In this document: one piece after another, positions 1 through 64,000 of the stretch | How positions within the stretch are numbered: the stretch's first letter is position 1 | Layout: each line of letters starts with the position of its first letter | Assembly (NCBI GenBank): GCA_021789995.1 | Contig: JAJYIQ010000002.1 | Location: forward strand, 124,001-188,000 | Length of the DNA stretch: 64,000 nucleotides | Origin: a bacterium | GTDB taxonomy: Bacteria; Patescibacteriota; Microgenomatia; UBA1406; GWC2-37-13 | Direction: 5' to 3' | Translations under genes and position numbers: made by a program | Notes under the pieces: model-generated | Seen by the model: only the letters and a program-made list of their open reading frames with translations | Database searches by the model: none | Told to the model about the DNA's origin: nothing

Positions 1-425
1 CCAATTACAAAAAAATAATACGTTAATATTGCAATACCTTCGGCAGTTTTAGTATTTCCAACTGCTGATATCATTGCGGTTATAAACAAAAGCATGAATG
101 CTATGAAGAAACATATACGGCTGTCTGATTTAGTTAGAAGTAAAAAAATAATAAAAGAAGTGAATAATGCTCCATCGAAACCAATAAATTTTTCTAAAAT
201 AACAAAGATAATCAAGCAGGTAGTTATAATAATATATTGATCTTTTGTGAAATTAATATCAGTTATTTTGTAGCTATTGATAGTTGTCTTTTTTGGCTGC
301 AAGAAAAAAAGAATCGCGAAAAGAGAAAAAGCGCTTAAAATCAATGGAATGTAGATGTTATTTGTGAAAAAGAAACTGACCAAAAAAATCCCGTTAACAA
401 TAAAAAATATTAAAAAAGAGTCCAT
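1..425 (-). CDS. Partial polytopic membrane protein (N-terminal part)
   Basis: An open minus-strand frame begins with ATG at 425 and stays open to the left edge, so about 141 N-terminal residues are visible and the C-terminus is missing. The residues are strongly hydrophobic, with an N-terminal pair of membrane segments, a short polar stretch near residues 45-65, then further segments rich in Ile, Leu and Phe. I do not recognise a family. Its position directly downstream of another membrane protein and beside a polysaccharide locus suggests an envelope or glycan-polymerising role, but this is inference from context only. Confidence 0.6.
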   Translation of the reverse strand, partial: MDSFLIFFIVNGIFLVSFFFTNNIYIPLILSAFSLFAILFFLQPKKTTINSYKITDINFTKDQYIIITTCLIIFVILEKFIGFDGALFTSFIIFLLLTKSDSRICFFIAFMLLFITAMISAVGNTKTAEGIAILTYYFFVI

Positions 426-449
426 TTCTTCATTATATAATACATAATG

Positions 450-1391
450 TTATTGTTTGAATTTGGAGTATATTGTATGAATAATTCCCACAACGAGTAG
501 TTTTGTTAATAAAATGGCCGATTTTTCTGCTACCCAAATCATGTTTGCAGATAATAAAAATGGGCAAAATATCAAAAACATCAGGGCAATAAGAAAAGAA
601 TGTCTTGGTTCCAATTTATAAGTAATAATTCCAAAGATCCAAAAACATATCAATATAACATCAATTATGCCAGAGTACTGACGAATAATAAATACATTCA
701 CCAACATTCCCAGAATTGCAATTATTGTTAGAGGTTTAAAAATGGGTTTAAAAAGATCTGCTAAATGGTTTTCTGTTTTTTTCGGGATAAGATGACGAAA
801 AAAAAGCAAAAACAATATGTATCCGATTAGAGGAAGTTCGTAAACAATAAAAACTGGTAATGAGGAAAAATCTTTAATAAAATACAGCTCTTTTTTTATT
901 ACAAAATCAATCAGGATGACTGCATTTGAAAACAACAATTTCCTGGGATAAACATATTTAGAAATCATCACCGGTTCTATGCTGTATAGACTTGGGGATT
1001 TAATTTCAAATTGATATGTTCTTCCTTTTGAGTCTGTTATAACAGGTATACCAAATTCATATTCCGATATCCCATTATATTGTAACTCCTCAATAGTAGC
1101 GGTATGATACCAATCCTGATGATTCTCTTTTATTCGAACAGTAATTTGTCCATATGACGGACTAGTATTGATAAATCGGATTACCAGTATGCCTAAATAA
1201 TTATTGGATGAGGTGAATTCTCCTGTCATAAGATTATGTTTGATACGGATGTTTCTTATTTTTTCATTACTGGATAAAATATTCAAATTAAAATCAGAAT
1301 TAAGAAAATATATTAAAGAAAGACTGATTCCCAACATAAACAAAAAAATCCCAATTAATATATGAATATAGGGTATTTTAGATATCTTCAT
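450..1391 (-). CDS. Membrane protein with an extracytoplasmic beta-rich domain
   Basis: The 313-residue protein starts with one membrane helix (about 10-31). An outside domain of roughly 110 residues follows, with strand-like alternation and the phrases FGIPVITDSKGRTYQFEI and IKSPS. About five membrane helices fill residues 185-305. Comparable beta domains occur beside the membrane segments of glycan-locus proteins, but no catalytic motif is visible and I cannot name the family. It is divergent from the CDP-sugar operon and probably co-transcribed with the partial membrane protein downstream (24-base gap). Confidence 0.7.
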   Translation of the reverse strand: MKISKIPYIHILIGIFLFMLGISLSLIYFLNSDFNLNILSSNEKIRNIRIKHNLMTGEFTSSNNYLGILVIRFINTSPSYGQITVRIKENHQDWYHTATIEELQYNGISEYEFGIPVITDSKGRTYQFEIKSPSLYSIEPVMISKYVYPRKLLFSNAVILIDFVIKKELYFIKDFSSLPVFIVYELPLIGYILFLLFFRHLIPKKTENHLADLFKPIFKPLTIIAILGMLVNVFIIRQYSGIIDVILICFWIFGIITYKLEPRHSFLIALMFLIFCPFLLSANMIWVAEKSAILLTKLLVVGIIHTIYSKFKQ

Positions 1392-1419
1392 GGTAGTTTA
1401 TAATGTACCATTATTTTTG

Positions 1420-1425
1420 TATAAT
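1420..1425 (+). promoter_or_regulatory. -10 box TATAAT for a leaderless rfbF start
   Basis: A perfect TATAAT lies 7 bases before the ATG at 1433, so transcription would begin at or next to the start codon. No Shine-Dalgarno sequence precedes the ATG. The same geometry recurs at several other genes in this window. The -35 region is not obvious. Confidence 0.6.
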
Positions 1426-1432
1426 TGGAACT

Positions 1433-2212
1433 ATGAAAGTGATCATTCTCTGCGGTGGCATCGGTACGCGACTAAAAGAAGAAACAGAATATAAGCCTAA
1501 ACCGATGGTTTACGTCGGCAACAAACCGATCCTTTGGCACATTATGAAAATCTACGCTTCCTACGGCTTTAACGAATTCATTCTTGCTTTAGGATATAAA
1601 GCGGATTATATCAAGGACTTTTTCCTTAATCAGAAAGCGTTTACTTCCGACTTTACTCTGCGGACGCGTGATCACCACAGCGAATTTTACTTAGAAAAGC
1701 GAATAGACATTGACGATTTCGTCATTACTTTCGTTGATACTGGTATTGATACTCAACCGGGTGAGCGAATTCTCCGCTGCCAGCAGTATATTCCCAAAAA
1801 TGATAACTATTTTATGGTGACCTACGGCGATGGGGTCACTAATTTAAATATTTACGATGTAATGAAATTCCATAAACGGCAAGATACTATCGGTACAATC
1901 ACTGGTGTTCATCCCCGATCCAAATTCGGACTAGTAAAAATTGGCGACAGACATTTAGTCTATGGTTTTACGGAAAAGCCGGTTTTATCCGATTGGGTAA
2001 ACGGAGGTTATATGGTTTTTAAAAAAGAATTTTTTCAATATATTAAACCGGGGGAAATGGAGCATGCTGCCCTTCGCCGTTTAGCAGAAAAACAGCAGCT
2101 TTCGTTGTATCAACATAACGGTTTTTGGATGGCAGTTGATACTTATAAGGAACTGAATGATCTAAATAAAATTTGGAATAGCAAAACGCCTCCCTGGAAA
2201 GTATGGAAATAA
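1433..2212 (+). CDS. rfbF: Glucose-1-phosphate cytidylyltransferase
   Basis: This 259-residue nucleotidyltransferase converts CTP and glucose 1-phosphate to CDP-glucose, the entry step to CDP-linked deoxysugars. The N-terminus carries the pyrophosphorylase signature (ILCGGIGTRLKEET) followed by KPKPMVYVGNKPILWHIM. The middle has TYGDGV with the metal-binding Asp, and GFTEKP lies further on. Length fits the RfbF family (about 257). An in-frame upstream ATG at 1403 would add ten residues before the conserved start, so 1433 was chosen; it sits just behind a -10 box. The next gene overlaps its stop. Confidence 0.93.
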   Translation: MKVIILCGGIGTRLKEETEYKPKPMVYVGNKPILWHIMKIYASYGFNEFILALGYKADYIKDFFLNQKAFTSDFTLRTRDHHSEFYLEKRIDIDDFVITFVDTGIDTQPGERILRCQQYIPKNDNYFMVTYGDGVTNLNIYDVMKFHKRQDTIGTITGVHPRSKFGLVKIGDRHLVYGFTEKPVLSDWVNGGYMVFKKEFFQYIKPGEMEHAALRRLAEKQQLSLYQHNGFWMAVDTYKELNDLNKIWNSKTPPWKVWK

Positions 2213-3159
2213 AAGGTATGAATATATTGGTTACCGGCGGAGCTGGATTCGTCGGATCTCATCTTATCGAAGAATTGGTTAAACTTAAAGCCAATGTCGT
2301 TGTGGCTGATATCTGTTACGACAAGCGTTCATACTTCATGACTGCAGAATTAAATAAAAAGACCAAAGCACTCAAACTAAATGTTTGTGATTATAACGAG
2401 CTATTAAGGGTAGTTAACAAACATAAAATTGAATTCATTTTTCATTTGGCAGCGCAAGCGCTGGTTGAGGTTGGTTATAAGGATCCAAAAGGAACCTTAG
2501 ATAATAATATTGTAAGCACGGTAAACTTGTTGGAAATTTCCAGGTTAAATAAAAATATAAAAGGGATTATTGTTGCTTCTTCCGATAAGGCTTATGGAAA
2601 ATTATATAAGGGAAAATATGTCGAGACCGATCCCTTGTCGGGTGACCATCCATATGATACGTCAAAATCGGTCACCGATTTAATCAGCTCTACCTATTAC
2701 AAAACCTACAAAATTCCGGTTACTATCACGCGGTTTGGTAATATTTACGGCGAAGGCGACTTGAATTTCTCTCGCATAATTCCAGGAATTATGAAATCCT
2801 TAGCCGAAAATAAAACACTATTTATTCGAAGTAATGGTAAATATGTCCGCGATTATTTATATGTTAAAGATGTTGTGAGAGGTTATGTAATGTTGGCAGA
2901 AAATATTGATAAAATTTCCGGTGAAGCGTTCAATTTCGGTTCAACCGAAACACTTTCGGTTATCGAATTAATAAATCTGGTGGGAAAAGTATTGAGAAAG
3001 CAAATCAGATATAAAATCCAGAATACGGCAAAAAACGAAATCCCCTATCAATCACTTGATTATTCAAAAATAGCTAAAACGATTAGCTGGAAGTCAACCT
3101 ACCGGCTAAAAAATAAAATAAACAAAATATATGCCTGGTATAAACATAATACAATATGA
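2203..3159 (+). CDS. rfbG: CDP-glucose 4,6-dehydratase
   Basis: Short-chain dehydrogenase of 318 residues that would turn CDP-glucose into CDP-4-dehydro-6-deoxyglucose. It shows the NAD-binding TGGAGFVGSHL near the N-terminus, FHLAAQALV, the signature VASSDKAYG with the Asp/Lys pair that replaces the DE pair of dTDP-glucose dehydratases, and the catalytic YDTSK. It overlaps rfbF by 10 bases and the next SDR gene by 4, so the three are translationally linked. A second in-frame ATG at 2218 is also possible as start. Confidence 0.88.
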   Translation: MEIKGMNILVTGGAGFVGSHLIEELVKLKANVVVADICYDKRSYFMTAELNKKTKALKLNVCDYNELLRVVNKHKIEFIFHLAAQALVEVGYKDPKGTLDNNIVSTVNLLEISRLNKNIKGIIVASSDKAYGKLYKGKYVETDPLSGDHPYDTSKSVTDLISSTYYKTYKIPVTITRFGNIYGEGDLNFSRIIPGIMKSLAENKTLFIRSNGKYVRDYLYVKDVVRGYVMLAENIDKISGEAFNFGSTETLSVIELINLVGKVLRKQIRYKIQNTAKNEIPYQSLDYSKIAKTISWKSTYRLKNKINKIYAWYKHNTI

Positions 3160-4094
3160 GAAAAATTCTTATTACAGGCGGGACAGGTTTTATCGGTGCC
3201 AATTTAACTCATAGTTTGGTTGGATTAGGTTATAAACCGACATTGCTTATACGTAATCAATCAAATTTATGGCGATTAAAAACGATAAAAGACAAGATTA
3301 AATTTATAGAAGGAGATTTGACGGATAATAAAATACTGGAAAAGCTGATAATAAAAACAAAGCCGACTCATATTTTTCATATGGCATCATACGGTTCGAA
3401 TCAGGGAAAACAAAATAATATTAGCCTCACTTATTATAACAACGTTATTGGGACAATGAATCTGTTTAATATTTGTTGCCAGTGTGGTTTTGAATACTTT
3501 ATAAATACCGGTTCTTCATCAGAATACGGAATTAAGAAAAAATCTATGAAGGAAACGGATTTATTGGAACCGATTAACTACTATGGAGTCACAAAAGCGA
3601 TAAATACATTAACAGCCACAATGTTATCAAAAAAACATCAACTACCAATGGTGACACTGCGTTTATTTTCTCCATACGGTTGTTGGGAAGACAAATTAAG
3701 ATTAATTCCCCATATTATTATTAACGCTTTACATAATCGACCGGTAAATTTATCGAATCCTCGTTTTGCAAGAGACTTTATTTTTATCAGTGATGTTATC
3801 AACGCTTATTTATATTTTCTTAATGGAGAAAAATATTATGGCGAGGTTTTTAATATCGGTTTCGGACAACAACATACAATTGGGAAAATCGTAGAAATAG
3901 TTAGTAATCGGTTAGGAAAAAAATTGGATGTTGTATGGCAAACACACTTATCCAACCAGCTTGAGCCAAAAAAATGGTTAGCAAACATCGATAAGACCGG
4001 AAAAATGCTTAAGTGGAAACCGAAATTAGATATTGAACAGGGTTTGGTGAAATCTATTAATTGGTTTAAAAACAATATAATCAGTTACATTTAA
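3156..4094 (+). CDS. NAD-dependent sugar epimerase/reductase (extended SDR)
   Basis: The 312-residue protein has ITGGTGFIGANL at the N-terminus, INTGSSSEYG and the catalytic YYGVTK, as in nucleotide-sugar epimerases, dehydratases and 4-ketoreductases. In CDP-sugar operons this slot is usually filled by a CDP-abequose or paratose synthase or a paratose epimerase, so it probably reduces or epimerises a CDP-4-keto-sugar. The exact reaction cannot be read from sequence. It begins on the 4-base ATGA overlap with rfbG and ends two bases before the transketolase subunit. Confidence 0.8.
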   Translation: MRKILITGGTGFIGANLTHSLVGLGYKPTLLIRNQSNLWRLKTIKDKIKFIEGDLTDNKILEKLIIKTKPTHIFHMASYGSNQGKQNNISLTYYNNVIGTMNLFNICCQCGFEYFINTGSSSEYGIKKKSMKETDLLEPINYYGVTKAINTLTATMLSKKHQLPMVTLRLFSPYGCWEDKLRLIPHIIINALHNRPVNLSNPRFARDFIFISDVINAYLYFLNGEKYYGEVFNIGFGQQHTIGKIVEIVSNRLGKKLDVVWQTHLSNQLEPKKWLANIDKTGKMLKWKPKLDIEQGLVKSINWFKNNIISYI

Positions 4095-4096
4095 AT

Positions 4097-4909
4097 ATGA
4101 TAAATTTGGTCACTGAAGCTAAAGTAATCCGCTTAATGATGCTCGAAGCATTGGTGCCTGACGAAAGTCACCACATAGGTTGTTCTTTATCAATAGTTGA
4201 AATTTTGACTTTCTTATATTTTAATCACTTAAATGTTTATCCTCATGATCCAAAAAACGTAAGAAGAGATATTTTTATTTTAAGCAAAGGTCACGGATCA
4301 TTGGCGCTATATGCGACATTGTGCCGAAGAGGTTTCTTCTCGAAAAAACTGTTGATGACATACGACAAAAACGGCAGCAAATTACCGGAACACGCCAGCA
4401 GCAATGTTCCCGGAGTTGAATTATCCACCGGATCTTTGGGTCATGGTTTGTCGGTCGGAATCGGATTGTCAACGGCATTCAAGAATGATAATAAAAATAA
4501 CAAGGTATTCGTGCTTTTATCTGACGGCGAATTGGATGAAGGTTCAAATTGGGAAGCAATTATGTATGCTGGCTATCATCACTTAGACAATTTAATCGCA
4601 ATCGTTGATAAAAATGATTTTCAAGGATATGCAGCCACTAGTAAAGTATTGGATTTGTCCCCACTTTGCAAAAAAATTACACCTTTTCAGTGGAATGTCT
4701 ATGAAACCGACGGTCACGATTTTTTAATTTTAAAAAAAACTTTTGACCAAATTAATAAGTCGAAAAATGGTCGGCCGCACTTTATTATCGCTCAAACGAT
4801 AAAAGGAAGAGGTGTTCCCTATTTCGAAGGAAAGTTCGAATCACATTATAAATCCGTTGACAAAGCGACAAAACAAAAAATTATTGGTTATTTTAAAACC
4901 ACCTTATGA
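4097..4909 (+). CDS. Transketolase, N-terminal (TPP-binding) subunit
   Basis: At 270 residues this is the pyrophosphate-binding half of a split transketolase. It has SKGHGSLALYA, STGSLGHGLSVGIGLS and the ThDP motif SDGELDEGSNWEA ending in VDKNDFQ. The first Gly of the usual GDG is Ser here. The C-terminal half is the next gene, joined by an ATGA overlap. Because it sits between CDP-sugar genes rather than with pentose-phosphate genes, its likely job is moving a two-carbon unit onto or from a sugar intermediate of this pathway. Housekeeping transketolase remains possible. Confidence 0.85.
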   Translation: MINLVTEAKVIRLMMLEALVPDESHHIGCSLSIVEILTFLYFNHLNVYPHDPKNVRRDIFILSKGHGSLALYATLCRRGFFSKKLLMTYDKNGSKLPEHASSNVPGVELSTGSLGHGLSVGIGLSTAFKNDNKNNKVFVLLSDGELDEGSNWEAIMYAGYHHLDNLIAIVDKNDFQGYAATSKVLDLSPLCKKITPFQWNVYETDGHDFLILKKTFDQINKSKNGRPHFIIAQTIKGRGVPYFEGKFESHYKSVDKATKQKIIGYFKTTL

Positions 4910-5829
4910 GAAACGGCGTTATCAACGAAATCCACGACTACATGAAAAAAAACAAGCAGTCGTATTTTTTGACTGGTGATCTTGGGTACAATTTGCTTGA
5001 GGGAATCGAAAAAGATTTTCCAGACCGATTCATTAATGTTGGTGTGGCCGAACAGAACATGATTGGTATTGCTTCCGGCTTGGCTTTGTCAGGTAAGAAA
5101 GTGTTCGTTTATTCAATTATCCCATTCTTAATTATGAGAGATTACGAACAGATAAGAAATGATATCTGCTATCACAAACTCGACATTACACTACTAGGAA
5201 TTGGTTCGGGTATATCTTACGGAATTCTAAGCAATACCCACTTTGCCTTAGAAGATGTGGCAATACTTCGGCCCTTGCCTAATATGGTAATTTTTTCACC
5301 ATCCGACGAAATTGAAGCCGTTCATGGAATACGTTATTTTAATAATCACCGGCAGCCGTTATATATAAGAATAGGATTGCGTAGCGAACCGATAATTAAT
5401 AAGGAACCGTATGATTTTCTGTTTAGTAGGGGTAATATTTTGCAAAAAGGGGAAGATATTGTTATTTTTGTCACTGGTACATTAATGGAAGAAACTATTA
5501 ATGCTGCTGTATTATTAAAAAAAGAAATCGGAACGGAATCGACTATAGTTAATATTCATGTTTTAAAACCGATTGATAAAGACATTATTATTAAAACGTC
5601 AATTAATAAAAAGTTAGTCGTTACCGTCGAAGAACATGGCTTAATCGGCGGCTTGGGAGCGATAGTTTCTGAAACATTAGCCCAATGCGGTATCAGGGTA
5701 AAAGTATTGTCTATTGGCATTAAAGATAAATTAATAAAACAAACCGGCACCCGCGTGTATTTACGGAAACTTCTAAAGCTGGATTATCTAGGTATTTACT
5801 CGCAAATTTGGCAAGCTTTAAGAAAATAA
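4906..5829 (+). CDS. Transketolase, C-terminal subunit
   Basis: The 307-residue partner of the preceding gene holds the pyrimidine-binding domain, with the catalytic Glu in INVGVAEQNMIGIASGLA (about residues 41-58). It has THFALEDVAILRPLPNM, as in transketolase and DXS families, and a C-terminal transketolase domain ending with VEEHGLIGGLG. Start and stop of the pair share ATGA at 4906-4909, which favours equal synthesis of the two chains. The 3' end reaches to within two bases of the 3-dehydrase start. Confidence 0.85.
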   Translation: MRNGVINEIHDYMKKNKQSYFLTGDLGYNLLEGIEKDFPDRFINVGVAEQNMIGIASGLALSGKKVFVYSIIPFLIMRDYEQIRNDICYHKLDITLLGIGSGISYGILSNTHFALEDVAILRPLPNMVIFSPSDEIEAVHGIRYFNNHRQPLYIRIGLRSEPIINKEPYDFLFSRGNILQKGEDIVIFVTGTLMEETINAAVLLKKEIGTESTIVNIHVLKPIDKDIIIKTSINKKLVVTVEEHGLIGGLGAIVSETLAQCGIRVKVLSIGIKDKLIKQTGTRVYLRKLLKLDYLGIYSQIWQALRK

Positions 5830-5831
5830 AC

Positions 5832-7064
5832 ATGACTAATTTATACATTCCGGTATCGGGAAAAGTCTATGATCATGAAGAGATAAATAATGCCATTGCA
5901 GCGGCCAAAGATTGCTGGTGGACTGAGGGAAGATTTGCAAAACAATTTGAAACTGACTTTAAAAAATATCTGGGCGTAAACTATGTCTCCTTGGTAAATT
6001 CAGGTTCATCGGCAAATCTACTAGCGCTTTATTCTTTGACATCTTCAGTATTCGGAAAACGACAACTTAAACCAGGAGATGAATTTATTACGACTTCGGT
6101 TGCCTTTCCAACTACAGTCAATCCAGGGATCATGTATGGTTTAAAGCCAGTGTTTGTGGATGTAGAACTCGATACACTCAATATTAATGTAAAACAAATA
6201 GAAAAAGCAATTACCGAAAAAACCAGATTAATAATGATTGCTCACACATTAGGTAGACCATTTAATTTGGATATAATAATGAAAATTTGTAGAAAATATA
6301 ACTTGTGGCTAATTGAAGATTGTTGTGATGCTTTAGGATCAAAGTATAATAGAAAATATTTAGGAACATTTGGCGACATCGCTACCTTCAGTTTTTATCC
6401 AGCGCACCAAATAACGATGGGTGAAGGCGGTGCTGTAATTACAAATAATCCTTTAATTCATCGTTCCATTCGTCAGTTTAGGGATTGGGGGCGCGATTGC
6501 TGGTGCGATACGGGAAAAGACAATTCGTGTAGAAAACGATTCGGCTGGAAATTTGGAGATTTGCCGTTAGGCTATGATCACAAATATATTTATTCACAAG
6601 TGGGATTTAATCTTAAACTGACAGATTTTCAAGCAGCCATTGGTGTTGCGCAACTTAAAAAACTTCCCTACTTTATTAGGAAAAGGCAAGAAAATTACAA
6701 TATTCTTTATGAATTCTTTAAAGAATATAAAAAATATTTTATTTTAATGGAACAAGATAAAAGAAAGGTGGTCAGTTATTTTGGTTTCCCTATTATTGTT
6801 AGATCAGATTCCCCTTTTACTAGAAATCAATTAACAGAATATTTAGAAAAAAACAATATAGGAACAAGAAATATATTTTCAGGTAATTTACTAAAACATC
6901 CTGCTTATCTTTATCGAAAAAAGAGTTTTAAGATAATTGGAGATATGAAAAATGCAGACTTAATTATGAATAATGCATTTTGGTTAGGCGTTTGGCCGGG
7001 AATAGGTCATGATCAAATGGATTACATAATACATACAATTAAAAGATTTCTAAATGAATTATGA
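5832..7064 (+). CDS. rfbH: CDP-4-dehydro-6-deoxyglucose 3-dehydrase (E1)
   Basis: This 410-residue enzyme of the DegT/DnrJ/StrS fold removes the 3-hydroxyl of CDP-4-dehydro-6-deoxyglucose with PMP and a [2Fe-2S] cluster. Two features identify it. The usual PLP lysine is replaced by His192 in SFYPAHQITMGEGG. Four cysteines follow the E1 spacing exactly: C165-x57-C223-x1-C225-x7-C233. GYDHKYIYSQVGFNLKLTD is also typical. The start at 5832 omits an eight-residue upstream extension that overlaps the transketolase. No E3-type reductase (RfbI/AscD) is encoded nearby. It overlaps the next gene by 4 bases. Confidence 0.93.
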   Translation: MTNLYIPVSGKVYDHEEINNAIAAAKDCWWTEGRFAKQFETDFKKYLGVNYVSLVNSGSSANLLALYSLTSSVFGKRQLKPGDEFITTSVAFPTTVNPGIMYGLKPVFVDVELDTLNINVKQIEKAITEKTRLIMIAHTLGRPFNLDIIMKICRKYNLWLIEDCCDALGSKYNRKYLGTFGDIATFSFYPAHQITMGEGGAVITNNPLIHRSIRQFRDWGRDCWCDTGKDNSCRKRFGWKFGDLPLGYDHKYIYSQVGFNLKLTDFQAAIGVAQLKKLPYFIRKRQENYNILYEFFKEYKKYFILMEQDKRKVVSYFGFPIIVRSDSPFTRNQLTEYLEKNNIGTRNIFSGNLLKHPAYLYRKKSFKIIGDMKNADLIMNNAFWLGVWPGIGHDQMDYIIHTIKRFLNEL

Positions 7065-7930
7065 TAGACTTAATGATACTTGGAAAAAACGGACAACTTG
7101 GAGCAGAATTGGTATCTGCCTCTGAAAAATCTAGAGTGAGCTATGTAGCTTATAGTAAAGAAGAATTAAATGTAACAAATTATAATAAAATACATATAAC
7201 TATACTGAAAATAAAGCCTAGAGTTATAATAAATACTGCAGCATTTCACGTTGTTCCTGATTGTGAGATAAATCCGTTAAACGCGTTTGAAGTCAACTGT
7301 GTGTCTGTAAGCAATTTAGCAAATATATGTAAAAAATATCGGATACGTTTTGTAACATATAGCACTGACTATGTTTTTGATGGGAAAAAGCATAAACCAT
7401 ACATAGAAGTTGATTTGCCTAATCCTTTACAGATGTATGGGCTAAGTAAACTTTCAGGAGAGTATGCTGCTTTTAATAATTATCCTGCGGGTACTTTTAT
7501 CATTAGAACATGTGGAGTCTATGGTGGCAAAAAAGGGAGTAGAAGTAAAAAAGGAAATTTTGTACTCAATATTTTAAAGAAGGGAAAAGAAAAAGGCGAT
7601 TTGGAAGTAAACAATATGCAAATTGTTAACCCAACCTATGCAAAGGATTTAGCAAAGGCAACTTTGAGTTTGTTAGATCTAAAGCCTGATCCGGGAATTT
7701 ACCATATAGTAAGTGAAGGATATACTAGTTGGTATAATTTTGCAAAGAAAATATTTGAATATGCAAATATAAATAAGAAGGTAATACCTGTAAATAAAGA
7801 TACAGAAACTGAAAAAATACGAAGACCTGTATTTTCTGCCCTTTTAAACACAAAAGCTAAGAAATTAGGAATTAGGTTACCGTTTTGGGCGGATGCATTG
7901 AAAAATTATATAGCTGAAACAACCAAATAA
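7061..7930 (+). CDS. RmlD-like NDP-4-dehydrosugar reductase
   Basis: The 289-residue SDR has the RmlD pattern: MILGKNGQLGAEL at the N-terminus, VINTAAFHVVPDCE, STDYVFDG, and a catalytic Tyr/Lys in YGLSKLSGE. RmlD enzymes reduce the 4-keto group of dTDP-6-deoxy-L-lyxo-hexulose; in this operon the substrate may instead be a CDP-keto-sugar. No rmlA, rmlB or rmlC lies in the window. It closes the plus-strand operon, and its last 54 bases are shared, antisense, with the 3' end of the convergent membrane-protein gene. Confidence 0.85.
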   Translation: MIDLMILGKNGQLGAELVSASEKSRVSYVAYSKEELNVTNYNKIHITILKIKPRVIINTAAFHVVPDCEINPLNAFEVNCVSVSNLANICKKYRIRFVTYSTDYVFDGKKHKPYIEVDLPNPLQMYGLSKLSGEYAAFNNYPAGTFIIRTCGVYGGKKGSRSKKGNFVLNILKKGKEKGDLEVNNMQIVNPTYAKDLAKATLSLLDLKPDPGIYHIVSEGYTSWYNFAKKIFEYANINKKVIPVNKDTETEKIRRPVFSALLNTKAKKLGIRLPFWADALKNYIAETTK

Positions 7931-10300
7931 AGTTATTCCTGAAATAAGTAGGCCAATATAAAACAAGTACTGCGGCCAGAATTCGACAATAAACTGCATA
8001 TCATAGCTACCGTTGTTATTTTTTTTACAATAATCAATATTATTGCATATTTTTTGCGGATCTATTTGCCAGCTGTTAGCATACCTATTTATCAACATAT
8101 GTTTTGTATTTTGGATACTGTTGGCAAAAAAAATATCATAGAACGTACCGTTAGGTAAATTATCATTCTGGATAGTTCCGTTAAAATTTTTTGATATGAA
8201 ATCGACATATTTTAAATCGCCTAGCGATGAAACCCAACCATTATTGATATAATCACGTAGCTCAGATAAATTTGCCTGATCGTCCCGGTTTCCATTAAGA
8301 ATTTTATAGTTATATGTATTTAAATTTCGAATTTTGATTTTCGAATTTCGAAATTTTGTTACATATATTTTCCATCCGTCATTAAACGTTTCAGAAAACA
8401 CCAAGGGGAATTTTTCACTTGATCCATGGATAAAAACTATATACTTAAAAGGATTGATTTTCTTATATTCGATAGTTGGAGAATGAATAGATACTGGGGT
8501 ATAAAGATGTGCTAGAAAGGATTTTTTATTGAGCTTATATAAATCTAATTTCCCAAAACTTCTATCAAATTTAATATCCTCTTGTTTACTAAGATTATCC
8601 TTAAACTGTTTTTGAGAGGTTATGGACCACCAGGAATTATCATTAAGGAATTGCCAATTTGCATCATTATGAAGCAGAATATATTTTGTATTAAGAAGAG
8701 AAAGTTGACGGCTTAAATCTTTTGTTTGACCATTTATAATTGATTGGTTAGCGGCAAGACCGACAGGATTTATTCCATATAAAATATTGCCGAGAAATTG
8801 ATACGATATATCCGGTCCATTAAATCCCATATCCCATGTATAAACACCGTATCCCGATCTTGAGTATGGGAGGGAGTATATTTTATAATCTAACCGTTGG
8901 TTTTTTAAAAAATTACTCATTTGATAATAATAAGAAGGAATAGCATAACGGTTTGAGGCAATGATGGGTTTTTGTGGACGAAAAATATTTCCGGTCCACA
9001 CAGGCCATGGATATATGCCAATATAGACGACGAATACTAAGAAAATAAACAGTATTTGAAAAATTCTGAATGGACGAAGTAATTGATAGAGGTATTTTAT
9101 TCCGTAAGAAAATAAAAAAACATATGCAAGTGCAGCGAATATACCAAAATGTACATACGGAATAGAAAATATATCAGTATATAAAGGAACAATTTTTGCT
9201 AATTTCAGATTTATTGTATTAAAACCTGGCGCACTTCCACTCATACCGATAACTGAAAGTATCAATATACATAAGAAAAAAAGTTCAAACCTATGTTTAA
9301 GTTTATCAAGAACAAAGGGGATTAATATGACTACGGAAGCGAGGTAACCAATTATTATATATAGAGGTGTATCATACAGCGAGGTCCAAAAAAAATAAGG
9401 CTCTCCCTTATATCCGCTTTTTATGGCCCACAATCCCCATAGACGTAATGAATCTAAAACATTTTTTGCGCTGTTAAGGATATAGTCAGACATTCTGTCA
9501 CGTTGACCTAACTGCTGGTATGCGGCAGCAACATCCTTAAAATTTTGCTTGATGCCGAAAAAAGCAGGAATTAGCCAGTAAGAATATAGAAGTAACAGTA
9601 AAACTAAAAGTTTGATGGAGAAATACACTGATTGTTTTTTTTTCGTTGTATCCTTTGACAATATGAAAAAATAATATAAAAAAAATAAAAAGAGCGGTAA
9701 TAAGTCAAAAATTAAATATTTAGGATTAATATATTGATTTGTTGTACTGATAAGCCAAATTAAACAGTAAACAAAAATATATTTAAATCCTTTATTTTCC
9801 GTTACCCCTTTCACGTATAAGGCCAATAGAAGAGGAAGTGTAATATATGGTTGCCACATAAATGGAAAGGAAGTAATCATGATAGCGAGAAACGGATTAA
9901 ACATATACATGAGGCCGCCAATAAGTGGTTGGATGAAGGAAGAATTTTTTTTTGTCAACTGGGAAATAGTATATATTAAATAAAACATGGATAGACCGGA
10001 GCCTGCTAACTGAATATACATGATTATTTTCTGGGTATTAATTAAAGAAATATGAAAGAGATCGGTTATGGCCAAATATAAACCAAAAGGGATAGATCCA
10101 GCTAACATTCTGAAATTATTACTACCAAAAGATCTTGGATCCCAGGAGGAAAGCGTTAATTTAAAAAAATAGAGTCTATTAATGGGAAAAAAAAGATCGG
10201 TGGCAGTTATGAGGTATTTTCCTCTGAACCAGAATATCGACACTAGTCCGGCTAAAAGAATTATGAGGATAGGTAACATAAGGCGAGTTTTATATCTCAT
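7877..10300 (-). CDS. Large polytopic membrane protein, AftD/YfhO-like
   Basis: About 807 residues with roughly twelve membrane helices in the first 430, an outside domain, and a last helix close to the C-terminus. After the first helix it reads ATDLFFPINRLYFF and then WDPRSFGSNN, a layout seen in GT-C-like AftD and YfhO membrane proteins. The C-terminal part has PLVFSETFNDGWKIYV, typical of YfhO-type outside domains. It probably transfers sugars or lipid-linked glycans outside the membrane, but no activity can be proven. The ATG at 10300 was preferred because it overlaps the upstream stop by 11 bases; longer starts at 10327 and 10351 exist. Paralogue of the next gene. Confidence 0.75.
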   Translation of the reverse strand: MRYKTRLMLPILIILLAGLVSIFWFRGKYLITATDLFFPINRLYFFKLTLSSWDPRSFGSNNFRMLAGSIPFGLYLAITDLFHISLINTQKIIMYIQLAGSGLSMFYLIYTISQLTKKNSSFIQPLIGGLMYMFNPFLAIMITSFPFMWQPYITLPLLLALYVKGVTENKGFKYIFVYCLIWLISTTNQYINPKYLIFDLLPLFLFFLYYFFILSKDTTKKKQSVYFSIKLLVLLLLLYSYWLIPAFFGIKQNFKDVAAAYQQLGQRDRMSDYILNSAKNVLDSLRLWGLWAIKSGYKGEPYFFWTSLYDTPLYIIIGYLASVVILIPFVLDKLKHRFELFFLCILILSVIGMSGSAPGFNTINLKLAKIVPLYTDIFSIPYVHFGIFAALAYVFLFSYGIKYLYQLLRPFRIFQILFIFLVFVVYIGIYPWPVWTGNIFRPQKPIIASNRYAIPSYYYQMSNFLKNQRLDYKIYSLPYSRSGYGVYTWDMGFNGPDISYQFLGNILYGINPVGLAANQSIINGQTKDLSRQLSLLNTKYILLHNDANWQFLNDNSWWSITSQKQFKDNLSKQEDIKFDRSFGKLDLYKLNKKSFLAHLYTPVSIHSPTIEYKKINPFKYIVFIHGSSEKFPLVFSETFNDGWKIYVTKFRNSKIKIRNLNTYNYKILNGNRDDQANLSELRDYINNGWVSSLGDLKYVDFISKNFNGTIQNDNLPNGTFYDIFFANSIQNTKHMLINRYANSWQIDPQKICNNIDYCKKNNNGSYDMQFIVEFWPQYLFYIGLLISGITLFGCFSYIIFQCIRPKR

Positions 10301-12890
10301 GTGTGTTTTTTCGTTTACTAAAACCATAAAGTAAATATATCGTACTTCCAAACAATGTTAATAAAGATATGCCCAATCCCAGGTAGTAAAGGCGCTGGGG
10401 CCAAAATTCAACAATTACTTCAAAGTCGTAACTTCCGTCGGAGTTCTTAGTACATTTTATGCTATTACTGCAGATCTTATTTGTATCTATTAGCCAACTA
10501 TTAGCATAGCCGTTCACCATAAGGTGATTTTTATTATTTTCAATGGGTTTCTTGAACCATGTTTCCCAAAACATCCCATCGGGCAAATTATTATTTTGAA
10601 TAGTGCCTTGAAAATTCTTTGAAATAAAATCGATAGTATATTTCTCTACATGGTCCGAAACTTCTTTTCCAAGCCAGATATTTCTTGAAGAATCCCATTT
10701 TAAGTGGTTGATAGTTTTTTCCTTACCATTTCCTAATGTGGAAATAAAACCATGATTGATAAACTGCTGGAGTTCTTCTGGACTCACCTGGTCTTCTCCA
10801 TTTCCACTCAATATATTATAATTTGGAACTTGATTATTAAAATTTGATTTGTGATTACTTAGGGTAGATAGGTATATCTTCCAGCCCTCGTGATAACTTT
10901 GACTAAAAACTAAAGGTATTAGACCTTTGGCATGGTGGACGATAACCCGATATTTAGTGGGATTGATATTTTTGAATTCCACCGTTGGGTCACTAATAAG
11001 TGTTCTATTTAGTGAATGAAAATTATAGTTTTTGTTTTGTTGATTAAAGAAAAAAGCTACTCGAGATAGGTGGCCGCTTTCAGATGCTATCCTTCCCAAT
11101 TTTTCTACTCTTTCATTGGTAATAATATTTTGTTTTGGTATATAAAAACGCGGTAGATAATCACTTCTATTAAAAATAGAAATAGAGCCAAAAGTTTGTA
11201 TTTTACTAATTTTTGAGAAAATATTTACCAATTTTTGGACATTCTCTTTTTCTCTAAATCCGAATGCGGGATATATATTCCTATTAATAACAATCTTTTT
11301 AATACCATATATGTCTAATAAGATATCTTCAACTTGAATATTTGAAAAATTATAAAAAATAGAATTTAAATTAGATGAAGAGTCAGAATTAGAATATGCA
11401 GCTATAAAAGGCTTATTTACCGAATATACAAACGGATCCATTCCCCTATAATATTTATTATGGTCATGATTTAGCTCGGTTACTTGATAATTTAGTGAGC
11501 CTGGAAGACTAAGATATGTATAATCAAGTTTATCATTATTTAATGATTCTCCTGCTTTAAAATAGTTTTCTTTATATAAATAATGCCTTGAAATATATTT
11601 ACCATTCTCAAATTTAAAGTCAGGAATAAAATTCAAAGTAATATAAGGGATACTACAAACAATTAGGTATATTATAAATAAATAATACAGTAATCCATTC
11701 TTATAATTTCTAAAAACAAAGATAAGTGAGATTGTTATCAAAAAAACTAATAAGATACTAAACTTTTCGAACGGACTTTTAAAAATGATAAAAAAAGGAA
11801 TATTTTGCATTAACCATAAATAAATATTTTCAAAAGGTTTGTTTATGCCTTTATTGAGAAAAAAAATCAGTAAGAGAAAAAAAACCGTAATTTTATTTAC
11901 CTTATTATTTTTATTCTTTTGGTCGATTTTTCCTGTGAATAAGCCCCAGATAATCAGGAGGAATGGTATGAACAGAATGAGAGTTATAAAGCCATTGTTA
12001 TAATAATCAGAGAAGAAATATCCTTTATCAAATGGTGACATCATTTTTAAAGTGAATATCCTTTCGATGATTGTATTTGTACCTATAGTGTTAGAGGCCC
12101 AATCTATTGCAGATTCTTTTGTATAGAAACTGCCAATATCCTGCATCCAAACCCGCAAAAGATTTATAAACCACCAAGCATTAAACAGAATAAAAGCGAT
12201 TTCAAGAAGAATTAAATTTTTAATAATAATCCAATAATGTGACCAATTAAATTTATCTGACTGTAGATAATAGATAAGTATAATCGATATTACTAAAAAA
12301 ATATGAAATAAACCAAGGTACGGAATATTTGCAAACGAGTATGCAAAAAAAGCGGTAAATATTCCAAAAACAAAAAAAAGTTTAAAGCTTTTAAAATAGT
12401 ACTTGTATAGTATTCCGAATACCGCAGGAAATACAAATAATGGTGCAGTATTCCAAAACATCATACCTTGAAGATGGTATGTAGAAAATGGATTAATAAC
12501 ATAAAATAATGAGAGAAGAAAGGCAATTCTGAAGTTGACTTTTAATATCCTACTTAAAAGCAAAAACATTGAAGTGAATGGTAATGCGTAAATTAAAAAA
12601 ATACTGAAGGTATTTATAATTTTCAATGAAATTCCAACAGATTGAAACCAATAAAATATATCAAGAATGGGAAAAGTAAAATTAAGAATAGGATTAGACC
12701 ATCCAGTCCCTATGGCATTAGGGATCCATGAGAAATCGTAAAGATTCTTTGTTCTTAGCGTATTGATAAAATAGTCCCCTTCTCCTCCTAGCAGGATATA
12801 GTTCTTCGAATAGGCAATTATTATTAGCAATAAAAAAAGATAAAATCCTAATATAGATATTATTTTTTTATTAATTCTCATGTTTACCAA
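10290..12890 (-). CDS. Large polytopic membrane protein, AftD/YfhO-like (paralogue)
   Basis: At 866 residues this is the tandem partner of the preceding entry. Both share the closing domain: FSQSYHEGWKIYL here against FSETFNDGWKIYV there, then NGYANSWLIDTNKIC against NRYANSWQIDPQKIC, then DGSYDFEVIVEFWPQRLYYLG followed by the last helix. The N-terminal half holds about a dozen hydrophobic helices and outside loops. Expected to act at the membrane on a lipid-linked or surface glycan; substrate unknown. It is AT-rich like its surroundings and starts 18 bases after the methyltransferase upstream. Confidence 0.75.
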   Translation of the reverse strand: MVNMRINKKIISILGFYLFLLLIIIAYSKNYILLGGEGDYFINTLRTKNLYDFSWIPNAIGTGWSNPILNFTFPILDIFYWFQSVGISLKIINTFSIFLIYALPFTSMFLLLSRILKVNFRIAFLLSLFYVINPFSTYHLQGMMFWNTAPLFVFPAVFGILYKYYFKSFKLFFVFGIFTAFFAYSFANIPYLGLFHIFLVISIILIYYLQSDKFNWSHYWIIIKNLILLEIAFILFNAWWFINLLRVWMQDIGSFYTKESAIDWASNTIGTNTIIERIFTLKMMSPFDKGYFFSDYYNNGFITLILFIPFLLIIWGLFTGKIDQKNKNNKVNKITVFFLLLIFFLNKGINKPFENIYLWLMQNIPFFIIFKSPFEKFSILLVFLITISLIFVFRNYKNGLLYYLFIIYLIVCSIPYITLNFIPDFKFENGKYISRHYLYKENYFKAGESLNNDKLDYTYLSLPGSLNYQVTELNHDHNKYYRGMDPFVYSVNKPFIAAYSNSDSSSNLNSIFYNFSNIQVEDILLDIYGIKKIVINRNIYPAFGFREKENVQKLVNIFSKISKIQTFGSISIFNRSDYLPRFYIPKQNIITNERVEKLGRIASESGHLSRVAFFFNQQNKNYNFHSLNRTLISDPTVEFKNINPTKYRVIVHHAKGLIPLVFSQSYHEGWKIYLSTLSNHKSNFNNQVPNYNILSGNGEDQVSPEELQQFINHGFISTLGNGKEKTINHLKWDSSRNIWLGKEVSDHVEKYTIDFISKNFQGTIQNNNLPDGMFWETWFKKPIENNKNHLMVNGYANSWLIDTNKICSNSIKCTKNSDGSYDFEVIVEFWPQRLYYLGLGISLLTLFGSTIYLLYGFSKRKNTHEI

Positions 12891-12908
12891 ATAAAAATAT
12901 TTCTAGAG

Positions 12909-13547
12909 CTATAGTTTTTTTACTAAAATTATAAATATATGTTGAGCGTATTCAGACAATATTTTTTGTTTTAATATCCCCGTGAAGCCGATTGCCCCAA
13001 TAAATGTATATAAACCAAAAAATCCTGATATAACCTCAACTTTCTTAATATTTGAAACATTTTCTACTAATTGCAGCAATTCATCCTTCGTATATTCCCT
13101 AAGATGAACGATATCACCACCGCTTGAATAATGATAACCCAAATTTCTTGGATAATGTATTTGTCCTTTTATGAGTATTCTAATTTTGTTGCTAAGTCGG
13201 TTCTTATTAGGAGTTCCAATAATAATTATTCCTCCTTTTTTAGTAATTCTAATAAGTTCTTTCAAGAACGAATGATCATTTTCAACATGTTCAATGACAT
13301 CAAATGCGGTGACAATATCAAACTCGTTCTCCTTTCCGAAACTATCAATTTCTATCTTCCTAAAAGGTATGTTGAATTCTTTTCTGGTCCTATTATCGAG
13401 ATCGCCACCGATTACATTTTTAGAATATTTTTTAAGTATAGAGGTATGAACCCCATCGCCACATCCGCAATCAAAAACTTTTAGATTCTTCTTTATATAT
13501 TTTTGGCAAAGTTTTGATATAAGTTTTGAATAAAGATCATTTGGCAT
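12909..13547 (-). CDS. Class I SAM-dependent methyltransferase
   Basis: The 212-residue protein has motif I (VFDCGCGDGVHT, about residues 24-35), an acidic end of strand 2 (GGDLDNRTR), DIVTAFDVIEHVEND and KKGGIIIIGTPN. These are the Methyltransf_11 pattern of UbiE/BioC-like enzymes. The acceptor is unknown; in this array a sugar or lipid-linked glycan is the natural guess. It lies 12 bases downstream of another methyltransferase gene, in one transcriptional unit. Confidence 0.8.
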   Translation of the reverse strand: MPNDLYSKLISKLCQKYIKKNLKVFDCGCGDGVHTSILKKYSKNVIGGDLDNRTRKEFNIPFRKIEIDSFGKENEFDIVTAFDVIEHVENDHSFLKELIRITKKGGIIIIGTPNKNRLSNKIRILIKGQIHYPRNLGYHYSSGGDIVHLREYTKDELLQLVENVSNIKKVEVISGFFGLYTFIGAIGFTGILKQKILSEYAQHIFIILVKKL

Positions 13548-13559
13548 TCAGTTTTCTGT

Positions 13560-14480
13560 CTAGGAATGTTTAATTACGTATGTATTAATTTCTGCTGCTC
13601 TTGGATAAAATAAGGAGAGTATAAGTCTGATCAACAAAGTTATGGGCACAATTATTATAAATAATATAAAATCAATAAATAAATTATTTTGTTTAGGCAT
13701 ATTATATAAACTAAATGACAAATCATGAAAATATGAAAGCGGATCACTGGAATAATTAATTATCCGTAAATGATTTTTTCTCAATAATTCTTTCAGACAT
13801 ATATAATTATAAAAAAATAAGTGTCTAGGTGTATCGAGATGGAACCATGAGCTTCTAGCAATATTTAGTCCAAGACTATCTCTGTTTGGAATTTCAATTA
13901 TTAAAACTCCGTTTTTATTTAATATTTTTCTTATAGACTTAAAAAAAATATTTGGATTATCCACGTGCTCTAATACGTGCCACATAACAATGATATCAAA
14001 GCGAATGTTGTTTTTAAACTTTGTACTATCAATTTTTTGATTATATACAGTTATATCAGGATAATTTTTCTTTATATACAAATAGGCGTCTGTGTTTACT
14101 TCTACTCCATATCTTTCAAAATTGGCTGGTAGTTGATTTAGAAATTCACCGTTGGCACAACCAATATCAAGTACGTTTTTACCAGTAGGTTTGAATCTAT
14201 TAATAATTGCCATTCGTCTCGCAAACCCCAAATTATTAAACCAAGATAGAACTAACTGTGCCAGGCCGTTGTTGGGAATAGTTTCGTAATAGTTTTTAGG
14301 ATAATATTTTCTATAGTATTGATAATTAGGTATTACATCGGTAAATAGGACGTGGCAATGATAACATTCATAAATGTCAAATTTTTCGTTGCCAAGTAAA
14401 TGGCGTCCATGAACATTTAACGAAGTAAACAATTTTCGATTATCTGAAGAACCGCAAATTCTGCACTGATTCTTGCTCAT
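13560..14480 (-). CDS. Zinc-ribbon class I methyltransferase
   Basis: A 306-residue protein opening with a four-cysteine zinc ribbon (CRICG near residue 6 and CYHCH near 39), then a SAM-binding domain with VLDIGCANGEFL, IVMWHVLEHVDNP and KNGVLIIEIPN. The C-terminus has a hydrophobic segment (about 268-292) that may anchor it to the membrane. Zinc-ribbon methyltransferases of this type are common in O-antigen clusters. The acceptor is unknown. It sits between the C-methyltransferase and a second methyltransferase, with 11- and 12-base gaps. Confidence 0.8.
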   Translation of the reverse strand: MSKNQCRICGSSDNRKLFTSLNVHGRHLLGNEKFDIYECYHCHVLFTDVIPNYQYYRKYYPKNYYETIPNNGLAQLVLSWFNNLGFARRMAIINRFKPTGKNVLDIGCANGEFLNQLPANFERYGVEVNTDAYLYIKKNYPDITVYNQKIDSTKFKNNIRFDIIVMWHVLEHVDNPNIFFKSIRKILNKNGVLIIEIPNRDSLGLNIARSSWFHLDTPRHLFFYNYICLKELLRKNHLRIINYSSDPLSYFHDLSFSLYNMPKQNNLFIDFILFIIIVPITLLIRLILSLFYPRAAEINTYVIKHS

Positions 14481-14491
14481 TATATAGCTTA

Positions 14492-15742
14492 TTATATGAT
14501 TTCAACTTTTGGTATAGGAATAATAATTTTTCCACCTTGTTTTCTGTAGTCGTTTAACTTATTCAATATTTCTTTTTTAAAGTTCCATGCGAGAAGAAGT
14601 AAATAATCGGGCCTCTGTTCATATATTGTCTCTTGAGGAAATACTTGCAAATGTGTGCCCGGTGAGTATAGCCCATGTTTGTAAGGGATATTGTCTGTTA
14701 AGTGATCAATAAGACTATTGTCGATACCACAGTAATTAAGAAGGATGTTGCCTTTTGCAGGGGCACCATATCCAACCACTGTTTTATTTTGTTTTTTTAG
14801 TTTAACGAGGAGCTGTTTTAGATCTTTTCTTACTATTTTTACTTTATCTGCAAATGATTTTAATGTCTTTATATTGTGTATATTCAGTCTTTTTTCCAAA
14901 GTCAATAATTGGAGTAGATTTTTAGATACCGATGTTTTTAACCCTTTTTTTTTAACATAGATAATTATGGAACCGCCATGTATCTCTGTTCTTTCAGCAT
15001 CAAAAAGCTCGAGATTAAACCGTTTAAATAAATTTACTAAAGGTAGTAAGGAAAAATAGCTAAGATGTTCATGGTAGATCGTATCAAACTCCATTCCCTG
15101 TATAAGATCGACTAAATAAGGAAATTCAGCTACAAAAATACCCTGATCTCCAAGTATTAAATTTAATCCTTCAAGTATGTTTTTAAGATTATCTATGTGC
15201 GCAAAAACATTAGTTCCTATTACGAGAGATGCGGTATGACGTTTTTCTTTAAGAATTTGTTTTGAAATTTTTTTATTAAAAAAAGTGTTCCAAGTTTCAA
15301 TACCTTGTTGGTTAGCAATCTTTGCCAAGTTTTTTGCAGGGTCAACGCCCAAAACATCTACGCCTATTTTTTTAAATAATTTTAGCAGGGTACCGTCATT
15401 GCTACCAATTTCAACCACGAAAGAACGAGAAGTTAAATGAAAACGAGAAGTTAGAGAGTGAACCAAATATTGGAAATGATCTTCCATTGTTTTTGAAAAA
15501 GAAGAAATATAAACATAATTTTTGTATAAAATTTCCGGATCAACAACCTCGCGGGTTTGCACCAATCCGCAGTTTGCGCAAAAACACACTGTTAATGGAA
15601 ATTTTGGTTCATGGTCACTCAATTGATATGAGGTAAGAAAATTGTTTACCAAGGGCATTTCACCAAAATGGAGGAAGTTTGTTAACTGTGATGTATTGCA
15701 TATGCGACATTTTTTAATTTTCTTAATTGTTGATTTAAGCAT
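14492..15742 (-). CDS. NDP-hexose C-methyltransferase
   Basis: This 416-residue enzyme has the three-part layout of TylC3/TcaB9-type sugar C-methyltransferases. The N-terminal zinc domain has CRIC (about 12-15) and CANCGLVQ. The SAM domain has VEIGSNDGTLL. The catalytic segment TIYHEHLSYFSL is followed by EIHGGSIIIYV, and the C-terminal domain has VVGYGAPAKGNILLNY. Such enzymes methylate a sugar carbon next to a keto group, giving branched sugars. It may use a CDP- or dTDP-4-keto-6-deoxysugar made by the plus-strand operon. It overlaps the GT4 gene upstream by 8 bases. Confidence 0.88.
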   Translation of the reverse strand: MLKSTIKKIKKCRICNTSQLTNFLHFGEMPLVNNFLTSYQLSDHEPKFPLTVCFCANCGLVQTREVVDPEILYKNYVYISSFSKTMEDHFQYLVHSLTSRFHLTSRSFVVEIGSNDGTLLKLFKKIGVDVLGVDPAKNLAKIANQQGIETWNTFFNKKISKQILKEKRHTASLVIGTNVFAHIDNLKNILEGLNLILGDQGIFVAEFPYLVDLIQGMEFDTIYHEHLSYFSLLPLVNLFKRFNLELFDAERTEIHGGSIIIYVKKKGLKTSVSKNLLQLLTLEKRLNIHNIKTLKSFADKVKIVRKDLKQLLVKLKKQNKTVVGYGAPAKGNILLNYCGIDNSLIDHLTDNIPYKHGLYSPGTHLQVFPQETIYEQRPDYLLLLAWNFKKEILNKLNDYRKQGGKIIIPIPKVEII

Positions 15743-16925
15743 GTTGCATTTTTCTTAAAATAAAAGAGGCCCTTTTATTCCAATCCCATTCTCTTGTTAC
15801 CAATTCTTTGGCCTCTTTTCTCATTGTAACATATTTTTTGTTATCTATCATTAACTCTAAAATTGCTTGAGCAAATTTATGATGATCCCCAATGGGAGAA
15901 ACACCTAAAAGCCCTTGGGGGTAGCAATATTTATAACCTTCTTGATTAAAAGCCACTACGGGTAAGCCACACGCCATTCCTTCAGCAGCAGCCATTCCCC
16001 CGGTTTCATAAATTGCAGGGTGAATAAAGATTTTTGAGGATTTCAATACTTTATATTTTTTGTGCTTATCCATAAATCCAAGCAAGCTGACATTTTTTGT
16101 TAAATTCATTTTCTTGATATAATGAATAATTTTTGCTTCTTCTGAACCATTACCAATCATGGCTAGTTTTGCATGAGGAAATGTCTTGATTACTTCGCTC
16201 CATGATTTTACGGCAAAAATCGGCCCTTTTTGTGAATGGAAACGTGCCATAAAAACAGCATCATATATTTGTTTTTTTGGCGTTGGCACACTATTGATAA
16301 AGTCCAAATCCACGCCTCCATAGATAGCAATGATATTTTCTTCAGGAAATCCATCCCGTATAAAGATTTTACGATCGATTTCATTACAGGCAATTACTAA
16401 GTTAGCCCATTTTCTAATCAATATATAAGCCAGTAATTGGGTTAACCAATAAAATATTCCTATTATTCTTCTTATGAGAGAGGAAGCGTACGGGTTTATG
16501 CGCTGCCATGGTTTTGGGGCAAAAAAATAAAATGCCGTTACCCATTTAACTTTTGGGTTTCTCCATTTTATAAGCAATGCAGGTATTATATCCGGCCAAA
16601 AATCAGATGCAGAATAAATATAATCAACCTTATCGAAAATATCTGAATTTTTATAGATAGATTGTATGCCTTTCAATAATCTTCGAACAGAATGGTAAAA
16701 AATACCAAATATTGAGTAAAGGTTAGAACTGTCATTATTATCAGACTCAATATATGTAATATTTTTAATTTTTTCTTGTTTTAGTTTTTTTATTGTCCCG
16801 TGAGAACCCAAAAAAAACAACTGGAAAGAATCATAAAATCTTTTTAATAATTCAAAATATATTGTGCTACCCCCACTCATACCTGTACCGCAATCAACAT
16901 TGGCAATAAAAACCACTTTTTCCAT
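15735..16925 (-). CDS. Glycosyltransferase family 4
   Basis: The 396-residue protein has the GT-B fold. The C-terminal half contains YDAVFMARFHSQKGP, a nucleotide-sugar binding region, and the EX7E-type segment ETGGMAAAEGMACGLPVVAF. The N-terminus has the GGSTIYFELLKRF phosphate-loop region. It transfers an NDP-sugar to a growing glycan at the cytoplasmic side. It is a diverged paralogue of the GT4 at 25572-26759, sharing YDAV(F/Y)MA and GLPVVA, but is encoded in AT-rich sequence. Confidence 0.85.
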   Translation of the reverse strand: MEKVVFIANVDCGTGMSGGSTIYFELLKRFYDSFQLFFLGSHGTIKKLKQEKIKNITYIESDNNDSSNLYSIFGIFYHSVRRLLKGIQSIYKNSDIFDKVDYIYSASDFWPDIIPALLIKWRNPKVKWVTAFYFFAPKPWQRINPYASSLIRRIIGIFYWLTQLLAYILIRKWANLVIACNEIDRKIFIRDGFPEENIIAIYGGVDLDFINSVPTPKKQIYDAVFMARFHSQKGPIFAVKSWSEVIKTFPHAKLAMIGNGSEEAKIIHYIKKMNLTKNVSLLGFMDKHKKYKVLKSSKIFIHPAIYETGGMAAAEGMACGLPVVAFNQEGYKYCYPQGLLGVSPIGDHHKFAQAILELMIDNKKYVTMRKEAKELVTREWDWNKRASFILRKMQHA

Positions 16926-16928
16926 ATT

Positions 16929-17837
16929 TTATTTTTCTATATCAAAATATTTTTTTCGAGATGATTTGGTTTTAATAAGTTGCCAAAAGCTGAAAAATAA
17001 TCCATGATATTTTATTGGTATAATGCTTCTAAGATAAGAGATAGATTTATCAAGAGCAGATCTATTAAAATCTTCCTTTACCGCATTTGGATTCCGGATA
17101 AGCATTTTATAAAAATACTGATCAGGTAAAACAATTTTTTTTACATCACTCTTTTTTCGAACAAGGAAGCAATTAACTAAACGGCTGCCGGAATTAAAAA
17201 ATACTCCCGTATAATCTTTTTTCTGATTATAATAGTAAAATCTATCCTTATTTCCTCTTACTTCTACGATATATGATTCAATGATTTCAAATCCATTACT
17301 TGTATAAAAATCGTAAAAAAGTGTCGGTGAAAATTGATAAAATCCGTGATTTAAAAAATTTTGAGCAGGAATAAACTGCAAAACAAATCCACCGCGTTTT
17401 GTAATCCTGACAATATTTTCCATGACTGACCGAATGTCAAAAATGTGTTCCAATGTTCCGCTATCTATGACGAGATTAAAAAAATTATGGAATTTTGAAT
17501 CGATTGGATATTGTAGGTCATGAATAATACGCGGTTTATCAAAAGGAAATTTATCGATATCGTAATAATTATTTTTATTTATCCCAATAAATTCGAAAAA
17601 TGTTTTCGCATGAATGTATTTTTTTGCCTCTTTATTTATCTTTGAAACATCACCACTTGTGGAATACAAAATTACCCTTGGCGATTTTAAAAATATGTTC
17701 TCATTTTTTGCCCATTTTTTAATATCATCTTCATACGCATAAATATCCTGATTTCCAAATGTCATAACCGGTCCCTTAAACTTATATTTTTTACTTTTTT
17801 TAAGGATAAATTTTAAATTAGCTGAAGTTAAGCCCAT
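16929..17837 (-). CDS. Methyltransferase-like protein
   Basis: In this 302-residue protein the middle reads LVIDSGTLEHIFDIRSVMEN then KRGGFVLQFIPAQNF, matching motifs near the active site of Methyltransf_11 proteins. The usual glycine-rich motif I is weak (only LYSTSGDVSKI is in place), so SAM binding is uncertain. The C-terminus (after about 240) is basic and has no recognisable domain. It lies between a GT2 and a GT4 gene with gaps of 7 and 3 bases, so it is in the same operon. Confidence 0.65.
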   Translation of the reverse strand: MGLTSANLKFILKKSKKYKFKGPVMTFGNQDIYAYEDDIKKWAKNENIFLKSPRVILYSTSGDVSKINKEAKKYIHAKTFFEFIGINKNNYYDIDKFPFDKPRIIHDLQYPIDSKFHNFFNLVIDSGTLEHIFDIRSVMENIVRITKRGGFVLQFIPAQNFLNHGFYQFSPTLFYDFYTSNGFEIIESYIVEVRGNKDRFYYYNQKKDYTGVFFNSGSRLVNCFLVRKKSDVKKIVLPDQYFYKMLIRNPNAVKEDFNRSALDKSISYLRSIIPIKYHGLFFSFWQLIKTKSSRKKYFDIEK

Positions 17838-17844
17838 AATTACA

Positions 17845-18885
17845 TTATTTACAACTTATATTGTATTTAAAATATATTTTTTTTATAATTCGACTGTTTA
17901 TCTTGTCTTTATAAAAGTCTGTTATCCTTGGTAAAATTGATTTTGGAACCAATATACAACCTAAAGAATAAAAGTAAAAATTCAGATTAAATATGTTTAG
18001 CCAATTATACTTTAACAAATACCAAATTTCTCGGAAAAGATAACTTAATTTTGAATAACTTCTAATTTGGATTAATCCTAAGTAATTAGTTGCGATAATA
18101 TTCTTTATAAAATAATTTTTAAATTCTTGAAATTGTTTTTCAGTAAGTATTTCATTAAGCATGTTGATCCATCTTATTATAGGTGATATTCTATAGCTTT
18201 CTCCCCCTTTTTGTCTAATAATGTTATTGCCTATTCTGATTGCAACTTGATATCTTTTTAAAAAAACTACCGGGTATTTTTTAAAAATATGGATAAAAGG
18301 ATACCCGTGAGCAATCCAGTCATTATTTCTAGAAAAAAATATTTTTTTCAGGAATTTTATTCGGAAGGCCAGCCCCGATAGCTGGCCTAGTATTTCATTG
18401 TGTATCACAATGCTTGCTTTTTTTAAATCATGCATATAAACTATTTCATCCTTTTTCTTATTTAAAATACAAGTTAATCTGACGGGGATATGAATATCGT
18501 CTTTAAACCAATAATATGGTCTTGTTACTGCTCCTATTTTCTTGTCTTTTAGAAATGCTCTGCATGTCTCCAATAGAGCGTTTTTAGATATAATATCATC
18601 AGCACCTACAAAATAAAGAATGTCACCATTACAGTTTTTATATCCTTCAATTAAATTTCTGGCATAACCAATATTTGTATGATTTTTATAATATTTAATA
18701 CGCGAATCAGAAAACGATTCAATTATTGATTTTGTGTTGTCTCGGGAATTATTATCCTGAATTATAATTTCAAAATTCTCGTATGATTGATTTATAATGC
18801 TATTTATTGTTTGTCTGATGGTATTGCCCATATTATAAGTTGGAATTACTACGCTGAATTTAAATTGTTTTTCCTTCTTACTCAT
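17845..18885 (-). CDS. Glycosyltransferase family 2
   Basis: A 346-residue GT-A enzyme: VVIPTYNMGNTIRQTI at the N-terminus, IIQDNNSRDNT, and the metal-binding VGADDI. It then shares AVTRPYYWF, GQLSGLAFR and NFYFYSLGCILVPKSIL with the GT2 at 24631-25590, of which it is a clear paralogue despite the contrasting base composition. The C-terminal third is basic and hydrophobic and may associate with the membrane. It overlaps the methyltransferase upstream by 4 bases. Confidence 0.85.
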   Translation of the reverse strand: MSKKEKQFKFSVVIPTYNMGNTIRQTINSIINQSYENFEIIIQDNNSRDNTKSIIESFSDSRIKYYKNHTNIGYARNLIEGYKNCNGDILYFVGADDIISKNALLETCRAFLKDKKIGAVTRPYYWFKDDIHIPVRLTCILNKKKDEIVYMHDLKKASIVIHNEILGQLSGLAFRIKFLKKIFFSRNNDWIAHGYPFIHIFKKYPVVFLKRYQVAIRIGNNIIRQKGGESYRISPIIRWINMLNEILTEKQFQEFKNYFIKNIIATNYLGLIQIRSYSKLSYLFREIWYLLKYNWLNIFNLNFYFYSLGCILVPKSILPRITDFYKDKINSRIIKKIYFKYNISCK

Positions 18886-19580
18886 ATTTTTCTAAAAACT
18901 AGTTCCCAATTATAATATCCTAAGATTGGTAATTTTATTTTCCTTACTATTTTCATGATAATATGTTCATATAATTTCCTATTTTTTAGAGCAATTCTTT
19001 TTATAAAAAAATCACATATGGGAAACCACTGAAGTCTTTTTCTCTGTTCTAATAACTTGAATTTATTTTTACCAAATAGGTTTAGGAGTTGCTTATCAGA
19101 AGAATATTCTCTAATATGAGTTGGATCCAAAACCCATTTATTTTTATTTCGATAAAAATACCATCCATACCATTTTTTAAAAACGGTAGATATATAAACG
19201 ATTCCTCCATTTCTAACCTTTTTTTTGATTTGTTTTATCATTCGTTTATCATCAACGTGTTCTATGACTTGCGTTGAAATGAAAAAATCAATACTATTAT
19301 TTTTAATAGATATTAATTTTTCTGCATTATCAATAACTGCTACAATATTAGGGTTGATCTCTTTAACCATTTTTATTCGATTTTTCGATAAATCTATTGC
19401 GAATATTTTTTTATTGTTTAAATAATTAAGTTTATTTAGAGCATGTAATAAGGAACCATCTCCACATCCGCAATCCAGGATGTTATTATAATTGGAACAA
19501 TCTAAATATTTTCTAAGGAGTGAGGAAATATTATCATTGTAATACTGAGGTGCAATTATTGAATATTCTTCTATGTCCAT
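18882..19580 (-). CDS. Class I SAM-dependent methyltransferase
   Basis: The 232-residue protein has motif I ILDCGCGDGSLLHAL (about 35-49), AIDLSKNRIKM, DFFISTQVIEHVDD and RNGGIVYISTV. It resembles the methyltransferase at 12909-13547 in size and motifs. The acceptor is not known. It ends on an ATGA-type overlap with the following GT2 and is separated by 49 bases from the GT2 upstream, the longest gap in this part of the array. Confidence 0.8.
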   Translation of the reverse strand: MDIEEYSIIAPQYYNDNISSLLRKYLDCSNYNNILDCGCGDGSLLHALNKLNYLNNKKIFAIDLSKNRIKMVKEINPNIVAVIDNAEKLISIKNNSIDFFISTQVIEHVDDKRMIKQIKKKVRNGGIVYISTVFKKWYGWYFYRNKNKWVLDPTHIREYSSDKQLLNLFGKNKFKLLEQRKRLQWFPICDFFIKRIALKNRKLYEHIIMKIVRKIKLPILGYYNWELVFRKI

Positions 19581-19629
19581 ATTTTTAAATAGTTACATTA
19601 GCTGTTGTCAAATCTTAGCACTTTTTTGT

Positions 19630-20478
19630 TTAAAAATACTCTTTATAATCAATAATCTTTTGACATATATATTTTATTCCCACGAGCTTTTTTAAATAAT
19701 ACATTCCTAAAGTTAAAACAGGATATTTTATAAGTTTTTTCCATTTTTTATCTTCTACAAATACCCTAAAATATCTATACCAAAAACCAAACTGCTTTTT
19801 AATGTCTGGATCGTTTTTTCCCCATTTCTTAATATATTTGTTAAAACTTTTGGCATAATAGCTTTTCTTTTGAAGATATTTATGCAAATTAAATTCCGAC
19901 TCATTATGGTAAAGCGGCGACTGGATAAGGTCGGTTTTGCCGCGTTGGCGGATTTTCTTGTCCAAATCCCAGTCTTCGGGGCCGGACATGGTTTCATCGA
20001 AGCCACCGACCGACAAGAAATCTTTCAGTCTGATGAAGCGCACGGCATCAATCACTGTTCCGTCATAAAAGCTTCGTTCAAATCGCCTGACTTTGGACCA
20101 GTAACTATCGCCCATTATTATTTCCGGAATATAGAGACCGACGATTTTTTCATCTTTAGACATTGTTTCAACCGCTTCGGCAATGATGCCGGGACTCAAA
20201 ATCATATCGGCATCTAAATAGAGGAAATATTGACCTGTGCTTTTTTTGGCGCCGAAATTCCGTTGCGCCGACCGTTCCGGACTACAATCATAAATTTTTT
20301 CGGTATATTTTTTGGCGAATATCTTGGTTTTATCAATTGAATGATTGTCGACGACGATAATTTCGATTTTATCGACTGGATAAGTCTGTTTTTTTATCGA
20401 CTGTAGACAATCTGTAATATGTTTTTCTTCGTTTTTGGTGGTGATGACAACCGAGACAACAGGTAACTTTTTTTTCAT
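19630..20478 (-). CDS. Glycosyltransferase family 2 (composition break inside)
   Basis: This 282-residue GT-A enzyme has VSVVITTKNEEKHI, IIVVDNHSIDKT, the YLDADM metal site and GGFDETMSGPEDWDLDKKI. It is a paralogue of the GT2 at 26746-27609 along its whole length, including KWG-x-DDPDIKKQFG. The gene is a compositional mosaic: the codons for residues 1 to about 189 (right of about 19910) are GC-richer, while those for the C-terminal third are AT-rich like everything further left. The reading frame is intact through the change. Start codon overlaps the upstream stop by ATGA. Confidence 0.88.
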   Translation of the reverse strand: MKKKLPVVSVVITTKNEEKHITDCLQSIKKQTYPVDKIEIIVVDNHSIDKTKIFAKKYTEKIYDCSPERSAQRNFGAKKSTGQYFLYLDADMILSPGIIAEAVETMSKDEKIVGLYIPEIIMGDSYWSKVRRFERSFYDGTVIDAVRFIRLKDFLSVGGFDETMSGPEDWDLDKKIRQRGKTDLIQSPLYHNESEFNLHKYLQKKSYYAKSFNKYIKKWGKNDPDIKKQFGFWYRYFRVFVEDKKWKKLIKYPVLTLGMYYLKKLVGIKYICQKIIDYKEYF

Positions 20479-21203
20479 GACGGTTTATAATTCTTTAATG
20501 AATCGGCTAAAGTGGAATATGTTTTTGTCGGTTTTAATGCTTTAGACATAATAAGGAAAATACCGGTTGAACGGATAGCGGACATAAGGATTATAAAAAT
20601 AAAGGTAATAGGCAATTGATTGATTAGGATACCGATAAATAAGGGATAACTAATGGTAAAACAGAATTTGGTCACGGAGTTGTGGTGGACGTACAATAAG
20701 TTATATAAAAGCAAATCGCCGGTACCGGCATGGTGATTGGATGCGCGCATTTTTTTTTCGATTTCCGGATAGCGCTCAAAATCAAGATGAAAAGTTTTGT
20801 CGAACTCGTATTGCAATACCGTTTGGAAAAAGTAAACGGAATAAAAGAAAATGGCCAGGGGTAGATTTTTAATTGCATAAAATATACTACCAAGAACAAT
20901 TAGCATTAGAATGCGGTCGAGGTTATAATCAACTAGCCGGCCAAAGGGTTTGGTACCGGCCGGTAGATTATATAATTGGGCCAATGCGCCGTCTACCCAG
21001 TCCAAAATGGCAAGACTCATATACAACAAAAGGCCAATGACATTATATAAATATTTACCCCGGCTGAAGAAATAAATGCTGACCGGGGCAGCGACAAGAA
21101 AACGGAAAACCGTTACCGGGAGCGGTTTTATTTTTAATTTATAAAAAATCCGGGCGATCCCCATAGCCGAATTTTCGCCCAGATTTTCTAAGTAATTAAT
21201 CAT
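20475..21203 (-). CDS. CDP-alcohol phosphatidyltransferase family protein
   Basis: The 242-residue membrane enzyme has the CDP-alcohol phosphotransferase signature: DWVDGALAQ (about 68-76), then G-R-L-V-D-Y-N-L-D after eleven residues. The family pattern is D-x2-DG-x2-AR-x8-G-x3-D-x3-D, so Arg is replaced by Gln and the middle spacer is longer. About five hydrophobic helices are visible. It would join an alcohol to a CDP-activated lipid or polyol. Placement in a glycan array, between a methyltransferase and a GT2 with ATGA overlaps on both sides, suggests a role in anchoring or modifying the glycan. Confidence 0.78.
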   Translation of the reverse strand: MINYLENLGENSAMGIARIFYKLKIKPLPVTVFRFLVAAPVSIYFFSRGKYLYNVIGLLLYMSLAILDWVDGALAQLYNLPAGTKPFGRLVDYNLDRILMLIVLGSIFYAIKNLPLAIFFYSVYFFQTVLQYEFDKTFHLDFERYPEIEKKMRASNHHAGTGDLLLYNLLYVHHNSVTKFCFTISYPLFIGILINQLPITFIFIILMSAIRSTGIFLIMSKALKPTKTYSTLADSLKNYKPS

Positions 21204-21937
21204 TTTTTACAAATAACGTAAAACAGCCGGACAAAACGCGTCGGGCCAAAAATTAATTTCAGTATTTTTTCGCTGGCGAACAAAACATCGGCTGCCAACC
21301 GATTATCACTCCAATCATAAAACGTATCCAATAACCGCGAACAGCCGACAATCCGGCATTCGGAAAAACCGGCATCTCTGACTATTTTCACTAAATCATT
21401 ATAATGGATTTCATTACCTAGCCATCCTTTATTGTTAATTAATTTAGGTACGGCAACCATTGAATCGATATTCGGATAAGTGAATATCAAAATGCCGCCG
21501 TCATTCATCGAGCAGCGGATATTTTTCAAAATTGTTGTTAATTGTGGGTAATACGACAGGACGCGGTAGGCCGTGACCAAATCGAACTTATCCCAATTTT
21601 TCGGCAGAGGTTTGAGGATGTCGTGAACTTTAAGGAGCTTGACGCGTTTGTTGTTTTTATATTTGTTCCGGCAGTAATCGATCATCGTTCGCGAAATATC
21701 AGTGGCATAATGTGTGACCTGGTGGCGGATTATTTCGTCGCTCACCCGCCCGGTGCCGATACCGATATCCAGCGTTTTTATCGCTTTCTTTTTATTATTA
21801 AATGCCTGTTTAACCAAATCCAATTCCCAGTTACTCAAACGTCTTTTGGCAACCGACCGCCAGGAGCGGCCGTAAGTCTCACCCCGCTTATTCCAAAAGT
21901 CAGCGACGATTGAGGAATGACCATTTGAATCCGTCAT
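21200..21937 (-). CDS. Class I SAM-dependent methyltransferase
   Basis: The 245-residue protein has TLDIGIGTGRVSDEII (motif I), YATDISRTMIDYCR (motif II), DLVTAYRVLSYYPQ and MNDGGILIFTYPN. The pattern is that of small-molecule methyltransferases of the UbiE type. The substrate is unknown. Its first 38 bases overlap the end of the GT2 gene upstream, and its stop overlaps the start of the CDP-alcohol phosphotransferase. Confidence 0.8.
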   Translation of the reverse strand: MTDSNGHSSIVADFWNKRGETYGRSWRSVAKRRLSNWELDLVKQAFNNKKKAIKTLDIGIGTGRVSDEIIRHQVTHYATDISRTMIDYCRNKYKNNKRVKLLKVHDILKPLPKNWDKFDLVTAYRVLSYYPQLTTILKNIRCSMNDGGILIFTYPNIDSMVAVPKLINNKGWLGNEIHYNDLVKIVRDAGFSECRIVGCSRLLDTFYDWSDNRLAADVLFASEKILKLIFGPTRFVRLFYVICKK

Positions 21938-22790
21938 ACATTCCTTTATAGAAATTGATAAGTGCGGTACTATCGCGATAGCGGATTGCCTGATAAGTAT
22001 AAATCAAAAACCAGGCAGGATAAAGTGCGACGAATAACGGAAAATACGGTGAATTCTTTCGCATAAAAATAATTTTATTGCGGGCAGTAAAATAACTGCG
22101 TGACAGCCAGCGCCGCTTGCCGGTTTCCTTATCCATTAACGGAAATTTATGATAACAGACGGCTTTTGGCGTATACATTATTGTATAACCGGCCTGTCTG
22201 ACGCGATAAGAAAAATCAGCATCTTCGTATGACGTGATATATGTGTCATCGTATAATCCGATTTTATCAATCACTTCTTTTTTGACCAAAAAATTAGCCG
22301 GGGCGATATCCACTTCTTCAACTTTGTCATACTGTCCCTGGTCCAGGCCTTCCCGAGAAAAGTTTTGGCCGGTTATCATGTTGATACCGGTACCGGCGGA
22401 CCAGACTGTTTTTTTATTTTCCCAATAATAAATTTTCGGGGTGACGACGCCGATCGCCGAATCCGATTCAGCCAGCTTTACCATCTGTGAAAGCATGTTG
22501 CGGTCGAGAATGTTGTCGTGATCGACCAGCCAGACAAAATCGCCATGGGCGTATTTTATCCCGCGGTTGGCGCCGCCGGTGACGCCTAAATTTTTGGCGT
22601 TACAGATCAGTTTTGCCCCGGGAAATTTCCTCTTTATCAGTTTTGCCGTCCCGTCGGTCGAACCGTTGTCGACGACGATGATTTCCAGATTGCGGTATGT
22701 TTGATTGATTAACGACTGCAGGCATTCAGCAAGGATCAGTTTCAAATTATAAGTCGGAACGATGACGGAAACAAGGGGGGATTTTGCCAT
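21900..22790 (-). CDS. Glycosyltransferase family 2, rhamnosyltransferase-like
   Basis: A 296-residue GT-A enzyme with VSVIVPTYNLKLILAECL, IIVVDNGSTDGTAKLI, VTGGANRGIKYA and the metal site VDHDNIL. The segment SYEDADFSYRVRQAGY matches the ED-x-D acceptor-side motif of rhamnosyltransferase-like GT2 proteins. The C-terminus carries a short hydrophobic segment (FPLFVALYPAWFLIYT). It starts three bases after the aminotransferase stop. Confidence 0.85.
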   Translation of the reverse strand: MAKSPLVSVIVPTYNLKLILAECLQSLINQTYRNLEIIVVDNGSTDGTAKLIKRKFPGAKLICNAKNLGVTGGANRGIKYAHGDFVWLVDHDNILDRNMLSQMVKLAESDSAIGVVTPKIYYWENKKTVWSAGTGINMITGQNFSREGLDQGQYDKVEEVDIAPANFLVKKEVIDKIGLYDDTYITSYEDADFSYRVRQAGYTIMYTPKAVCYHKFPLMDKETGKRRWLSRSYFTARNKIIFMRKNSPYFPLFVALYPAWFLIYTYQAIRYRDSTALINFYKGMYDGFKWSFLNRR

Positions 22791-22793
22791 ATA

Positions 22794-23897
22794 TCAAAAC
22801 GATGCCAAGATATCGGCGATTTTTTTAACTGCTTCCTTATCTACCCAATAGCCGATAGGGATGCATAATTTTTCGTCATTAAATTTCCTGACTCCCGGGA
22901 GCGGTCCACGGTTATACTTTCTGAAAAGCGGGTAGATATCGTTTCTGATATGGGCTTCGCCGCTGTCAATGCCTGCTTCTTTAAGCTTTTTCCACAGTTT
23001 CAATCGGTTATCTTTATTGCCGCATAAGACGGTAAACATCCACCAGGAATTGACGGCGCCGGGATAAACGGAGACCGGTTTTAATGATTTGCTTTGTTCC
23101 AATGCTTTCAAATATACTGCTGCCTGTTGCTGCCTCTGCTGCAAAAGCTGGGTAAGATGCGGCAATTGTCCCAAACCGATGGACGCCGTGACATCGTTCA
23201 TATGGAATTTATAACCGGCTTCCTTAATCGGGTAATCCCAGTATGTTTCTTTGACAATCCGTCTGTCCCGATCGATGCCGTACCAGCGCAGTGTTTTCGC
23301 CCGATGCCAGTCGCGGCGGGTTTTTGTCGTTAGTATACCGCCGTCAACCGTATTGATGATTTTGATTGCCTGCAAACTGATGATGACATAATCGGAATGG
23401 GAGCCGATCGGTTTATCATTATAGCAGGCTCCTAACGCTTGTGCGGCGTCTTCAATTACTTTCACCCGATGTGTTTTGGCGATACGATTTATTTTTTTTA
23501 GATCAACCGGATTACCACCCCAGTGAACTACCATGATTGCTCTGGTTTTTTTGGTAATTTTTCTTTCAATGTCGTCCGGATCAATACTGCCATTGGCCGG
23601 ATCGATATCCGCCCAGACAATATCCGCGCCTTCGTTGATGATCGGTTCGTTGGTAGCGGTACAGGTCATGGGGGTGGTGATCACTTCCCCGCCGCGAACA
23701 TTAGCCAGTCGTAGAGCAAGGTGAATGGCGGCAGTGGCATTGTTGACGGTCAGAACATTATCCGTCCCTAACCGGGGAGACAAGGCTTTTTCGAACTCTT
23801 TGACTTTCGGTCCTTCGCCGATCCATGATGTCTTAAGGACGTTTGTCGCATTGGCAATCGCTTCTTTCGACATAAACGGCAGAAATAACGGAATCAT
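22794..23897 (-). CDS. DegT/DnrJ/EryC1-type sugar aminotransferase
   Basis: This 367-residue PLP enzyme most likely transfers an amino group to a keto-sugar nucleotide. It has NNATAAIHLALRLANV, VIEDAAQALGA with the PLP-contacting Asp, and the catalytic Lys in SLQAIKIINTVDGGIL, unlike the His-containing RfbH at 5832. The ATG at 23897 was chosen since it forms an ATGA overlap with the methyltransferase stop; an upstream ATG at 23972 would add 25 residues unlike the family. No matching NDP-keto-sugar dehydratase lies beside it, so the substrate may come from elsewhere. Confidence 0.85.
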   Translation of the reverse strand: MIPLFLPFMSKEAIANATNVLKTSWIGEGPKVKEFEKALSPRLGTDNVLTVNNATAAIHLALRLANVRGGEVITTPMTCTATNEPIINEGADIVWADIDPANGSIDPDDIERKITKKTRAIMVVHWGGNPVDLKKINRIAKTHRVKVIEDAAQALGACYNDKPIGSHSDYVIISLQAIKIINTVDGGILTTKTRRDWHRAKTLRWYGIDRDRRIVKETYWDYPIKEAGYKFHMNDVTASIGLGQLPHLTQLLQQRQQQAAVYLKALEQSKSLKPVSVYPGAVNSWWMFTVLCGNKDNRLKLWKKLKEAGIDSGEAHIRNDIYPLFRKYNRGPLPGVRKFNDEKLCIPIGYWVDKEAVKKIADILASF

Positions 23898-24637
23898 GGT
23901 GAATGAAGTATACCGGATTGCTTGGTAAAAATAAATACCTGGGTCGATCCGGGGATCCCCAGCAATTTGCAAATATTATCCAGGTTTTCCAAAAGTTTGC
24001 GCCCTTTCCTATCTCCCAGTATTTTGATAAACGAGTCGTAAATTTTGTTGATGCAATAAAAATAGTTGGATTGGCCGGTAGACAGAAGCTTGAAAGGTTT
24101 CATCAATGCTATCAACTGCCTGCCCGGGATAAAATCCCGGTCCCGCCGGGCAATTAGGCGGGAAAGCCAGAATAAAGACGGTTTTTCCATATTAAGGATA
24201 ATGACAATGCCTTGTGGCTTCAGGATTCTTTTTATTTCGGAAAGCAGCAACGGTTGTGATGAAGAATCAAGCATATGTAGGACATTAATCAGGCTGATGG
24301 CGTCATAACTATTGGCGGGAATTTTTTTCAAGCGGGTATTTTTTTCGTCGTCAATTACCATCTCAATATTCATCTTCAGCCGTTTTGCCTGTTTATATAC
24401 ATAAGAACGGCCGTTTTTATCGATATCCAAACCAACGACTTTTCTTATCCCCCATTGCTTGTAAAGCGGCATTGCCCGCCCCCGTCCGATTCCGATATCC
24501 AACAGGGTTTTATTTTTAAAATTGAAATTCAAGCGTGCAACCGTATCGTTGACCAACATCATATAATTCCTTATCCATAAATATAAATAGCCGTTCCTGG
24601 CATTGACATCAAAATCGAAATCCACATTGTTTACCAT
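23894..24637 (-). CDS. Class I SAM-dependent methyltransferase
   Basis: In this 247-residue protein, LLDIGIGRGRAMPLYKQWG is motif I, followed by VVGLDIDKNGRSY, YDAISLINVLHML and KPQGIVIILNME. The N-terminal 40 residues are aromatic-rich. The acceptor is unknown; neighbours suggest a glycan or lipid-linked sugar. It overlaps the GT2 upstream by 7 bases and the aminotransferase by 4, so translation is coupled in both directions. Confidence 0.78.
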   Translation of the reverse strand: MVNNVDFDFDVNARNGYLYLWIRNYMMLVNDTVARLNFNFKNKTLLDIGIGRGRAMPLYKQWGIRKVVGLDIDKNGRSYVYKQAKRLKMNIEMVIDDEKNTRLKKIPANSYDAISLINVLHMLDSSSQPLLLSEIKRILKPQGIVIILNMEKPSLFWLSRLIARRDRDFIPGRQLIALMKPFKLLSTGQSNYFYCINKIYDSFIKILGDRKGRKLLENLDNICKLLGIPGSTQVFIFTKQSGILHSP

Positions 24638-25590
24638 ATTTTTTTCAGCTTATCGACAAGAAACGCTAATAACCGGCGGGGTATGATAAGAGTTCCTAAG
24701 CTGTAAAACCAGAATTTAGGATTAATGAGGTTGGCCGGATGAAGTCTGATTAAAATAATTATTTCCCGCAATAAATTTTCATAAGTGCTGTAATTTTTTA
24801 TCTGCACCAGCCCGACGAAATGGGTGGCGATCTGGTCAATTCCCCACTGTCTGACCGGGGCGAATTTTTTTTCCGGGTAAACGGTATTAAACATTTTTAC
24901 CCAACTAATGGTTGGAGAAACGTCATACACGCGGGGATTGGAACGGGTCTGGCTGGAAACTACCCGGACAGCGACAGTGTAATCTTTGAGAAACATGATT
25001 TTGTGTTTTTTGGTAATGGCGGCAAAGGGATAAATGTGGCTGGGGAAAATTTCTTCATGGAAACCGGTGTTTAAATATTTTCTCCGGTAGGCCAGACCGG
25101 AAAGCTGGCCCAGGGATTCGAAAATTTTTTGCGTTTCCTTTTTACCGTCGAGGACTGAAATCTTCCGGTCGTGTTTTGCGTCGAAAGACAGCACTCGCCT
25201 GACCGGCATTTTGTAATTGTTATCGAACCAATAGTAGGGACGGGTGACGGCGCCGATTGTTTCATCGGCGAACGCTTTGACCGTTCTTTCCAATGCGCCT
25301 GGTAATAAGATATCATCCTGTCCCATCAGAAACAATATTTCTCCGCCGGCTTTTTTTGTTAAATGTTGCAGATTTCTACCATAGCCGAGATTTTTTTTGT
25401 TTTGATATATGCAAATCCGTTGATCACGAAAAGCGCTTATAATTTTTACGGTGTCGTCGGTTGAATGGTCATCGCCAATTAACATCCGCCAATCCTTAAA
25501 ATTCTGCTTAAGAATACTCTCAATAGTTTCACTGATCCATAGCGAGCCGTTATAAGTCGGCATGCAAATTGTTACTTTTGGTTTTTGCAT
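24631..25590 (-). CDS. Glycosyltransferase family 2
   Basis: A 319-residue GT-A enzyme: VTICMPTYNGSLWISETI, MLIGDDHSTDDT, metal site MGQDDILL, then AVTRPYYWF and GQLSGLAYRRKYL. It pairs with the AT-rich paralogue at 17845-18885; the shared stretches extend into the C-terminus (FWFYSLGTLIIPRRLL). The gene starts 18 bases inside the end of the GT4 gene upstream, next to a palindromic repeat that forms that gene's tail. Confidence 0.85.
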   Translation of the reverse strand: MQKPKVTICMPTYNGSLWISETIESILKQNFKDWRMLIGDDHSTDDTVKIISAFRDQRICIYQNKKNLGYGRNLQHLTKKAGGEILFLMGQDDILLPGALERTVKAFADETIGAVTRPYYWFDNNYKMPVRRVLSFDAKHDRKISVLDGKKETQKIFESLGQLSGLAYRRKYLNTGFHEEIFPSHIYPFAAITKKHKIMFLKDYTVAVRVVSSQTRSNPRVYDVSPTISWVKMFNTVYPEKKFAPVRQWGIDQIATHFVGLVQIKNYSTYENLLREIIILIRLHPANLINPKFWFYSLGTLIIPRRLLAFLVDKLKKIW

Positions 25591-26759
25591 AATAACGTTG
25601 TCATGCTGGAGCCCCGATTTAATCGGGACGATAGCATCTTAAAGATTCTATCAGCCCCGCCACGGCGGGGCTTCCAGAATGACATCAAAATTCTACTTTC
25701 GTTTTTTGCTGTTTTATCCCAACTGAAACGACGGGCATTTTCTGCCGCCTCTTTTGATAATTGATGACAATAATCATGGTCGTTTAACAGCCGGATAATC
25801 GCATCGGCAAATCGTTTCGTATCCCCCATTGGGATTTTTATCATGCCTTTCGGAAAAATCTCCGCAAAAACCGGCAAGTCCCAGGCGACGACCGGTAATC
25901 CCATGGTTTGTGCTTCTAAGGGGGCGAGGCCGAATCCTTCCTCATGACTTGGACACAGGAATATCTTGGACGTTTTGATTGTGTCTGCCGCTTTTTTATC
26001 GGGCAAAAAGCCCAACAGTTCGATTTTATTCATTTTCTTGAGTATATTTTTATTCCCTTTGCCGATGACCGCCAATTTGGCTGACGGGATTTTCCGGTTG
26101 ACGATATTCCATATCGTTTCCAGGTCTAAAATACCTTTATGTGGTTTGAGCTGAGCCATATATACGGCATCGTACTTGATTTTGCCGTTTGCCGGAAAAG
26201 TTGATAAATAGTCATTATCAATTCCCAGATGGTTAATGTTAATCCTGTCGGGAGCGAAACCCAGCGCCGACAATTCACGTTTGAGCAGGCGATTATCGAC
26301 GATGATCATATCTGCCGCTCGCTTGATGAAAAAAAAGCTGAATCGTTGCAAAAGATGAGGAAAAAACCGTTTCGCGGGAATGACGTGAAAGATGTGCTGC
26401 ACCCAGCGGATTGGTCGATATTTCATTTTCAGGAAGGCGATCGGCAGGACGTCGGGGAAATAATCGGAGGTTCCAAGTATGGTACTGTATTTATTTATTC
26501 TTAAATCGAGAAAAAAAGCACGAAACATGCGTTTTAAGTAAGTGATCATCACGTGGCCGAATCTATTTTCCGTGGAGGTTAGGTGATATTCAGCTTTAAT
26601 ACCGTATTCCGTCATCAATCTTTGTCCTAATCGGGAAGTGACTATTTGCCAACGAATATTCGGCAGTCTTTTGGCGATTTCCAGGAAAACGGTGTCGCCG
26701 CCGTTTTTACCGTAAGAATAAGCGTTCATGAAAGCGATGACTTTATTATTCGTTTTCAT
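25572..26759 (-). CDS. Glycosyltransferase family 4 with repeat-derived C-terminus
   Basis: The 395-residue GT-B enzyme has YDAVYMAQLKPHKGILDLE, KLAVIGKGN, and EEGFGLAPLEAQTMGLPVVAWD holding the two family glutamates. The N-terminus has KNGGDTVFLEIAKRL. The last 37 residues look foreign: residues about 359-387 are encoded by an 86-base palindromic element, giving a basic tail with WKPRRGGADRIFK. The enzyme core seems complete before that point, so the insertion probably replaced only the original end. It overlaps the GT2 upstream by 14 bases. Confidence 0.85.
   Translation of the reverse strand: MKTNNKVIAFMNAYSYGKNGGDTVFLEIAKRLPNIRWQIVTSRLGQRLMTEYGIKAEYHLTSTENRFGHVMITYLKRMFRAFFLDLRINKYSTILGTSDYFPDVLPIAFLKMKYRPIRWVQHIFHVIPAKRFFPHLLQRFSFFFIKRAADMIIVDNRLLKRELSALGFAPDRININHLGIDNDYLSTFPANGKIKYDAVYMAQLKPHKGILDLETIWNIVNRKIPSAKLAVIGKGNKNILKKMNKIELLGFLPDKKAADTIKTSKIFLCPSHEEGFGLAPLEAQTMGLPVVAWDLPVFAEIFPKGMIKIPMGDTKRFADAIIRLLNDHDYCHQLSKEAAENARRFSWDKTAKNESRILMSFWKPRRGGADRIFKMLSSRLNRGSSMTTLLCKNQK
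25599..25684. repeat. 86-bp palindromic element in GT4 coding sequence
   Basis: The ends are inverted: TGTCATGCTGGAGCCCC on the left and GGGGCTTCCAGAATGACA on the right. Two inner hairpins follow (CCCCGATT-AATCGGG and GCCCCGCCACGGCGGGGC). The TGTCAT...ATGACA termini recur in the element inside miaA. It is translated in frame as part of the GT4 C-terminus. Confidence 0.85.
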
Positions 26760-27609
26760 TTTTGAAAATAAATTGGCGAAGATGGTTCAGGCCGACTATC
26801 GAACGTATAAAATATAGGCCGATGGTTAGCTGCAAAGCGCTGATAAAATACCGCCATTTCCCGTTTTCGACATAAACAGTGAAATAGCGATAAACAAGTC
26901 CGAATTGTTTCTTTATATCGGGATCGTCGGTCCCCCATTTGGCGATATATTCCTTGAAAGATTGGGAATAATTTGATTTTTTGGAAAAATAAGTAGCCAT
27001 TTTCAGATTTTCTTCATGATGGTACAGTTTGTTTTTGGTGATCGAAATCCGATCGGTTACCCGTTTTATTCTTTTAGTAAAATCCCAATCATCCGGCCCG
27101 AAACGGATATTTTTATCGTCAAACCCGCCGACTTTTTGGTACAGTTTTTTGGTAACGATTCGGACGGCGTCGATGCAAGTCGCGTTGTAGAAACTGCGCT
27201 CGAAATTGCGGATTTTGCCGAAAAATCCTTTGCCTTTTATCACTTCGGGAATATACAAAGCGTCGATTTTTTTACTATCAATAAGATTGAAAGCTTCTTC
27301 CAGCAGTTTTTTGTCGAAAGTCATATCGGCATCGGGGAAAAAAATTATCTCCCCATGGCTCTTGGCGACGCCGAAATTCAGCTGGGCGCCGCGGGGATTT
27401 TTTATCCGTTTTCCGCGGGGAAGAAAATAAGCATTATCGGCCGTTTTTTTGGCGGCGGCAGCAGTTTTGTCAGTCGAATGGTTATCGACGACGATAATTT
27501 CCATTTCATTTGCCGGTAATGTTTGCTGACGGAGACTTTTTAAGCAGTGATTGATATTTTTTTGTTCATTAAAGGTGGCAATAATAACTGTAATTTTCGG
27601 CCTTTTCAT
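26746..27609 (-). CDS. Glycosyltransferase family 2
   Basis: The 287-residue GT-A protein has ITVIIATFNEQKNINHCL, IIVVDNHSTDKT, metal site FPDADM, and GGFDDKNIRFGPDDWDF. It is a full-length paralogue of the GT2 at 19630-20478 (both share RRFERSFY or RNFERSFY, DAVR and DPDIKKQFG). The ATG at 27609 begins the conserved region; the ATG at 27660 would add 17 residues and overlap the divergent gene. It is the first gene of the long minus-strand array, 43 bases from the divergent TMTC-like gene. Confidence 0.87.
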   Translation of the reverse strand: MKRPKITVIIATFNEQKNINHCLKSLRQQTLPANEMEIIVVDNHSTDKTAAAAKKTADNAYFLPRGKRIKNPRGAQLNFGVAKSHGEIIFFPDADMTFDKKLLEEAFNLIDSKKIDALYIPEVIKGKGFFGKIRNFERSFYNATCIDAVRIVTKKLYQKVGGFDDKNIRFGPDDWDFTKRIKRVTDRISITKNKLYHHEENLKMATYFSKKSNYSQSFKEYIAKWGTDDPDIKKQFGLVYRYFTVYVENGKWRYFISALQLTIGLYFIRSIVGLNHLRQFIFKNENE

Positions 27610-27652
27610 TTGAAAGAAAGAAATAGATTTGTTATTTTGAAGTATATCACAT

Positions 27653-29269
27653 ATGTTCAAGAAGAGCTATTCGACGCTTATGGTTTTGGCGGGATTAGTA
27701 TTATTGGTTTACTTTAATTCTCTGAATGGTGCTTTTGTCTCCGATGACAAACTGACACTGCCTTTTATTCTCGCTAACGGGTTGGGGAAATCTCTTATTT
27801 CCCGGCCATATTCGGTATTTCAGACGGTGATAATGTATTTCTCATATAAAATCGGTGGCGGCAGTCCAATACCGTTTCATCTGATCAATATCATTTCCCA
27901 CATTGCCGTCGTATGGATGGTGTTTTTCGTTATTGACGAGATCGGGCGATTGAATAATCGCCCCTACACAAACATCGCATTTTTTACTGCTACTTTATTT
28001 GCCGTCCATCCTATCCTGACAGAATCGGTGACTTGGATCTCCGGCGGCCCCTATGTCCGGTATGCACTATTTGTTTTGCTGACTTTCCTATTTTATGTAA
28101 AATCAAAAAACAAAAAATGGTATTGGCTTTCATTTGTTACATTTGTGACGGCACTTTTATTTTCGGAAGATGCGCTTGTCTTGCCGTTAATATTGGCAGT
28201 TTATGAACTGTCATTCGGCTCGATAAAAAAGAATTGGAAAAAATTAGTACCGTATTTTGCTATCAGCGCTTTATGGTCATTGTTATATATTACGCAAATC
28301 GGCACCCGAATGGCGGCTGTATCCGGGCAAAGCTATCAGCCATCATCAACTTTGAATCCGTTGGTCCAGATTCCGGTGGCCATTACTTCTTATCTGCAAC
28401 TGATATTTTGGCCGGATAAGTTGACACTTTACCATTCGGACTTGAGTTTAGGACTGGTGGATTATTGGATAAGAGTAATTGCAACGTTCGGGGTAATCGG
28501 GATAATAATTTGGGGTTGGAAAAAAAATAAATATATCTTTTTTTGGTTATCTTTTTTCATTATTAGCTTGCTGCCGATGCTGACGCCGCTTGGCATCTCC
28601 TGGATCGTGGCGGAAAGATATGTTTATCTGGGGAGTATCGGGATAATCGGGCTGATCGGATACATGCTAAACGGTTTGACAAAAAACAAAAAGACGGAAA
28701 CCGTCGGGTATTTGATTTTTGTGATGGTTATATTGGGATTGATGATCAGGACATTCGTCCGTAATATCGACTGGCAAACGGAAGATAATCTGTGGATCGC
28801 GACCGGCAATACTTCCCCGTCATACTGGGTGACGCATAACAATCTGGGCGATGTTTACGGCCGTCATGGTGATTTGAAGCGGTCGGCGGAAGAATTCGAA
28901 TTGGCGATCAAACTGAATCGCCGCTATGCCGACGCTTACCATAATTTGGGTAATACCCTCCGCCAAATGGGCGATACTGCCAATGCTTTAAAAAATTTCC
29001 AATTGGCATTGAAATACAATCCCGGTCTGTGGCAGTCGGACGAAAATATCGCCGCCATTTATTTTTCCCAGGGCAATTTTTCGTCGGCGGCCGATTTTAT
29101 GCAACGGGCAATAAAAATCAGCCCAAACGATACTAACTTATATGCCGGTTTGGGAGAGATTTACTTGAAAGCCAATGATAAAAATAAGGCAAAGCAGGCG
29201 TTTCTTAAAGCATTATCAATCGACAGCGGTAATGCTAATGCTAAGGCTGGGTTGGCCGCGGCGGAGTGA
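27653..29269 (+). CDS. TMTC-like membrane protein with C-terminal TPR repeats
   Basis: A 538-residue protein with about ten membrane helices in the first 380 residues and at least four TPR units after that (for example NNLGDVYGRHGDLKRSAEEF, then YHNLGNTLRQMGDTANALKN). The first outside loop holds the acidic pair NGAFVSDDKLT and a later one VHPILTESVTWISG, as in TMTC and other GT-C proteins. It probably transfers a sugar from a lipid-phosphate donor to proteins at the outer face of the membrane. A short GC-rich hairpin repeat lies in the loop near residues 98-104. It stands alone on the plus strand, ending 7 bases from the convergent radical SAM gene. Confidence 0.82.
   Translation: MFKKSYSTLMVLAGLVLLVYFNSLNGAFVSDDKLTLPFILANGLGKSLISRPYSVFQTVIMYFSYKIGGGSPIPFHLINIISHIAVVWMVFFVIDEIGRLNNRPYTNIAFFTATLFAVHPILTESVTWISGGPYVRYALFVLLTFLFYVKSKNKKWYWLSFVTFVTALLFSEDALVLPLILAVYELSFGSIKKNWKKLVPYFAISALWSLLYITQIGTRMAAVSGQSYQPSSTLNPLVQIPVAITSYLQLIFWPDKLTLYHSDLSLGLVDYWIRVIATFGVIGIIIWGWKKNKYIFFWLSFFIISLLPMLTPLGISWIVAERYVYLGSIGIIGLIGYMLNGLTKNKKTETVGYLIFVMVILGLMIRTFVRNIDWQTEDNLWIATGNTSPSYWVTHNNLGDVYGRHGDLKRSAEEFELAIKLNRRYADAYHNLGNTLRQMGDTANALKNFQLALKYNPGLWQSDENIAAIYFSQGNFSSAADFMQRAIKISPNDTNLYAGLGEIYLKANDKNKAKQAFLKALSIDSGNANAKAGLAAAE
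27944..27963. repeat. Short perfect palindrome in the TMTC-like gene
   Basis: GGGCGATT and AATCGCCC form an 8-bp stem around a 4-base loop, followed by CTAC. It lies in an inter-helix loop of the coding sequence and resembles GTAGGGGCG-type small repeats seen in many environmental bacteria. Only one copy is in this window, so it could be chance. Confidence 0.45.
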
Positions 29270-29276
29270 GCCACAA

Positions 29277-30842
29277 TTATTGTTTTGGCGAAAAATCCAG
29301 CAGATGGCCGAAGAGCTTTTTTCCCATGTAAAAAAGATAGAAAAAATCATGAAGATTGCGGACTGACAATATTTTTCTGGCCACATACTGGGGAGAGGCA
29401 AAGGACGTATACAGTTCCTGCTCCAGTGCCAATAATTTTTTCTTGGGGAAGGGAGTTTTCATCACCGGTTCACGCATATCATAGTGGTCATAATCTTCGG
29501 TTAGCAACCACCCGTTTTTTTTGCATTCCTTCCAGAGCGGCGTTCCGGGATAGGGAATGGTGATTGTTGCCTGCATCGTATTGAAGTAGCCTTTTTTGAA
29601 ACAATCCTTAGCCAGGGTAATCGTTTTTTTGGCGTCGGCGTAAGATTCCCACGGAAAACCAAGCATGATGGTGGCGTGCGGTTCCAGCCCGGCTTTGGCC
29701 GCCATCCGGCTGCCGTCAATGATATCCTTCACTTTAATGCCTTTATTTAATTTATCTAATGTTTTCTGATTCCCCGACTCCATGCCGTAAAGGATAAAAC
29801 GGAAATTGGCTTTTTTCATTAGGTAATAAAGATCCTGATCAATGGCGTTGAACCGCATGTTGCAGCCGTAAACGACTTTTTTATTGTAACCGTTTTCGAT
29901 CAAAAGTTCGCAGAACCGTTTCATTTTATTGCCGGCAAACATCGTGCCGGCATCGTCGAAAATTTCCTTGACACCGTATCTATCGACGACGTGTTTGACT
30001 TCGGCAAATAACCGCTCGGGCGAGAAACTGCGGTATGATCCTAAAGGATTAATGGTATGGTCCCAGACGCAGAAAGTGCAGCGGTTCCACCAGCAGTCGC
30101 GGCCGCTGTACATATAGGTGCCGGGCGTATATTTGTAATTGCCGTTTTCGAAAGCATAAAGCCGCCATTTGGTCAGGTCGCGGTCGATAAAAGGGAGGGT
30201 GTCGAGGACGTGGCGGAGGGAAGCGGGACCGGAGTCGTAAATAATTGGTGACAGATTCTGTCGCCCATGAAACATGGAATTTTTTTTCCTTTCATGTGCA
30301 CCACCTATCACCAATTTTATGTTTATTGCTTTGTCCCCTTTTCTCCAATAGACTCCCCCTTCCAGCTTTGCTCCTTTGTGGATATGGTTTAAAAGACTGA
30401 CGACGATAAAATCGTAATCGCCGCCGGCGATAATATAATCGACTTTGCTGTTTTGGAAAGATTCGAGCGGTAGGTAGGTAACGTGGTCGCCGACCAAAAT
30501 AATTTTCATCCGCCAGCCGGCGGATTTAATTTTTAATGACTTTAACTCGTTAATGATTTTCCAATGGGTTTTGATGACTGGCGCTTTGGTTTCCAAAAGC
30601 AGGTAATCGGGCTTTATCTTTTTCAGTTTCTTTAACCACTCGTCATACGTTTGTTTTTCGGCAATGCCGTCCATCCAATAGACTTTGTAACCGTTTTTTT
30701 TCAAAAAAGTAGCGGCATAAGCCGGTACCATAGGGTAGATGTAAGTCGGCGAATTGAAATACTGGAACTGCCGGTTTTGCGACAGCAAGGGTATGCCTTT
30801 TTTGGAAACGATCGGCGGATAGCCGACGACGATTTTAACCAT
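29277..30842 (-). CDS. B12-binding-type radical SAM protein
   Basis: The 521-residue protein has an N-terminal Rossmann-like half of the cobalamin-binding type (PAYAATFLKKNGYKVYWMDG, then ILVGDHVTYLP and DYIIAGG). A radical SAM core follows, with the cluster motif C-W-W-N-R-C-T-F-C (C-x4-C-x2-C) near residue 250, then EIFDDAGTMF and YGMESGNQKTLDKLNKG. Such enzymes often methylate unactivated carbons or rearrange lipids and cofactors; this one's reaction cannot be deduced. A 24-codon palindromic insertion sits at residues about 176-200. It is last in the flippase operon, overlapping the GT2 upstream by 8 bases. Confidence 0.85.
   Translation of the reverse strand: MVKIVVGYPPIVSKKGIPLLSQNRQFQYFNSPTYIYPMVPAYAATFLKKNGYKVYWMDGIAEKQTYDEWLKKLKKIKPDYLLLETKAPVIKTHWKIINELKSLKIKSAGWRMKIILVGDHVTYLPLESFQNSKVDYIIAGGDYDFIVVSLLNHIHKGAKLEGGVYWRKGDKAINIKLVIGGAHERKKNSMFHGRQNLSPIIYDSGPASLRHVLDTLPFIDRDLTKWRLYAFENGNYKYTPGTYMYSGRDCWWNRCTFCVWDHTINPLGSYRSFSPERLFAEVKHVVDRYGVKEIFDDAGTMFAGNKMKRFCELLIENGYNKKVVYGCNMRFNAIDQDLYYLMKKANFRFILYGMESGNQKTLDKLNKGIKVKDIIDGSRMAAKAGLEPHATIMLGFPWESYADAKKTITLAKDCFKKGYFNTMQATITIPYPGTPLWKECKKNGWLLTEDYDHYDMREPVMKTPFPKKKLLALEQELYTSFASPQYVARKILSVRNLHDFFYLFYMGKKLFGHLLDFSPKQ
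30244..30315. repeat. 72-bp inverted-repeat element in radical SAM gene
   Basis: ATTGGTGA (30244-30251) and TCACCAAT (30308-30315) are perfect inverted ends. Inside are an ACAGATTCTGT palindrome and a CATGAAA/TTTCATG pair. Its length is exactly 24 codons, the frame is kept, and it falls between the cobalamin-type and radical SAM domains. Confidence 0.6.
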
Positions 30843-31845
30843 AAATTTTATCTTTTTTAATCAGGCCGGTGAAGGCGCCTTTGACAAACATTATACCATA
30901 GACGACATGGGTTAAAAAAAGGACAAACGGCGTCGTCAGGGAGATAATAAAATTTCGGGTATCAATAAATGCATGCAGGAAAAGATAAAAAATAAAGAGA
31001 AAATAAATGATCAGGGGTGAATAGAAAATAGACGGTGGAAGATTGAAAATAGAAGTAGGAAATAGAAGATAGAAGATAGAGATAAATAAATATAAAACAA
31101 AAAAAGTGGGTACCAAATAAGAAAAACGGCGGGAGTTTTCGTCGCCGTGGGCAAAAAAAGCGCCGCGGTGAAAACCGTAATTGGCGTGTTGTTTCAGGAA
31201 ACTTATCAGCTGATCGCGCCGGTGATGATAAACGGTTACCGACGGGTCATAAATGATCGTTTGTTTTTTTTTGTAGACAAGATCGCGGCAAAGCTTGCTG
31301 TCTTCACCGGGCCAGTAATCGTTATTGAATCCGCCAAGCTCGGTGAATAAGGATTTTTTAATCAGGAAATTCATTGACGGATAATCATCGACTAGGCGTT
31401 TAGTTTTCTGAACAAAACGGTAACTATATCCCCCGCTGCCGATAAAAGTCTTTAACACTTCGTCAAAAACTTTTTCCCAAAAAGTGGCGTTTGGTGGTAA
31501 TATTCCCGGGCCGCAAACGGCCGCCGGATTATCTTTGTCAAAAATTTTAACGGCGTTGGACAGCCAGTTTGGCGCCGGATAAGCATCGTCGTCGATAAAA
31601 GCGAGGATATCCCCTCTTGCCTTTTTGGCGCCGATATCGCGTTTTTCCGCCGGCCGGGTAATTTTGTCCGTCGGAATTATTTTCAGCCAGGAATATTTTA
31701 CCAGCAGTTTTTTGTCTTGAGGGGAACCGTCATTCGGCAGTACAATCACTTCGAAGTGCCGGTATTTTTGGCGGTCCATGGCCGGTAGATTTTCCCCGAT
31801 CAAAAAATCAGTTAATTTTTTTACCGGGATGATGACTGATATCAT
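30835..31845 (-). CDS. Glycosyltransferase family 2 with C-terminal membrane segments
   Basis: A 336-residue GT-A enzyme with ISVIIPVKKLTDFLI, the metal site FIDDDAYPAPNW and GGFNNDYWPGEDSKLCRDL. The last 110 residues hold three or four hydrophobic helices separated by a low-complexity Phe/Ile/Pro region, so the enzyme is membrane-attached. The DNA for that low-complexity part is a run of AGATAGAA-like units near 31030-31085. It overlaps the upstream GT2 by 38 bases and the radical SAM gene by 8. Confidence 0.83.
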   Translation of the reverse strand: MISVIIPVKKLTDFLIGENLPAMDRQKYRHFEVIVLPNDGSPQDKKLLVKYSWLKIIPTDKITRPAEKRDIGAKKARGDILAFIDDDAYPAPNWLSNAVKIFDKDNPAAVCGPGILPPNATFWEKVFDEVLKTFIGSGGYSYRFVQKTKRLVDDYPSMNFLIKKSLFTELGGFNNDYWPGEDSKLCRDLVYKKKQTIIYDPSVTVYHHRRDQLISFLKQHANYGFHRGAFFAHGDENSRRFSYLVPTFFVLYLFISIFYLLFPTSIFNLPPSIFYSPLIIYFLFIFYLFLHAFIDTRNFIISLTTPFVLFLTHVVYGIMFVKGAFTGLIKKDKIYG

Positions 31846-32581
31846 AGTATCGTAAAATATTTTTCCGGTACCAGATGGCCAGGGTATCGATAAATATATA
31901 GGAAATCGAATGCAGGGTGGCAGCGGAGGTGATATCGCTTAATTGGTAATTCAATTTAATCGGCGCTTCGTAGATGCGTTTGAAACCGAGATTATTTGAT
32001 ACGACAAGCATTTCCAGATCGCCGGCAAATTTTTTTTCGACCAGACGCGGCAATATTTTTTCAAGGACTTTTTTACGGAAAATTTTTATACCTGCCTGGG
32101 TATCGTGGACCCGGATACCAAAAAGCATTTTGACGAACCAGTAATAGCCGTAGCTTAATATTTTTCTGATGAAAGGATAATTAACCTGGGAAGCCAAATG
32201 TCTTTTTGAGCCAACGATAATATCGGCATCATACCATTCCATATGTTCCAGAAGCATCGAGATGCCGTTCGGGTCGATTTCCATGCCCGAGTCCATGAAC
32301 ATGACGTAATCGCCTATAGCCGACTTCATTCCGATCTGGATGGCATGCGATTTTCCCTGATTTTTGAAATAGGCAATCGTTTTTACTTTATCGAGGTGGG
32401 CGTTTTTGATTTTTTGGTATGAATTGTCCACCAAACCGTCAATCACAACGATTATTTCGTGATCATAGCGGATTTTATCGAGGACTTCCTTGATTTGTCT
32501 GATGTTGTGAACGATCGTTTTTTCCTGCCGGTAGACAGGGATAATCAAACTTAAGAAATGGGCAGTATTTTTCGTCTCCAT
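31808..32581 (-). CDS. Glycosyltransferase family 2, dolichyl/undecaprenyl-phosphate type
   Basis: The 257-residue protein begins FLSLIIPVYRQEKTIVHNI, then EIIVVIDGLVDNS, the metal site FMDSGMEID, and VHDTQAGIKIFRKKVL. The DTQAG-x-K-x-F phrase marks polyprenyl-phosphate mannose or glucose synthases (DPM1/GtrB-like). It probably charges a lipid-phosphate carrier with a sugar, which would be the donor for the GT-C and TMTC-like proteins in this window. It starts 15 bases after the flippase stop. Confidence 0.86.
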   Translation of the reverse strand: METKNTAHFLSLIIPVYRQEKTIVHNIRQIKEVLDKIRYDHEIIVVIDGLVDNSYQKIKNAHLDKVKTIAYFKNQGKSHAIQIGMKSAIGDYVMFMDSGMEIDPNGISMLLEHMEWYDADIIVGSKRHLASQVNYPFIRKILSYGYYWFVKMLFGIRVHDTQAGIKIFRKKVLEKILPRLVEKKFAGDLEMLVVSNNLGFKRIYEAPIKLNYQLSDITSAATLHSISYIFIDTLAIWYRKNILRYYDISHHPGKKIN

Positions 32582-32596
32582 TAATACGATATCATA

Positions 32597-33862
32597 TCAT
32601 AAAAAACGGCGCCGGTGAAAAAGGAAAGCAATCAGATAAAAAAAAGCGGTAACGGCGGCAAAGAAAATATCGACTGACATAATGGAAATCAACCGCTTTT
32701 GGACAAACAGCAAGGCGATAACGTAAAACGGCAGGATAATCGTCAAAACAAGCGCCGGTCGGCCTTTCTTGGCGATGAAATAAGTATTGAAAAAATTGAT
32801 GGCGGCGTAAAAGGTGCCGAAAACCGCGGCGTATCCTAAATAAGGGACAACCGAGATGAACTTACTGCCGAAAAGAATTCCGACGATCATTTTTCCCAAA
32901 GAGGAGTAGCCGATAAAACTTAATACGCCGACAATTACTAAAAAAACCAGTGATAAAAGAAGGATTCTGTCCTGCAGCCTTTTTTGGCGGTTGTCGGAAA
33001 AATAGACCAAAAATACCTGCGTCACCGGCCCGACGACGTAAAGGATGATCTTGGAAAAGATCGACCATGAGCCGAAGATTCCGGCATCGGCCGCCGGCAA
33101 ATATTTTTTGGCGACAATGATATCGGCATTACTGAAGACGGTGATCGATAAGACGGCAAATGCCGTTAAAAAGAATTGATGGCTCATGAGGAATCGGCGG
33201 AATGAAAACGGATGGATTTTTTCCGTCGTCGCCGGTGGCCGGATGATTTTCCGGGCAATAAAAAAATAGATAATTGCCGCCAGTGCTAATATATTGGTTA
33301 CCAGGAGAAAGGCTACCATCGCTCCGGTACCGCCTAATTTTAACACCGGCAGGCCGACGCTTCCTAATTTAAAGATGGTTACCGACAGGCTAAAGACAGC
33401 GTAAATGGCAAATAATTTTAATCCCTGCATAAGCGACTGATAAAAAGAAGTGAGGATGCTTAAAAGTATCATCGGAATAATAAAGTAAGCGACCCCGGCC
33501 GATAAATTGGTGATCGCCGGCGTGAAAGGAATAAGAAGCAGCATCAGCAGAAAAAAAGGCAGGAACCGCCGCATGAGCCGCCAGTAATGATAATAGACAG
33601 ACGAAGCGTATGAATACGGCTCTTTATCGCGTGAGCTTATCCTTTGGATGATGATCATGGAAAAAATGGTCATCGGGATGGAAAAAATGGCGATATAGGA
33701 AAAAAAAGCGACGATATCACCGTAGTCGGATGGGCCAAGCACCCGGGCAGCGAAAAAGTGGAAAAAATAATTAAGCAGATTGCCGATAAAAGAGGCGGCG
33801 GTCAACAAAAAACCTCCCTGGACATATTCGTTTCCCCAGAGGGCAATAATTTTTTGACGCAT
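32597..33862 (-). CDS. Oligosaccharide flippase, MOP superfamily (Wzx-like)
   Basis: The 421-residue protein has about twelve membrane helices. The N-terminus has GGFLLTAASFIGNLLNYFFH and ARVLGPSDYGDIVAFFS, the typical opening of polysaccharide transporters, and further on the phrase NADIIVAKKYLPAADAG. It would flip a lipid-linked glycan unit to the outer face for polymerisation. It is first in a four-gene operon with two GT2 genes and the radical SAM gene. Its ATG lies 6 bases after a minus-strand TATAAT, so the message is probably leaderless. Confidence 0.87.
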   Translation of the reverse strand: MRQKIIALWGNEYVQGGFLLTAASFIGNLLNYFFHFFAARVLGPSDYGDIVAFFSYIAIFSIPMTIFSMIIIQRISSRDKEPYSYASSVYYHYWRLMRRFLPFFLLMLLLIPFTPAITNLSAGVAYFIIPMILLSILTSFYQSLMQGLKLFAIYAVFSLSVTIFKLGSVGLPVLKLGGTGAMVAFLLVTNILALAAIIYFFIARKIIRPPATTEKIHPFSFRRFLMSHQFFLTAFAVLSITVFSNADIIVAKKYLPAADAGIFGSWSIFSKIILYVVGPVTQVFLVYFSDNRQKRLQDRILLLSLVFLVIVGVLSFIGYSSLGKMIVGILFGSKFISVVPYLGYAAVFGTFYAAINFFNTYFIAKKGRPALVLTIILPFYVIALLFVQKRLISIMSVDIFFAAVTAFFYLIAFLFHRRRFL

Positions 33863-33898
33863 GTGAAGATTATACCGAAACTTGCTATAATTTGCTTC
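33863..33898. promoter_or_regulatory. 36-bp divergent promoter, both sides leaderless
   Basis: The spacer between the flippase and the PfkB kinase holds two TATAAT boxes. The minus-strand one (33869-33874) ends 6 bases before the flippase ATG. The plus-strand one (33886-33891) ends 7 bases before the kinase ATG. Any -35 contacts would fall in the opposite promoter or gene. No ribosome-binding site fits either start. Confidence 0.65.
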
Positions 33899-34837
33899 AT
33901 GGCAAAAAAATATTCATCGGTTATCGTCACCGGTTCCGTCGCCTATGACGAAATCATGGATTTTCCCGGCCGATTCGCCGATCATTTCCATCCCGAGAAA
34001 CTACACCAGATAAACGTATCATTCGTCGTCGACAAATTGAATAAACAGCTTGGCGGAATCGCCACCAATATTGCCTACAATCTTTCATTGGCGACCAAAG
34101 CGCCGGTCAAAGTTTTGGCGGCGGTCGGACACGACGGCCAAACATTTCTCGATTTTTTCCAAAAAAACGGTATTACAACCGACGGAATAGTCACCGACAA
34201 AGATTTGTTTACCGCCAGCGGTAAAGTGATGACCGATACGAGGGATAATCAGATCTGGGCGTATTATTATGGCGCATCGGCTAAAGGAAAAGATATTGAT
34301 TTAAAAAAATATTCCGATAAGAAAAGTCTGGTTATCATTTCTGCCGTCCATGCCGACTCGTTTCTCCATTTTCAAAAGCAGGTAATCGAATTGCATCTCC
34401 CCTACCTTTATGACCCGGGAATGAGTTTGACATGGATCAGTGATAAGGATTTACAGCAAGGCGTTATGAATTGCCGCTGGCTGGTGGGTAACGATTATGA
34501 AATTGCCCAAATCATCAAAAGAATTGGAAAAACAATTAACGAATTAACGGATTACGGATTACGGATTATAACGACTTTGGGAGAAGGAGGGGTTGCTTAT
34601 CAATCAAAAAATGAAAGTTACCGGGTTGCCGGTTATAAAGTGCGGGACGTTGTCGATCCGACCGGCGCCGGCGATGCCTGGCGCGGCGGTTTTATCGCCG
34701 GAATCGTCAATGGTTTGTCAATTGTTGATTCGCTGAAGTTGGGCAATGCTTTGGCCAGTTTCGCCGTCGAACAGTATGGTACTGTCAATCATCGGCCGAC
34801 GATGAAACAAATCCGGGAAAGAGCGCATGTGTTATAA
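33899..34837 (+). CDS. PfkB-family kinase, probable adenosine kinase
   Basis: The 312-residue sugar/nucleoside kinase has VIVTGSVAYDEIMDF, LGGIATNIAYNLS (substrate Gly-Gly motif) and the C-terminal VVDPTGAGDAWRGGFIAGI with the catalytic Asp and anion hole. It is directly followed by SAH hydrolase, whose products are homocysteine and adenosine, so phosphorylating adenosine is the most sensible role; another nucleoside or sugar is not excluded. A longer reading to 33644 would run antisense through the flippase gene and lacks family residues. A tandem ACGGATT triplet repeat lies in frame at 34547-34567. Confidence 0.82.
   Translation: MAKKYSSVIVTGSVAYDEIMDFPGRFADHFHPEKLHQINVSFVVDKLNKQLGGIATNIAYNLSLATKAPVKVLAAVGHDGQTFLDFFQKNGITTDGIVTDKDLFTASGKVMTDTRDNQIWAYYYGASAKGKDIDLKKYSDKKSLVIISAVHADSFLHFQKQVIELHLPYLYDPGMSLTWISDKDLQQGVMNCRWLVGNDYEIAQIIKRIGKTINELTDYGLRIITTLGEGGVAYQSKNESYRVAGYKVRDVVDPTGAGDAWRGGFIAGIVNGLSIVDSLKLGNALASFAVEQYGTVNHRPTMKQIRERAHVL
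34547..34567 (+). repeat. Three tandem ACGGATT units inside the kinase gene
   Basis: Three exact 7-base copies in a row make 21 bases, so the frame is preserved. The same unit occurs twice in the rplJ-rplL spacer at 49495 and 49509. It lies just before the RIITTLGEGG strand of the kinase. Confidence 0.7.
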
Positions 34838-34852
34838 TCTTTTATTAAAAAA

Positions 34853-36106
34853 ATGAAATACGATATTAAAGATATAAAACTGGCGGGTGAGGGAAAAAAT
34901 CTGATCGAATGGGCGGGTAGAAATATGCCTGTTCTCCAGCTGATCAAAGAACGATTTAAAAAACAAAAACCGTTAAAGGGGGCGAAAATTGCTGCCTGTC
35001 TGCATGTTACCGCCGAAACCGCCAATCTGATGCTCGCTTTATGCGCCGGTGGTGCCGAGGTATATTTATGTGCGTCCAATCCCCTATCGACTAATGATGC
35101 CGTCGCCGCATCTCTAGTCAAAGATTACAAAATTCCGGTTTTTGCCATCAAGGGCGAAAATAATCAAATTTATTATAAGCATTTGAATATGGTCCTCGAT
35201 TTCCGGCCGAATTTCACGATGGATGACGGTGCCGATCTGTTTAGTCTGGTCCATAGCAAAAGAACGGAACTTTTGAAAACGGTTGTCGGCTCAAACGAAG
35301 AGACAACGACCGGTGTCATCAGATTACGGGCAATGGAAAAAGACAAGGCGCTCAAAATCCCGGTTCTGGCTGTCAACGACAATCTGACAAAACATTTGTT
35401 TGATAACCGTTACGGCACCGGCCAGTCAACAATCGACGGTATCATCCGGGCGACCAACATGCTTTTGGCCGGAAAAAAATTCGTCGTTTGCGGCTACGGC
35501 TGGTGTGGGCGGGGTCTTGCTATGCGCGCCCGCGGCATGGGTGCCAACGTCACTATATGCGAAACCGATCCGGTCAAAGCGCTGGAAGCAAAAATGGATG
35601 GCTATACCGTTACCACTTTAAAAAAAGCAATCGCTGTTGCTGATTTCGTCGTTTCCGTCACCGGTGACAAGCACGTCATCGACAAAAATCATTTCAAAGC
35701 GGCCAAAGACGGCGTCGTCCTCGCCAATTCCGGTCATTTCGACGTGGAGATAAATAAGGAAGCATTGAAAAAAATGGCCAAGTCCGTCAGAAAAGTCCGC
35801 CAGATGGTGGAAGAATACGATTTGGGCAACAAAAAAATTTATCTGCTGGCCGAAGGACGACTGGTGAACCTGTCGGCGGCCGACGGCCACCCGGCCGCGG
35901 TCATGGATATGAGTTTCGCCGGCCAGGCGTTAGCGGCGGAATATATGTGGAATAAGCGCGGACAATTGAAAAATAAAGTCTATTCCTTACCGGAAAAGCT
36001 TGATAGGCAAATCGCCGCATTGAAATTGAAATCGGAGGGAGTAACGATTGACCGGTTAACAAAAGAGCAAAAAAAATACTTGTCCTCATGGACAGAAGGG
36101 ACATGA
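34853..36106 (+). CDS. ahcY: Adenosylhomocysteinase (SAH hydrolase)
   Basis: A 417-residue enzyme that splits S-adenosylhomocysteine into homocysteine and adenosine, relieving product inhibition of methyltransferases. It has [29 protein letters not shown], the NAD-binding [20 protein letters not shown], and [17 protein letters not shown] near the C-terminus. It is the short archaeal or Thermotoga-like form, without the extra segment of eukaryotic enzymes. S-inosylhomocysteine hydrolase, a close relative, cannot be excluded. A TATAAT at 34833-34838 would give a very short leader. Confidence 0.93.
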
Positions 36107-36113
36107 TTTTCCC

Positions 36114-36142
36114 TTGACAATTTTTGTTTATCCCGTTATAGT
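36114..36142 (+). promoter_or_regulatory. Sigma-70-type promoter for SAM riboswitch transcript
   Basis: TTGACA (36114-36119) and TATAGT (36137-36142) are separated by exactly 17 bases, the best promoter in the window. Transcription would start near 36149, just before the riboswitch's first helix. Confidence 0.85.
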
Positions 36143-36150
36143 ATATTTCG

Positions 36151-36325
36151 AATATCAAGAGTGATGGAGAGAGACTTAGCTCGCCAGTATCCATCCAACA
36201 ACCCTTCACTCGCTTCGCTCGTTCAGGGCAAGCCCAGTGCATCGGGTGCTAAAACTAAGTTGATATGCTTGCCATCAAGGTAAGAAATTAAAAGTTTTAT
36301 ATCCCGCGATGGTGCGGGTTTTTTT
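36151..36325 (+). promoter_or_regulatory. SAM-type riboswitch with terminator
   Basis: ATATCAA (36152-36158) pairs with TTGATAT (36260-36266) to close the structure. In between lie the GAG-N5-GGAG segment, a GATGGA/TCCATC helix, an AACCC hairpin and GGGTGCTAAAACTAA, matching the SAM-clan core. The AUGAA part of the classical SAM-I consensus is not seen and an extra hairpin is present, so the subtype is unsettled. After the aptamer, a CCCGC/GCGGG hairpin with seven T follows. GCCATC near 36271-36276 could pair with GATGGT at 36308-36313 as antiterminator. metK downstream fits SAM feedback. Confidence 0.78.
36303..36325 (+). terminator. Intrinsic terminator of the SAM riboswitch
   Basis: CCCGC (36303-36307) and GCGGG (36314-36318) form the stem, and seven T follow at 36319-36325. 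It ends directly at the ATG of the small open frame, so premature termination would shut off that gene and metK. Confidence 0.8.
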
Positions 36326-36574
36326 ATGGGTATGAATAAAGAAAAATTTTTCGGTGAAAACGTTTATGTTAAAAAAAAAGTGGTGGTTGGCAAAGATAAG
36401 ATTCATGCCGGTGATACGGTTGAGCAACAACCATTACCTTCGAAAACGCTTTTTAGTTTAATACAGACAATTGGTAAATACGGCGATTTATTTCCATATA
36501 AATCACCATTATCACCGGCCGTTATTCCGGTTGGGACAGAGCTGGACGCGGTTTATTGCCCACATGACGATTAA
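36326..36574 (+). CDS. Small unknown protein under the SAM riboswitch
   Basis: An 82-residue (or 80 from ATG at 36332) soluble protein, with a basic N-terminal half (VKKKVVVGKDKIHAGD) and an acidic end (CPHDD). There is no signal peptide, membrane helix or recognised motif. It lies between the riboswitch terminator and metK, 31 bases ahead of metK. The codons look like those of neighbouring genes, which supports a real gene, but I cannot assign a function. Confidence 0.6.
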   Translation: MGMNKEKFFGENVYVKKKVVVGKDKIHAGDTVEQQPLPSKTLFSLIQTIGKYGDLFPYKSPLSPAVIPVGTELDAVYCPHDD

Positions 36575-36605
36575 TTATGCACAATATTAAAATTTATTCC
36601 AATTT

Positions 36606-37712
36606 ATGAGCAATACTTTCACTTCCGAATCGGTCTGCGCCGGGCATCCGGATAAAATTTGCGACCAGATAAGCGATGCTATCGTCGATGAAGCTTTAAG
36701 GCAGGATAAATACTCCCGCGTTGCGGTCGAGACAATGGTTACCAAAAATTTCGTTGCTCTCGCCGGCGAATTGACGACCAAAGGCAAAATTTCATATAAG
36801 TCGGTAGCTAAAAAAGTCATAAAAAAATTAGGGTACACCATTCCCAAATTAAATTTTTCCGACAAATCACCCGTTGTCGTCAAAATCCATACCCAATCGC
36901 CGGAAATCGCTGTCGGCGTTGATGATGACGGTGCCGGCGACCAGGGAATGATGTTCGGGTATGCCACCAGCGAAACGGAATCGCTCATGCCGATGCCGAT
37001 CGAACTGGCCCACAAATTGGCAATGGAAATCGATCTCGTCCGGGAAAACAAGATTCTTCCCTACCTGCGGCCGGATGGCAAAACACAGGTAACGGTCCGC
37101 TATGAAAACGGCAAGCCGGCGGGAATCGAGACAGTCGTCATTGCCGTTCCTCATGAGGAAAAAATAACATTGGAGAAGGTAAAAGAGGATTTATATAAAG
37201 TGGTCGTTTCCAATATTTTTGACGAAATGGGTTTTACCGTCAAAAAAGAAAATTTGGTAGTCAACGGAACCGGGGTATGGCATATCGGCGGACCGGCCTC
37301 CGATACCGGAGTGACCGGCCGGAAAATTATTGTTGATACCTACGGCGGGATGGCCCGTGTCGGTGGCGGCGCTTTTTCCGGCAAGGACCCGACCAAGGTC
37401 GACCGCTCCGGCGCTTATGCGGCCAGATTTCTGGCAAAAAATATTGTGGCGAACGGTTTGGCCAGCCGCTGTGAAGTCCGGTTGGCATATTTCATCGGGG
37501 CCAAAAAACCGGTGATGCAGGTGGCGGAAACTTTCGGTACGGCCAAAAAATCGGACAAAGTTATCTGTGACTTTATGGACAAGATTTTAGATACTTCTCT
37601 GAAAGGAATACTGACCGGCCTGAATTTGCGCCGGCCGATTTATTTCAAGACAGCCGCCTATGGCCATTTTGGCCGGGAAGAATTTCCGTGGGAACGGATC
37701 GTAAAAATTTGA
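36606..37712 (+). CDS. metK: S-adenosylmethionine synthetase
   Basis: The 368-residue enzyme makes SAM from methionine and ATP. It has ESVCAGHPDKICDQISDAIV at the N-terminus, GAGDQGMMFGYA, and the phosphate-binding GGGAFSGKDPTKVDRSGAYA. It supplies the many methyltransferases in the glycan array and the radical SAM enzyme. Expression is probably switched by the SAM-type riboswitch 280 bases earlier. The stop codon is inside the -35 box of the FMN riboswitch promoter. No Shine-Dalgarno sequence is evident before the ATG. Confidence 0.96.
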   Translation: MSNTFTSESVCAGHPDKICDQISDAIVDEALRQDKYSRVAVETMVTKNFVALAGELTTKGKISYKSVAKKVIKKLGYTIPKLNFSDKSPVVVKIHTQSPEIAVGVDDDGAGDQGMMFGYATSETESLMPMPIELAHKLAMEIDLVRENKILPYLRPDGKTQVTVRYENGKPAGIETVVIAVPHEEKITLEKVKEDLYKVVVSNIFDEMGFTVKKENLVVNGTGVWHIGGPASDTGVTGRKIIVDTYGGMARVGGGAFSGKDPTKVDRSGAYAARFLAKNIVANGLASRCEVRLAYFIGAKKPVMQVAETFGTAKKSDKVICDFMDKILDTSLKGILTGLNLRRPIYFKTAAYGHFGREEFPWERIVKI

Positions 37713-37737
37713 CTAATTGTTAATTTTTTATTAGAAT
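37709..37737 (+). promoter_or_regulatory. Sigma-70-type promoter for the flavin operon
   Basis: TTGACT (37709-37714) and TAGAAT (37732-37737), with 17 bases between. The -35 box overlaps the last codons of metK. Transcription would start about 37744, at the first helix of the FMN aptamer. Confidence 0.85.
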
Positions 37738-37742
37738 AAAAG

Positions 37743-37861
37743 CAGTCCTTCGGGGTAAGGTGCAAATCCTAATCGGTGGTATAGCCCACGAGCTGCGGCG
37801 AAAGCCAAAGCACGATCTAGTCAAATTCTAGAGCCGACCGTACAGTCGGGATGAAAGAGGG
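37743..37861 (+). promoter_or_regulatory. FMN riboswitch (RFN element)
   Basis: The conserved blocks are in order: CCTTCGGGGTAAGGTG, AATCCTAATCGGTGG, AGCCCACGAGC, a variable hairpin, GTCAAATTCTAGAGCCGAC, then CCGTACAGTCGGGATGAAAG. These match the RFN consensus closely. No terminator follows. The last helix strand contains AGAGGG, which also serves as the ribosome-binding site of the transporter gene (ATG at 37865), so FMN binding probably blocks translation. Confidence 0.95.
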
Positions 37862-37864
37862 AAT

Positions 37865-38791
37865 ATGAAAAAACTGTTTAATTACGGGCCATTGTTGATT
37901 ATTATCGCCGCTTCTTTATGGGCATTTGATGGCATTATTCGCCGTAGTCTCTACGTCCTGCCGTCGATTACCATTGTTTTTTACGAGCATTTGGTCGGAG
38001 CAGCCATACTTTTTCCTTATTTGGTGATAACGATTTTCAAGGAAAAATTAACCTGGCGGGAATTTTTTCTGCTGATATTTATTGCCGCCTTTTCCGGGGT
38101 GCTCGGTGGTTTGTGGTTTACGACGGCGTTATTAAAAGTCAATTTCATTTCCTTCAGCGTTGTTTACCTTTTGCAGAAGTTGCAGCCGGTATTTACCATT
38201 ACGACGGCCCGGATGGTACTGAAAGAAAAAGTCAACCGGCAATTTTTCAAATGGGCATTACTGGCGCTTGTCGCCGCTTATTTTGTCACTTTTAAAAACG
38301 GCATTATCAATTTTGCGACCGGCGGAGGGACGATTATTGCCGCTTTGTATGCTCTGGGTGCCGCTTTTGCCTGGGGATCGTCGACGGCTTTTTCCAAATT
38401 GGCGCTCAAGAATAAACCGAGTACGTACATTACCGCCCTCCGGTTTTTCTTTACGGCTGTTCTGGCTTTTGGAATGGTATTTGCTTTGGGTCAATCAAAA
38501 AGTTTGCCGACAATTACGTTTTCCGAATTGGCGCGATTCCTGCTGATTGCCGTTTCGACGGGAATGGTGTCAGTCATCATTTATTACAAAGGATTGAAAA
38601 AAGTCCCGGCCAGCGTTTCTACCATTCTGGAATTGGTTTATCCAATGCTGGCGGTGTTAATCGATGCCACATTGTACAAAACATTCCTTGCTCCGTCACA
38701 GTATTTAGCGGCGGTCATTTTGCTTTTCGCCATTTATCAAATTTCCAAAGTCCAGCGCTATGCGATGGAAGAGCTTTCCGACAAAGGGTAA
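37865..38791 (+). CDS. EamA/DMT-family transporter, probable riboflavin importer
   Basis: The 308-residue protein has about ten membrane helices in two EamA repeats (for example FVYEHLVG-like FYEHLVGAAILFPYLV in the first and GLKKVPASVSTILELVYP in the second). Family members export or import small metabolites. The FMN riboswitch in its leader and the flavokinase downstream point to uptake of riboflavin, like RibN or ImpX of the same superfamily. That substrate is inference. Its end overlaps the kinase by 32 bases. Confidence 0.85.
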   Translation: MKKLFNYGPLLIIIAASLWAFDGIIRRSLYVLPSITIVFYEHLVGAAILFPYLVITIFKEKLTWREFFLLIFIAAFSGVLGGLWFTTALLKVNFISFSVVYLLQKLQPVFTITTARMVLKEKVNRQFFKWALLALVAAYFVTFKNGIINFATGGGTIIAALYALGAAFAWGSSTAFSKLALKNKPSTYITALRFFFTAVLAFGMVFALGQSKSLPTITFSELARFLLIAVSTGMVSVIIYYKGLKKVPASVSTILELVYPMLAVLIDATLYKTFLAPSQYLAAVILLFAIYQISKVQRYAMEELSDKG

Positions 38792-39134
38792 GGGCCGGGG
38801 AAAAAAGCTCGGTTTCCCGACGATCAATCTGACTTTTCCCGATCAATTTCCGTTGGAAAACGGTATTTATGCGGTATGGGTAACAATTGATAATCATAAA
38901 TATAGAGGGGCGTTGCATTTTGGCCCGGTACCGACATTCGGCGAAAAAAAGCGCAGCCTGGAAGTTTTCCTGATTGACGATCGGGATTTTTCGTTGGACA
39001 TTTCGATCAAAAATCCAGTCGAAGTGGAAACAGTAAAAAAAATCCGTGACGTAAATAACTTTTCATCACCGCAGGCGCTTACTGACCGGATGAAAAAAGA
39101 CGTCGCGGAAGCTATAATATTGCTACATGAATAA
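38760..39134 (+). CDS. Stand-alone riboflavin kinase
   Basis: The 124-residue protein matches only the C-terminal flavokinase domain of RibF: GKGRGKKLGFPTINLTF at the N-terminus (the PTxN motif), NGIYAVWVTI, HFGPVPTFGEKKRSLEVFL, and LDISIKNPVEV with a closing helix. The usual N-terminal FAD-synthetase domain of about 180 residues is absent, and the space upstream is taken by the transporter. It would convert riboflavin to FMN. The ATG lies inside the transporter gene, which suggests coupled translation. Confidence 0.88.
   Translation: MRWKSFPTKGKGRGKKLGFPTINLTFPDQFPLENGIYAVWVTIDNHKYRGALHFGPVPTFGEKKRSLEVFLIDDRDFSLDISIKNPVEVETVKKIRDVNNFSSPQALTDRMKKDVAEAIILLHE
39113..39118 (+). promoter_or_regulatory. 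-10 box for leaderless pyk transcript
   Basis: TATAAT ends 8 bases before the pyk ATG, inside the 3' end of the riboflavin kinase gene. Pyruvate kinase could thus be made independently of the FMN riboswitch. Confidence 0.55.
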
Positions 39135-40524
39135 ATTGACGAAGATTGTCGCGACCATTGGGCCGGCGAGCGACAGTCTGGAAATAATCGAAAAATTAAT
39201 TCTGGCCGGAGTCGATATCTTCCGTTTCAATTTCAAGCACAACACGGTCGAATGGCATAACGAACGGATCGGCCGCGTTAATCTGGTGGCAAAGAAATTG
39301 GGACGGACGGTTGCGACACTTATCGATTTGCAGGGGCCGGAAATAAGGATCAATATGCCGGTAGAAGAATTAAAAATTGAGAACGGAGAGTTGATAATTT
39401 TTGGGCCGGAAGCATTCAATACAAAAGAGAAAGCTTTTTCCATTTCCCATCCGCAAATCATTCCCCATTTAAAGGCCGGACAAAAAATTGTCGCCGATAA
39501 CGGTGCCTTTTTATTCGGAGTAATAAAAAAAAGAGGACGCACTTACTTGCAATCCCAGGTAAACGGCGTATTAAAAAACCATAAATCGGTCAATGTTCCC
39601 GGAGCGGACTTTCCGTTTCCGGTACTCGTCGACCGCGATTTTGAAGGGCTGAAATTGGCCCAAAGGAATCAGATTGATTTCGTAGCCCTGTCATTTGTCC
39701 GGACCGCCGGCGATATCGGTATCCTCAAAAAAGAAATGGGAAAATACAAAGTGACAGCCAAAGTGATAGCCAAAATCGAAACAAAAAAAGCGCTGGCAAA
39801 TCTGGAAACAATCATTGATGTCAGCGACGGTATTATGGTGGCCCGGGGCGATTTGGGGGTGGAGTTGCCGATTGAAGAAGTCCCATATTACCAAAAAATC
39901 ATTATTAAGGAATCGATTAAACGGAGTGTGCCGGTGATTACCGCTACCCAGATGCTGGAGTCAATGGTGGAAAAAATCTATCCGACTCGGGCGGAAGTGT
40001 CGGATATTGCCAATGCCACCTACGATTTGACCGATGCAGTGATGCTTTCGGCCGAAACGGCCATCGGCCATTACCCGGAGAAAACGGTGGCAGTGATGGC
40101 GAAAACCGCGGCTTTCAATGAAAATAAGAACCCGGTGGATAACCGCGTCCGGTTCAATTTCCGCCTGAAAGATACGGAAAGCGTCTTGTGCGACAATGCC
40201 TACGGGTTATATCTGAAATTGCGGCAGCTTGGGCAAAGCCCGGCCGGTTTTCTGGTTTTTACCCGTTCCGGCCGGACGGCCAGACTGATTTCCCGCTATC
40301 GGCCGCTGATTCCTATTTTCGCCTTTTCCGCCAACGAAAAATCGGCGTGTACCCTGACGGTTAATTTTGGCGTTGTGCCGCTTTTTGAATCCGTCATCGC
40401 CGGTAAGGAAGTGGATAAAAAAGAAATTGCGGCGGCGATCAATTTATTGAAAAAACGGCAGTTAATCAAAACAGGTCAGTCGTTAATTGTTGTACAAAGC
40501 AAACGCCTGGCAGTCTATGAATAA
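39127..40524 (+). CDS. pyk: Pyruvate kinase
   Basis: A 465-residue enzyme for the last ATP-yielding step of glycolysis (phosphoenolpyruvate to pyruvate). Visible motifs are KIVATIGPASDS at the N-terminus, FRFNFKHNT, LIDLQGPEIR, the active-site IAKIETKKAL and MVARGDLGVELP, and TATQMLESM. The barrel, B domain and a C-terminal domain are present. The usual Ser in the FRxNxSH motif is Lys here. It overlaps riboflavin kinase by 8 bases and lepA by 8, each time over ATGAATAA. Confidence 0.95.
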   Translation: MNKLTKIVATIGPASDSLEIIEKLILAGVDIFRFNFKHNTVEWHNERIGRVNLVAKKLGRTVATLIDLQGPEIRINMPVEELKIENGELIIFGPEAFNTKEKAFSISHPQIIPHLKAGQKIVADNGAFLFGVIKKRGRTYLQSQVNGVLKNHKSVNVPGADFPFPVLVDRDFEGLKLAQRNQIDFVALSFVRTAGDIGILKKEMGKYKVTAKVIAKIETKKALANLETIIDVSDGIMVARGDLGVELPIEEVPYYQKIIIKESIKRSVPVITATQMLESMVEKIYPTRAEVSDIANATYDLTDAVMLSAETAIGHYPEKTVAVMAKTAAFNENKNPVDNRVRFNFRLKDTESVLCDNAYGLYLKLRQLGQSPAGFLVFTRSGRTARLISRYRPLIPIFAFSANEKSACTLTVNFGVVPLFESVIAGKEVDKKEIAAAINLLKKRQLIKTGQSLIVVQSKRLAVYE

Positions 40525-42265
40525 TATCCGCAATTTTGCCATTATTGCCCATGTCGATCACGGCAAGTCCACTCTTGCCGACCGTCTATTGGAATTAACC
40601 GGTGTTGTCAAACCGGGGAAACATGAAGAACAAATGCTTGACCGGAACCCGATTTCGCGGGAAAGGGGAATTACGATCAAGCTGGCGCCGGTCCGGATGG
40701 CTTATAAAGATTATGTGCTGAATTTGATTGATACACCGGGCCATGTTGATTTCTCTTACGAAGTCGACCGGACTTTAGCCTGTGTTGAGGGCGTGATTCT
40801 TTTGGTTGACGCGACCCAAGGAATCCAGGCCCAGACGATCGCCAATGCCTATAAGGCAATCGAAAAAAACCTGGTAATTATTCCGGTAATCAATAAGATT
40901 GATTTGCCGAGTGCCGATGTCGCCAAAGCAAAACGGCAGTTCATTGATTTCCTGGGTGTCGCCGAAAGCGAAATTTACGAAGTGTCCGCCAAGACCGGTC
41001 AGAATGTCGATCAGTTGTTAAAGACGATTGTCGAAAAAATTCCTTCTCCCAGCAATGGAGCAATGGGACAATCGAGCAATACTACGCAATCGCTGATTTT
41101 CGATTCTTATTACGATTCCCATCGCGGTGTTATCGCTTTTGTTCGCGTCTTCGGTGGTGAATTAAAAAAAGGAATGAAAGTGAAACTGTTCGCGGGCCGC
41201 CGGTCGTTTGAAATTATGGAAGTCGGTTACTTCTCTCCGGACTTAATTCCAAATGAAAAATTAACTACCGGCGACATCGGCTATATCGTTACCAACCTAA
41301 AAGATATTCATGACGTGCAAGTTGGTGATACGATTGCCGATGCAGGTAATAAGAATGCCGGTTCGTTGCCCGGTTATCGCCATGTCAAACCGATGGTTTA
41401 CGCCTCGATTTTCCCGACCGATACTAATGATTACCTTAACCTTAAAAAAGCCCTGGAAAAATTATATTTAAATGATTCATCATTGACATTTACATCCATC
41501 CACAGTCAGGCGCTGGGCGCCGGTTTCCGCGTCGGATTTTTGGGCTTGCTTCATGCCGATGTCGTCCGGGAACGGTTGGAACGGGAATTTAATTTGAGCT
41601 TAGTCCTCACCCCGCCGCAAGTGGAATACCAGTTTAGTCACGATCGTGATCAACTTGGTATTGCCGAGCCGATCGTCAAAATTTTTATCGTCACGCCGCA
41701 GCAATATTCCGGGCCGGTGATGCAATTGTGCGAGCATTACCGGGCGCGGTTTATCACCATGAATAATATAAACCAAATTACGTTAACATACGAAATACCG
41801 ATGAGCGAAATGATTTCCGGCTTCTTCGATAATCTGAAAAGCGTCAGCTCCGGTTACGCATCTCTTGATTGGGAATTTTTGCGGTACGAACCGGTCAAAG
41901 CCGACAAGTTGAAAATCCTTTTAAACGGCGATCCGGTCGAGGAATTTTCGGAGATTGTCGTTGAGGAAAGAGCTTATGAAAAAGCCAATTCATTAGTCGG
42001 TCAGCTCAAGGAAGTCATCCCCCGTCAGCAGTATGAAGTCAAAATCCAGGGACAATACAAAGGAAAAATCATTGTCTCTTCGCGGATTGCGCCTTTCAGA
42101 AAAGATGTCATGATCAAAAGCGGCAAAGTCCTTGGTACCGGCGATGTCGGCCGGAAAAAAATGCTTTTGGAGCGCCAGCGGGAAGGAAAAAAGAAAATGA
42201 AAATGGTCGGCAAAGTGGAAATTCCCAAAGAGGCATTTCTCAAATTGTTTTCCAAACGAGATTAG
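40517..42265 (+). CDS. lepA: Elongation factor 4 (LepA)
   Basis: A 582-residue translational GTPase that acts on stalled or misplaced ribosomes. The G domain has AHVDHGKSTLADRLLEL, ISRERGITIK, DTPGHVDF and NKIDLPSA. The LepA-specific C-terminal domain has GKIIVSSRIAPFRKDVMIKSG, with KKKMKMVGKVEIPKEAFL at the end. The ATG at 40517 matches the family start; a frame opening at 40487 would add ten unrelated residues. The 3' end overlaps the convergent miaA by 26 bases. Confidence 0.95.
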   Translation: MNNIRNFAIIAHVDHGKSTLADRLLELTGVVKPGKHEEQMLDRNPISRERGITIKLAPVRMAYKDYVLNLIDTPGHVDFSYEVDRTLACVEGVILLVDATQGIQAQTIANAYKAIEKNLVIIPVINKIDLPSADVAKAKRQFIDFLGVAESEIYEVSAKTGQNVDQLLKTIVEKIPSPSNGAMGQSSNTTQSLIFDSYYDSHRGVIAFVRVFGGELKKGMKVKLFAGRRSFEIMEVGYFSPDLIPNEKLTTGDIGYIVTNLKDIHDVQVGDTIADAGNKNAGSLPGYRHVKPMVYASIFPTDTNDYLNLKKALEKLYLNDSSLTFTSIHSQALGAGFRVGFLGLLHADVVRERLEREFNLSLVLTPPQVEYQFSHDRDQLGIAEPIVKIFIVTPQQYSGPVMQLCEHYRARFITMNNINQITLTYEIPMSEMISGFFDNLKSVSSGYASLDWEFLRYEPVKADKLKILLNGDPVEEFSEIVVEERAYEKANSLVGQLKEVIPRQQYEVKIQGQYKGKIIVSSRIAPFRKDVMIKSGKVLGTGDVGRKKMLLERQREGKKKMKMVGKVEIPKEAFLKLFSKRD

Positions 42266-43127
42266 GATCTTTTTTCATGAAAGTATACTGTCTTTTGGAA
42301 TATTGAAGCTCCTTATATATCCATTGCTCGATCGCCTGTTCCTTCGTCCATTCCCCTTTCAGGTATTTAATTAGTTGCTGATAGCCGATCGTTTTTAGTC
42401 CCGGATCGTTTTCGGTATAACCGGCGACCAGTAATTTTTTTACTTCATCAATCGCGCCTTTTTTTAATCGGTCCTCCACTCTGGCAATAATTTTCGCTTT
42501 CAAGCTTTCTTTATCATTAAAACGAAGGCCAATGAATTCGATTTGAAGATTTTTTATGTTTAATTTTTCTGATAGTGTCATGCTGGAGCGAAGATCGTGA
42601 AAGACGGGACTCCTCCGGGATGACATAATATCGGATTTTAGAATCTCAATTTTGCGGATTAATCGTTGCGGATTATTACGTTCACTGTTATTCAATTCAT
42701 TAATGAATCGTGGTGCAATGTCATTTAATATTCTCTGCAATTCGGGTACGGCTTTATTTTCCAGATCTTTTCTCAATTTCCAATCGGGCGGAATATTTTC
42801 CGTTTCGATATCATAAAGCAAATGTTTCAGGTAAAGATAAGAGCCGCCAACGATAATCGGTGTTTTACCCCGCTTCAGTAATTGTTCAATTAACGGTAAT
42901 GCTTTTTGGGCATAATCGAAAGAGGAAAAATATTCTACCGGGTCGACGATATCGTAAAGATGGATTTTGACGCCGGACGGGAAATCCTTGCCGGTAATGA
43001 TGTTTAATTCTTTGTAAACCTGGCGCGAATCAGCGTTCAACAACTCACCGTTATAGTGTTTGGCCAGCTTGGCGGCGTAGGCGGTTTTACCGGTAGCGGT
43101 TTGACCGGTGACGACGAATATTTTCAT
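42240..43127 (-). CDS. miaA: tRNA dimethylallyltransferase (with repeat insertion)
   Basis: The 295-residue enzyme adds the isopentenyl group to A37 of tRNAs reading UNN codons. It has the P-loop GQTATGKTAYAAKLA, LLNADSRQVYKEL, IVGGSYLYLKHLL and the closing KRQYTFMKKDP. An insert at residues about 168-184 (SDIMSSRRSPVFHDLRSSMT) is encoded by a 50-base palindromic element and falls in a loop after NPQRLIRKIEIL. Start shares one base with the folD stop (TAATG). Confidence 0.93.
   Translation of the reverse strand: MKIFVVTGQTATGKTAYAAKLAKHYNGELLNADSRQVYKELNIITGKDFPSGVKIHLYDIVDPVEYFSSFDYAQKALPLIEQLLKRGKTPIIVGGSYLYLKHLLYDIETENIPPDWKLRKDLENKAVPELQRILNDIAPRFINELNNSERNNPQRLIRKIEILKSDIMSSRRSPVFHDLRSSMTLSEKLNIKNLQIEFIGLRFNDKESLKAKIIARVEDRLKKGAIDEVKKLLVAGYTENDPGLKTIGYQQLIKYLKGEWTKEQAIEQWIYKELQYSKRQYTFMKKDPNLVWKTI
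42576..42625. repeat. Palindromic element inside miaA
   Basis: The termini TGTCAT and ATGACA are inverted, with GGAGCGAAG at the left, CTCCTCCGGG at the right and a GTC-rich centre. The ends match the element at 25599-25684. The reading frame of miaA continues through it. Confidence 0.75.
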
Positions 43128-43975
43128 TACTTTTGCAGTTTCGCGGCATCAACAAGATTCTTATAAAGATATATAACATCGATTGGGCCGATACCGCCGG
43201 GAGTCGGCGTATAGAAACCGGCGACACTTTTTATTTCCTTATCGTCATAATCGCCTTTAAAATGACCGTTTTCCCGACGCAGGCCAACGTTTATCACAAC
43301 AGCTCCCGGTTTCAGCGCTTCGGAAGTAAGTACTTTCTGGCCAACAGCGGTAATAATGACATCGGCATCACGGCAATAACTGGCCGGATCCGGAGTTTGA
43401 GAATTGAGGCTGATATAATTGATTTTGGCTTCCGTCAACGTTTTGCCGACCGGTTTACCGCCGGTTATTCCCCGGCCGATAAGGACGACTTTTTTATTAC
43501 GGAAGATCCGCTTGAAAAATTTCCGATCCCTGTCAATATTGATTATAAGCTCCGGTGACAGCTTCTTTTTGCCATAAATGTATTTAAAAACGGTTAGAAT
43601 AGCCAGACCGATCGGTGGCAGAAAAGGCGTTTTTCGTTTATGGCCTTCGATTTCCTTATTATCGGGGATATAATCGTAAATACTGTCTGTTGACAGCTGC
43701 GAAGGCAATGGTTGCTGGATGATTATTCCCGTGGTTTTGGGATCGGCGGCGGCTTCTTTAATCGCATGGGCAAACGATTCGAATGAAGGTGTATCCTTAA
43801 AATGGATAAACTGAAAATCGATACCCAGTTTTTTGGCGGTTTGCGACTTGATGCGGACGAAGCCGGTCTGATCTGAAGAATTGCCGACTAAAAAAGTGAC
43901 GAGACGAATCTTTTTGACTTTTTTCTTAATCAACCCGCTGATGTAATCAGCAATACTTTTTCCGTTGATTTCCAT
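43127..43975 (-). CDS. folD: Bifunctional methylenetetrahydrofolate dehydrogenase/cyclohydrolase
   Basis: At 282 residues it interconverts methylene-, methenyl- and formyl-tetrahydrofolate. It has SQTGFVRIKSQTAKKLGI with the catalytic Lys, GIIIQQPLPSQL, VVLIGRGITGGKPVGKTL, ADVIITAVGQK and TPTPGGIGPIDVIYL. Together with metK and ahcY it keeps one-carbon metabolism represented in the window. A TATAAT lies 10 bases before the ATG on the minus strand. Confidence 0.95.
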   Translation of the reverse strand: MEINGKSIADYISGLIKKKVKKIRLVTFLVGNSSDQTGFVRIKSQTAKKLGIDFQFIHFKDTPSFESFAHAIKEAAADPKTTGIIIQQPLPSQLSTDSIYDYIPDNKEIEGHKRKTPFLPPIGLAILTVFKYIYGKKKLSPELIINIDRDRKFFKRIFRNKKVVLIGRGITGGKPVGKTLTEAKINYISLNSQTPDPASYCRDADVIITAVGQKVLTSEALKPGAVVINVGLRRENGHFKGDYDDKEIKSVAGFYTPTPGGIGPIDVIYLYKNLVDAAKLQK

Positions 43976-43991
43976 CGATGCCCCAATTATA

Positions 43992-46469
43992 TCACACCAA
44001 GGTGGCGCTCACAACCCGTTCCTGTTTATCGCCGAAACGCATGAGGATGACGCCTTTGGCGGTACGGGAACGGGATGGAATCGAGGGAATGGGAATTTTG
44101 ACGACCTGTCCGGAATTACTGGTGATAATGACGGTGCTATCCTCCGGTTCGATTATCGAGGCATAGGCAACGGTGCCGAATTTCTCGTCGAGCGACGCAA
44201 TTTTTACCCCTTTGCCACCCCGGTGCTGGCCGCGGAAACTACTTAACTGGGTTTTTTTGCCGATACCGCGGTCAGAAATGACCAGAATATCTTTTTTGAA
44301 TTCGTTATCACCAAAAACATTGGCGGCGATTACCTGGTCGGCTTTTTCGATATCCATGCCACGGACGCCGATCGATGCCCGGCCGGTCGGCCGGATTTCC
44401 GGTTCCTTAAAGACGATCGCTTTACCGTTTTTAGCGACGAGTATGACGTTTTTTTTGCCATCAGTCAGCTTGACCCACAAAAGTTCGTCGCCCGCTTCCA
44501 GCCGGATGGCAATAATGCCATTGCTGCGGATATTGGCGTAATCCTTGAACGGCGTTTTTTTGACCGTACCGCATTTGGTAGACATGACAACAAAGAGTTT
44601 GTCGGCGTTTTCCACCGTTTCATTGTCATAAGTCAGGATTGAGGTAATGGTTTCTTCCGGTCGCAGCGAAACGAGATTGACGATGGCTTTGCCTTTGGAA
44701 ATCCGTGAACCAACCGGCACATCCCAGACGCGTGTCTGGAAGACGCGGCCCTGATTGGTGAAAAAGAGCATGTAATCATGGGTCATCGCAGTTGTTATAT
44801 AATAAACATTATCGGTATCTTTTGTTTCGATGCCCGAGACGCCTTTGCCGCCCCGGTTTTGCACCCGGAAGGTTTCCCGCGGTACTTGCTTGATATAGCC
44901 CTCTTTGGTAAGAACGACAATCACTTCTTTATTTTCGATCAGTTGTTCATCGGTGATTTCGCCCGGCTTGCTTTTGTAGACGGTCGTTTTTCGGGCGTCG
45001 CCGTATTTATCCTTCAAATAGGTTAGTTCATCCCTGACGACTTTTAATTTTTTGAAAATGTCTTTAAGTAATGCTTCGAGATATTCAATCGTTTCCTTGA
45101 GCATGGCCAGTTCATCTTCGATCTTATTCCTTTCCAATCCGGTCAACCTTTTCAATTGCATGTCAAGGATGGCCTGTGCCTGAATCTCCGACAGTTTGAA
45201 TTTGCGGATCAAGCTCGCTTTAGCTGTCGGCTCGTCCTTGGATTTTTTGATTGTCTCGACGACGGCATCAATGTTGTCAAGGGCGATCAGATAGCCTTCA
45301 AGGATGTGGGCGCGGGCCTTGGCCTGTCTTAATTCATATTCCGACCGTTTGGTGATAATTTCCACCCGGTGTTTGATATAAATTTCGAGGATTGATTTCA
45401 AAGATAAAGTTTGCGGCACGCCGTCGACCAGACAAACAATGTTGACTGGAAATGATGTTTGCAGTTCAGTATATTTAAAAAGGTTGTTCAGGACTTTTTT
45501 ATAAGAAGCATCCCGTTTTAATTCAATAACAATCCTGATTCCCTCGCGGTTTGATTCATCGCGCAAATCGGAAATACCGACAATCTTTTTATCGGTTACT
45601 AGGCGAGCGATCTTTTCTACCAGGGTCGCTTTATTGACTTGATACGGCAGGTCCTTGACGATAATCGCCATTTTTCCCTTGCCCAAATCCTCGTCTTCGA
45701 CTTTTGCTCGGATCAGTATCGATCCGCGGCCGGTCGCATACATCTCCCTGATATCGGTCGCTCCGTAGATGATGCCGGCGGTCGGAAAATCCGGGCCTTT
45801 GACGTGCTGCAAAAGATCTTCCAGTTCCACGTTGAATAGCAATGCTTCCGGGCCCTTCGTTCCTACAGCGTTGATTTTAGCCTTGTCGATCATCGCCAAA
45901 ATGGCATTAACAATCTCCGTCAGATTGTGCGGCGGGATTTTGGTTGCCATGCCGACAGCGATTCCCTCGGCCCCCATCAGAAGTAAATTGGGCAGTTTGG
46001 CCGGCAGATAAAGCGGTTCTTTGAGCGAGCCGTCGAAATTGTCGATCATCGGAACGGTTTCTTTTTCGATATCGGCCAGCATTTCATCAGCGATTTTGGC
46101 CAGTTTAACTTCGGTATAACGCATGGCCGCCGGCGGGTCGCCATCGACTGAACCGAAATTGCCCTGGCCTTTGACCAACGGATAGCGCATGGAAAAATCC
46201 TGGGCCATCCGGGCAAGCGCTTCGTAAACCGGGGCGTCACCATGAGGATGATATTTACCGAGGACGTCGCCGACCACCTTGGCTGATTTGGCAAAATGGG
46301 CACCTGACGTCAGACCCAGTTTATACATGTCGTATAGGATTTTGCGGTGGACAGGCTTCAGGCCGTCACGGACATCGGGCAGGGCACGGCTGACGATGAC
46401 GCTCATCGCGTAATCAAGGTATGCCCGCTTCATTTCGGCAGTAATTTCGGTATTAAGATTATTAGCCAT
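43992..46469 (-). CDS. gyrA: DNA gyrase subunit A
   Basis: The 825-residue subunit has the catalytic Tyr118 in AAMRYTE. The region equivalent to the quinolone-resistance segment reads [17 protein letters not shown], with Ala79 and Glu83 at the places of E. coli Ser83 and Asp87. The C-terminal pinwheel contains the GyrA box as QHRGGKG, plus a second NRGGKG, so this is gyrase rather than ParC. It follows ppa with one spare base and lies in the same unit as gyrB. Confidence 0.96.
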
Positions 46470-46470
46470 A

Positions 46471-46983
46471 TTATTTCATTGCTTTTTTGATCGCTTCCAT
46501 TGCTTTTTCCTTGGGCAAAAAGTTTTTGGTTTTTACCCATTTATTCGGCTCCAGCTCTTTGTAATGATTGAAAAAGTGCTGAATTTTTTTCTTGGTTGTT
46601 TCGTCCAAATCGTTAATATCATTGATATCGGCATAAAAAGGATCGACTTTTTTTGTCGGCACGGCAATTATCTTAGTATCAATCCCTTCTTCATCTTCCA
46701 TTTCCAGCATACCGACGGGCCGGCTGGGAATGACGGTTCCCGGTGCCACCGCATACGTGGAAATGACAAGAACATCCACCGGATCGCCGTCTTCGGCAGA
46801 CGTCTGCGGCACAAAGCCGTAATTGAACGGATAAAACATGGCTGTGTAGGCAAAACGGTCGACCATGACGATACCGGTTTCCTTATCCAATTCATACTTA
46901 ATTGACGATCCCTGGGGAATTTCCACAAACACATTGATTTCCTCGGGCGGATTTTTGCCGGCGGACAGTTTTTTAAAGTCCAT
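46471..46983 (-). CDS. ppa: Inorganic pyrophosphatase
   Basis: The 170-residue family I enzyme hydrolyses pyrophosphate. It shows [31 protein letters not shown] and the metal-binding [11 protein letters not shown]. It lies between gyrB and gyrA with 28- and 1-base gaps, so all three probably share one message. Confidence 0.95.
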
Positions 46984-47011
46984 ATAATTAAAATTTAATA
47001 ATTAATAAATT

Positions 47012-48943
<1,932 letters not shown>

Positions 48944-49009
48944 TTATTTTACCTCAAAACGTACCAAAAATCATCTCGATTTGTGCCTAAAAATCACTAT
49001 CGGTAGATA

Positions 49010-49050
49010 GTAGTTAGTAGTTAGGAAAAAAATCTCAAACTACTAACTAC
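49010..49050. repeat. 13-bp perfect inverted repeat after rplL
   Basis: GTAGTTAGTAGTT (49010-49022) and AACTACTAACTAC (49038-49050) flank a 15-base centre containing seven A. It begins two bases past the rplL stop codon on the minus strand. There is no T-run after the stem in the rplL direction, so a terminator role is uncertain; it may be a dispersed repeat or a transcript-end stabiliser. Confidence 0.75.
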
Positions 49051-49052
49051 TT

Positions 49053-49454
49053 TTACTTCAATTCCACTTTTCCACCAGCAGCTTCGATTTTTTTCTTCGC
49101 TTCTTCAGCGGCATCCTTTTTCGCGTCGGTCAATAAATCTTTTGGTGCCGATTCGACCAATTTCTTAGCCTCCATCAGACCCAAATTCGGCAAAATTTCC
49201 CGGACGGCTTTGATGACGCCCAGTTTATTGTCACCGGCAGCAGTCAAAACAACGTTAAAAGTCGTTTTTTCTTCCTTGTCCGCCGCAGCATTTGCGGAGG
49301 CGGAAGCGGGAGCGGCCGCCGCAGCCATAGGCATTGCCGAGACGCCGAATTTTTCTTCGAGATATTTCGATAAATCCGCCATTTCGACGACGGTCAAACC
49401 CTCGATCTCGGTGGCGATTTTTTGTAATTTTTCGTTTAATGTTACTTCAGTCAT
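49053..49454 (-). CDS. rplL: Ribosomal protein L7/L12
   Basis: A 133-residue stalk protein: an N-terminal dimerisation helix region, an Ala/Ser-rich hinge (about 42-57), and the C-terminal domain with [20 protein letters not shown] and [15 protein letters not shown], the factor-binding face. AGGTG before the ATG is a usable ribosome-binding site. It lies 99 bases downstream of rplJ. Confidence 0.96.
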
Positions 49455-49491
49455 GTATTTTCACCTGCCTTTCTTAATTTTTTATTTCTCG

Positions 49492-49540
49492 ATTACGGAT
49501 TGCGAATTACGGATTAAATTCATAATTCGTAATACGTAAT
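49492..49540. repeat. Hairpin-forming repeat between rplJ and rplL
   Basis: ATTACG, CGAATTA, TAATTCG and CGTAAT are arranged as a long interrupted palindrome with two ACGGATT units (49495 and 49509). It could alter the L10:L12 ratio by attenuation or mRNA processing, but may simply be a dispersed element. Confidence 0.6.
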
Positions 49541-49553
49541 AAATAATTGATAA

Positions 49554-50090
49554 TTATGCTGTTTTCGACTTCTGTTGTAATATATAAACGAATTTTGTCA
49601 TATTGAATTTGAGCCCGTTGGTTAAGTGGGAAGCCGGACTTTTCAGGCTGCCGATCAGATTACCTAGCAATACTTTTTTGGATGGTAATTTGGCGATGCG
49701 GACGACATCAGTCATTTCATAAATTTGGTTGTCCAGTATCCCCATTTTGAAATTCAGCGATTTTTCTTTTTGCATGAATTCGGCAACGGCATGCAATCCT
49801 TCACTCCAGTCGCCGGTAAAAGTAAGGATAGCCGATGTATCTTTCAATGGCAGGAATTTTTTATGGAAATCGGTAAAAAGTTTGTTAGACGTTGACAATT
49901 TGTTGATTGCCTTTTCAAATAAAGTATTCTTAAGTACTTTCAGGAAAGAATTTGTTTTTTTTAAATCACGCCGAAGTGATTCCAGTGACTGGTGGGTGGT
50001 TTTGTCGAATTTCAGCAGGATGAAGTTGCTGTCCCTGTTTAATTTGTCCGTTAATAAATTGACTTGTGTCTGTTTTTGTTGAGTGACCAT
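49554..50090 (-). CDS. rplJ: Ribosomal protein L10
   Basis: The 178-residue protein binds 23S rRNA and anchors the L12 stalk. It has the N-terminal LTDKLNRDSNFILLKFDKTT, SLESLRRDLKKTNSFLKVLKNTLF, and the C-terminal helix for L12 binding, which is shorter than usual. It is preceded by a 77-base leader with two stems. Confidence 0.92.
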   Translation of the reverse strand: MVTQQKQTQVNLLTDKLNRDSNFILLKFDKTTHQSLESLRRDLKKTNSFLKVLKNTLFEKAINKLSTSNKLFTDFHKKFLPLKDTSAILTFTGDWSEGLHAVAEFMQKEKSLNFKMGILDNQIYEMTDVVRIAKLPSKKVLLGNLIGSLKSPASHLTNGLKFNMTKFVYILQQKSKTA

Positions 50091-50168
50091 ATTTTTGTCA
50101 TCTCCCGTCTTAACGGGAAGTTTGCCAGGTGAATTTTTAGTTCTTAATTTAAGCCTGGGTCTTAGACT
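50091..50168 (-). promoter_or_regulatory. rplJ leader, possible L10 autoregulatory RNA
   Basis: Between the predicted start of transcription and the L10 start codon there are two stems: CCAGG/CCTGG (50125-50129 with 50154-50158) and a perfect TCCCGT-CTTA-ACGGGA hairpin (50103-50118). L10 genes often carry such leaders to which L10-L12 binds. I could not verify the family's kink-turn here. Confidence 0.45.
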
Positions 50169-50174
50169 TTAGAT

Positions 50175-50203
50175 ATTATATCATATCTCTCCCAAGAGTT
50201 CAC
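50175..50203 (-). promoter_or_regulatory. Extended -10 promoter of rplJ-rplL
   Basis: On the minus strand TG-A-TATAAT gives an extended -10 box (TATAAT at 50180-50175), and GTGAAC at 50203-50198 lies 17 bases upstream as a weak -35. It overlaps the end of rpmE. Confidence 0.6.
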
Positions 50204-50480
50204 GTAAAGATTTTGCTTGTTTTTCTTCTTTTCCTTTTTTATTTGTCTTACTGGCATTGGTCGCTTTGTATTGTTTAGCGAATTGTTGTTTCTTCTGGAA
50301 GGTGTCGACGCGGCCTTTGACATCAAGGAAGCGGTGCTCGCCGGTATAAAGCGGGTGGCATTTATAACATACTTCGACCGTCAGGGACGGTTTGGTCGAT
50401 CCCGTGGTGAACGTACTGCCGCATGATTGGCAAACGACCTGCGCCTGCGGAAAATATTGTGGATGGATTTTTGCTTTCAT
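50181..50480 (-). CDS. rpmE: Ribosomal protein L31
   Basis: The 99-residue protein has the zinc-type L31 pattern: CQSC near residue 18 and CYKC near 38, then HPLYTGEHRFLDVKGRVDTF. The C-terminal 40 residues are a basic extension beyond the usual 70-residue length. A TATAAC ends 8 bases before the ATG, the leaderless geometry seen elsewhere here. Confidence 0.95.
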   Translation of the reverse strand: MKAKIHPQYFPQAQVVCQSCGSTFTTGSTKPSLTVEVCYKCHPLYTGEHRFLDVKGRVDTFQKKQQFAKQYKATNASKTNKKGKEEKQAKSLRELLGEI

Positions 50481-50517
50481 GCCACTTCGTTATATAAATT
50501 TATTAACTTCGTTAGGC

Positions 50518-50556
50518 ATGATCCCTAATGTAGCCCGGAGGGCGAAATGGGATCAT
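50518..50556. repeat. Palindrome in the rpmE/50615 divergent spacer
   Basis: ATGATCCC and GGGATCAT form perfect 8-base ends, with an inner GCCC-GGA-GGGC hairpin. It lies between two divergent genes, so it is not a terminator for either. It may be a dispersed palindromic unit or a regulator site. Confidence 0.65.
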
Positions 50557-50614
50557 AGGTTTAAATTATAGCAGAAAAATTTAAAAAAAACAGGTTTTTT
50601 TACCAAATCCTTAC

Positions 50615-51103
50615 ATGCTTCTCATCGGCTTATTAATTTCTGCAGTTATTATGGTTCACATGGTAAAAAATATCGCGATCGTCATTCTGATAATTATCGT
50701 TATTCTCCAAGGATACCGGATATACCAGATACGCTATCAGAAATCACCAGTTATTCCGTTGAAACTGACGACCGGGCCGCCGGTTTTGACCAAGGGTATG
50801 AAACTGTCCGACTCTCCTCTGGCGGAATCCGCCTACAAGGTGTATCCGGGGACGATGTCGGCCGAGACAAAAAAAGTTCTGTCCAATTTCAACGTCATCA
50901 TGCAAAAATCTGTTAACGGCGCAGAAATCATTCTTCTGACCCCCAAGAATTCACCGGAAACCGGTCAGGTTTATATCGTCAAGTCAGGCAATTCTCTCTA
51001 CTTTATTGAACAAAATCCGGTTGATGACAAATCAGCCTCTGCAGATGCCAACCTGCGCGACGATTACGGAGTGATTGTCGATAATAATGGAGTGGTGCAG
51101 TAA
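50615..51103 (+). CDS. Unknown protein with one N-terminal membrane anchor
   Basis: The protein has 162 residues from ATG 50615; starts at 50651 or 50660 are equally possible and leave a single clean anchor (IAIVILIIIVILQGYRIYQI). The rest is a soluble outside domain with alternating strands (EIILLTPKNSPETGQVYIVKS) and an acidic end. No family recognised. It is a lone plus-strand gene between rpmE and the truncated release factor, ending one base from it. Confidence 0.6.
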   Translation: MLLIGLLISAVIMVHMVKNIAIVILIIIVILQGYRIYQIRYQKSPVIPLKLTTGPPVLTKGMKLSDSPLAESAYKVYPGTMSAETKKVLSNFNVIMQKSVNGAEIILLTPKNSPETGQVYIVKSGNSLYFIEQNPVDDKSASADANLRDDYGVIVDNNGVVQ

Positions 51104-51104
51104 A

Positions 51105-51794
51105 TTATGAAGTAAATACTTTATCCCACTTCCCTTCCTCAATAATATCTTCCAGGTTATGAAAGCTTTTGTTGATCCGGTGATCCGTCAAGCGGTTTTG
51201 CGGGAAGTTGTAAGTGCGGATTTTGTCGGCCCGCTCGCCGGTGCCCACGTTTTTAACCATAGAATACATTGCCCCTTTTTTCTTTTCTTCCTCGAGCTGG
51301 TAAAGTTTGCCGGCTAAAAGCTCCATGGCGATTTTGCGGTTGGCTTCCTGGTAGCGCTCACGGCTGGCAGTGACGACGATACCGGTCGGCTTATGAGTCA
51401 ACCGGACAGCTGTTGATACCTTATTGACATTTTGGCCGCCGTGGCCGCCACTGCGATAAAACTGCCATTCGAGATCGGCCGGATTGATCCGGACATCCGA
51501 CTGGATTATCTGCGGCAGAACGACGATGATACAGGTCGAGGTATGAATTCTTCCTTTTCGTTCCGTTTCCGGAATTCGCTGGACACGGTGGACGCCGGTT
51601 TCCCGCTGAAAAAGCTGAAAAGCGTTTTCTCCGGAAATTCTTATCACATTATCTTCCAGATAGGTATATTTAAATCCCCGTTTTTGGGCAAAGCGCAGAT
51701 AAGACAATAAAAGTTCCCGCATCCAAAGTTTCGATTCATCGCCACCCACTCCGGGCAGGGCCTCGATGACAGCGATATTTGGGTTAATGATCAC
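51105..51794 (-). CDS. prfA: Peptide chain release factor 1 lacking domain 1
   Basis: The 229-residue protein starts, by GTG, exactly at what is domain 2 of RF1 ([14 protein letters not shown]). It keeps [22 protein letters not shown] with a P-x-T stop-codon motif (Pro75-Glu-Thr77) and the catalytic [18 protein letters not shown] with GGQ at 119-121, and it ends with the usual [16 protein letters not shown] segment. The first 100 or so residues of a normal RF1 are missing, and hisS ends two bases upstream, leaving no room. Termination at UAA/UAG is the expected role. Confidence 0.88.
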
Positions 51795-51796
51795 AG

Positions 51797-53041
51797 TTAG
51801 CCGTTTAGCAATTTGACAATTTCTGTAATTGTAGTTTCTTTCTGTTCTCCCGTCTTCATGTTTTTTACTTTAACGACATTTGTCTTTATTTCTTCCGGCC
51901 CGACGATGACGACATAGGGTACTCTGATTTTATCGGCGTATTTCAGTTGTTTATCCAGTTTATCGATTGCCGGATAAAGTTCGGTTTTGATCTTTGCCTG
52001 ACGCAGTTTTTCGGCTACAGTCAAAGAATTATAAATCAAGTTCGGATCGAAAATTGTCACCAGGACCTGAGTGCCGATATTTTCCGTGGGAATTATATTC
52101 AACTCTTCTGCCGCATCGACCATCCGGTCAAAGCCGAAAGCGATGCCGACAGCCGGAATATCAACGCCGCCCAACTGATTGATCAGTTTGTCATAACGGC
52201 CGCCGCCGCCGCAGCTGCCCGTCGCGTATTCCGGTAAATTAACTTCAAAAATCATACCGGTGTAATAGTCGAGGCCGCGGGCTAATCGTGGAGTAAATTT
52301 TAAAGATTTTTCAGAAACTCCGAGCTTCACTGCATAGTCGATTATTTCTTTTAAATTTGCTGATGGTTGAGCCTCACTGATTGTTCTAAAAGCATCGTTT
52401 GCTTGGCTTGAAGGTAGGCCCTTATCTAACAACTCCTGTAATACGTTTCCTTTTCCAATTTTATCCAATTTGTCAATGGTTTGGATGATTGAAAATACAT
52501 TGACTTTTTCTGTCGCAAACGGTTCTAATGCTTTAAATAAAGTTTGTCTATCATTTATTGCTAAGTCAACCTGTTTAAAACCGACATTTTTAAAAGCGAA
52601 ATAAGTGGTTGCTAGTATTTCCGCGTCGGCGACCGGCGAAGTCGAGCCGAAAATATCAATATCGCACTGGGTGAATTCGCGGTATCTTCCTTTTTGGGTA
52701 TTGTCGGCCCGGAAGACATTCTGGATCTGGTAGCGCCGGAAATATTTCGGCAAAACATTTTGATACTGGGCGAGGACACGGGCTGACGGCACTGTTTGAT
52801 CGTAACGCAGGGCCACTTCCCGCTCTCCCCGATCTTTGAATGAATAAATCAGTTTATCCGCTTCCTGGCCGTATTTACCTAAAAGAAGCGACGCATATTC
52901 CAAAGTCGGCGTTTCCAGCGGTTCGAAGCCGAAAATTTCGAAAATTTCCCGGACTTTTTGGGCCACAAAATCCCGTTTCCTCTTTTGACGGGGTAAAAAA
53001 TCACGAAAACCCTTTAATGTTTGCGGTTGATTTGTCGCCAT
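51797..53041 (-). CDS. hisS: Histidyl-tRNA synthetase
   Basis: A 414-residue class II synthetase with [16 protein letters not shown], motif 2 ([23 protein letters not shown]), the histidine-binding [13 protein letters not shown] and motif 3 ([10 protein letters not shown]). The C-terminal anticodon domain follows. A TATAAT at 53050-53055 ends 8 bases before the ATG on the minus strand, indicating a leaderless message. Confidence 0.95.
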
Positions 53042-53060
53042 ATAATGGAATTATAGCAGA

Positions 53061-54851
53061 TTATTCCCTCAGGTATCTCTCCGCCTGAAAGGTATACAAT
53101 TTGGCATACTGGTTGGGGTTTTTCATGAGTGATTCATGATTGCCGTCTTCAACTATCCGGCCTTTATCGATGACGACAATCCTTTCCGCATCTTTGATGG
53201 TGGAAAACCGGTGGGAAATAAAAATGATCGTATTTTTTTTAGTTTCCCGGTGCAGCCGGTCGAAGATTTCCATTTCCGACTTGGCATCGATCGCTGATGT
53301 CGGCTCGTCAAGGATCAGTACCGGTGCTTTTTTCACATACGCTCGGGCAATTGCCAGCTGCTGCCACTGACCGCCGGACAAATCAACGCCGCCTTTATAT
53401 TGCGGCCCCAATTGCTGGTCAAGTGTTTGCGGATAATCTTTAGTGAAATTCCAGGCATTGGACAGTTTCAGGGCTTTCAGAAATTCGTCATCGTCATTTT
53501 TGCCGCCGCTTGCCATTTCCAGATTATCACGTATCGATAAATAAAATTTGCCAAACGACTGGAAAAGCGTCGAATACATAAGGAATAAAACATCCTCGGG
53601 GATTTCCTTCAGGTCGATGCCGTTAATGGTAATTCTTCCAACAGTCGGATCATACATGCGCATCAATAGTTTGACCATGGTTGATTTACCGGCACCATTC
53701 TCGCCGATAATGGCGATGTTTTGGCCGTAAGGAATAGTCAGATTAAGGTTTTTTAACACCAGTTTATCGGTGCCTGGATATGCAAAAGAAACATTGTCAA
53801 ATGTGATCGTCGGTTCTCCCAGTTTTTCCGCGAGGGCCAGTTTTTTGTCCTTCGCCAGTTTCAGAAAAGGAATGATACTTTTTAAGTCATAAAAATTGAT
53901 GGCGTCGGCAATAAAAGGCGAATCGGAAACAAGCTGGCCAAATGTTGTCATAAGTTGCAATAAATTGCCGGAAAACCAGAAAACGTTGATGTAAAGAAGG
54001 ACGAATATGCCGGCGGAAATTTTATGGCTGGTTAATTGCGAGGCGGTATAGATCAAAAAAATAAAAATCGATAGGGTCGGTAGCAGTTCCACAAAAGATA
54101 ATGTAATCCAAACCCGTTTGAACAGCCGGAGCTGTTTTTCGGTGAACTGCCGGTATATGGTCATTAATTTATGTCTTAAAAAATCGAAAGCGTTGAATAG
54201 TTTTATCTCCGGTAAATTATCCCGGCCGCATATAATGCTTTGCAGGTATTCGAACCGCTTGCGCAAATCGGAATCGGCCCGGTAAATGGTAAAGGTATAT
54301 TCACCAAATTTTGCCCTTATAATAAGTGGAATCAGGTGGGCAATTAAAACGATAAAGGCGATTAGCGGTGAACCGAAAGCGAATATCGCCAGAATAAGAG
54401 AAAACATAATTATTCGTTGGAGAAAATCGACCAGGTATTGGGCATACCATTTGAACTGCATCTGGAAGCGGTTGAATGTGCGCCAGATCATGTCGTTTTT
54501 GGCCGGATCCTCATAGGTCGGCAGGTCGAGCGTCGCCAGTTTACGGACGAAATCCTGGTTATTGTAAATTGCCTGTTTGATATCGATCAAATTCCAGACA
54601 TACTCCCGGAATTTATCGAGGAAATTCCACACAACTTCATATAAAAGACGGATGATGATTATTTGAAAAATATTCAGGCCGAAAAAAGCCCGTTTGCCTA
54701 TCGCCAGATCGATAATCAGGCTGTAAAAAAATATTGTTCCGATACTCATAAAACCGATAATTACCTGAATAAAAATATAAAGCAGAAAGAGCCATTTGGC
54801 GGCTTTAAAAGTCCGTGTCAAGACGAAACGGGCGGCGTGAATTATTTTCAC
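53061..54851 (-). CDS. ABC exporter (fused permease and ATPase)
   Basis: The 596-residue half-transporter has about six membrane helices in residues 1-310. The ATPase follows with Walker A IIGENGAGKSTMVKLL, signature LSGGQWQQLAIARAYV, Walker B VLILDEPTSAID and the switch His in IFISHRFSTIKDA. It should export a lipid, peptide or drug as a dimer. The start is GTG at 54851, 6 bases after a minus-strand TAGAAT, so it may be transcribed on its own as well as from the operon upstream. Confidence 0.9.
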   Translation of the reverse strand: MKIIHAARFVLTRTFKAAKWLFLLYIFIQVIIGFMSIGTIFFYSLIIDLAIGKRAFFGLNIFQIIIIRLLYEVVWNFLDKFREYVWNLIDIKQAIYNNQDFVRKLATLDLPTYEDPAKNDMIWRTFNRFQMQFKWYAQYLVDFLQRIIMFSLILAIFAFGSPLIAFIVLIAHLIPLIIRAKFGEYTFTIYRADSDLRKRFEYLQSIICGRDNLPEIKLFNAFDFLRHKLMTIYRQFTEKQLRLFKRVWITLSFVELLPTLSIFIFLIYTASQLTSHKISAGIFVLLYINVFWFSGNLLQLMTTFGQLVSDSPFIADAINFYDLKSIIPFLKLAKDKKLALAEKLGEPTITFDNVSFAYPGTDKLVLKNLNLTIPYGQNIAIIGENGAGKSTMVKLLMRMYDPTVGRITINGIDLKEIPEDVLFLMYSTLFQSFGKFYLSIRDNLEMASGGKNDDDEFLKALKLSNAWNFTKDYPQTLDQQLGPQYKGGVDLSGGQWQQLAIARAYVKKAPVLILDEPTSAIDAKSEMEIFDRLHRETKKNTIIFISHRFSTIKDAERIVVIDKGRIVEDGNHESLMKNPNQYAKLYTFQAERYLRE

Positions 54852-54855
54852 AAAA

Positions 54856-55683
54856 TCATTCTAACATAAAGCCGGAGAAGAGAAGGCGCTGGATGGCATA
54901 AGTCGGAAAATGTTCGGATAAAAGATAAAGAAGCTCGGAAAATTCGGGGTATTTTTGCGACAGGCGAATGACAACATTTACCGGGGAAAAAATCAGGTTG
55001 GGAATCATAGATAGTGACTGCAAAATTATTTTCTCCGTTCCCAACCGTATCATCAGGCATTGCTCGGTTTTCATATGTTGCCAAAATTCATTGCGGCAGC
55101 GTGTCATGTATTCCGGCAGGAAATCCGGCTCAATGGCGCCCGGCGACGATTTGATCAGACCGGATGGCCGGTTTCCAACCTGGCGATTATTAACGCTGGC
55201 TAATATCAACGTGTCATCAATGATAAACTGTCCGGGGTCAATTCCGGTTTCCGTTTCCTGTGCCGCTGGATTTTTATTGACAGTATTTGGCAATTTCTTG
55301 GCCGCGATCGCCCAGCCTTTGACTGCTTCGCGTAAAGCAATAAAAACGTATGCCAATTTAATATTGATAAAAAATATTTTGAAGAGATCTTTTTGAAAAT
55401 AATAAAAAGCCGGAGTTTGTCGGTAACGGGATAACCAATCGTGCAAATCGTCCGACTTGGGTAAACCGGAATGGATTAAGGGCAATATATTTGTTTCCGT
55501 CTCTGCCACCAAATCGGCAAACTTCCGGTCTTTTAAATTAATGATCAGCTGGTTGGCAATATAATCGAAGTATTCGGGAAAAGCACCAAGGTACTGAAAA
55601 AAAATCGGGACAGCATCGACATCCAGCGCTTCTTTTAATGAATCAAAATGCTTATTTTCGGAAACGGGCTTGATATGTATCAT
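54856..55683 (-). CDS. Unknown 275-residue helical protein
   Basis: Mostly helical, with VPIFFQYLGAFPEYFDYIAN near the N-terminus repeated in style by FLPEYMTRCRNEFWQHM and YPEFSELLYLLSEHFP near the C-terminus. This two-fold layout faintly recalls DehI-type proteins, but I cannot confirm it. There is no signal peptide or clear membrane helix. Its start overlaps the HtrA-like gene's stop by one base (TAATG), and the ABC exporter follows 4 bases later, so it belongs to the protease-exporter operon. Confidence 0.55.
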   Translation of the reverse strand: MIHIKPVSENKHFDSLKEALDVDAVPIFFQYLGAFPEYFDYIANQLIINLKDRKFADLVAETETNILPLIHSGLPKSDDLHDWLSRYRQTPAFYYFQKDLFKIFFINIKLAYVFIALREAVKGWAIAAKKLPNTVNKNPAAQETETGIDPGQFIIDDTLILASVNNRQVGNRPSGLIKSSPGAIEPDFLPEYMTRCRNEFWQHMKTEQCLMIRLGTEKIILQSLSMIPNLIFSPVNVVIRLSQKYPEFSELLYLLSEHFPTYAIQRLLFSGFMLE

Positions 55684-56825
55684 TAGGGGGCGGTACCAAG
55701 GGTAACAGTGACGGTTTTAACCTCCTTGTTGCGGACGATTTTCAACTGTACCCGGTCGCCAACTTTCTTTTTGTTAATAAGTTGAGTCAATATCTGATCA
55801 TTACTGCCGTTGATTTTTTGGCCGTCGAACTCGGTAATTACATCCTCGGTCTGGATACCTGCCGAATCGGCAGGTGAACCCTGGACGACTTCGACGACGT
55901 AGGCTCCCTGAACCATGTCATTTAAAACAGCCGTTTGTTTATCAATCATTTTGTAACGGACGCCGATATATGGCTGTTCAAAAGTGTTGCCGTTTTTATT
56001 GAAATTATCAATCAAATTTTTGACGACGTTGACGGGAATGGCAAAGCCAATATTCTGTCCTCCCGAAGCAATGGCGGTGTTGATGCCGATAACCTGGCCG
56101 GCGGAATTAAGAAGCGGGCCGCCGGAATTGCCGGGAGAAATCGGCGCATCCGTTTGAATGACATTATCCAATTTTTCGACATAGCCTTCATAAGGCGACC
56201 CGGCGGTGATACCCCGACCCAGACCGGAAATGATTCCTTTAGTGACGGTATTGGTAAACTCGCCAAGCGGCGTACCGATGGCAATCGCCAGCTGCCCCAG
56301 TTCAAGATGGGAGGAGTCGCCGAGTTTGAGCGGCTTAAGACCACTGGCATTGATTTTCAAAATCGCCAAATCGTTCAGCGGATCACGGTAAATTTTATCC
56401 ACTGTATATTTTTTTCCGTCATTCGTCAATACTTGATAAGCGGCTGACGTATCGGAAACGACGTGCTTATTGGTGATAATCAACCCATCGGCGGATACGA
56501 TAAAACCGCTGCCGATATTTTGTTCGATATTTTGCGTCTGGCCGGGTACCTGCTGGAATGGCGAAAACGGGTTAAACGGATCGAACTGCAAAGAATTACC
56601 GGTAGTTGATGTTGTCTTTATTCCGACCGTGACAACCGACGGAATCGCTTCCTTGACGACATTGGTGATAACCGATTCCTCATAGACAACTGTTTGTTTC
56701 ACGGTTGGCGTGGATACGGTTGATGATAACGACGGCAAATTAATATTAGTAGACAAAAGATGGGTCGCTTGTCCGACATAAACAATCGCAATCAAAAGCA
56801 CCACCAAGATGATTAGTTTTTTCAT
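55683..56825 (-). CDS. HtrA/DegP-like serine protease with PDZ domain
   Basis: The 380-residue envelope protease has an N-terminal membrane anchor (about 4-19), a Ser/Thr-rich linker, then a trypsin-like domain with the triad His121 (TNKHVV), Asp152 (NDLAIL) and Ser234 (SPGNSGGPL). A single PDZ domain (about 285-375) contains SPADSAGIQTEDVITEFDG. It would degrade or refold damaged exported proteins. It starts on an ATGA overlap with the CtpA-like gene. Confidence 0.93.
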   Translation of the reverse strand: MKKLIILVVLLIAIVYVGQATHLLSTNINLPSLSSTVSTPTVKQTVVYEESVITNVVKEAIPSVVTVGIKTTSTTGNSLQFDPFNPFSPFQQVPGQTQNIEQNIGSGFIVSADGLIITNKHVVSDTSAAYQVLTNDGKKYTVDKIYRDPLNDLAILKINASGLKPLKLGDSSHLELGQLAIAIGTPLGEFTNTVTKGIISGLGRGITAGSPYEGYVEKLDNVIQTDAPISPGNSGGPLLNSAGQVIGINTAIASGGQNIGFAIPVNVVKNLIDNFNKNGNTFEQPYIGVRYKMIDKQTAVLNDMVQGAYVVEVVQGSPADSAGIQTEDVITEFDGQKINGSNDQILTQLINKKKVGDRVQLKIVRNKEVKTVTVTLGTAP

Positions 56826-58039
56826 TTATTTTTATTTAAAACAACTTCTATTGCTTTGTCAAGCTGGGCATCTTCCGCTCGGTTAAGGGTATTGCCTTCG
56901 GGAACTTTATTTTCGATACTGATATCGGGCGTAATTCCTTTACCGTTGATCCAATCGCCATTCGGCAAAACCCATTTGGCGACGGTGACGTGCAATCCGG
57001 CACCGTTTTTCAGATCAAGCGCTTCCTGGACAGAACCTTTACCGAAACTTTTCTCGCCGACTAATTTTGCCCGATTATAATCTCTCAAAGCTCCGGCCAG
57101 GATCTCCGACGCCGACGCCGACCCTTTATTAATTAATATTGATAACGGAATATTCTGAAGATTACCTGAACGCTCGGAGTAATAATCGTGGTTTCCGGTC
57201 GTTGTAGATTCCTGTTTGACAATTAATTTGCCCTGCGGTAAAAACTCGGAAGCGAGGTAAACCGCACTGTCCAAAAAGCCGCCCGGATTATCACGCAAGT
57301 CAAGGACCATTCCCTTGATTTGTTTTTTATCCCATTTGTTTTTGATATCGGTGACCGCTTTATCCCATTCGGCGTTGGTATTGTCGCCGAACTGGTTCAA
57401 TTTGAGAATGGCAACATTATTTTCATAAGACAAATCAACCGAGGAAACATTGATTTGATCGCGGACGATGGGGACAGTGATTTCCTTGCCGTTTCGGTCA
57501 AGAGTCAATACCACCTTTTCCCCTTTTTTGCCGCGGATCTTCAATACTGCCTGCGTCAGTGTCCAGGATTGAGTTGATTGGCCGTCGACTTTAGTGATGA
57601 AGTCGCCAGCTTTTACCCCTGCTTTTTCGGCGGGCGAGTTTTTTAACGGCGCGATAATGATGATCCGGTTGTCCTTTAATCCCAGCTGCGCACCGATACC
57701 CTCGAATTGGCCGCCCAGATCCTCTTTGGTTTGTTTATTTTCATCAGGCGTCAAGAAGAAGGTATACGGGTCGTCGACAGAAGAGACCATCCCTTTCAAA
57801 GCGCCGTAAAACATTTTTTTGGGATCGATTTTTTTCTTGTCGACATATTTTTGCTGAAGATCATTCCATGTCTGCCAAAACAGCCCGGAATCGAAACCGG
57901 CCGGCGCACCATTTAAGACCGGATAATTAACCGATCCGGGGAAATTAAAGCTTTTATACTCTCCCAACTTGTAGCCGATGCCGAATAAAAAAACGCCAAT
58001 CGACAAAAAAAGAAGAATACTGGTGATTTTATTGCTCAT
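56822..58039 (-). CDS. C-terminal processing protease, S41 family (CtpA-like)
   Basis: A 405-residue protein with an N-terminal membrane anchor (about 7-24), a PDZ domain with NSPAEKAGVKAGDFITKVDG (about 134-153), then the S41 catalytic core: LDLRDNPGG, the nucleophile in KGSASASEI (about 305-313) and the general-base Lys334 in SFGKGSVQE. It cleaves exported proteins near their C-termini. Coupled to the HtrA-like gene and to the unknown gene upstream by 4-base overlaps. Confidence 0.93.
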   Translation of the reverse strand: MSNKITSILLFLSIGVFLFGIGYKLGEYKSFNFPGSVNYPVLNGAPAGFDSGLFWQTWNDLQQKYVDKKKIDPKKMFYGALKGMVSSVDDPYTFFLTPDENKQTKEDLGGQFEGIGAQLGLKDNRIIIIAPLKNSPAEKAGVKAGDFITKVDGQSTQSWTLTQAVLKIRGKKGEKVVLTLDRNGKEITVPIVRDQINVSSVDLSYENNVAILKLNQFGDNTNAEWDKAVTDIKNKWDKKQIKGMVLDLRDNPGGFLDSAVYLASEFLPQGKLIVKQESTTTGNHDYYSERSGNLQNIPLSILINKGSASASEILAGALRDYNRAKLVGEKSFGKGSVQEALDLKNGAGLHVTVAKWVLPNGDWINGKGITPDISIENKVPEGNTLNRAEDAQLDKAIEVVLNKNK

Positions 58040-58728
58040 TCGTAAAAGTATATTGTACTATGTTCCCTATTGATTAAGCAATAGGGAAGTTGAAGGTCGA
58101 GAATCTTTTTGCTGTCGGCAATATTTTTTAATTGGGCAAAGGGCAGATTCGTTTGTTCATTTAAATGGGTCAGGGTAACAAAACCGGTAGCGCCGATCGC
58201 CTCGGCTTTTTGCTGCAGGTAACCAGTGATGGTTTCAGAAAAAAATATTTTTCCGTCCAGCCCGTCTTCGGTATATAATACTTTACCGCCAAAGTCGGCG
58301 GTCGATTTCTGCAGCGGAAATTCCCGGCTTTTTTTTAGTTCAACAGTAATTGTTTGCTTATTAACAGCGGAGATTTCTCCCCGGAAAAATGTTTTCTGGA
58401 CCATGTTGGCGCTTCCGGCGGTAACAATAATAATATTTCCGGTAGTGTGGTCAATTTCCTTAATTATGCCGGAAAATTTGCTTTTCATTTTTTTTGTCGA
58501 CAAAAGCCCTTTATTAATGCCGATCAAATCACCGATATTAACGGCATCGCCAACGAATTTACGCAGATGGTTGAATATTTTGGATGGAGCAATGCCTAAA
58601 TAGCTTGCGGCTTCGAGGGTAACGGTTATCGTCTCCTTTTTTTCCAGAAACGGCATGCCGATATCGACGGTTTGGCCGGCTTTCAGCAAACATTTTGCGT
58701 CATCAGGGATGGTAAGTGTTACCTGCAT
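58036..58728 (-). CDS. Unknown protein with a lipoyl-like barrel region
   Basis: A 230-residue soluble protein. The stretch VGDAVNIGDLIGINKG, followed by SKFSGIIKEIDHTTGNIIIV, has the turn-strand rhythm of biotinyl/lipoyl-like barrel domains, but no modifiable Lys motif is present. The C-terminal part (about 150-230) contains GKVLYTEDG and a possible small alpha/beta domain. Function unknown. First gene of the protease-exporter operon; a minus-strand TATAAT ends 7 bases before the ATG. Confidence 0.6.
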   Translation of the reverse strand: MQVTLTIPDDAKCLLKAGQTVDIGMPFLEKKETITVTLEAASYLGIAPSKIFNHLRKFVGDAVNIGDLIGINKGLLSTKKMKSKFSGIIKEIDHTTGNIIIVTAGSANMVQKTFFRGEISAVNKQTITVELKKSREFPLQKSTADFGGKVLYTEDGLDGKIFFSETITGYLQQKAEAIGATGFVTLTHLNEQTNLPFAQLKNIADSKKILDLQLPYCLINREHSTIYFYE

Positions 58729-58735
58729 GAATTAG

Positions 58736-58741
58736 ATTATA
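58736..58741 (-). promoter_or_regulatory. -10 box for the protease-exporter operon
   Basis: A perfect TATAAT (read on the minus strand) lies 7 bases before the ATG at 58728, in the 18-base gap behind rpsR. It gives a leaderless start. Confidence 0.55.
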
Positions 58742-58746
58742 GCACG

Positions 58747-58953
58747 TTAACGTAGACCCTGATAGGAGACGTAAGGAAGCATGGCCAGATAACGGGCATA
58801 TTTGATTTCTTTGGTCAGTTTTCGCTGATGTTTGGCACACAAATTTGACTTTTCCCGGTTGACGATTTTCTTCCGGGGTGACAAAAATTTTTCCAAGTTA
58901 TCCAAGTCTTTAAAACTCGGCTCTGTTTTATATTGGCAAAAAAAACACTTCAT
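58747..58953 (-). CDS. rpsR: Ribosomal protein S18
   Basis: The 68-residue protein has an N-terminal CFFC pair and a later CAKHQRKL, a zinc-type S18. NREKSNLCAKHQRKLTKEIK and YARYLAMLPY are conserved family stretches. It closes the rpsF-ssb-rpsR cluster. Confidence 0.93.
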   Translation of the reverse strand: MKCFFCQYKTEPSFKDLDNLEKFLSPRKKIVNREKSNLCAKHQRKLTKEIKYARYLAMLPYVSYQGLR

Positions 58954-58985
58954 TCTTTAAAATCTGAAAATTAATAATTAAAACT

Positions 58986-59489
58986 TTAAAACGGTATGTC
59001 GTCGGGACTGATGTTTTCGTCGGCTTTCACCGGTTCTTCTTCGACAGTTTCTTGCGGTGTTTTCGGTTCGTTTGCGACCGCCGTCGGTTCAGCGGCAGTT
59101 GTCTCTTCGTTGGCAACCGGGCTTTTTTCCGCTGTCATTTCCGTTGCTTTTCGGCCATCACCAAAAACGATAAAATCATCAAGAACAATTTCGGTGATCG
59201 ACCGCTGCTGGCCGTCACGGCCGGTAAACGACCGGTAAGTGATCCGGCCTTCCAAAAAGACTTTCTTGCCTTTGGTCAACAGTTTACCGCAAAGTTCGGC
59301 CAGTTTTTGCCAGGCGACAAGCCGATGATATTGTGTTTCTTCTTTGGTTTGACCATCGTTAGTGGTCCAACTGCGATTGGTGGCAACTCCGAAAGTACAG
59401 ACAGCAGTACCGGCCGGGGTGTATTTCAACTCCGGATCACGCGTCAGGTTACCGATTAAAATTACCCGATTCAAAGAACGGCTGGCCAT
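58986..59489 (-). CDS. ssb: Single-stranded DNA-binding protein
   Basis: The 167-residue protein has an OB-fold with NRVILIGNLTRDPELKYTP, FGVATNRSW and YHRLVAWQKLAELCGKLL. A long acidic Glu/Ala/Thr tail ends in DENISPDDIPF, the tip that recruits repair and replication partners. It begins one base after the rpsF stop. Confidence 0.96.
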   Translation of the reverse strand: MASRSLNRVILIGNLTRDPELKYTPAGTAVCTFGVATNRSWTTNDGQTKEETQYHRLVAWQKLAELCGKLLTKGKKVFLEGRITYRSFTGRDGQQRSITEIVLDDFIVFGDGRKATEMTAEKSPVANEETTAAEPTAVANEPKTPQETVEEEPVKADENISPDDIPF

Positions 59490-59490
59490 G

Positions 59491-59751
59491 TTATTTTGTT
59501 AGCAATAAATATCTTAACAGCTTCTCATGGAAATTTAACCGGCGTTTCAATTCGGCCACTTTCGTTTGATCGACGTCCAATGTCCAGTTATAAAAATAGG
59601 CCGTATGATTCTTTTTTACCCGGTAAGCCAGGGTTTTTTGACCCCAATTTTCTTCCGAGTCAACTTTCACCGCTAACGATTCCAGCAATTCCTTAATTTT
59701 TTTTGACTCCGCTTCTTCAGACAGAAGGAAGGTTAATTCGTACTTAGCCAT
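59491..59751 (-). CDS. rpsF: Ribosomal protein S6
   Basis: At 86 residues this is a compact S6 without a tail: KYELTFLLSEEAESKKI, ENWGQKTLAYRVKKNHTAYFY and LKRRLNFHEKLLRYLLL. It binds S18, encoded two genes later. It is divergent from the GT-C gene, with only 37 bases between the two start codons. Confidence 0.93.
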   Translation of the reverse strand: MAKYELTFLLSEEAESKKIKELLESLAVKVDSEENWGQKTLAYRVKKNHTAYFYNWTLDVDQTKVAELKRRLNFHEKLLRYLLLTK

Positions 59752-59788
59752 AATTAGTTTTCTGCTAAGCTATATAATAATATTTGGC

Positions 59789-61339
59789 ATGCGAAAAATC
59801 AACTGGAAAAGAATATTGTCTTATTGCTGCATTGCTATATTATTGATATCTACCAGATTCGTCAATTTGGGTTGGGGACTGCCGTATCCGATGCACCCGG
59901 ATGAAAGAAATATGGCCGTTGCCATCCTGTCGCTCGCCAATTCGTTCAATCCCCATTTTTTCGCTTATGGGCAATTTCCGTTGTATTTGGCATATTTCCT
60001 GCTGCAGCTGTCGCATCAGCCGCTAAATTTTGTTAGCGCCACCCTCGCCCTAAGAATTATTTCTGCCGTTGCATCAATAATTAATGTATTTATATTATTG
60101 GAAATCCTGAACTTCCTGAATCATAAAGCCAAAATATTAAATCTGCTGGCGGTTACCCTGTTTATTTTCTCCCCTGCTTTCATCCAGCTTTCCCATTTCG
60201 GCACGACGGAATCATTGCTAATGCTTTTTTACTCGCTAATTATTTATGAATCCTTAAAACACAAACAGGATATTCTTTTTCTGGCTTTATGGTCGGGTTT
60301 GGCGGCCGCCACAAAAGTATCCGCTCTTATTTTTTGGATAGTGCCGTTGACGGTGATCACATGTCGATTCATTAATGAATCGGGGCGTCGGAAGGTTTTT
60401 GCTCAAATGATTAAATATCTTGAACTGTCAATGCTATTCGGAATAATATTTGCGCCTTACAATTTGCTCGCTTTTGACGAATTTCGCAATTCAATCAGTT
60501 ACGAATCGGCGGTGGCCACCGGCAGCATCCTCGTCTTTTATACCCGGCAGTTTGTCGGAACAATTCCGGTTTTATTTCAATTTACTAAAATATTTCCTTA
60601 TGCTTTAGGTTGGCCGGTAACGATACTGGCTATTTTAGGATTACTGGGTTTATCGTGGAAGTCAAAAGAATTTAATCTGCTGCGGCTGGCGTTTTTTGTT
60701 TACTTTATTCCCAACGCGTTTCTTTTTACCAAATGGACGAGATTTATGGCGCCGGTATTTCCGTTAATGATTTTGTTTGCTATCTTATTTCTTTTTTCTT
60801 TGTCATTTCGAGCAGCGTCGCCCTTATTAAAACGTTTTAAGGGATCCTTCGCTTCGCTCGGGATGATAGGAATGATAATTATTGTGATTATGGCGGTAAT
60901 TCCCGGTATTTTATATCTGCGCGTTTATCTCTACCCCAATGTCCGGTTCCAGGCGACGGAATGGATTGATAAGAATGTCCCGAAAAATTCCGTCATTCTT
61001 TCGGAGACGGCCAATGTAGTCGACGTGCCTTTCGATACCCAAAACTACCGTTATATTTCCTTTGATTTTTATGACCTGGACCAGAATTACGAGTTGCAGC
61101 AGGAATTAATGCGGGACATTAAAGCAGCCGATTATATAATTGTTCCCTCAAGAAGAGTATTTATGAACCATCCGGCAAACGAATATCCGAAATTAAATAA
61201 TTATTACCGTCAATTATTTTCCGGGCGGTTGGGTTTTAAGAAGGTGGCGGAATTCGGAGTAAATAAATCCGACGAGCAGGCGGAAGAAACGTTTTCCGTG
61301 TTTGACCACCCGGTGATTAGAATATACAAAAGGATATAA
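59789..61339 (+). CDS. GT-C family glycosyltransferase (ArnT/PMT-like)
   Basis: A 516-residue membrane protein with about ten helices. The first outside loop contains PYPMHPDERNMAVAIL, the acidic motif (Asp-Glu) that is catalytic in lipid-phosphate-sugar dependent transferases, then NPHFFAYGQFPLYLAY. The C-terminal 110 residues are outside, with ATEWIDKNVPKNSVILSE. A palindromic insertion (residues about 338-361) forms a basic loop between two helices. A TATAAT ends 10 bases before the ATG. Confidence 0.87.
   Translation: MRKINWKRILSYCCIAILLISTRFVNLGWGLPYPMHPDERNMAVAILSLANSFNPHFFAYGQFPLYLAYFLLQLSHQPLNFVSATLALRIISAVASIINVFILLEILNFLNHKAKILNLLAVTLFIFSPAFIQLSHFGTTESLLMLFYSLIIYESLKHKQDILFLALWSGLAAATKVSALIFWIVPLTVITCRFINESGRRKVFAQMIKYLELSMLFGIIFAPYNLLAFDEFRNSISYESAVATGSILVFYTRQFVGTIPVLFQFTKIFPYALGWPVTILAILGLLGLSWKSKEFNLLRLAFFVYFIPNAFLFTKWTRFMAPVFPLMILFAILFLFSLSFRAASPLLKRFKGSFASLGMIGMIIIVIMAVIPGILYLRVYLYPNVRFQATEWIDKNVPKNSVILSETANVVDVPFDTQNYRYISFDFYDLDQNYELQQELMRDIKAADYIIVPSRRVFMNHPANEYPKLNNYYRQLFSGRLGFKKVAEFGVNKSDEQAEETFSVFDHPVIRIYKRI
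60801..60870. repeat. Palindromic element inside the GT-C gene
   Basis: TGTCATTTCGAGC at the left and GCTCGGGATGATAGGA at the right are inverted ends, around a CCCTT-ATTAAAACGTTTTA-AGGG hairpin. It is translated in frame as a loop between membrane helices. Confidence 0.75.
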
Positions 61340-61356
61340 TGTGTTATCATTAAATT

Positions 61357-62100
61357 ATGAATAAGGAAAATTTCAAATATTTCTTCCTGTCCGTAATAGT
61401 TGTTTTAGCCGGTTTATATTTAATTAAGGCACTCGATATCTCCTATCCGCTGACCGTCACTTCCACTACAAAATCTTCGGAATTATCTGTCGTCGGCGAA
61501 GGAAAAGTTAATATCGTGCCGGATACGGCCTACGTCGATGCCGGCGTCACTGTCAACAATGCGCCGACAGTCGATGCCGTCCAGCAGCAGATTGATGCCG
61601 TCAATAATAAAATCGTTGATGCCCTGAAAAACCTGGGAATAAAAAAGGAAGATATCAAGACATCCAATTATTCCGTTACTCCCAATTATAATTATGAGCG
61701 ACAGACCGATACGATCTCCGGTTATAACGGCAACGTAACCGTTACGATTAAATTAACCAAGACTGATTTATCGGCTAAAGTGATTGAGGCGGTGACGCAA
61801 GCCGGTGCCAACCAGGTGGGCGGCGTCCGTTTTGCCGTTGACAATCCCGACAAATTCCGGGAACTGGCCCGCGACGCGGCGATCAGTAATGCCAAGGAGC
61901 AGGCGCAGAAACTTGCCAAACAGCTGGGAATCACCTTGGGAAAAATAACCAATATTGTCGAAGAAAGTCCGAGCCAGCTATCGCCGATTTACGGAGCACT
62001 GTCGGCCAAAGGGATGGGCGGCGGTGTGGCTGCACCCCAGATCGAGCCCGGCAGCCAGACGATTACTTCGGTCGTGACTCTTTATTTTGAGAAGAAGTAA
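61357..62100 (+). CDS. SIMPL-domain (DUF541) protein
   Basis: The 247-residue protein has an N-terminal anchor (about 7-25) and then the SIMPL domain: SELSVVGEGKVNIVPDTAYV, LGIKKEDIKTSNYSVTP, and ARDAAISNAKEQAQKLAKQL with the closing strand TSVVTLYFEKK. Family members are outside or periplasmic proteins of uncertain role, linked with stress. It lies 17 bases behind the GT-C gene, and its end overlaps the convergent ATPase gene by 38 bases. Confidence 0.92.
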   Translation: MNKENFKYFFLSVIVVLAGLYLIKALDISYPLTVTSTTKSSELSVVGEGKVNIVPDTAYVDAGVTVNNAPTVDAVQQQIDAVNNKIVDALKNLGIKKEDIKTSNYSVTPNYNYERQTDTISGYNGNVTVTIKLTKTDLSAKVIEAVTQAGANQVGGVRFAVDNPDKFRELARDAAISNAKEQAQKLAKQLGITLGKITNIVEESPSQLSPIYGALSAKGMGGGVAAPQIEPGSQTITSVVTLYFEKK

Positions 62101-63046
62101 AAATCTTTTTAATCACTTCCTCGATCGGTTCATCTTCGATTGTCACATCATTAAATTCGATTTCTTTTAGAAGATATGCGAGAATGCTGGCGATGTCTTC
62201 CTTTCTGACATTCAGTTTCAGAGTGGGAAAATCGTACTGGCATTTTATATCGTCGGGCAAATGGAACTTTTCCGGTAACAGATGATTGAGTATGATATTG
62301 ACTGTTTTTTCCTGGGAATATTTACTGATCAGCCTGGTCAGCTGGCCATCAAAAATGATCCGGCCATGATTGATGATGATGACCCGTTTGGCCAGGCGTT
62401 GGACATCCTGCATATAGTGCGATGTTAGAATAATTGTCGACTGATATCGCTCTTGATATTCCTTTATAAAATTAATGATTGTCGTTTGGGCAAAAATATC
62501 GAGACCGATTGTCGGCTCGTCGAGGAATAAAATTTTTGGGCGGTGGATAAGCGAATTTATCAACTCCACCCGCATCCGCTGGCCGAGCGACAGTGTTTTG
62601 ACAGGCTGGTTGATGAATGAGGAACAGTTCAAAAGCTCACATAGGTTGTCGACAGTCTGCCGGAAATGTTTTTTGTCAATGCCGTATACGGTGCGGGTCA
62701 GTTCAAAAGCGTCAGTCGCCGGTAATTCCCAGACCAGCTGGTTTTTTTGTCCCATGACAAAAGCGATCTGGCGCAAAAATTCCGGTTTTTTGTCGGAAGG
62801 CGTATAACCGAGGACTTTGATATCGCCGCCGGTCGGATACAGGATGCCGGATAAAATTTTCATCGTCGTTGTTTTGCCGGCGCCGTTAGGGCCGATAAGC
62901 CCTACCAGCTCGTTTTCCCCGATTTTAAACGAAATGTTATCGAGGGCAATGCTTTGTTTATACTGGCGGGCAAAGAAATCCCTTAACGGATTCCCCGATT
63001 TTATCGGCGTTCTATAAATTTTAGTTAAGTTCTGAACTTTAATCAT
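62063..63046 (-). CDS. ABC-2 transporter ATP-binding protein
   Basis: The 327-residue ATPase has Walker A LIGPNGAGKTTTMKIL, KTLSLGQRMRVELINSLI as signature, Walker B ILFLDEPTIGLDIFAQ and the switch His in LTSHYMQDVQ. A C-terminal domain of about 80 residues follows. It partners the two permeases upstream, as in COG4586-type systems of uncharacterised substrate. The ATG at 63046 has GGAGG nine bases ahead, within the permease stop; the frame could open earlier at 63055. Confidence 0.9.
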   Translation of the reverse strand: MIKVQNLTKIYRTPIKSGNPLRDFFARQYKQSIALDNISFKIGENELVGLIGPNGAGKTTTMKILSGILYPTGGDIKVLGYTPSDKKPEFLRQIAFVMGQKNQLVWELPATDAFELTRTVYGIDKKHFRQTVDNLCELLNCSSFINQPVKTLSLGQRMRVELINSLIHRPKILFLDEPTIGLDIFAQTTIINFIKEYQERYQSTIILTSHYMQDVQRLAKRVIIINHGRIIFDGQLTRLISKYSQEKTVNIILNHLLPEKFHLPDDIKCQYDFPTLKLNVRKEDIASILAYLLKEIEFNDVTIEDEPIEEVIKKIFTSSQNKESRPK

Positions 63047-63051
63047 TTTAG

Positions 63052-63834
63052 TCATCCTCCCCAACTTTGATATTTTTTCAGCGCATAATTCCATAACCAC
63101 AGAGAAAAGACGATAAAAATAACCGATACCGCCAGACTGTTGACAAATACCGGAACCGTCAGCAGACCAAAAAGCGCCCGGACCGGCACATACATCATGA
63201 TACCGACCGGAATGACAAAAAGCAAAAATGATCGCAGCGGCTCGCGATAGATATCAAGAGGCATCGAGACCATCCGGGTAAAATCGCGGTAAATCATCAG
63301 CGCATGATCGACCTCCGTCGTCAGTATTGCCAGGGCAAGGATAAGAATATGGAAGCTGGTGGCGATCAGCATGGCATTGATGATCAAACCGGAATAAATA
63401 AGAATTTTGCCCAATGAAAGACCGGGTAATTTACCGATAAAATAAATCAACAAAAAAAGATAAGGAAAAATCAGGACTGCATCCAAAATATCCACGCCGC
63501 CGACAAGGATGCGCAGGAAAGGATGATACGGTTTTAAAAGTACCGAATCGAATTCCGCCGACACCACCAGCTGCCGGAAGCGATAGACTTCCCGGAAAAG
63601 GAGTTGGGCCAGGCTATCGATAAGATTGAATGTCAGAAAAAAAACGATTGTTTGGTCAAGATTATAGCCGGCCAACAGTTTGGTTCCTTTGACAAGATAA
63701 TAAATAAATAAAAAATAAATAACGAAACGGATAATTTTTCCGATCAGAAAAAAAATGACACCCGTTGGCTGTTGGAACGTGGTTTTTATGCTAAACAGGG
63801 TTAATAACCAAAAAATATTCAGGCTGCGTTTCAT
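63052..63834 (-). CDS. ABC-2 transporter permease
   Basis: A 260-residue membrane protein with about six helices. FQQPTGVIFFLIGKIIRFVIYFLF lies near the start and EFDSVLLKPYHPFLRILVGG in the middle, typical of the ABC-2 permeases that come in pairs with COG4586-type ATPases. The ATG at 63834 is one base past the stop of the upstream permease; a longer frame from 63882 would overlap that gene. Its end GGAGGA supplies the ribosome-binding site of the ATPase. Confidence 0.85.
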   Translation of the reverse strand: MKRSLNIFWLLTLFSIKTTFQQPTGVIFFLIGKIIRFVIYFLFIYYLVKGTKLLAGYNLDQTIVFFLTFNLIDSLAQLLFREVYRFRQLVVSAEFDSVLLKPYHPFLRILVGGVDILDAVLIFPYLFLLIYFIGKLPGLSLGKILIYSGLIINAMLIATSFHILILALAILTTEVDHALMIYRDFTRMVSMPLDIYREPLRSFLLFVIPVGIMMYVPVRALFGLLTVPVFVNSLAVSVIFIVFSLWLWNYALKKYQSWGG

Positions 63835-63835
63835 A

Positions 63836-64000
63836 TTATCTTCCGTACGCCGAATAATTTCTAATGCCATTTTTCCAGACAATCAGCATAATCCGGTATA
63901 AAAGGATACACCAGATTAAGCTTATAATAATCGGCCAGATGAGTGACGAAGAAACGCCGCTGATGAAAATTTTACTGGGAAAATAGACAAGATAGGGAAA
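63836..64000 (-). CDS. Second ABC-2 permease, C-terminal part
   Basis: Only the last 54 residues are in the window: a hydrophobic helix (SLIWPIIISLIWCILLYRIM), then VWKNGIRNYSAYGR and the stop. The ending with a basic-aromatic segment matches permeases of this paired family. The start is beyond the right edge. It is translationally coupled to the next permease. Confidence 0.75.
   Translation of the reverse strand, partial: FPYLVYFPSKIFISGVSSSLIWPIIISLIWCILLYRIMLIVWKNGIRNYSAYGR

Follow-up and report, generated by a model that had tools for sequence, protein, structure and literature searches.

Exchange of surface-polysaccharide loci

CPR bacteria are believed to depend on other cells as their habitat and to make contact with them through their surface. 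The pneumococcal cps locus is one surface-polysaccharide locus that is exchanged by recombination in its conserved flanks. For the capsule and O-antigen loci of Enterobacteriales, exchange of the locus between bacterial lineages is likewise established, according to the available part of the source (PMC7305143). The locus described here resembles the enterobacterial cps and O-antigen loci, as that part presents them, in its conserved borders and in a variable interior of glycosyltransferase and sugar-nucleotide genes that is shared with distant lineages. It differs from them in lying in a CPR genome, in having a border gene that is itself a glycosyltransferase, and in a joint that we propose to lie inside this gene, at the boundary between its core and its helices.

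The genomic islands of Patescibacteria are a second point of comparison. Horizontal exchange occurs mostly within the group, and recombination genes and competence have been reported, in the accessible portion of that work (PMC12455944). The cassette considered here is like those islands in being shared horizontally within the group; the same portion lists islands and transferred genes and describes neither an anchored glycan locus nor a joint within a border gene. Term searches of the open-licence literature, a weak guide to novelty, found no paper on the anchor GT2 gene or on an in-gene joint in a border glycosyltransferase of CPR bacteria. Exchange of a surface-polysaccharide locus is of a known kind; new here are the anchor GT2 and the proposed joint at a domain boundary. 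The seam makes visible how CPR bacteria swap surface-glycan genes across class borders, and a conserved anchor GT2 can be searched for in other genomes in order to map such glycan loci.

A composition break inside a border glycosyltransferase

We use "window" for the whole 64-kb stretch analysed, C4:124001-188000; contig C4 measures 222.6 kb, in an assembly of 898 kb in four contigs. The reference throughout is G001, a genome of the same genus whose copy of the GT2 gene lies on JAJYLO010000010.1. The features of the gene are as follows.

19630..20478, minus strand: GT2 glycosyltransferase P0001, 282 aa (open frame, PF00535, structure model)
19906..20478, minus strand: putatively native part with the alpha/beta catalytic core (codons 1-191); GC 0.42; the G001 copy is its nearest relative, 79% aa
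19886..19914: proposed joint (GC change point at 19896-19914 and a 20-nt block identical to G001)
19630..19885, minus strand: AT-rich C-terminal third, GC 0.24, with six helices predicted over residues 198-279
26746..27660, minus strand: paralogous GT2, 45% identical to 19630-20478, with no composition break

The product scores 86.4 bits against PF00535 (gathering cut-off 23.3), and its structure model has a pLDDT of 91.7. Together with the best PDB matches (E 3e-13 to 1e-11), these place it in the GT-A-fold GT2 family, with WrtF, PcManGT, TarP and RmlT as fold matches; it differs from these enzymes in that the query-length TM-score is just 0.54-0.66 in the listed matches. In NCBIfam, it reaches the cut-off of no family. 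The protein aligns collinearly with its family across its full length.

An earlier note, made from the DNA alone, had reported an uninterrupted reading frame that becomes AT-rich in its left third, from about 19910. The frame is indeed open from 20478 to 19630, and the best single GC split falls at 19896 whether the GT2 gene, 17.5-22.5 kb, 15-25 kb or the entire 64-kb window is considered, so that the break within the gene is the strongest in the window. Positions 19908 and 19914 nearly equal 19896 window-wide; the change point is thus 19896-19914. Within the gene, the split separates 0.23 from 0.42 GC with a log-likelihood gain of 15.7, the highest of 41 genes tested (runner-up 9.2), and none of 1000 codon shuffles matched it. 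At the GC edge sits a 20-nt run, 19886-19905, the longest exact match between the window and G001 in the gene. The AT-rich part proposed earlier therefore stands, with its edge refined to 19886-19914 and its extent to 31-34% of the gene.

Could this third merely be rich in Lys, Tyr, Phe and Asn codons, with no joint at all? It is slightly lower in GC in most copies of the gene, the difference between C part and N part running from -0.10 to +0.03 in 44 other copies, which include some near-identical or imperfectly read ones. In the window copy, however, the difference is -0.18. GC3 also falls, from 0.47 in the N part to 0.24 in the C part, so amino-acid content alone fails to explain the drop. 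Furthermore, the paralogue at 26746-27660 in the same genome changes by just -0.03, and low GC extends over 23 kb. A search for equal drops in GC and GC3 among copies from 43%-GC genomes did not find them in most of these. The codon explanation is hardly credible; a strong GC drop in the C-terminal third is no trait of the GT2 family. The exception to the 44-copy range is the copy of G001 (-0.12), in which GC falls from about 0.40-0.41 to 0.27-0.28 near residue 180, with a low-GC stretch of about 1.5 kb adjoining. The earlier note had held that a relative with the same profile would count against a joint, and G001, going from 0.40 to 0.28, partly fits that description. Because the G001 copy has a drop of its own, the AT-rich third may predate the split of the genus.

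In the predicted structure, the final strand of the core comprises residues 189-191, and from residue 198 onward there are only helices. The GC joint is thus predicted to coincide with the end of the alpha/beta core and the start of the C-terminal helices. This boundary appears to tolerate change, since 8 of 22 aligned copies carry an insertion just ahead of it.

The AT-rich island

The earlier note had the AT-rich DNA continuing to position 1, and it extends 3.26 kb beyond. A two-change-point fit on a 20-base grid gives an island of about 23 kb, C4:120741-143900 (window -3259 to 19900), with 31.3% GC against 43.7% outside. Its main features are listed below; G465 is a genome of the Moraniibacteriota.

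1..19900, extending a further 3.26 kb leftward to C4:120741: AT-rich island, 0.31 GC (two-change-point fit)
1403..7930, plus strand: sugar-nucleotide genes, namely a nucleotidyltransferase, two NAD epimerase/dehydratases, transketolase halves, a DegT aminotransferase and an RmlD-like protein (Pfam)
7877..12890, minus strand: two large proteins of 866 and 824 aa (7877-10351, 10290-12890), no Pfam family; the 866-aa one 55% to G465
12909..13547, minus strand: methyltransferase (Pfam), not found in the G465 cassette
13560..14480, minus strand: methyltransferase (Pfam), 56% to G465
14492..15742, minus strand: C-methyltransferase (PF08421/PF08484), 68% to G465
15735..16925, minus strand: GT4 glycosyltransferase (Pfam), 64% to G465
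16929..17837, minus strand: protein of 302 aa without Pfam family, 67% to G465
17845..18885, minus strand: GT2 glycosyltransferase (Pfam), 60% to G465 and 41% to its GC-rich counterpart 24631-25590
18882..19580, minus strand: methyltransferase (Pfam), 64% to G465

By its gene content, the locus would make a surface glycan. The neighbouring minus-strand genes 7877-10351 and 10290-12890 share a C-terminal part of about 240 residues that is 43% identical.

Site-specific insertion of the integrase type was considered and rejected, the island edges having neither a tRNA nor a repeat above chance. There is no tRNA gene in window 1-30000, and a tRNA-Gly gene lies some 16 kb beyond the left island edge; the longest direct repeat between the edges is 11 nt, against a random mean of 11.7. 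A Pfam scan that covered most island genes within the window, other than 450-1391 and the part of the island before position 1, found no integrase or transposase family, three of the scanned proteins having no family. A defence system in the cassette was also rejected, as five proteins had no PADLOC match.

Conserved borders and a variable interior

To the right of the joint, the genome continues with genes that G001 shares.

20475..27244, minus strand: native right flank, eight genes collinear with G001, 57-96% aa
27653..33862: conserved module beside the anchor, comprising a TPR membrane protein, a radical SAM/B12 protein, two GT2s and a putative flippase

In order, and up to the end of the G001 contig, amino-acid identities to G001 are 74% for the anchor GT2, 81% for a CDP-alcohol transferase, 85% for a methyltransferase, 84% for a GT2, 91% for an aminotransferase, 57% for a methyltransferase, 86% for a GT2, 82% for a GT4 and 96% for the paralogous GT2. 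Left of the anchor, the same G001 contig carries different genes, which match scattered window genes at just 22-45%. This is the shared right flank and different left flank that the earlier note had suggested looking for in relatives.

Two genes within this flank stand out. The methyltransferase 23894-24637 (minus strand) is a second mosaic inside a gene: its 57% aa identity to G001 lies between neighbours at 91 and 86%, and nucleotide identity is 0.53-0.55 across about 23951-24400 as against 0.89-0.90 just outside. The paralogous GT2 26746-27244 (minus strand), with 96% aa and 0.88 same-codon identity to G001 among neighbours at 57-91% aa and 0.61-0.73, looks as if it had been recently exchanged between both species or were strongly constrained.

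The anchor GT2 also lies at the edge of conserved genes in G022, G015, G016, G011 and G013. Of 23 loci from a genome scan, 21 have a relative of the radical-SAM gene 29277-30842 within 7 kb on the upstream side of the GT2, and 20 have one of 30835-31845 in that interval. These loci span Moraniibacteriota, Falkowbacteria, Peregrinibacteria, Omnitrophota, Elusimicrobia, Brevinematales and others; they were counted by hand and drawn from the best GT2 matches, and thus are not a random sample. The putative flippase of the module is a 421-aa membrane protein with no Pfam match.

On the left, native DNA resumes with a flippase gene, L113:14317-15630, 84% identical to G001. Next to it, G001 matches the RfbC-like gene just outside the island at 84% and the leftmost island gene at 66%; therefore, the left end of the island is not wholly foreign to the genus. 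This flippase was found in three of eight genomes searched (G001, G084 and G015), and on one contig it is separated from the GT2 by 21 kb in G015 and 25 kb in G084, with other genes between. The interiors of G001 (contig C45), G015, G022 and G011 match window genes at only 22-47%; the exceptions are in the interior of G084, which has relatives of the sugar genes 1403, 2203 and 5808 at 56-74% identity. Since the same two borders enclose different interiors, the island occupies a slot whose content varies while its ends are fixed. The locus thus combines conserved flanks on both sides, an interior that differs in content, and sharing of that interior with distant lineages above the genome background.

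These borders also bear on the possibility of an assembly chimera, in which contigs from two populations were fused where the GT2 is conserved. The genome is after all an assembly of four contigs. However, native DNA flanks the island on both sides within the 222.6-kb contig, so a chimera would require false joins at two places. The open frame and the full-length collinearity of the protein with its family also speak against it. Moreover, distant copies share just 65-68% of nucleotides here, too little for an assembler's word match, although the donor may differ from these copies. We consider a chimera very unlikely.

The cassette in another CPR class

Seven island genes, from 18882 to 10290, recur in G465 in the same order and orientation, with 55-68% aa identity, about 8 kb beyond that genome's own anchor GT2 copy. 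The gyrA product is 96% identical to that of G001, 67-80% to those of four family members and 53% to that of another Moraniibacteriota genome, G466; gyrA was not found in G465. With 55-68% against 53%, these peripheral cassette genes are as close as gyrA, whose product is among the most conserved proteins, or closer across the class border. The C-methyltransferase 14492-15742 provides a further comparison: 13 of 57 relatives, the genome itself included, pass the cut-off, and the best full-length matches among them are 47-48% identical (51% over one partial match), below the 68% of G465. The foreign origin that had been claimed for the glycan locus is thus supported by island composition and by these collinear genes. 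For the 302-aa protein 16929-17837 (minus strand), without Pfam or PADLOC match, 1 of 15 genomes searched has a match (G465, 67%).

Searches for a donor among 379 genomes of the phylum gave at best 65% for the C-terminal third of the GT2 (query residues 192-282) and 45% for the neighbouring glycosyltransferase 17845-18885; the 60% match of the latter came from loci of the wider genome contig scan.

Position of the proposed joint

Does the joint lie inside the GT2 gene or at its 3' end? We put the probability that it lies inside at about 70%. Relatedness to G001 changes along the gene: amino-acid identity is 0.79 over codons 1-191 and 0.63 thereafter, the lowest C-minus-N identity of 16 pairs in the same identity band. 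Among 33 close pairs, this one has the largest ratio of C to N distance, 1.94, ahead of a second value of 1.54 and a median of 1.08. In sliding windows over 53 rows, G001 is the nearest copy through codons 106-180 (0.83-0.93) and then takes ranks 2, 4, 12, 17, 11 and 8; at the DNA level, it comes first of 55 copies over codons 1-190 and eleventh of 56 over codons 199-275. From codon 199 onward, several distant copies are nearer than G001, and the C-terminal third of the window GT2 is no nearer to G001 than to other phyla. In a break-point test of the window and G001, 22 of the 51 third sequences gave p<0.05, whereas each of eight control pairs reached this level with 2-8 of about 51; these p values are uncorrected and the third sequences not independent, and the break points spread across residues 165-247.

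One pair, L134/L056, showed a break near residue 92 in all 51 tests and was dropped as a control. The GT2 copy at L056:1293-2082, from a Paceibacter assembly, is apparently frameshifted near that residue, because its match of 790 nt is not a multiple of three. L056 was excluded from the distance-ratio comparison; the 51 third sequences do include it, as one of the two with p<0.001.

In the competing account, the left flank was exchanged by a crossover at the gene's 3' end, roughly 19630-19720, and the AT-rich third is older in the genus, through an earlier joint or drift. In its favour, the C-terminal third of the G001 copy is likewise low in GC (0.28), and among all copies the best match of that third is the window's GT2 (0.63 aa). 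Furthermore, blastn aligns the two copies through the joint to 19721, the best nucleotide-identity change point of the pair being 19720. Same-codon identity is 0.66 over codons 191-240, against 0.54 by chance, an excess resembling that of the N part, and it stays above chance to about codon 240. Although the free tree of the C-terminal third (89 columns) separates the two copies, an AU test does not reject a clade of window and G001 (p-AU 0.62; the held tree is 6.6 log units better). Tree discordance was therefore rejected as proof of the joint, as 89 columns are too short and the AU test allows that clade. Against a crossover at the 3' end stand the sharp GC edge at 19896, which is the edge of the entire island, the several distant copies that surpass G001 from codon 199, and the extreme C/N ratio. 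We judge this account unlikely.

The joint inside the gene is thus the preferred reading. The recombination joint claimed by the earlier note is supported, though not proven, by the GC break falling where the special closeness to G001 apparently ends; what tempers it are the GC drop in the G001 copy and the C-third tree, which allows a clade of window and G001.

A model for the exchange

We propose that, in this CPR genome, the GT2 gene 19630-20478 forms the right border of a variable surface-glycan locus, and that the resident cassette gave way to a foreign, AT-rich one of about 23 kb, bounded by the conserved flippase/epimerase end on the left and the GT2 on the right. The incoming DNA would have carried an anchor GT2 of its own along with the glycan cassette, and would have recombined with the resident locus. 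The right crossover would have occurred within the GT2, at about codon 188-198, its coding sequence being the last shared stretch, and the left one near the RfbC-like gene. The outcome would be a hybrid GT2, with the native catalytic core and a helical C-terminal third imported with the cassette. We infer that homology-driven recombination made the joint; the hybrid presumably works, and its C-terminal helices may serve in acceptor or membrane contact. Homologous recombination at the 65-68% DNA identity of the distant copies would be hard; the true donor is presumably closer than these.

Two histories fit the window and G001 together: independent imports into the same gene, or an older C-terminal third of the genus followed by a later exchange at the gene end. 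It is tempting to extend the first of these and to regard the GT2, as border gene of a conserved module in CPR and other phyla, as a reusable splice point, at which cassettes recombine into codons 180-225, keeping the core and swapping the helical half for one that suits the new cassette; we hold this to be possible but doubtful. The window and G001 would then be independent swaps, and the loci L034 (split at residue 225) and L047 would be two more. If the seam does recur at the same domain boundary, there would be a natural series of domain-swapped glycosyltransferases, and such swaps, if true, could tell which half of the GT2 sets acceptor choice.

Composition was also compared across 21 GT2 loci, picked for flank length from the fetched copies. 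GC is at least 0.03 lower downstream of the gene in 11 of them and 0.03 higher in none. The best GC split lies inside the GT2 in 3 of 21 (the window, L034 and L047), and about 2 were estimated from the gene's share of the stretch. A composition step as a general rule at the GT2 was rejected on these numbers, which are suggestive only. At L034:6027-6830 (Moraniibacteriota) and L047:10001-10891 (Elusimicrobia), the best GC split of the surrounding ±4 kb falls inside the 3' part of the GT2, with LLR values of 53.7 and 29.6, respectively.
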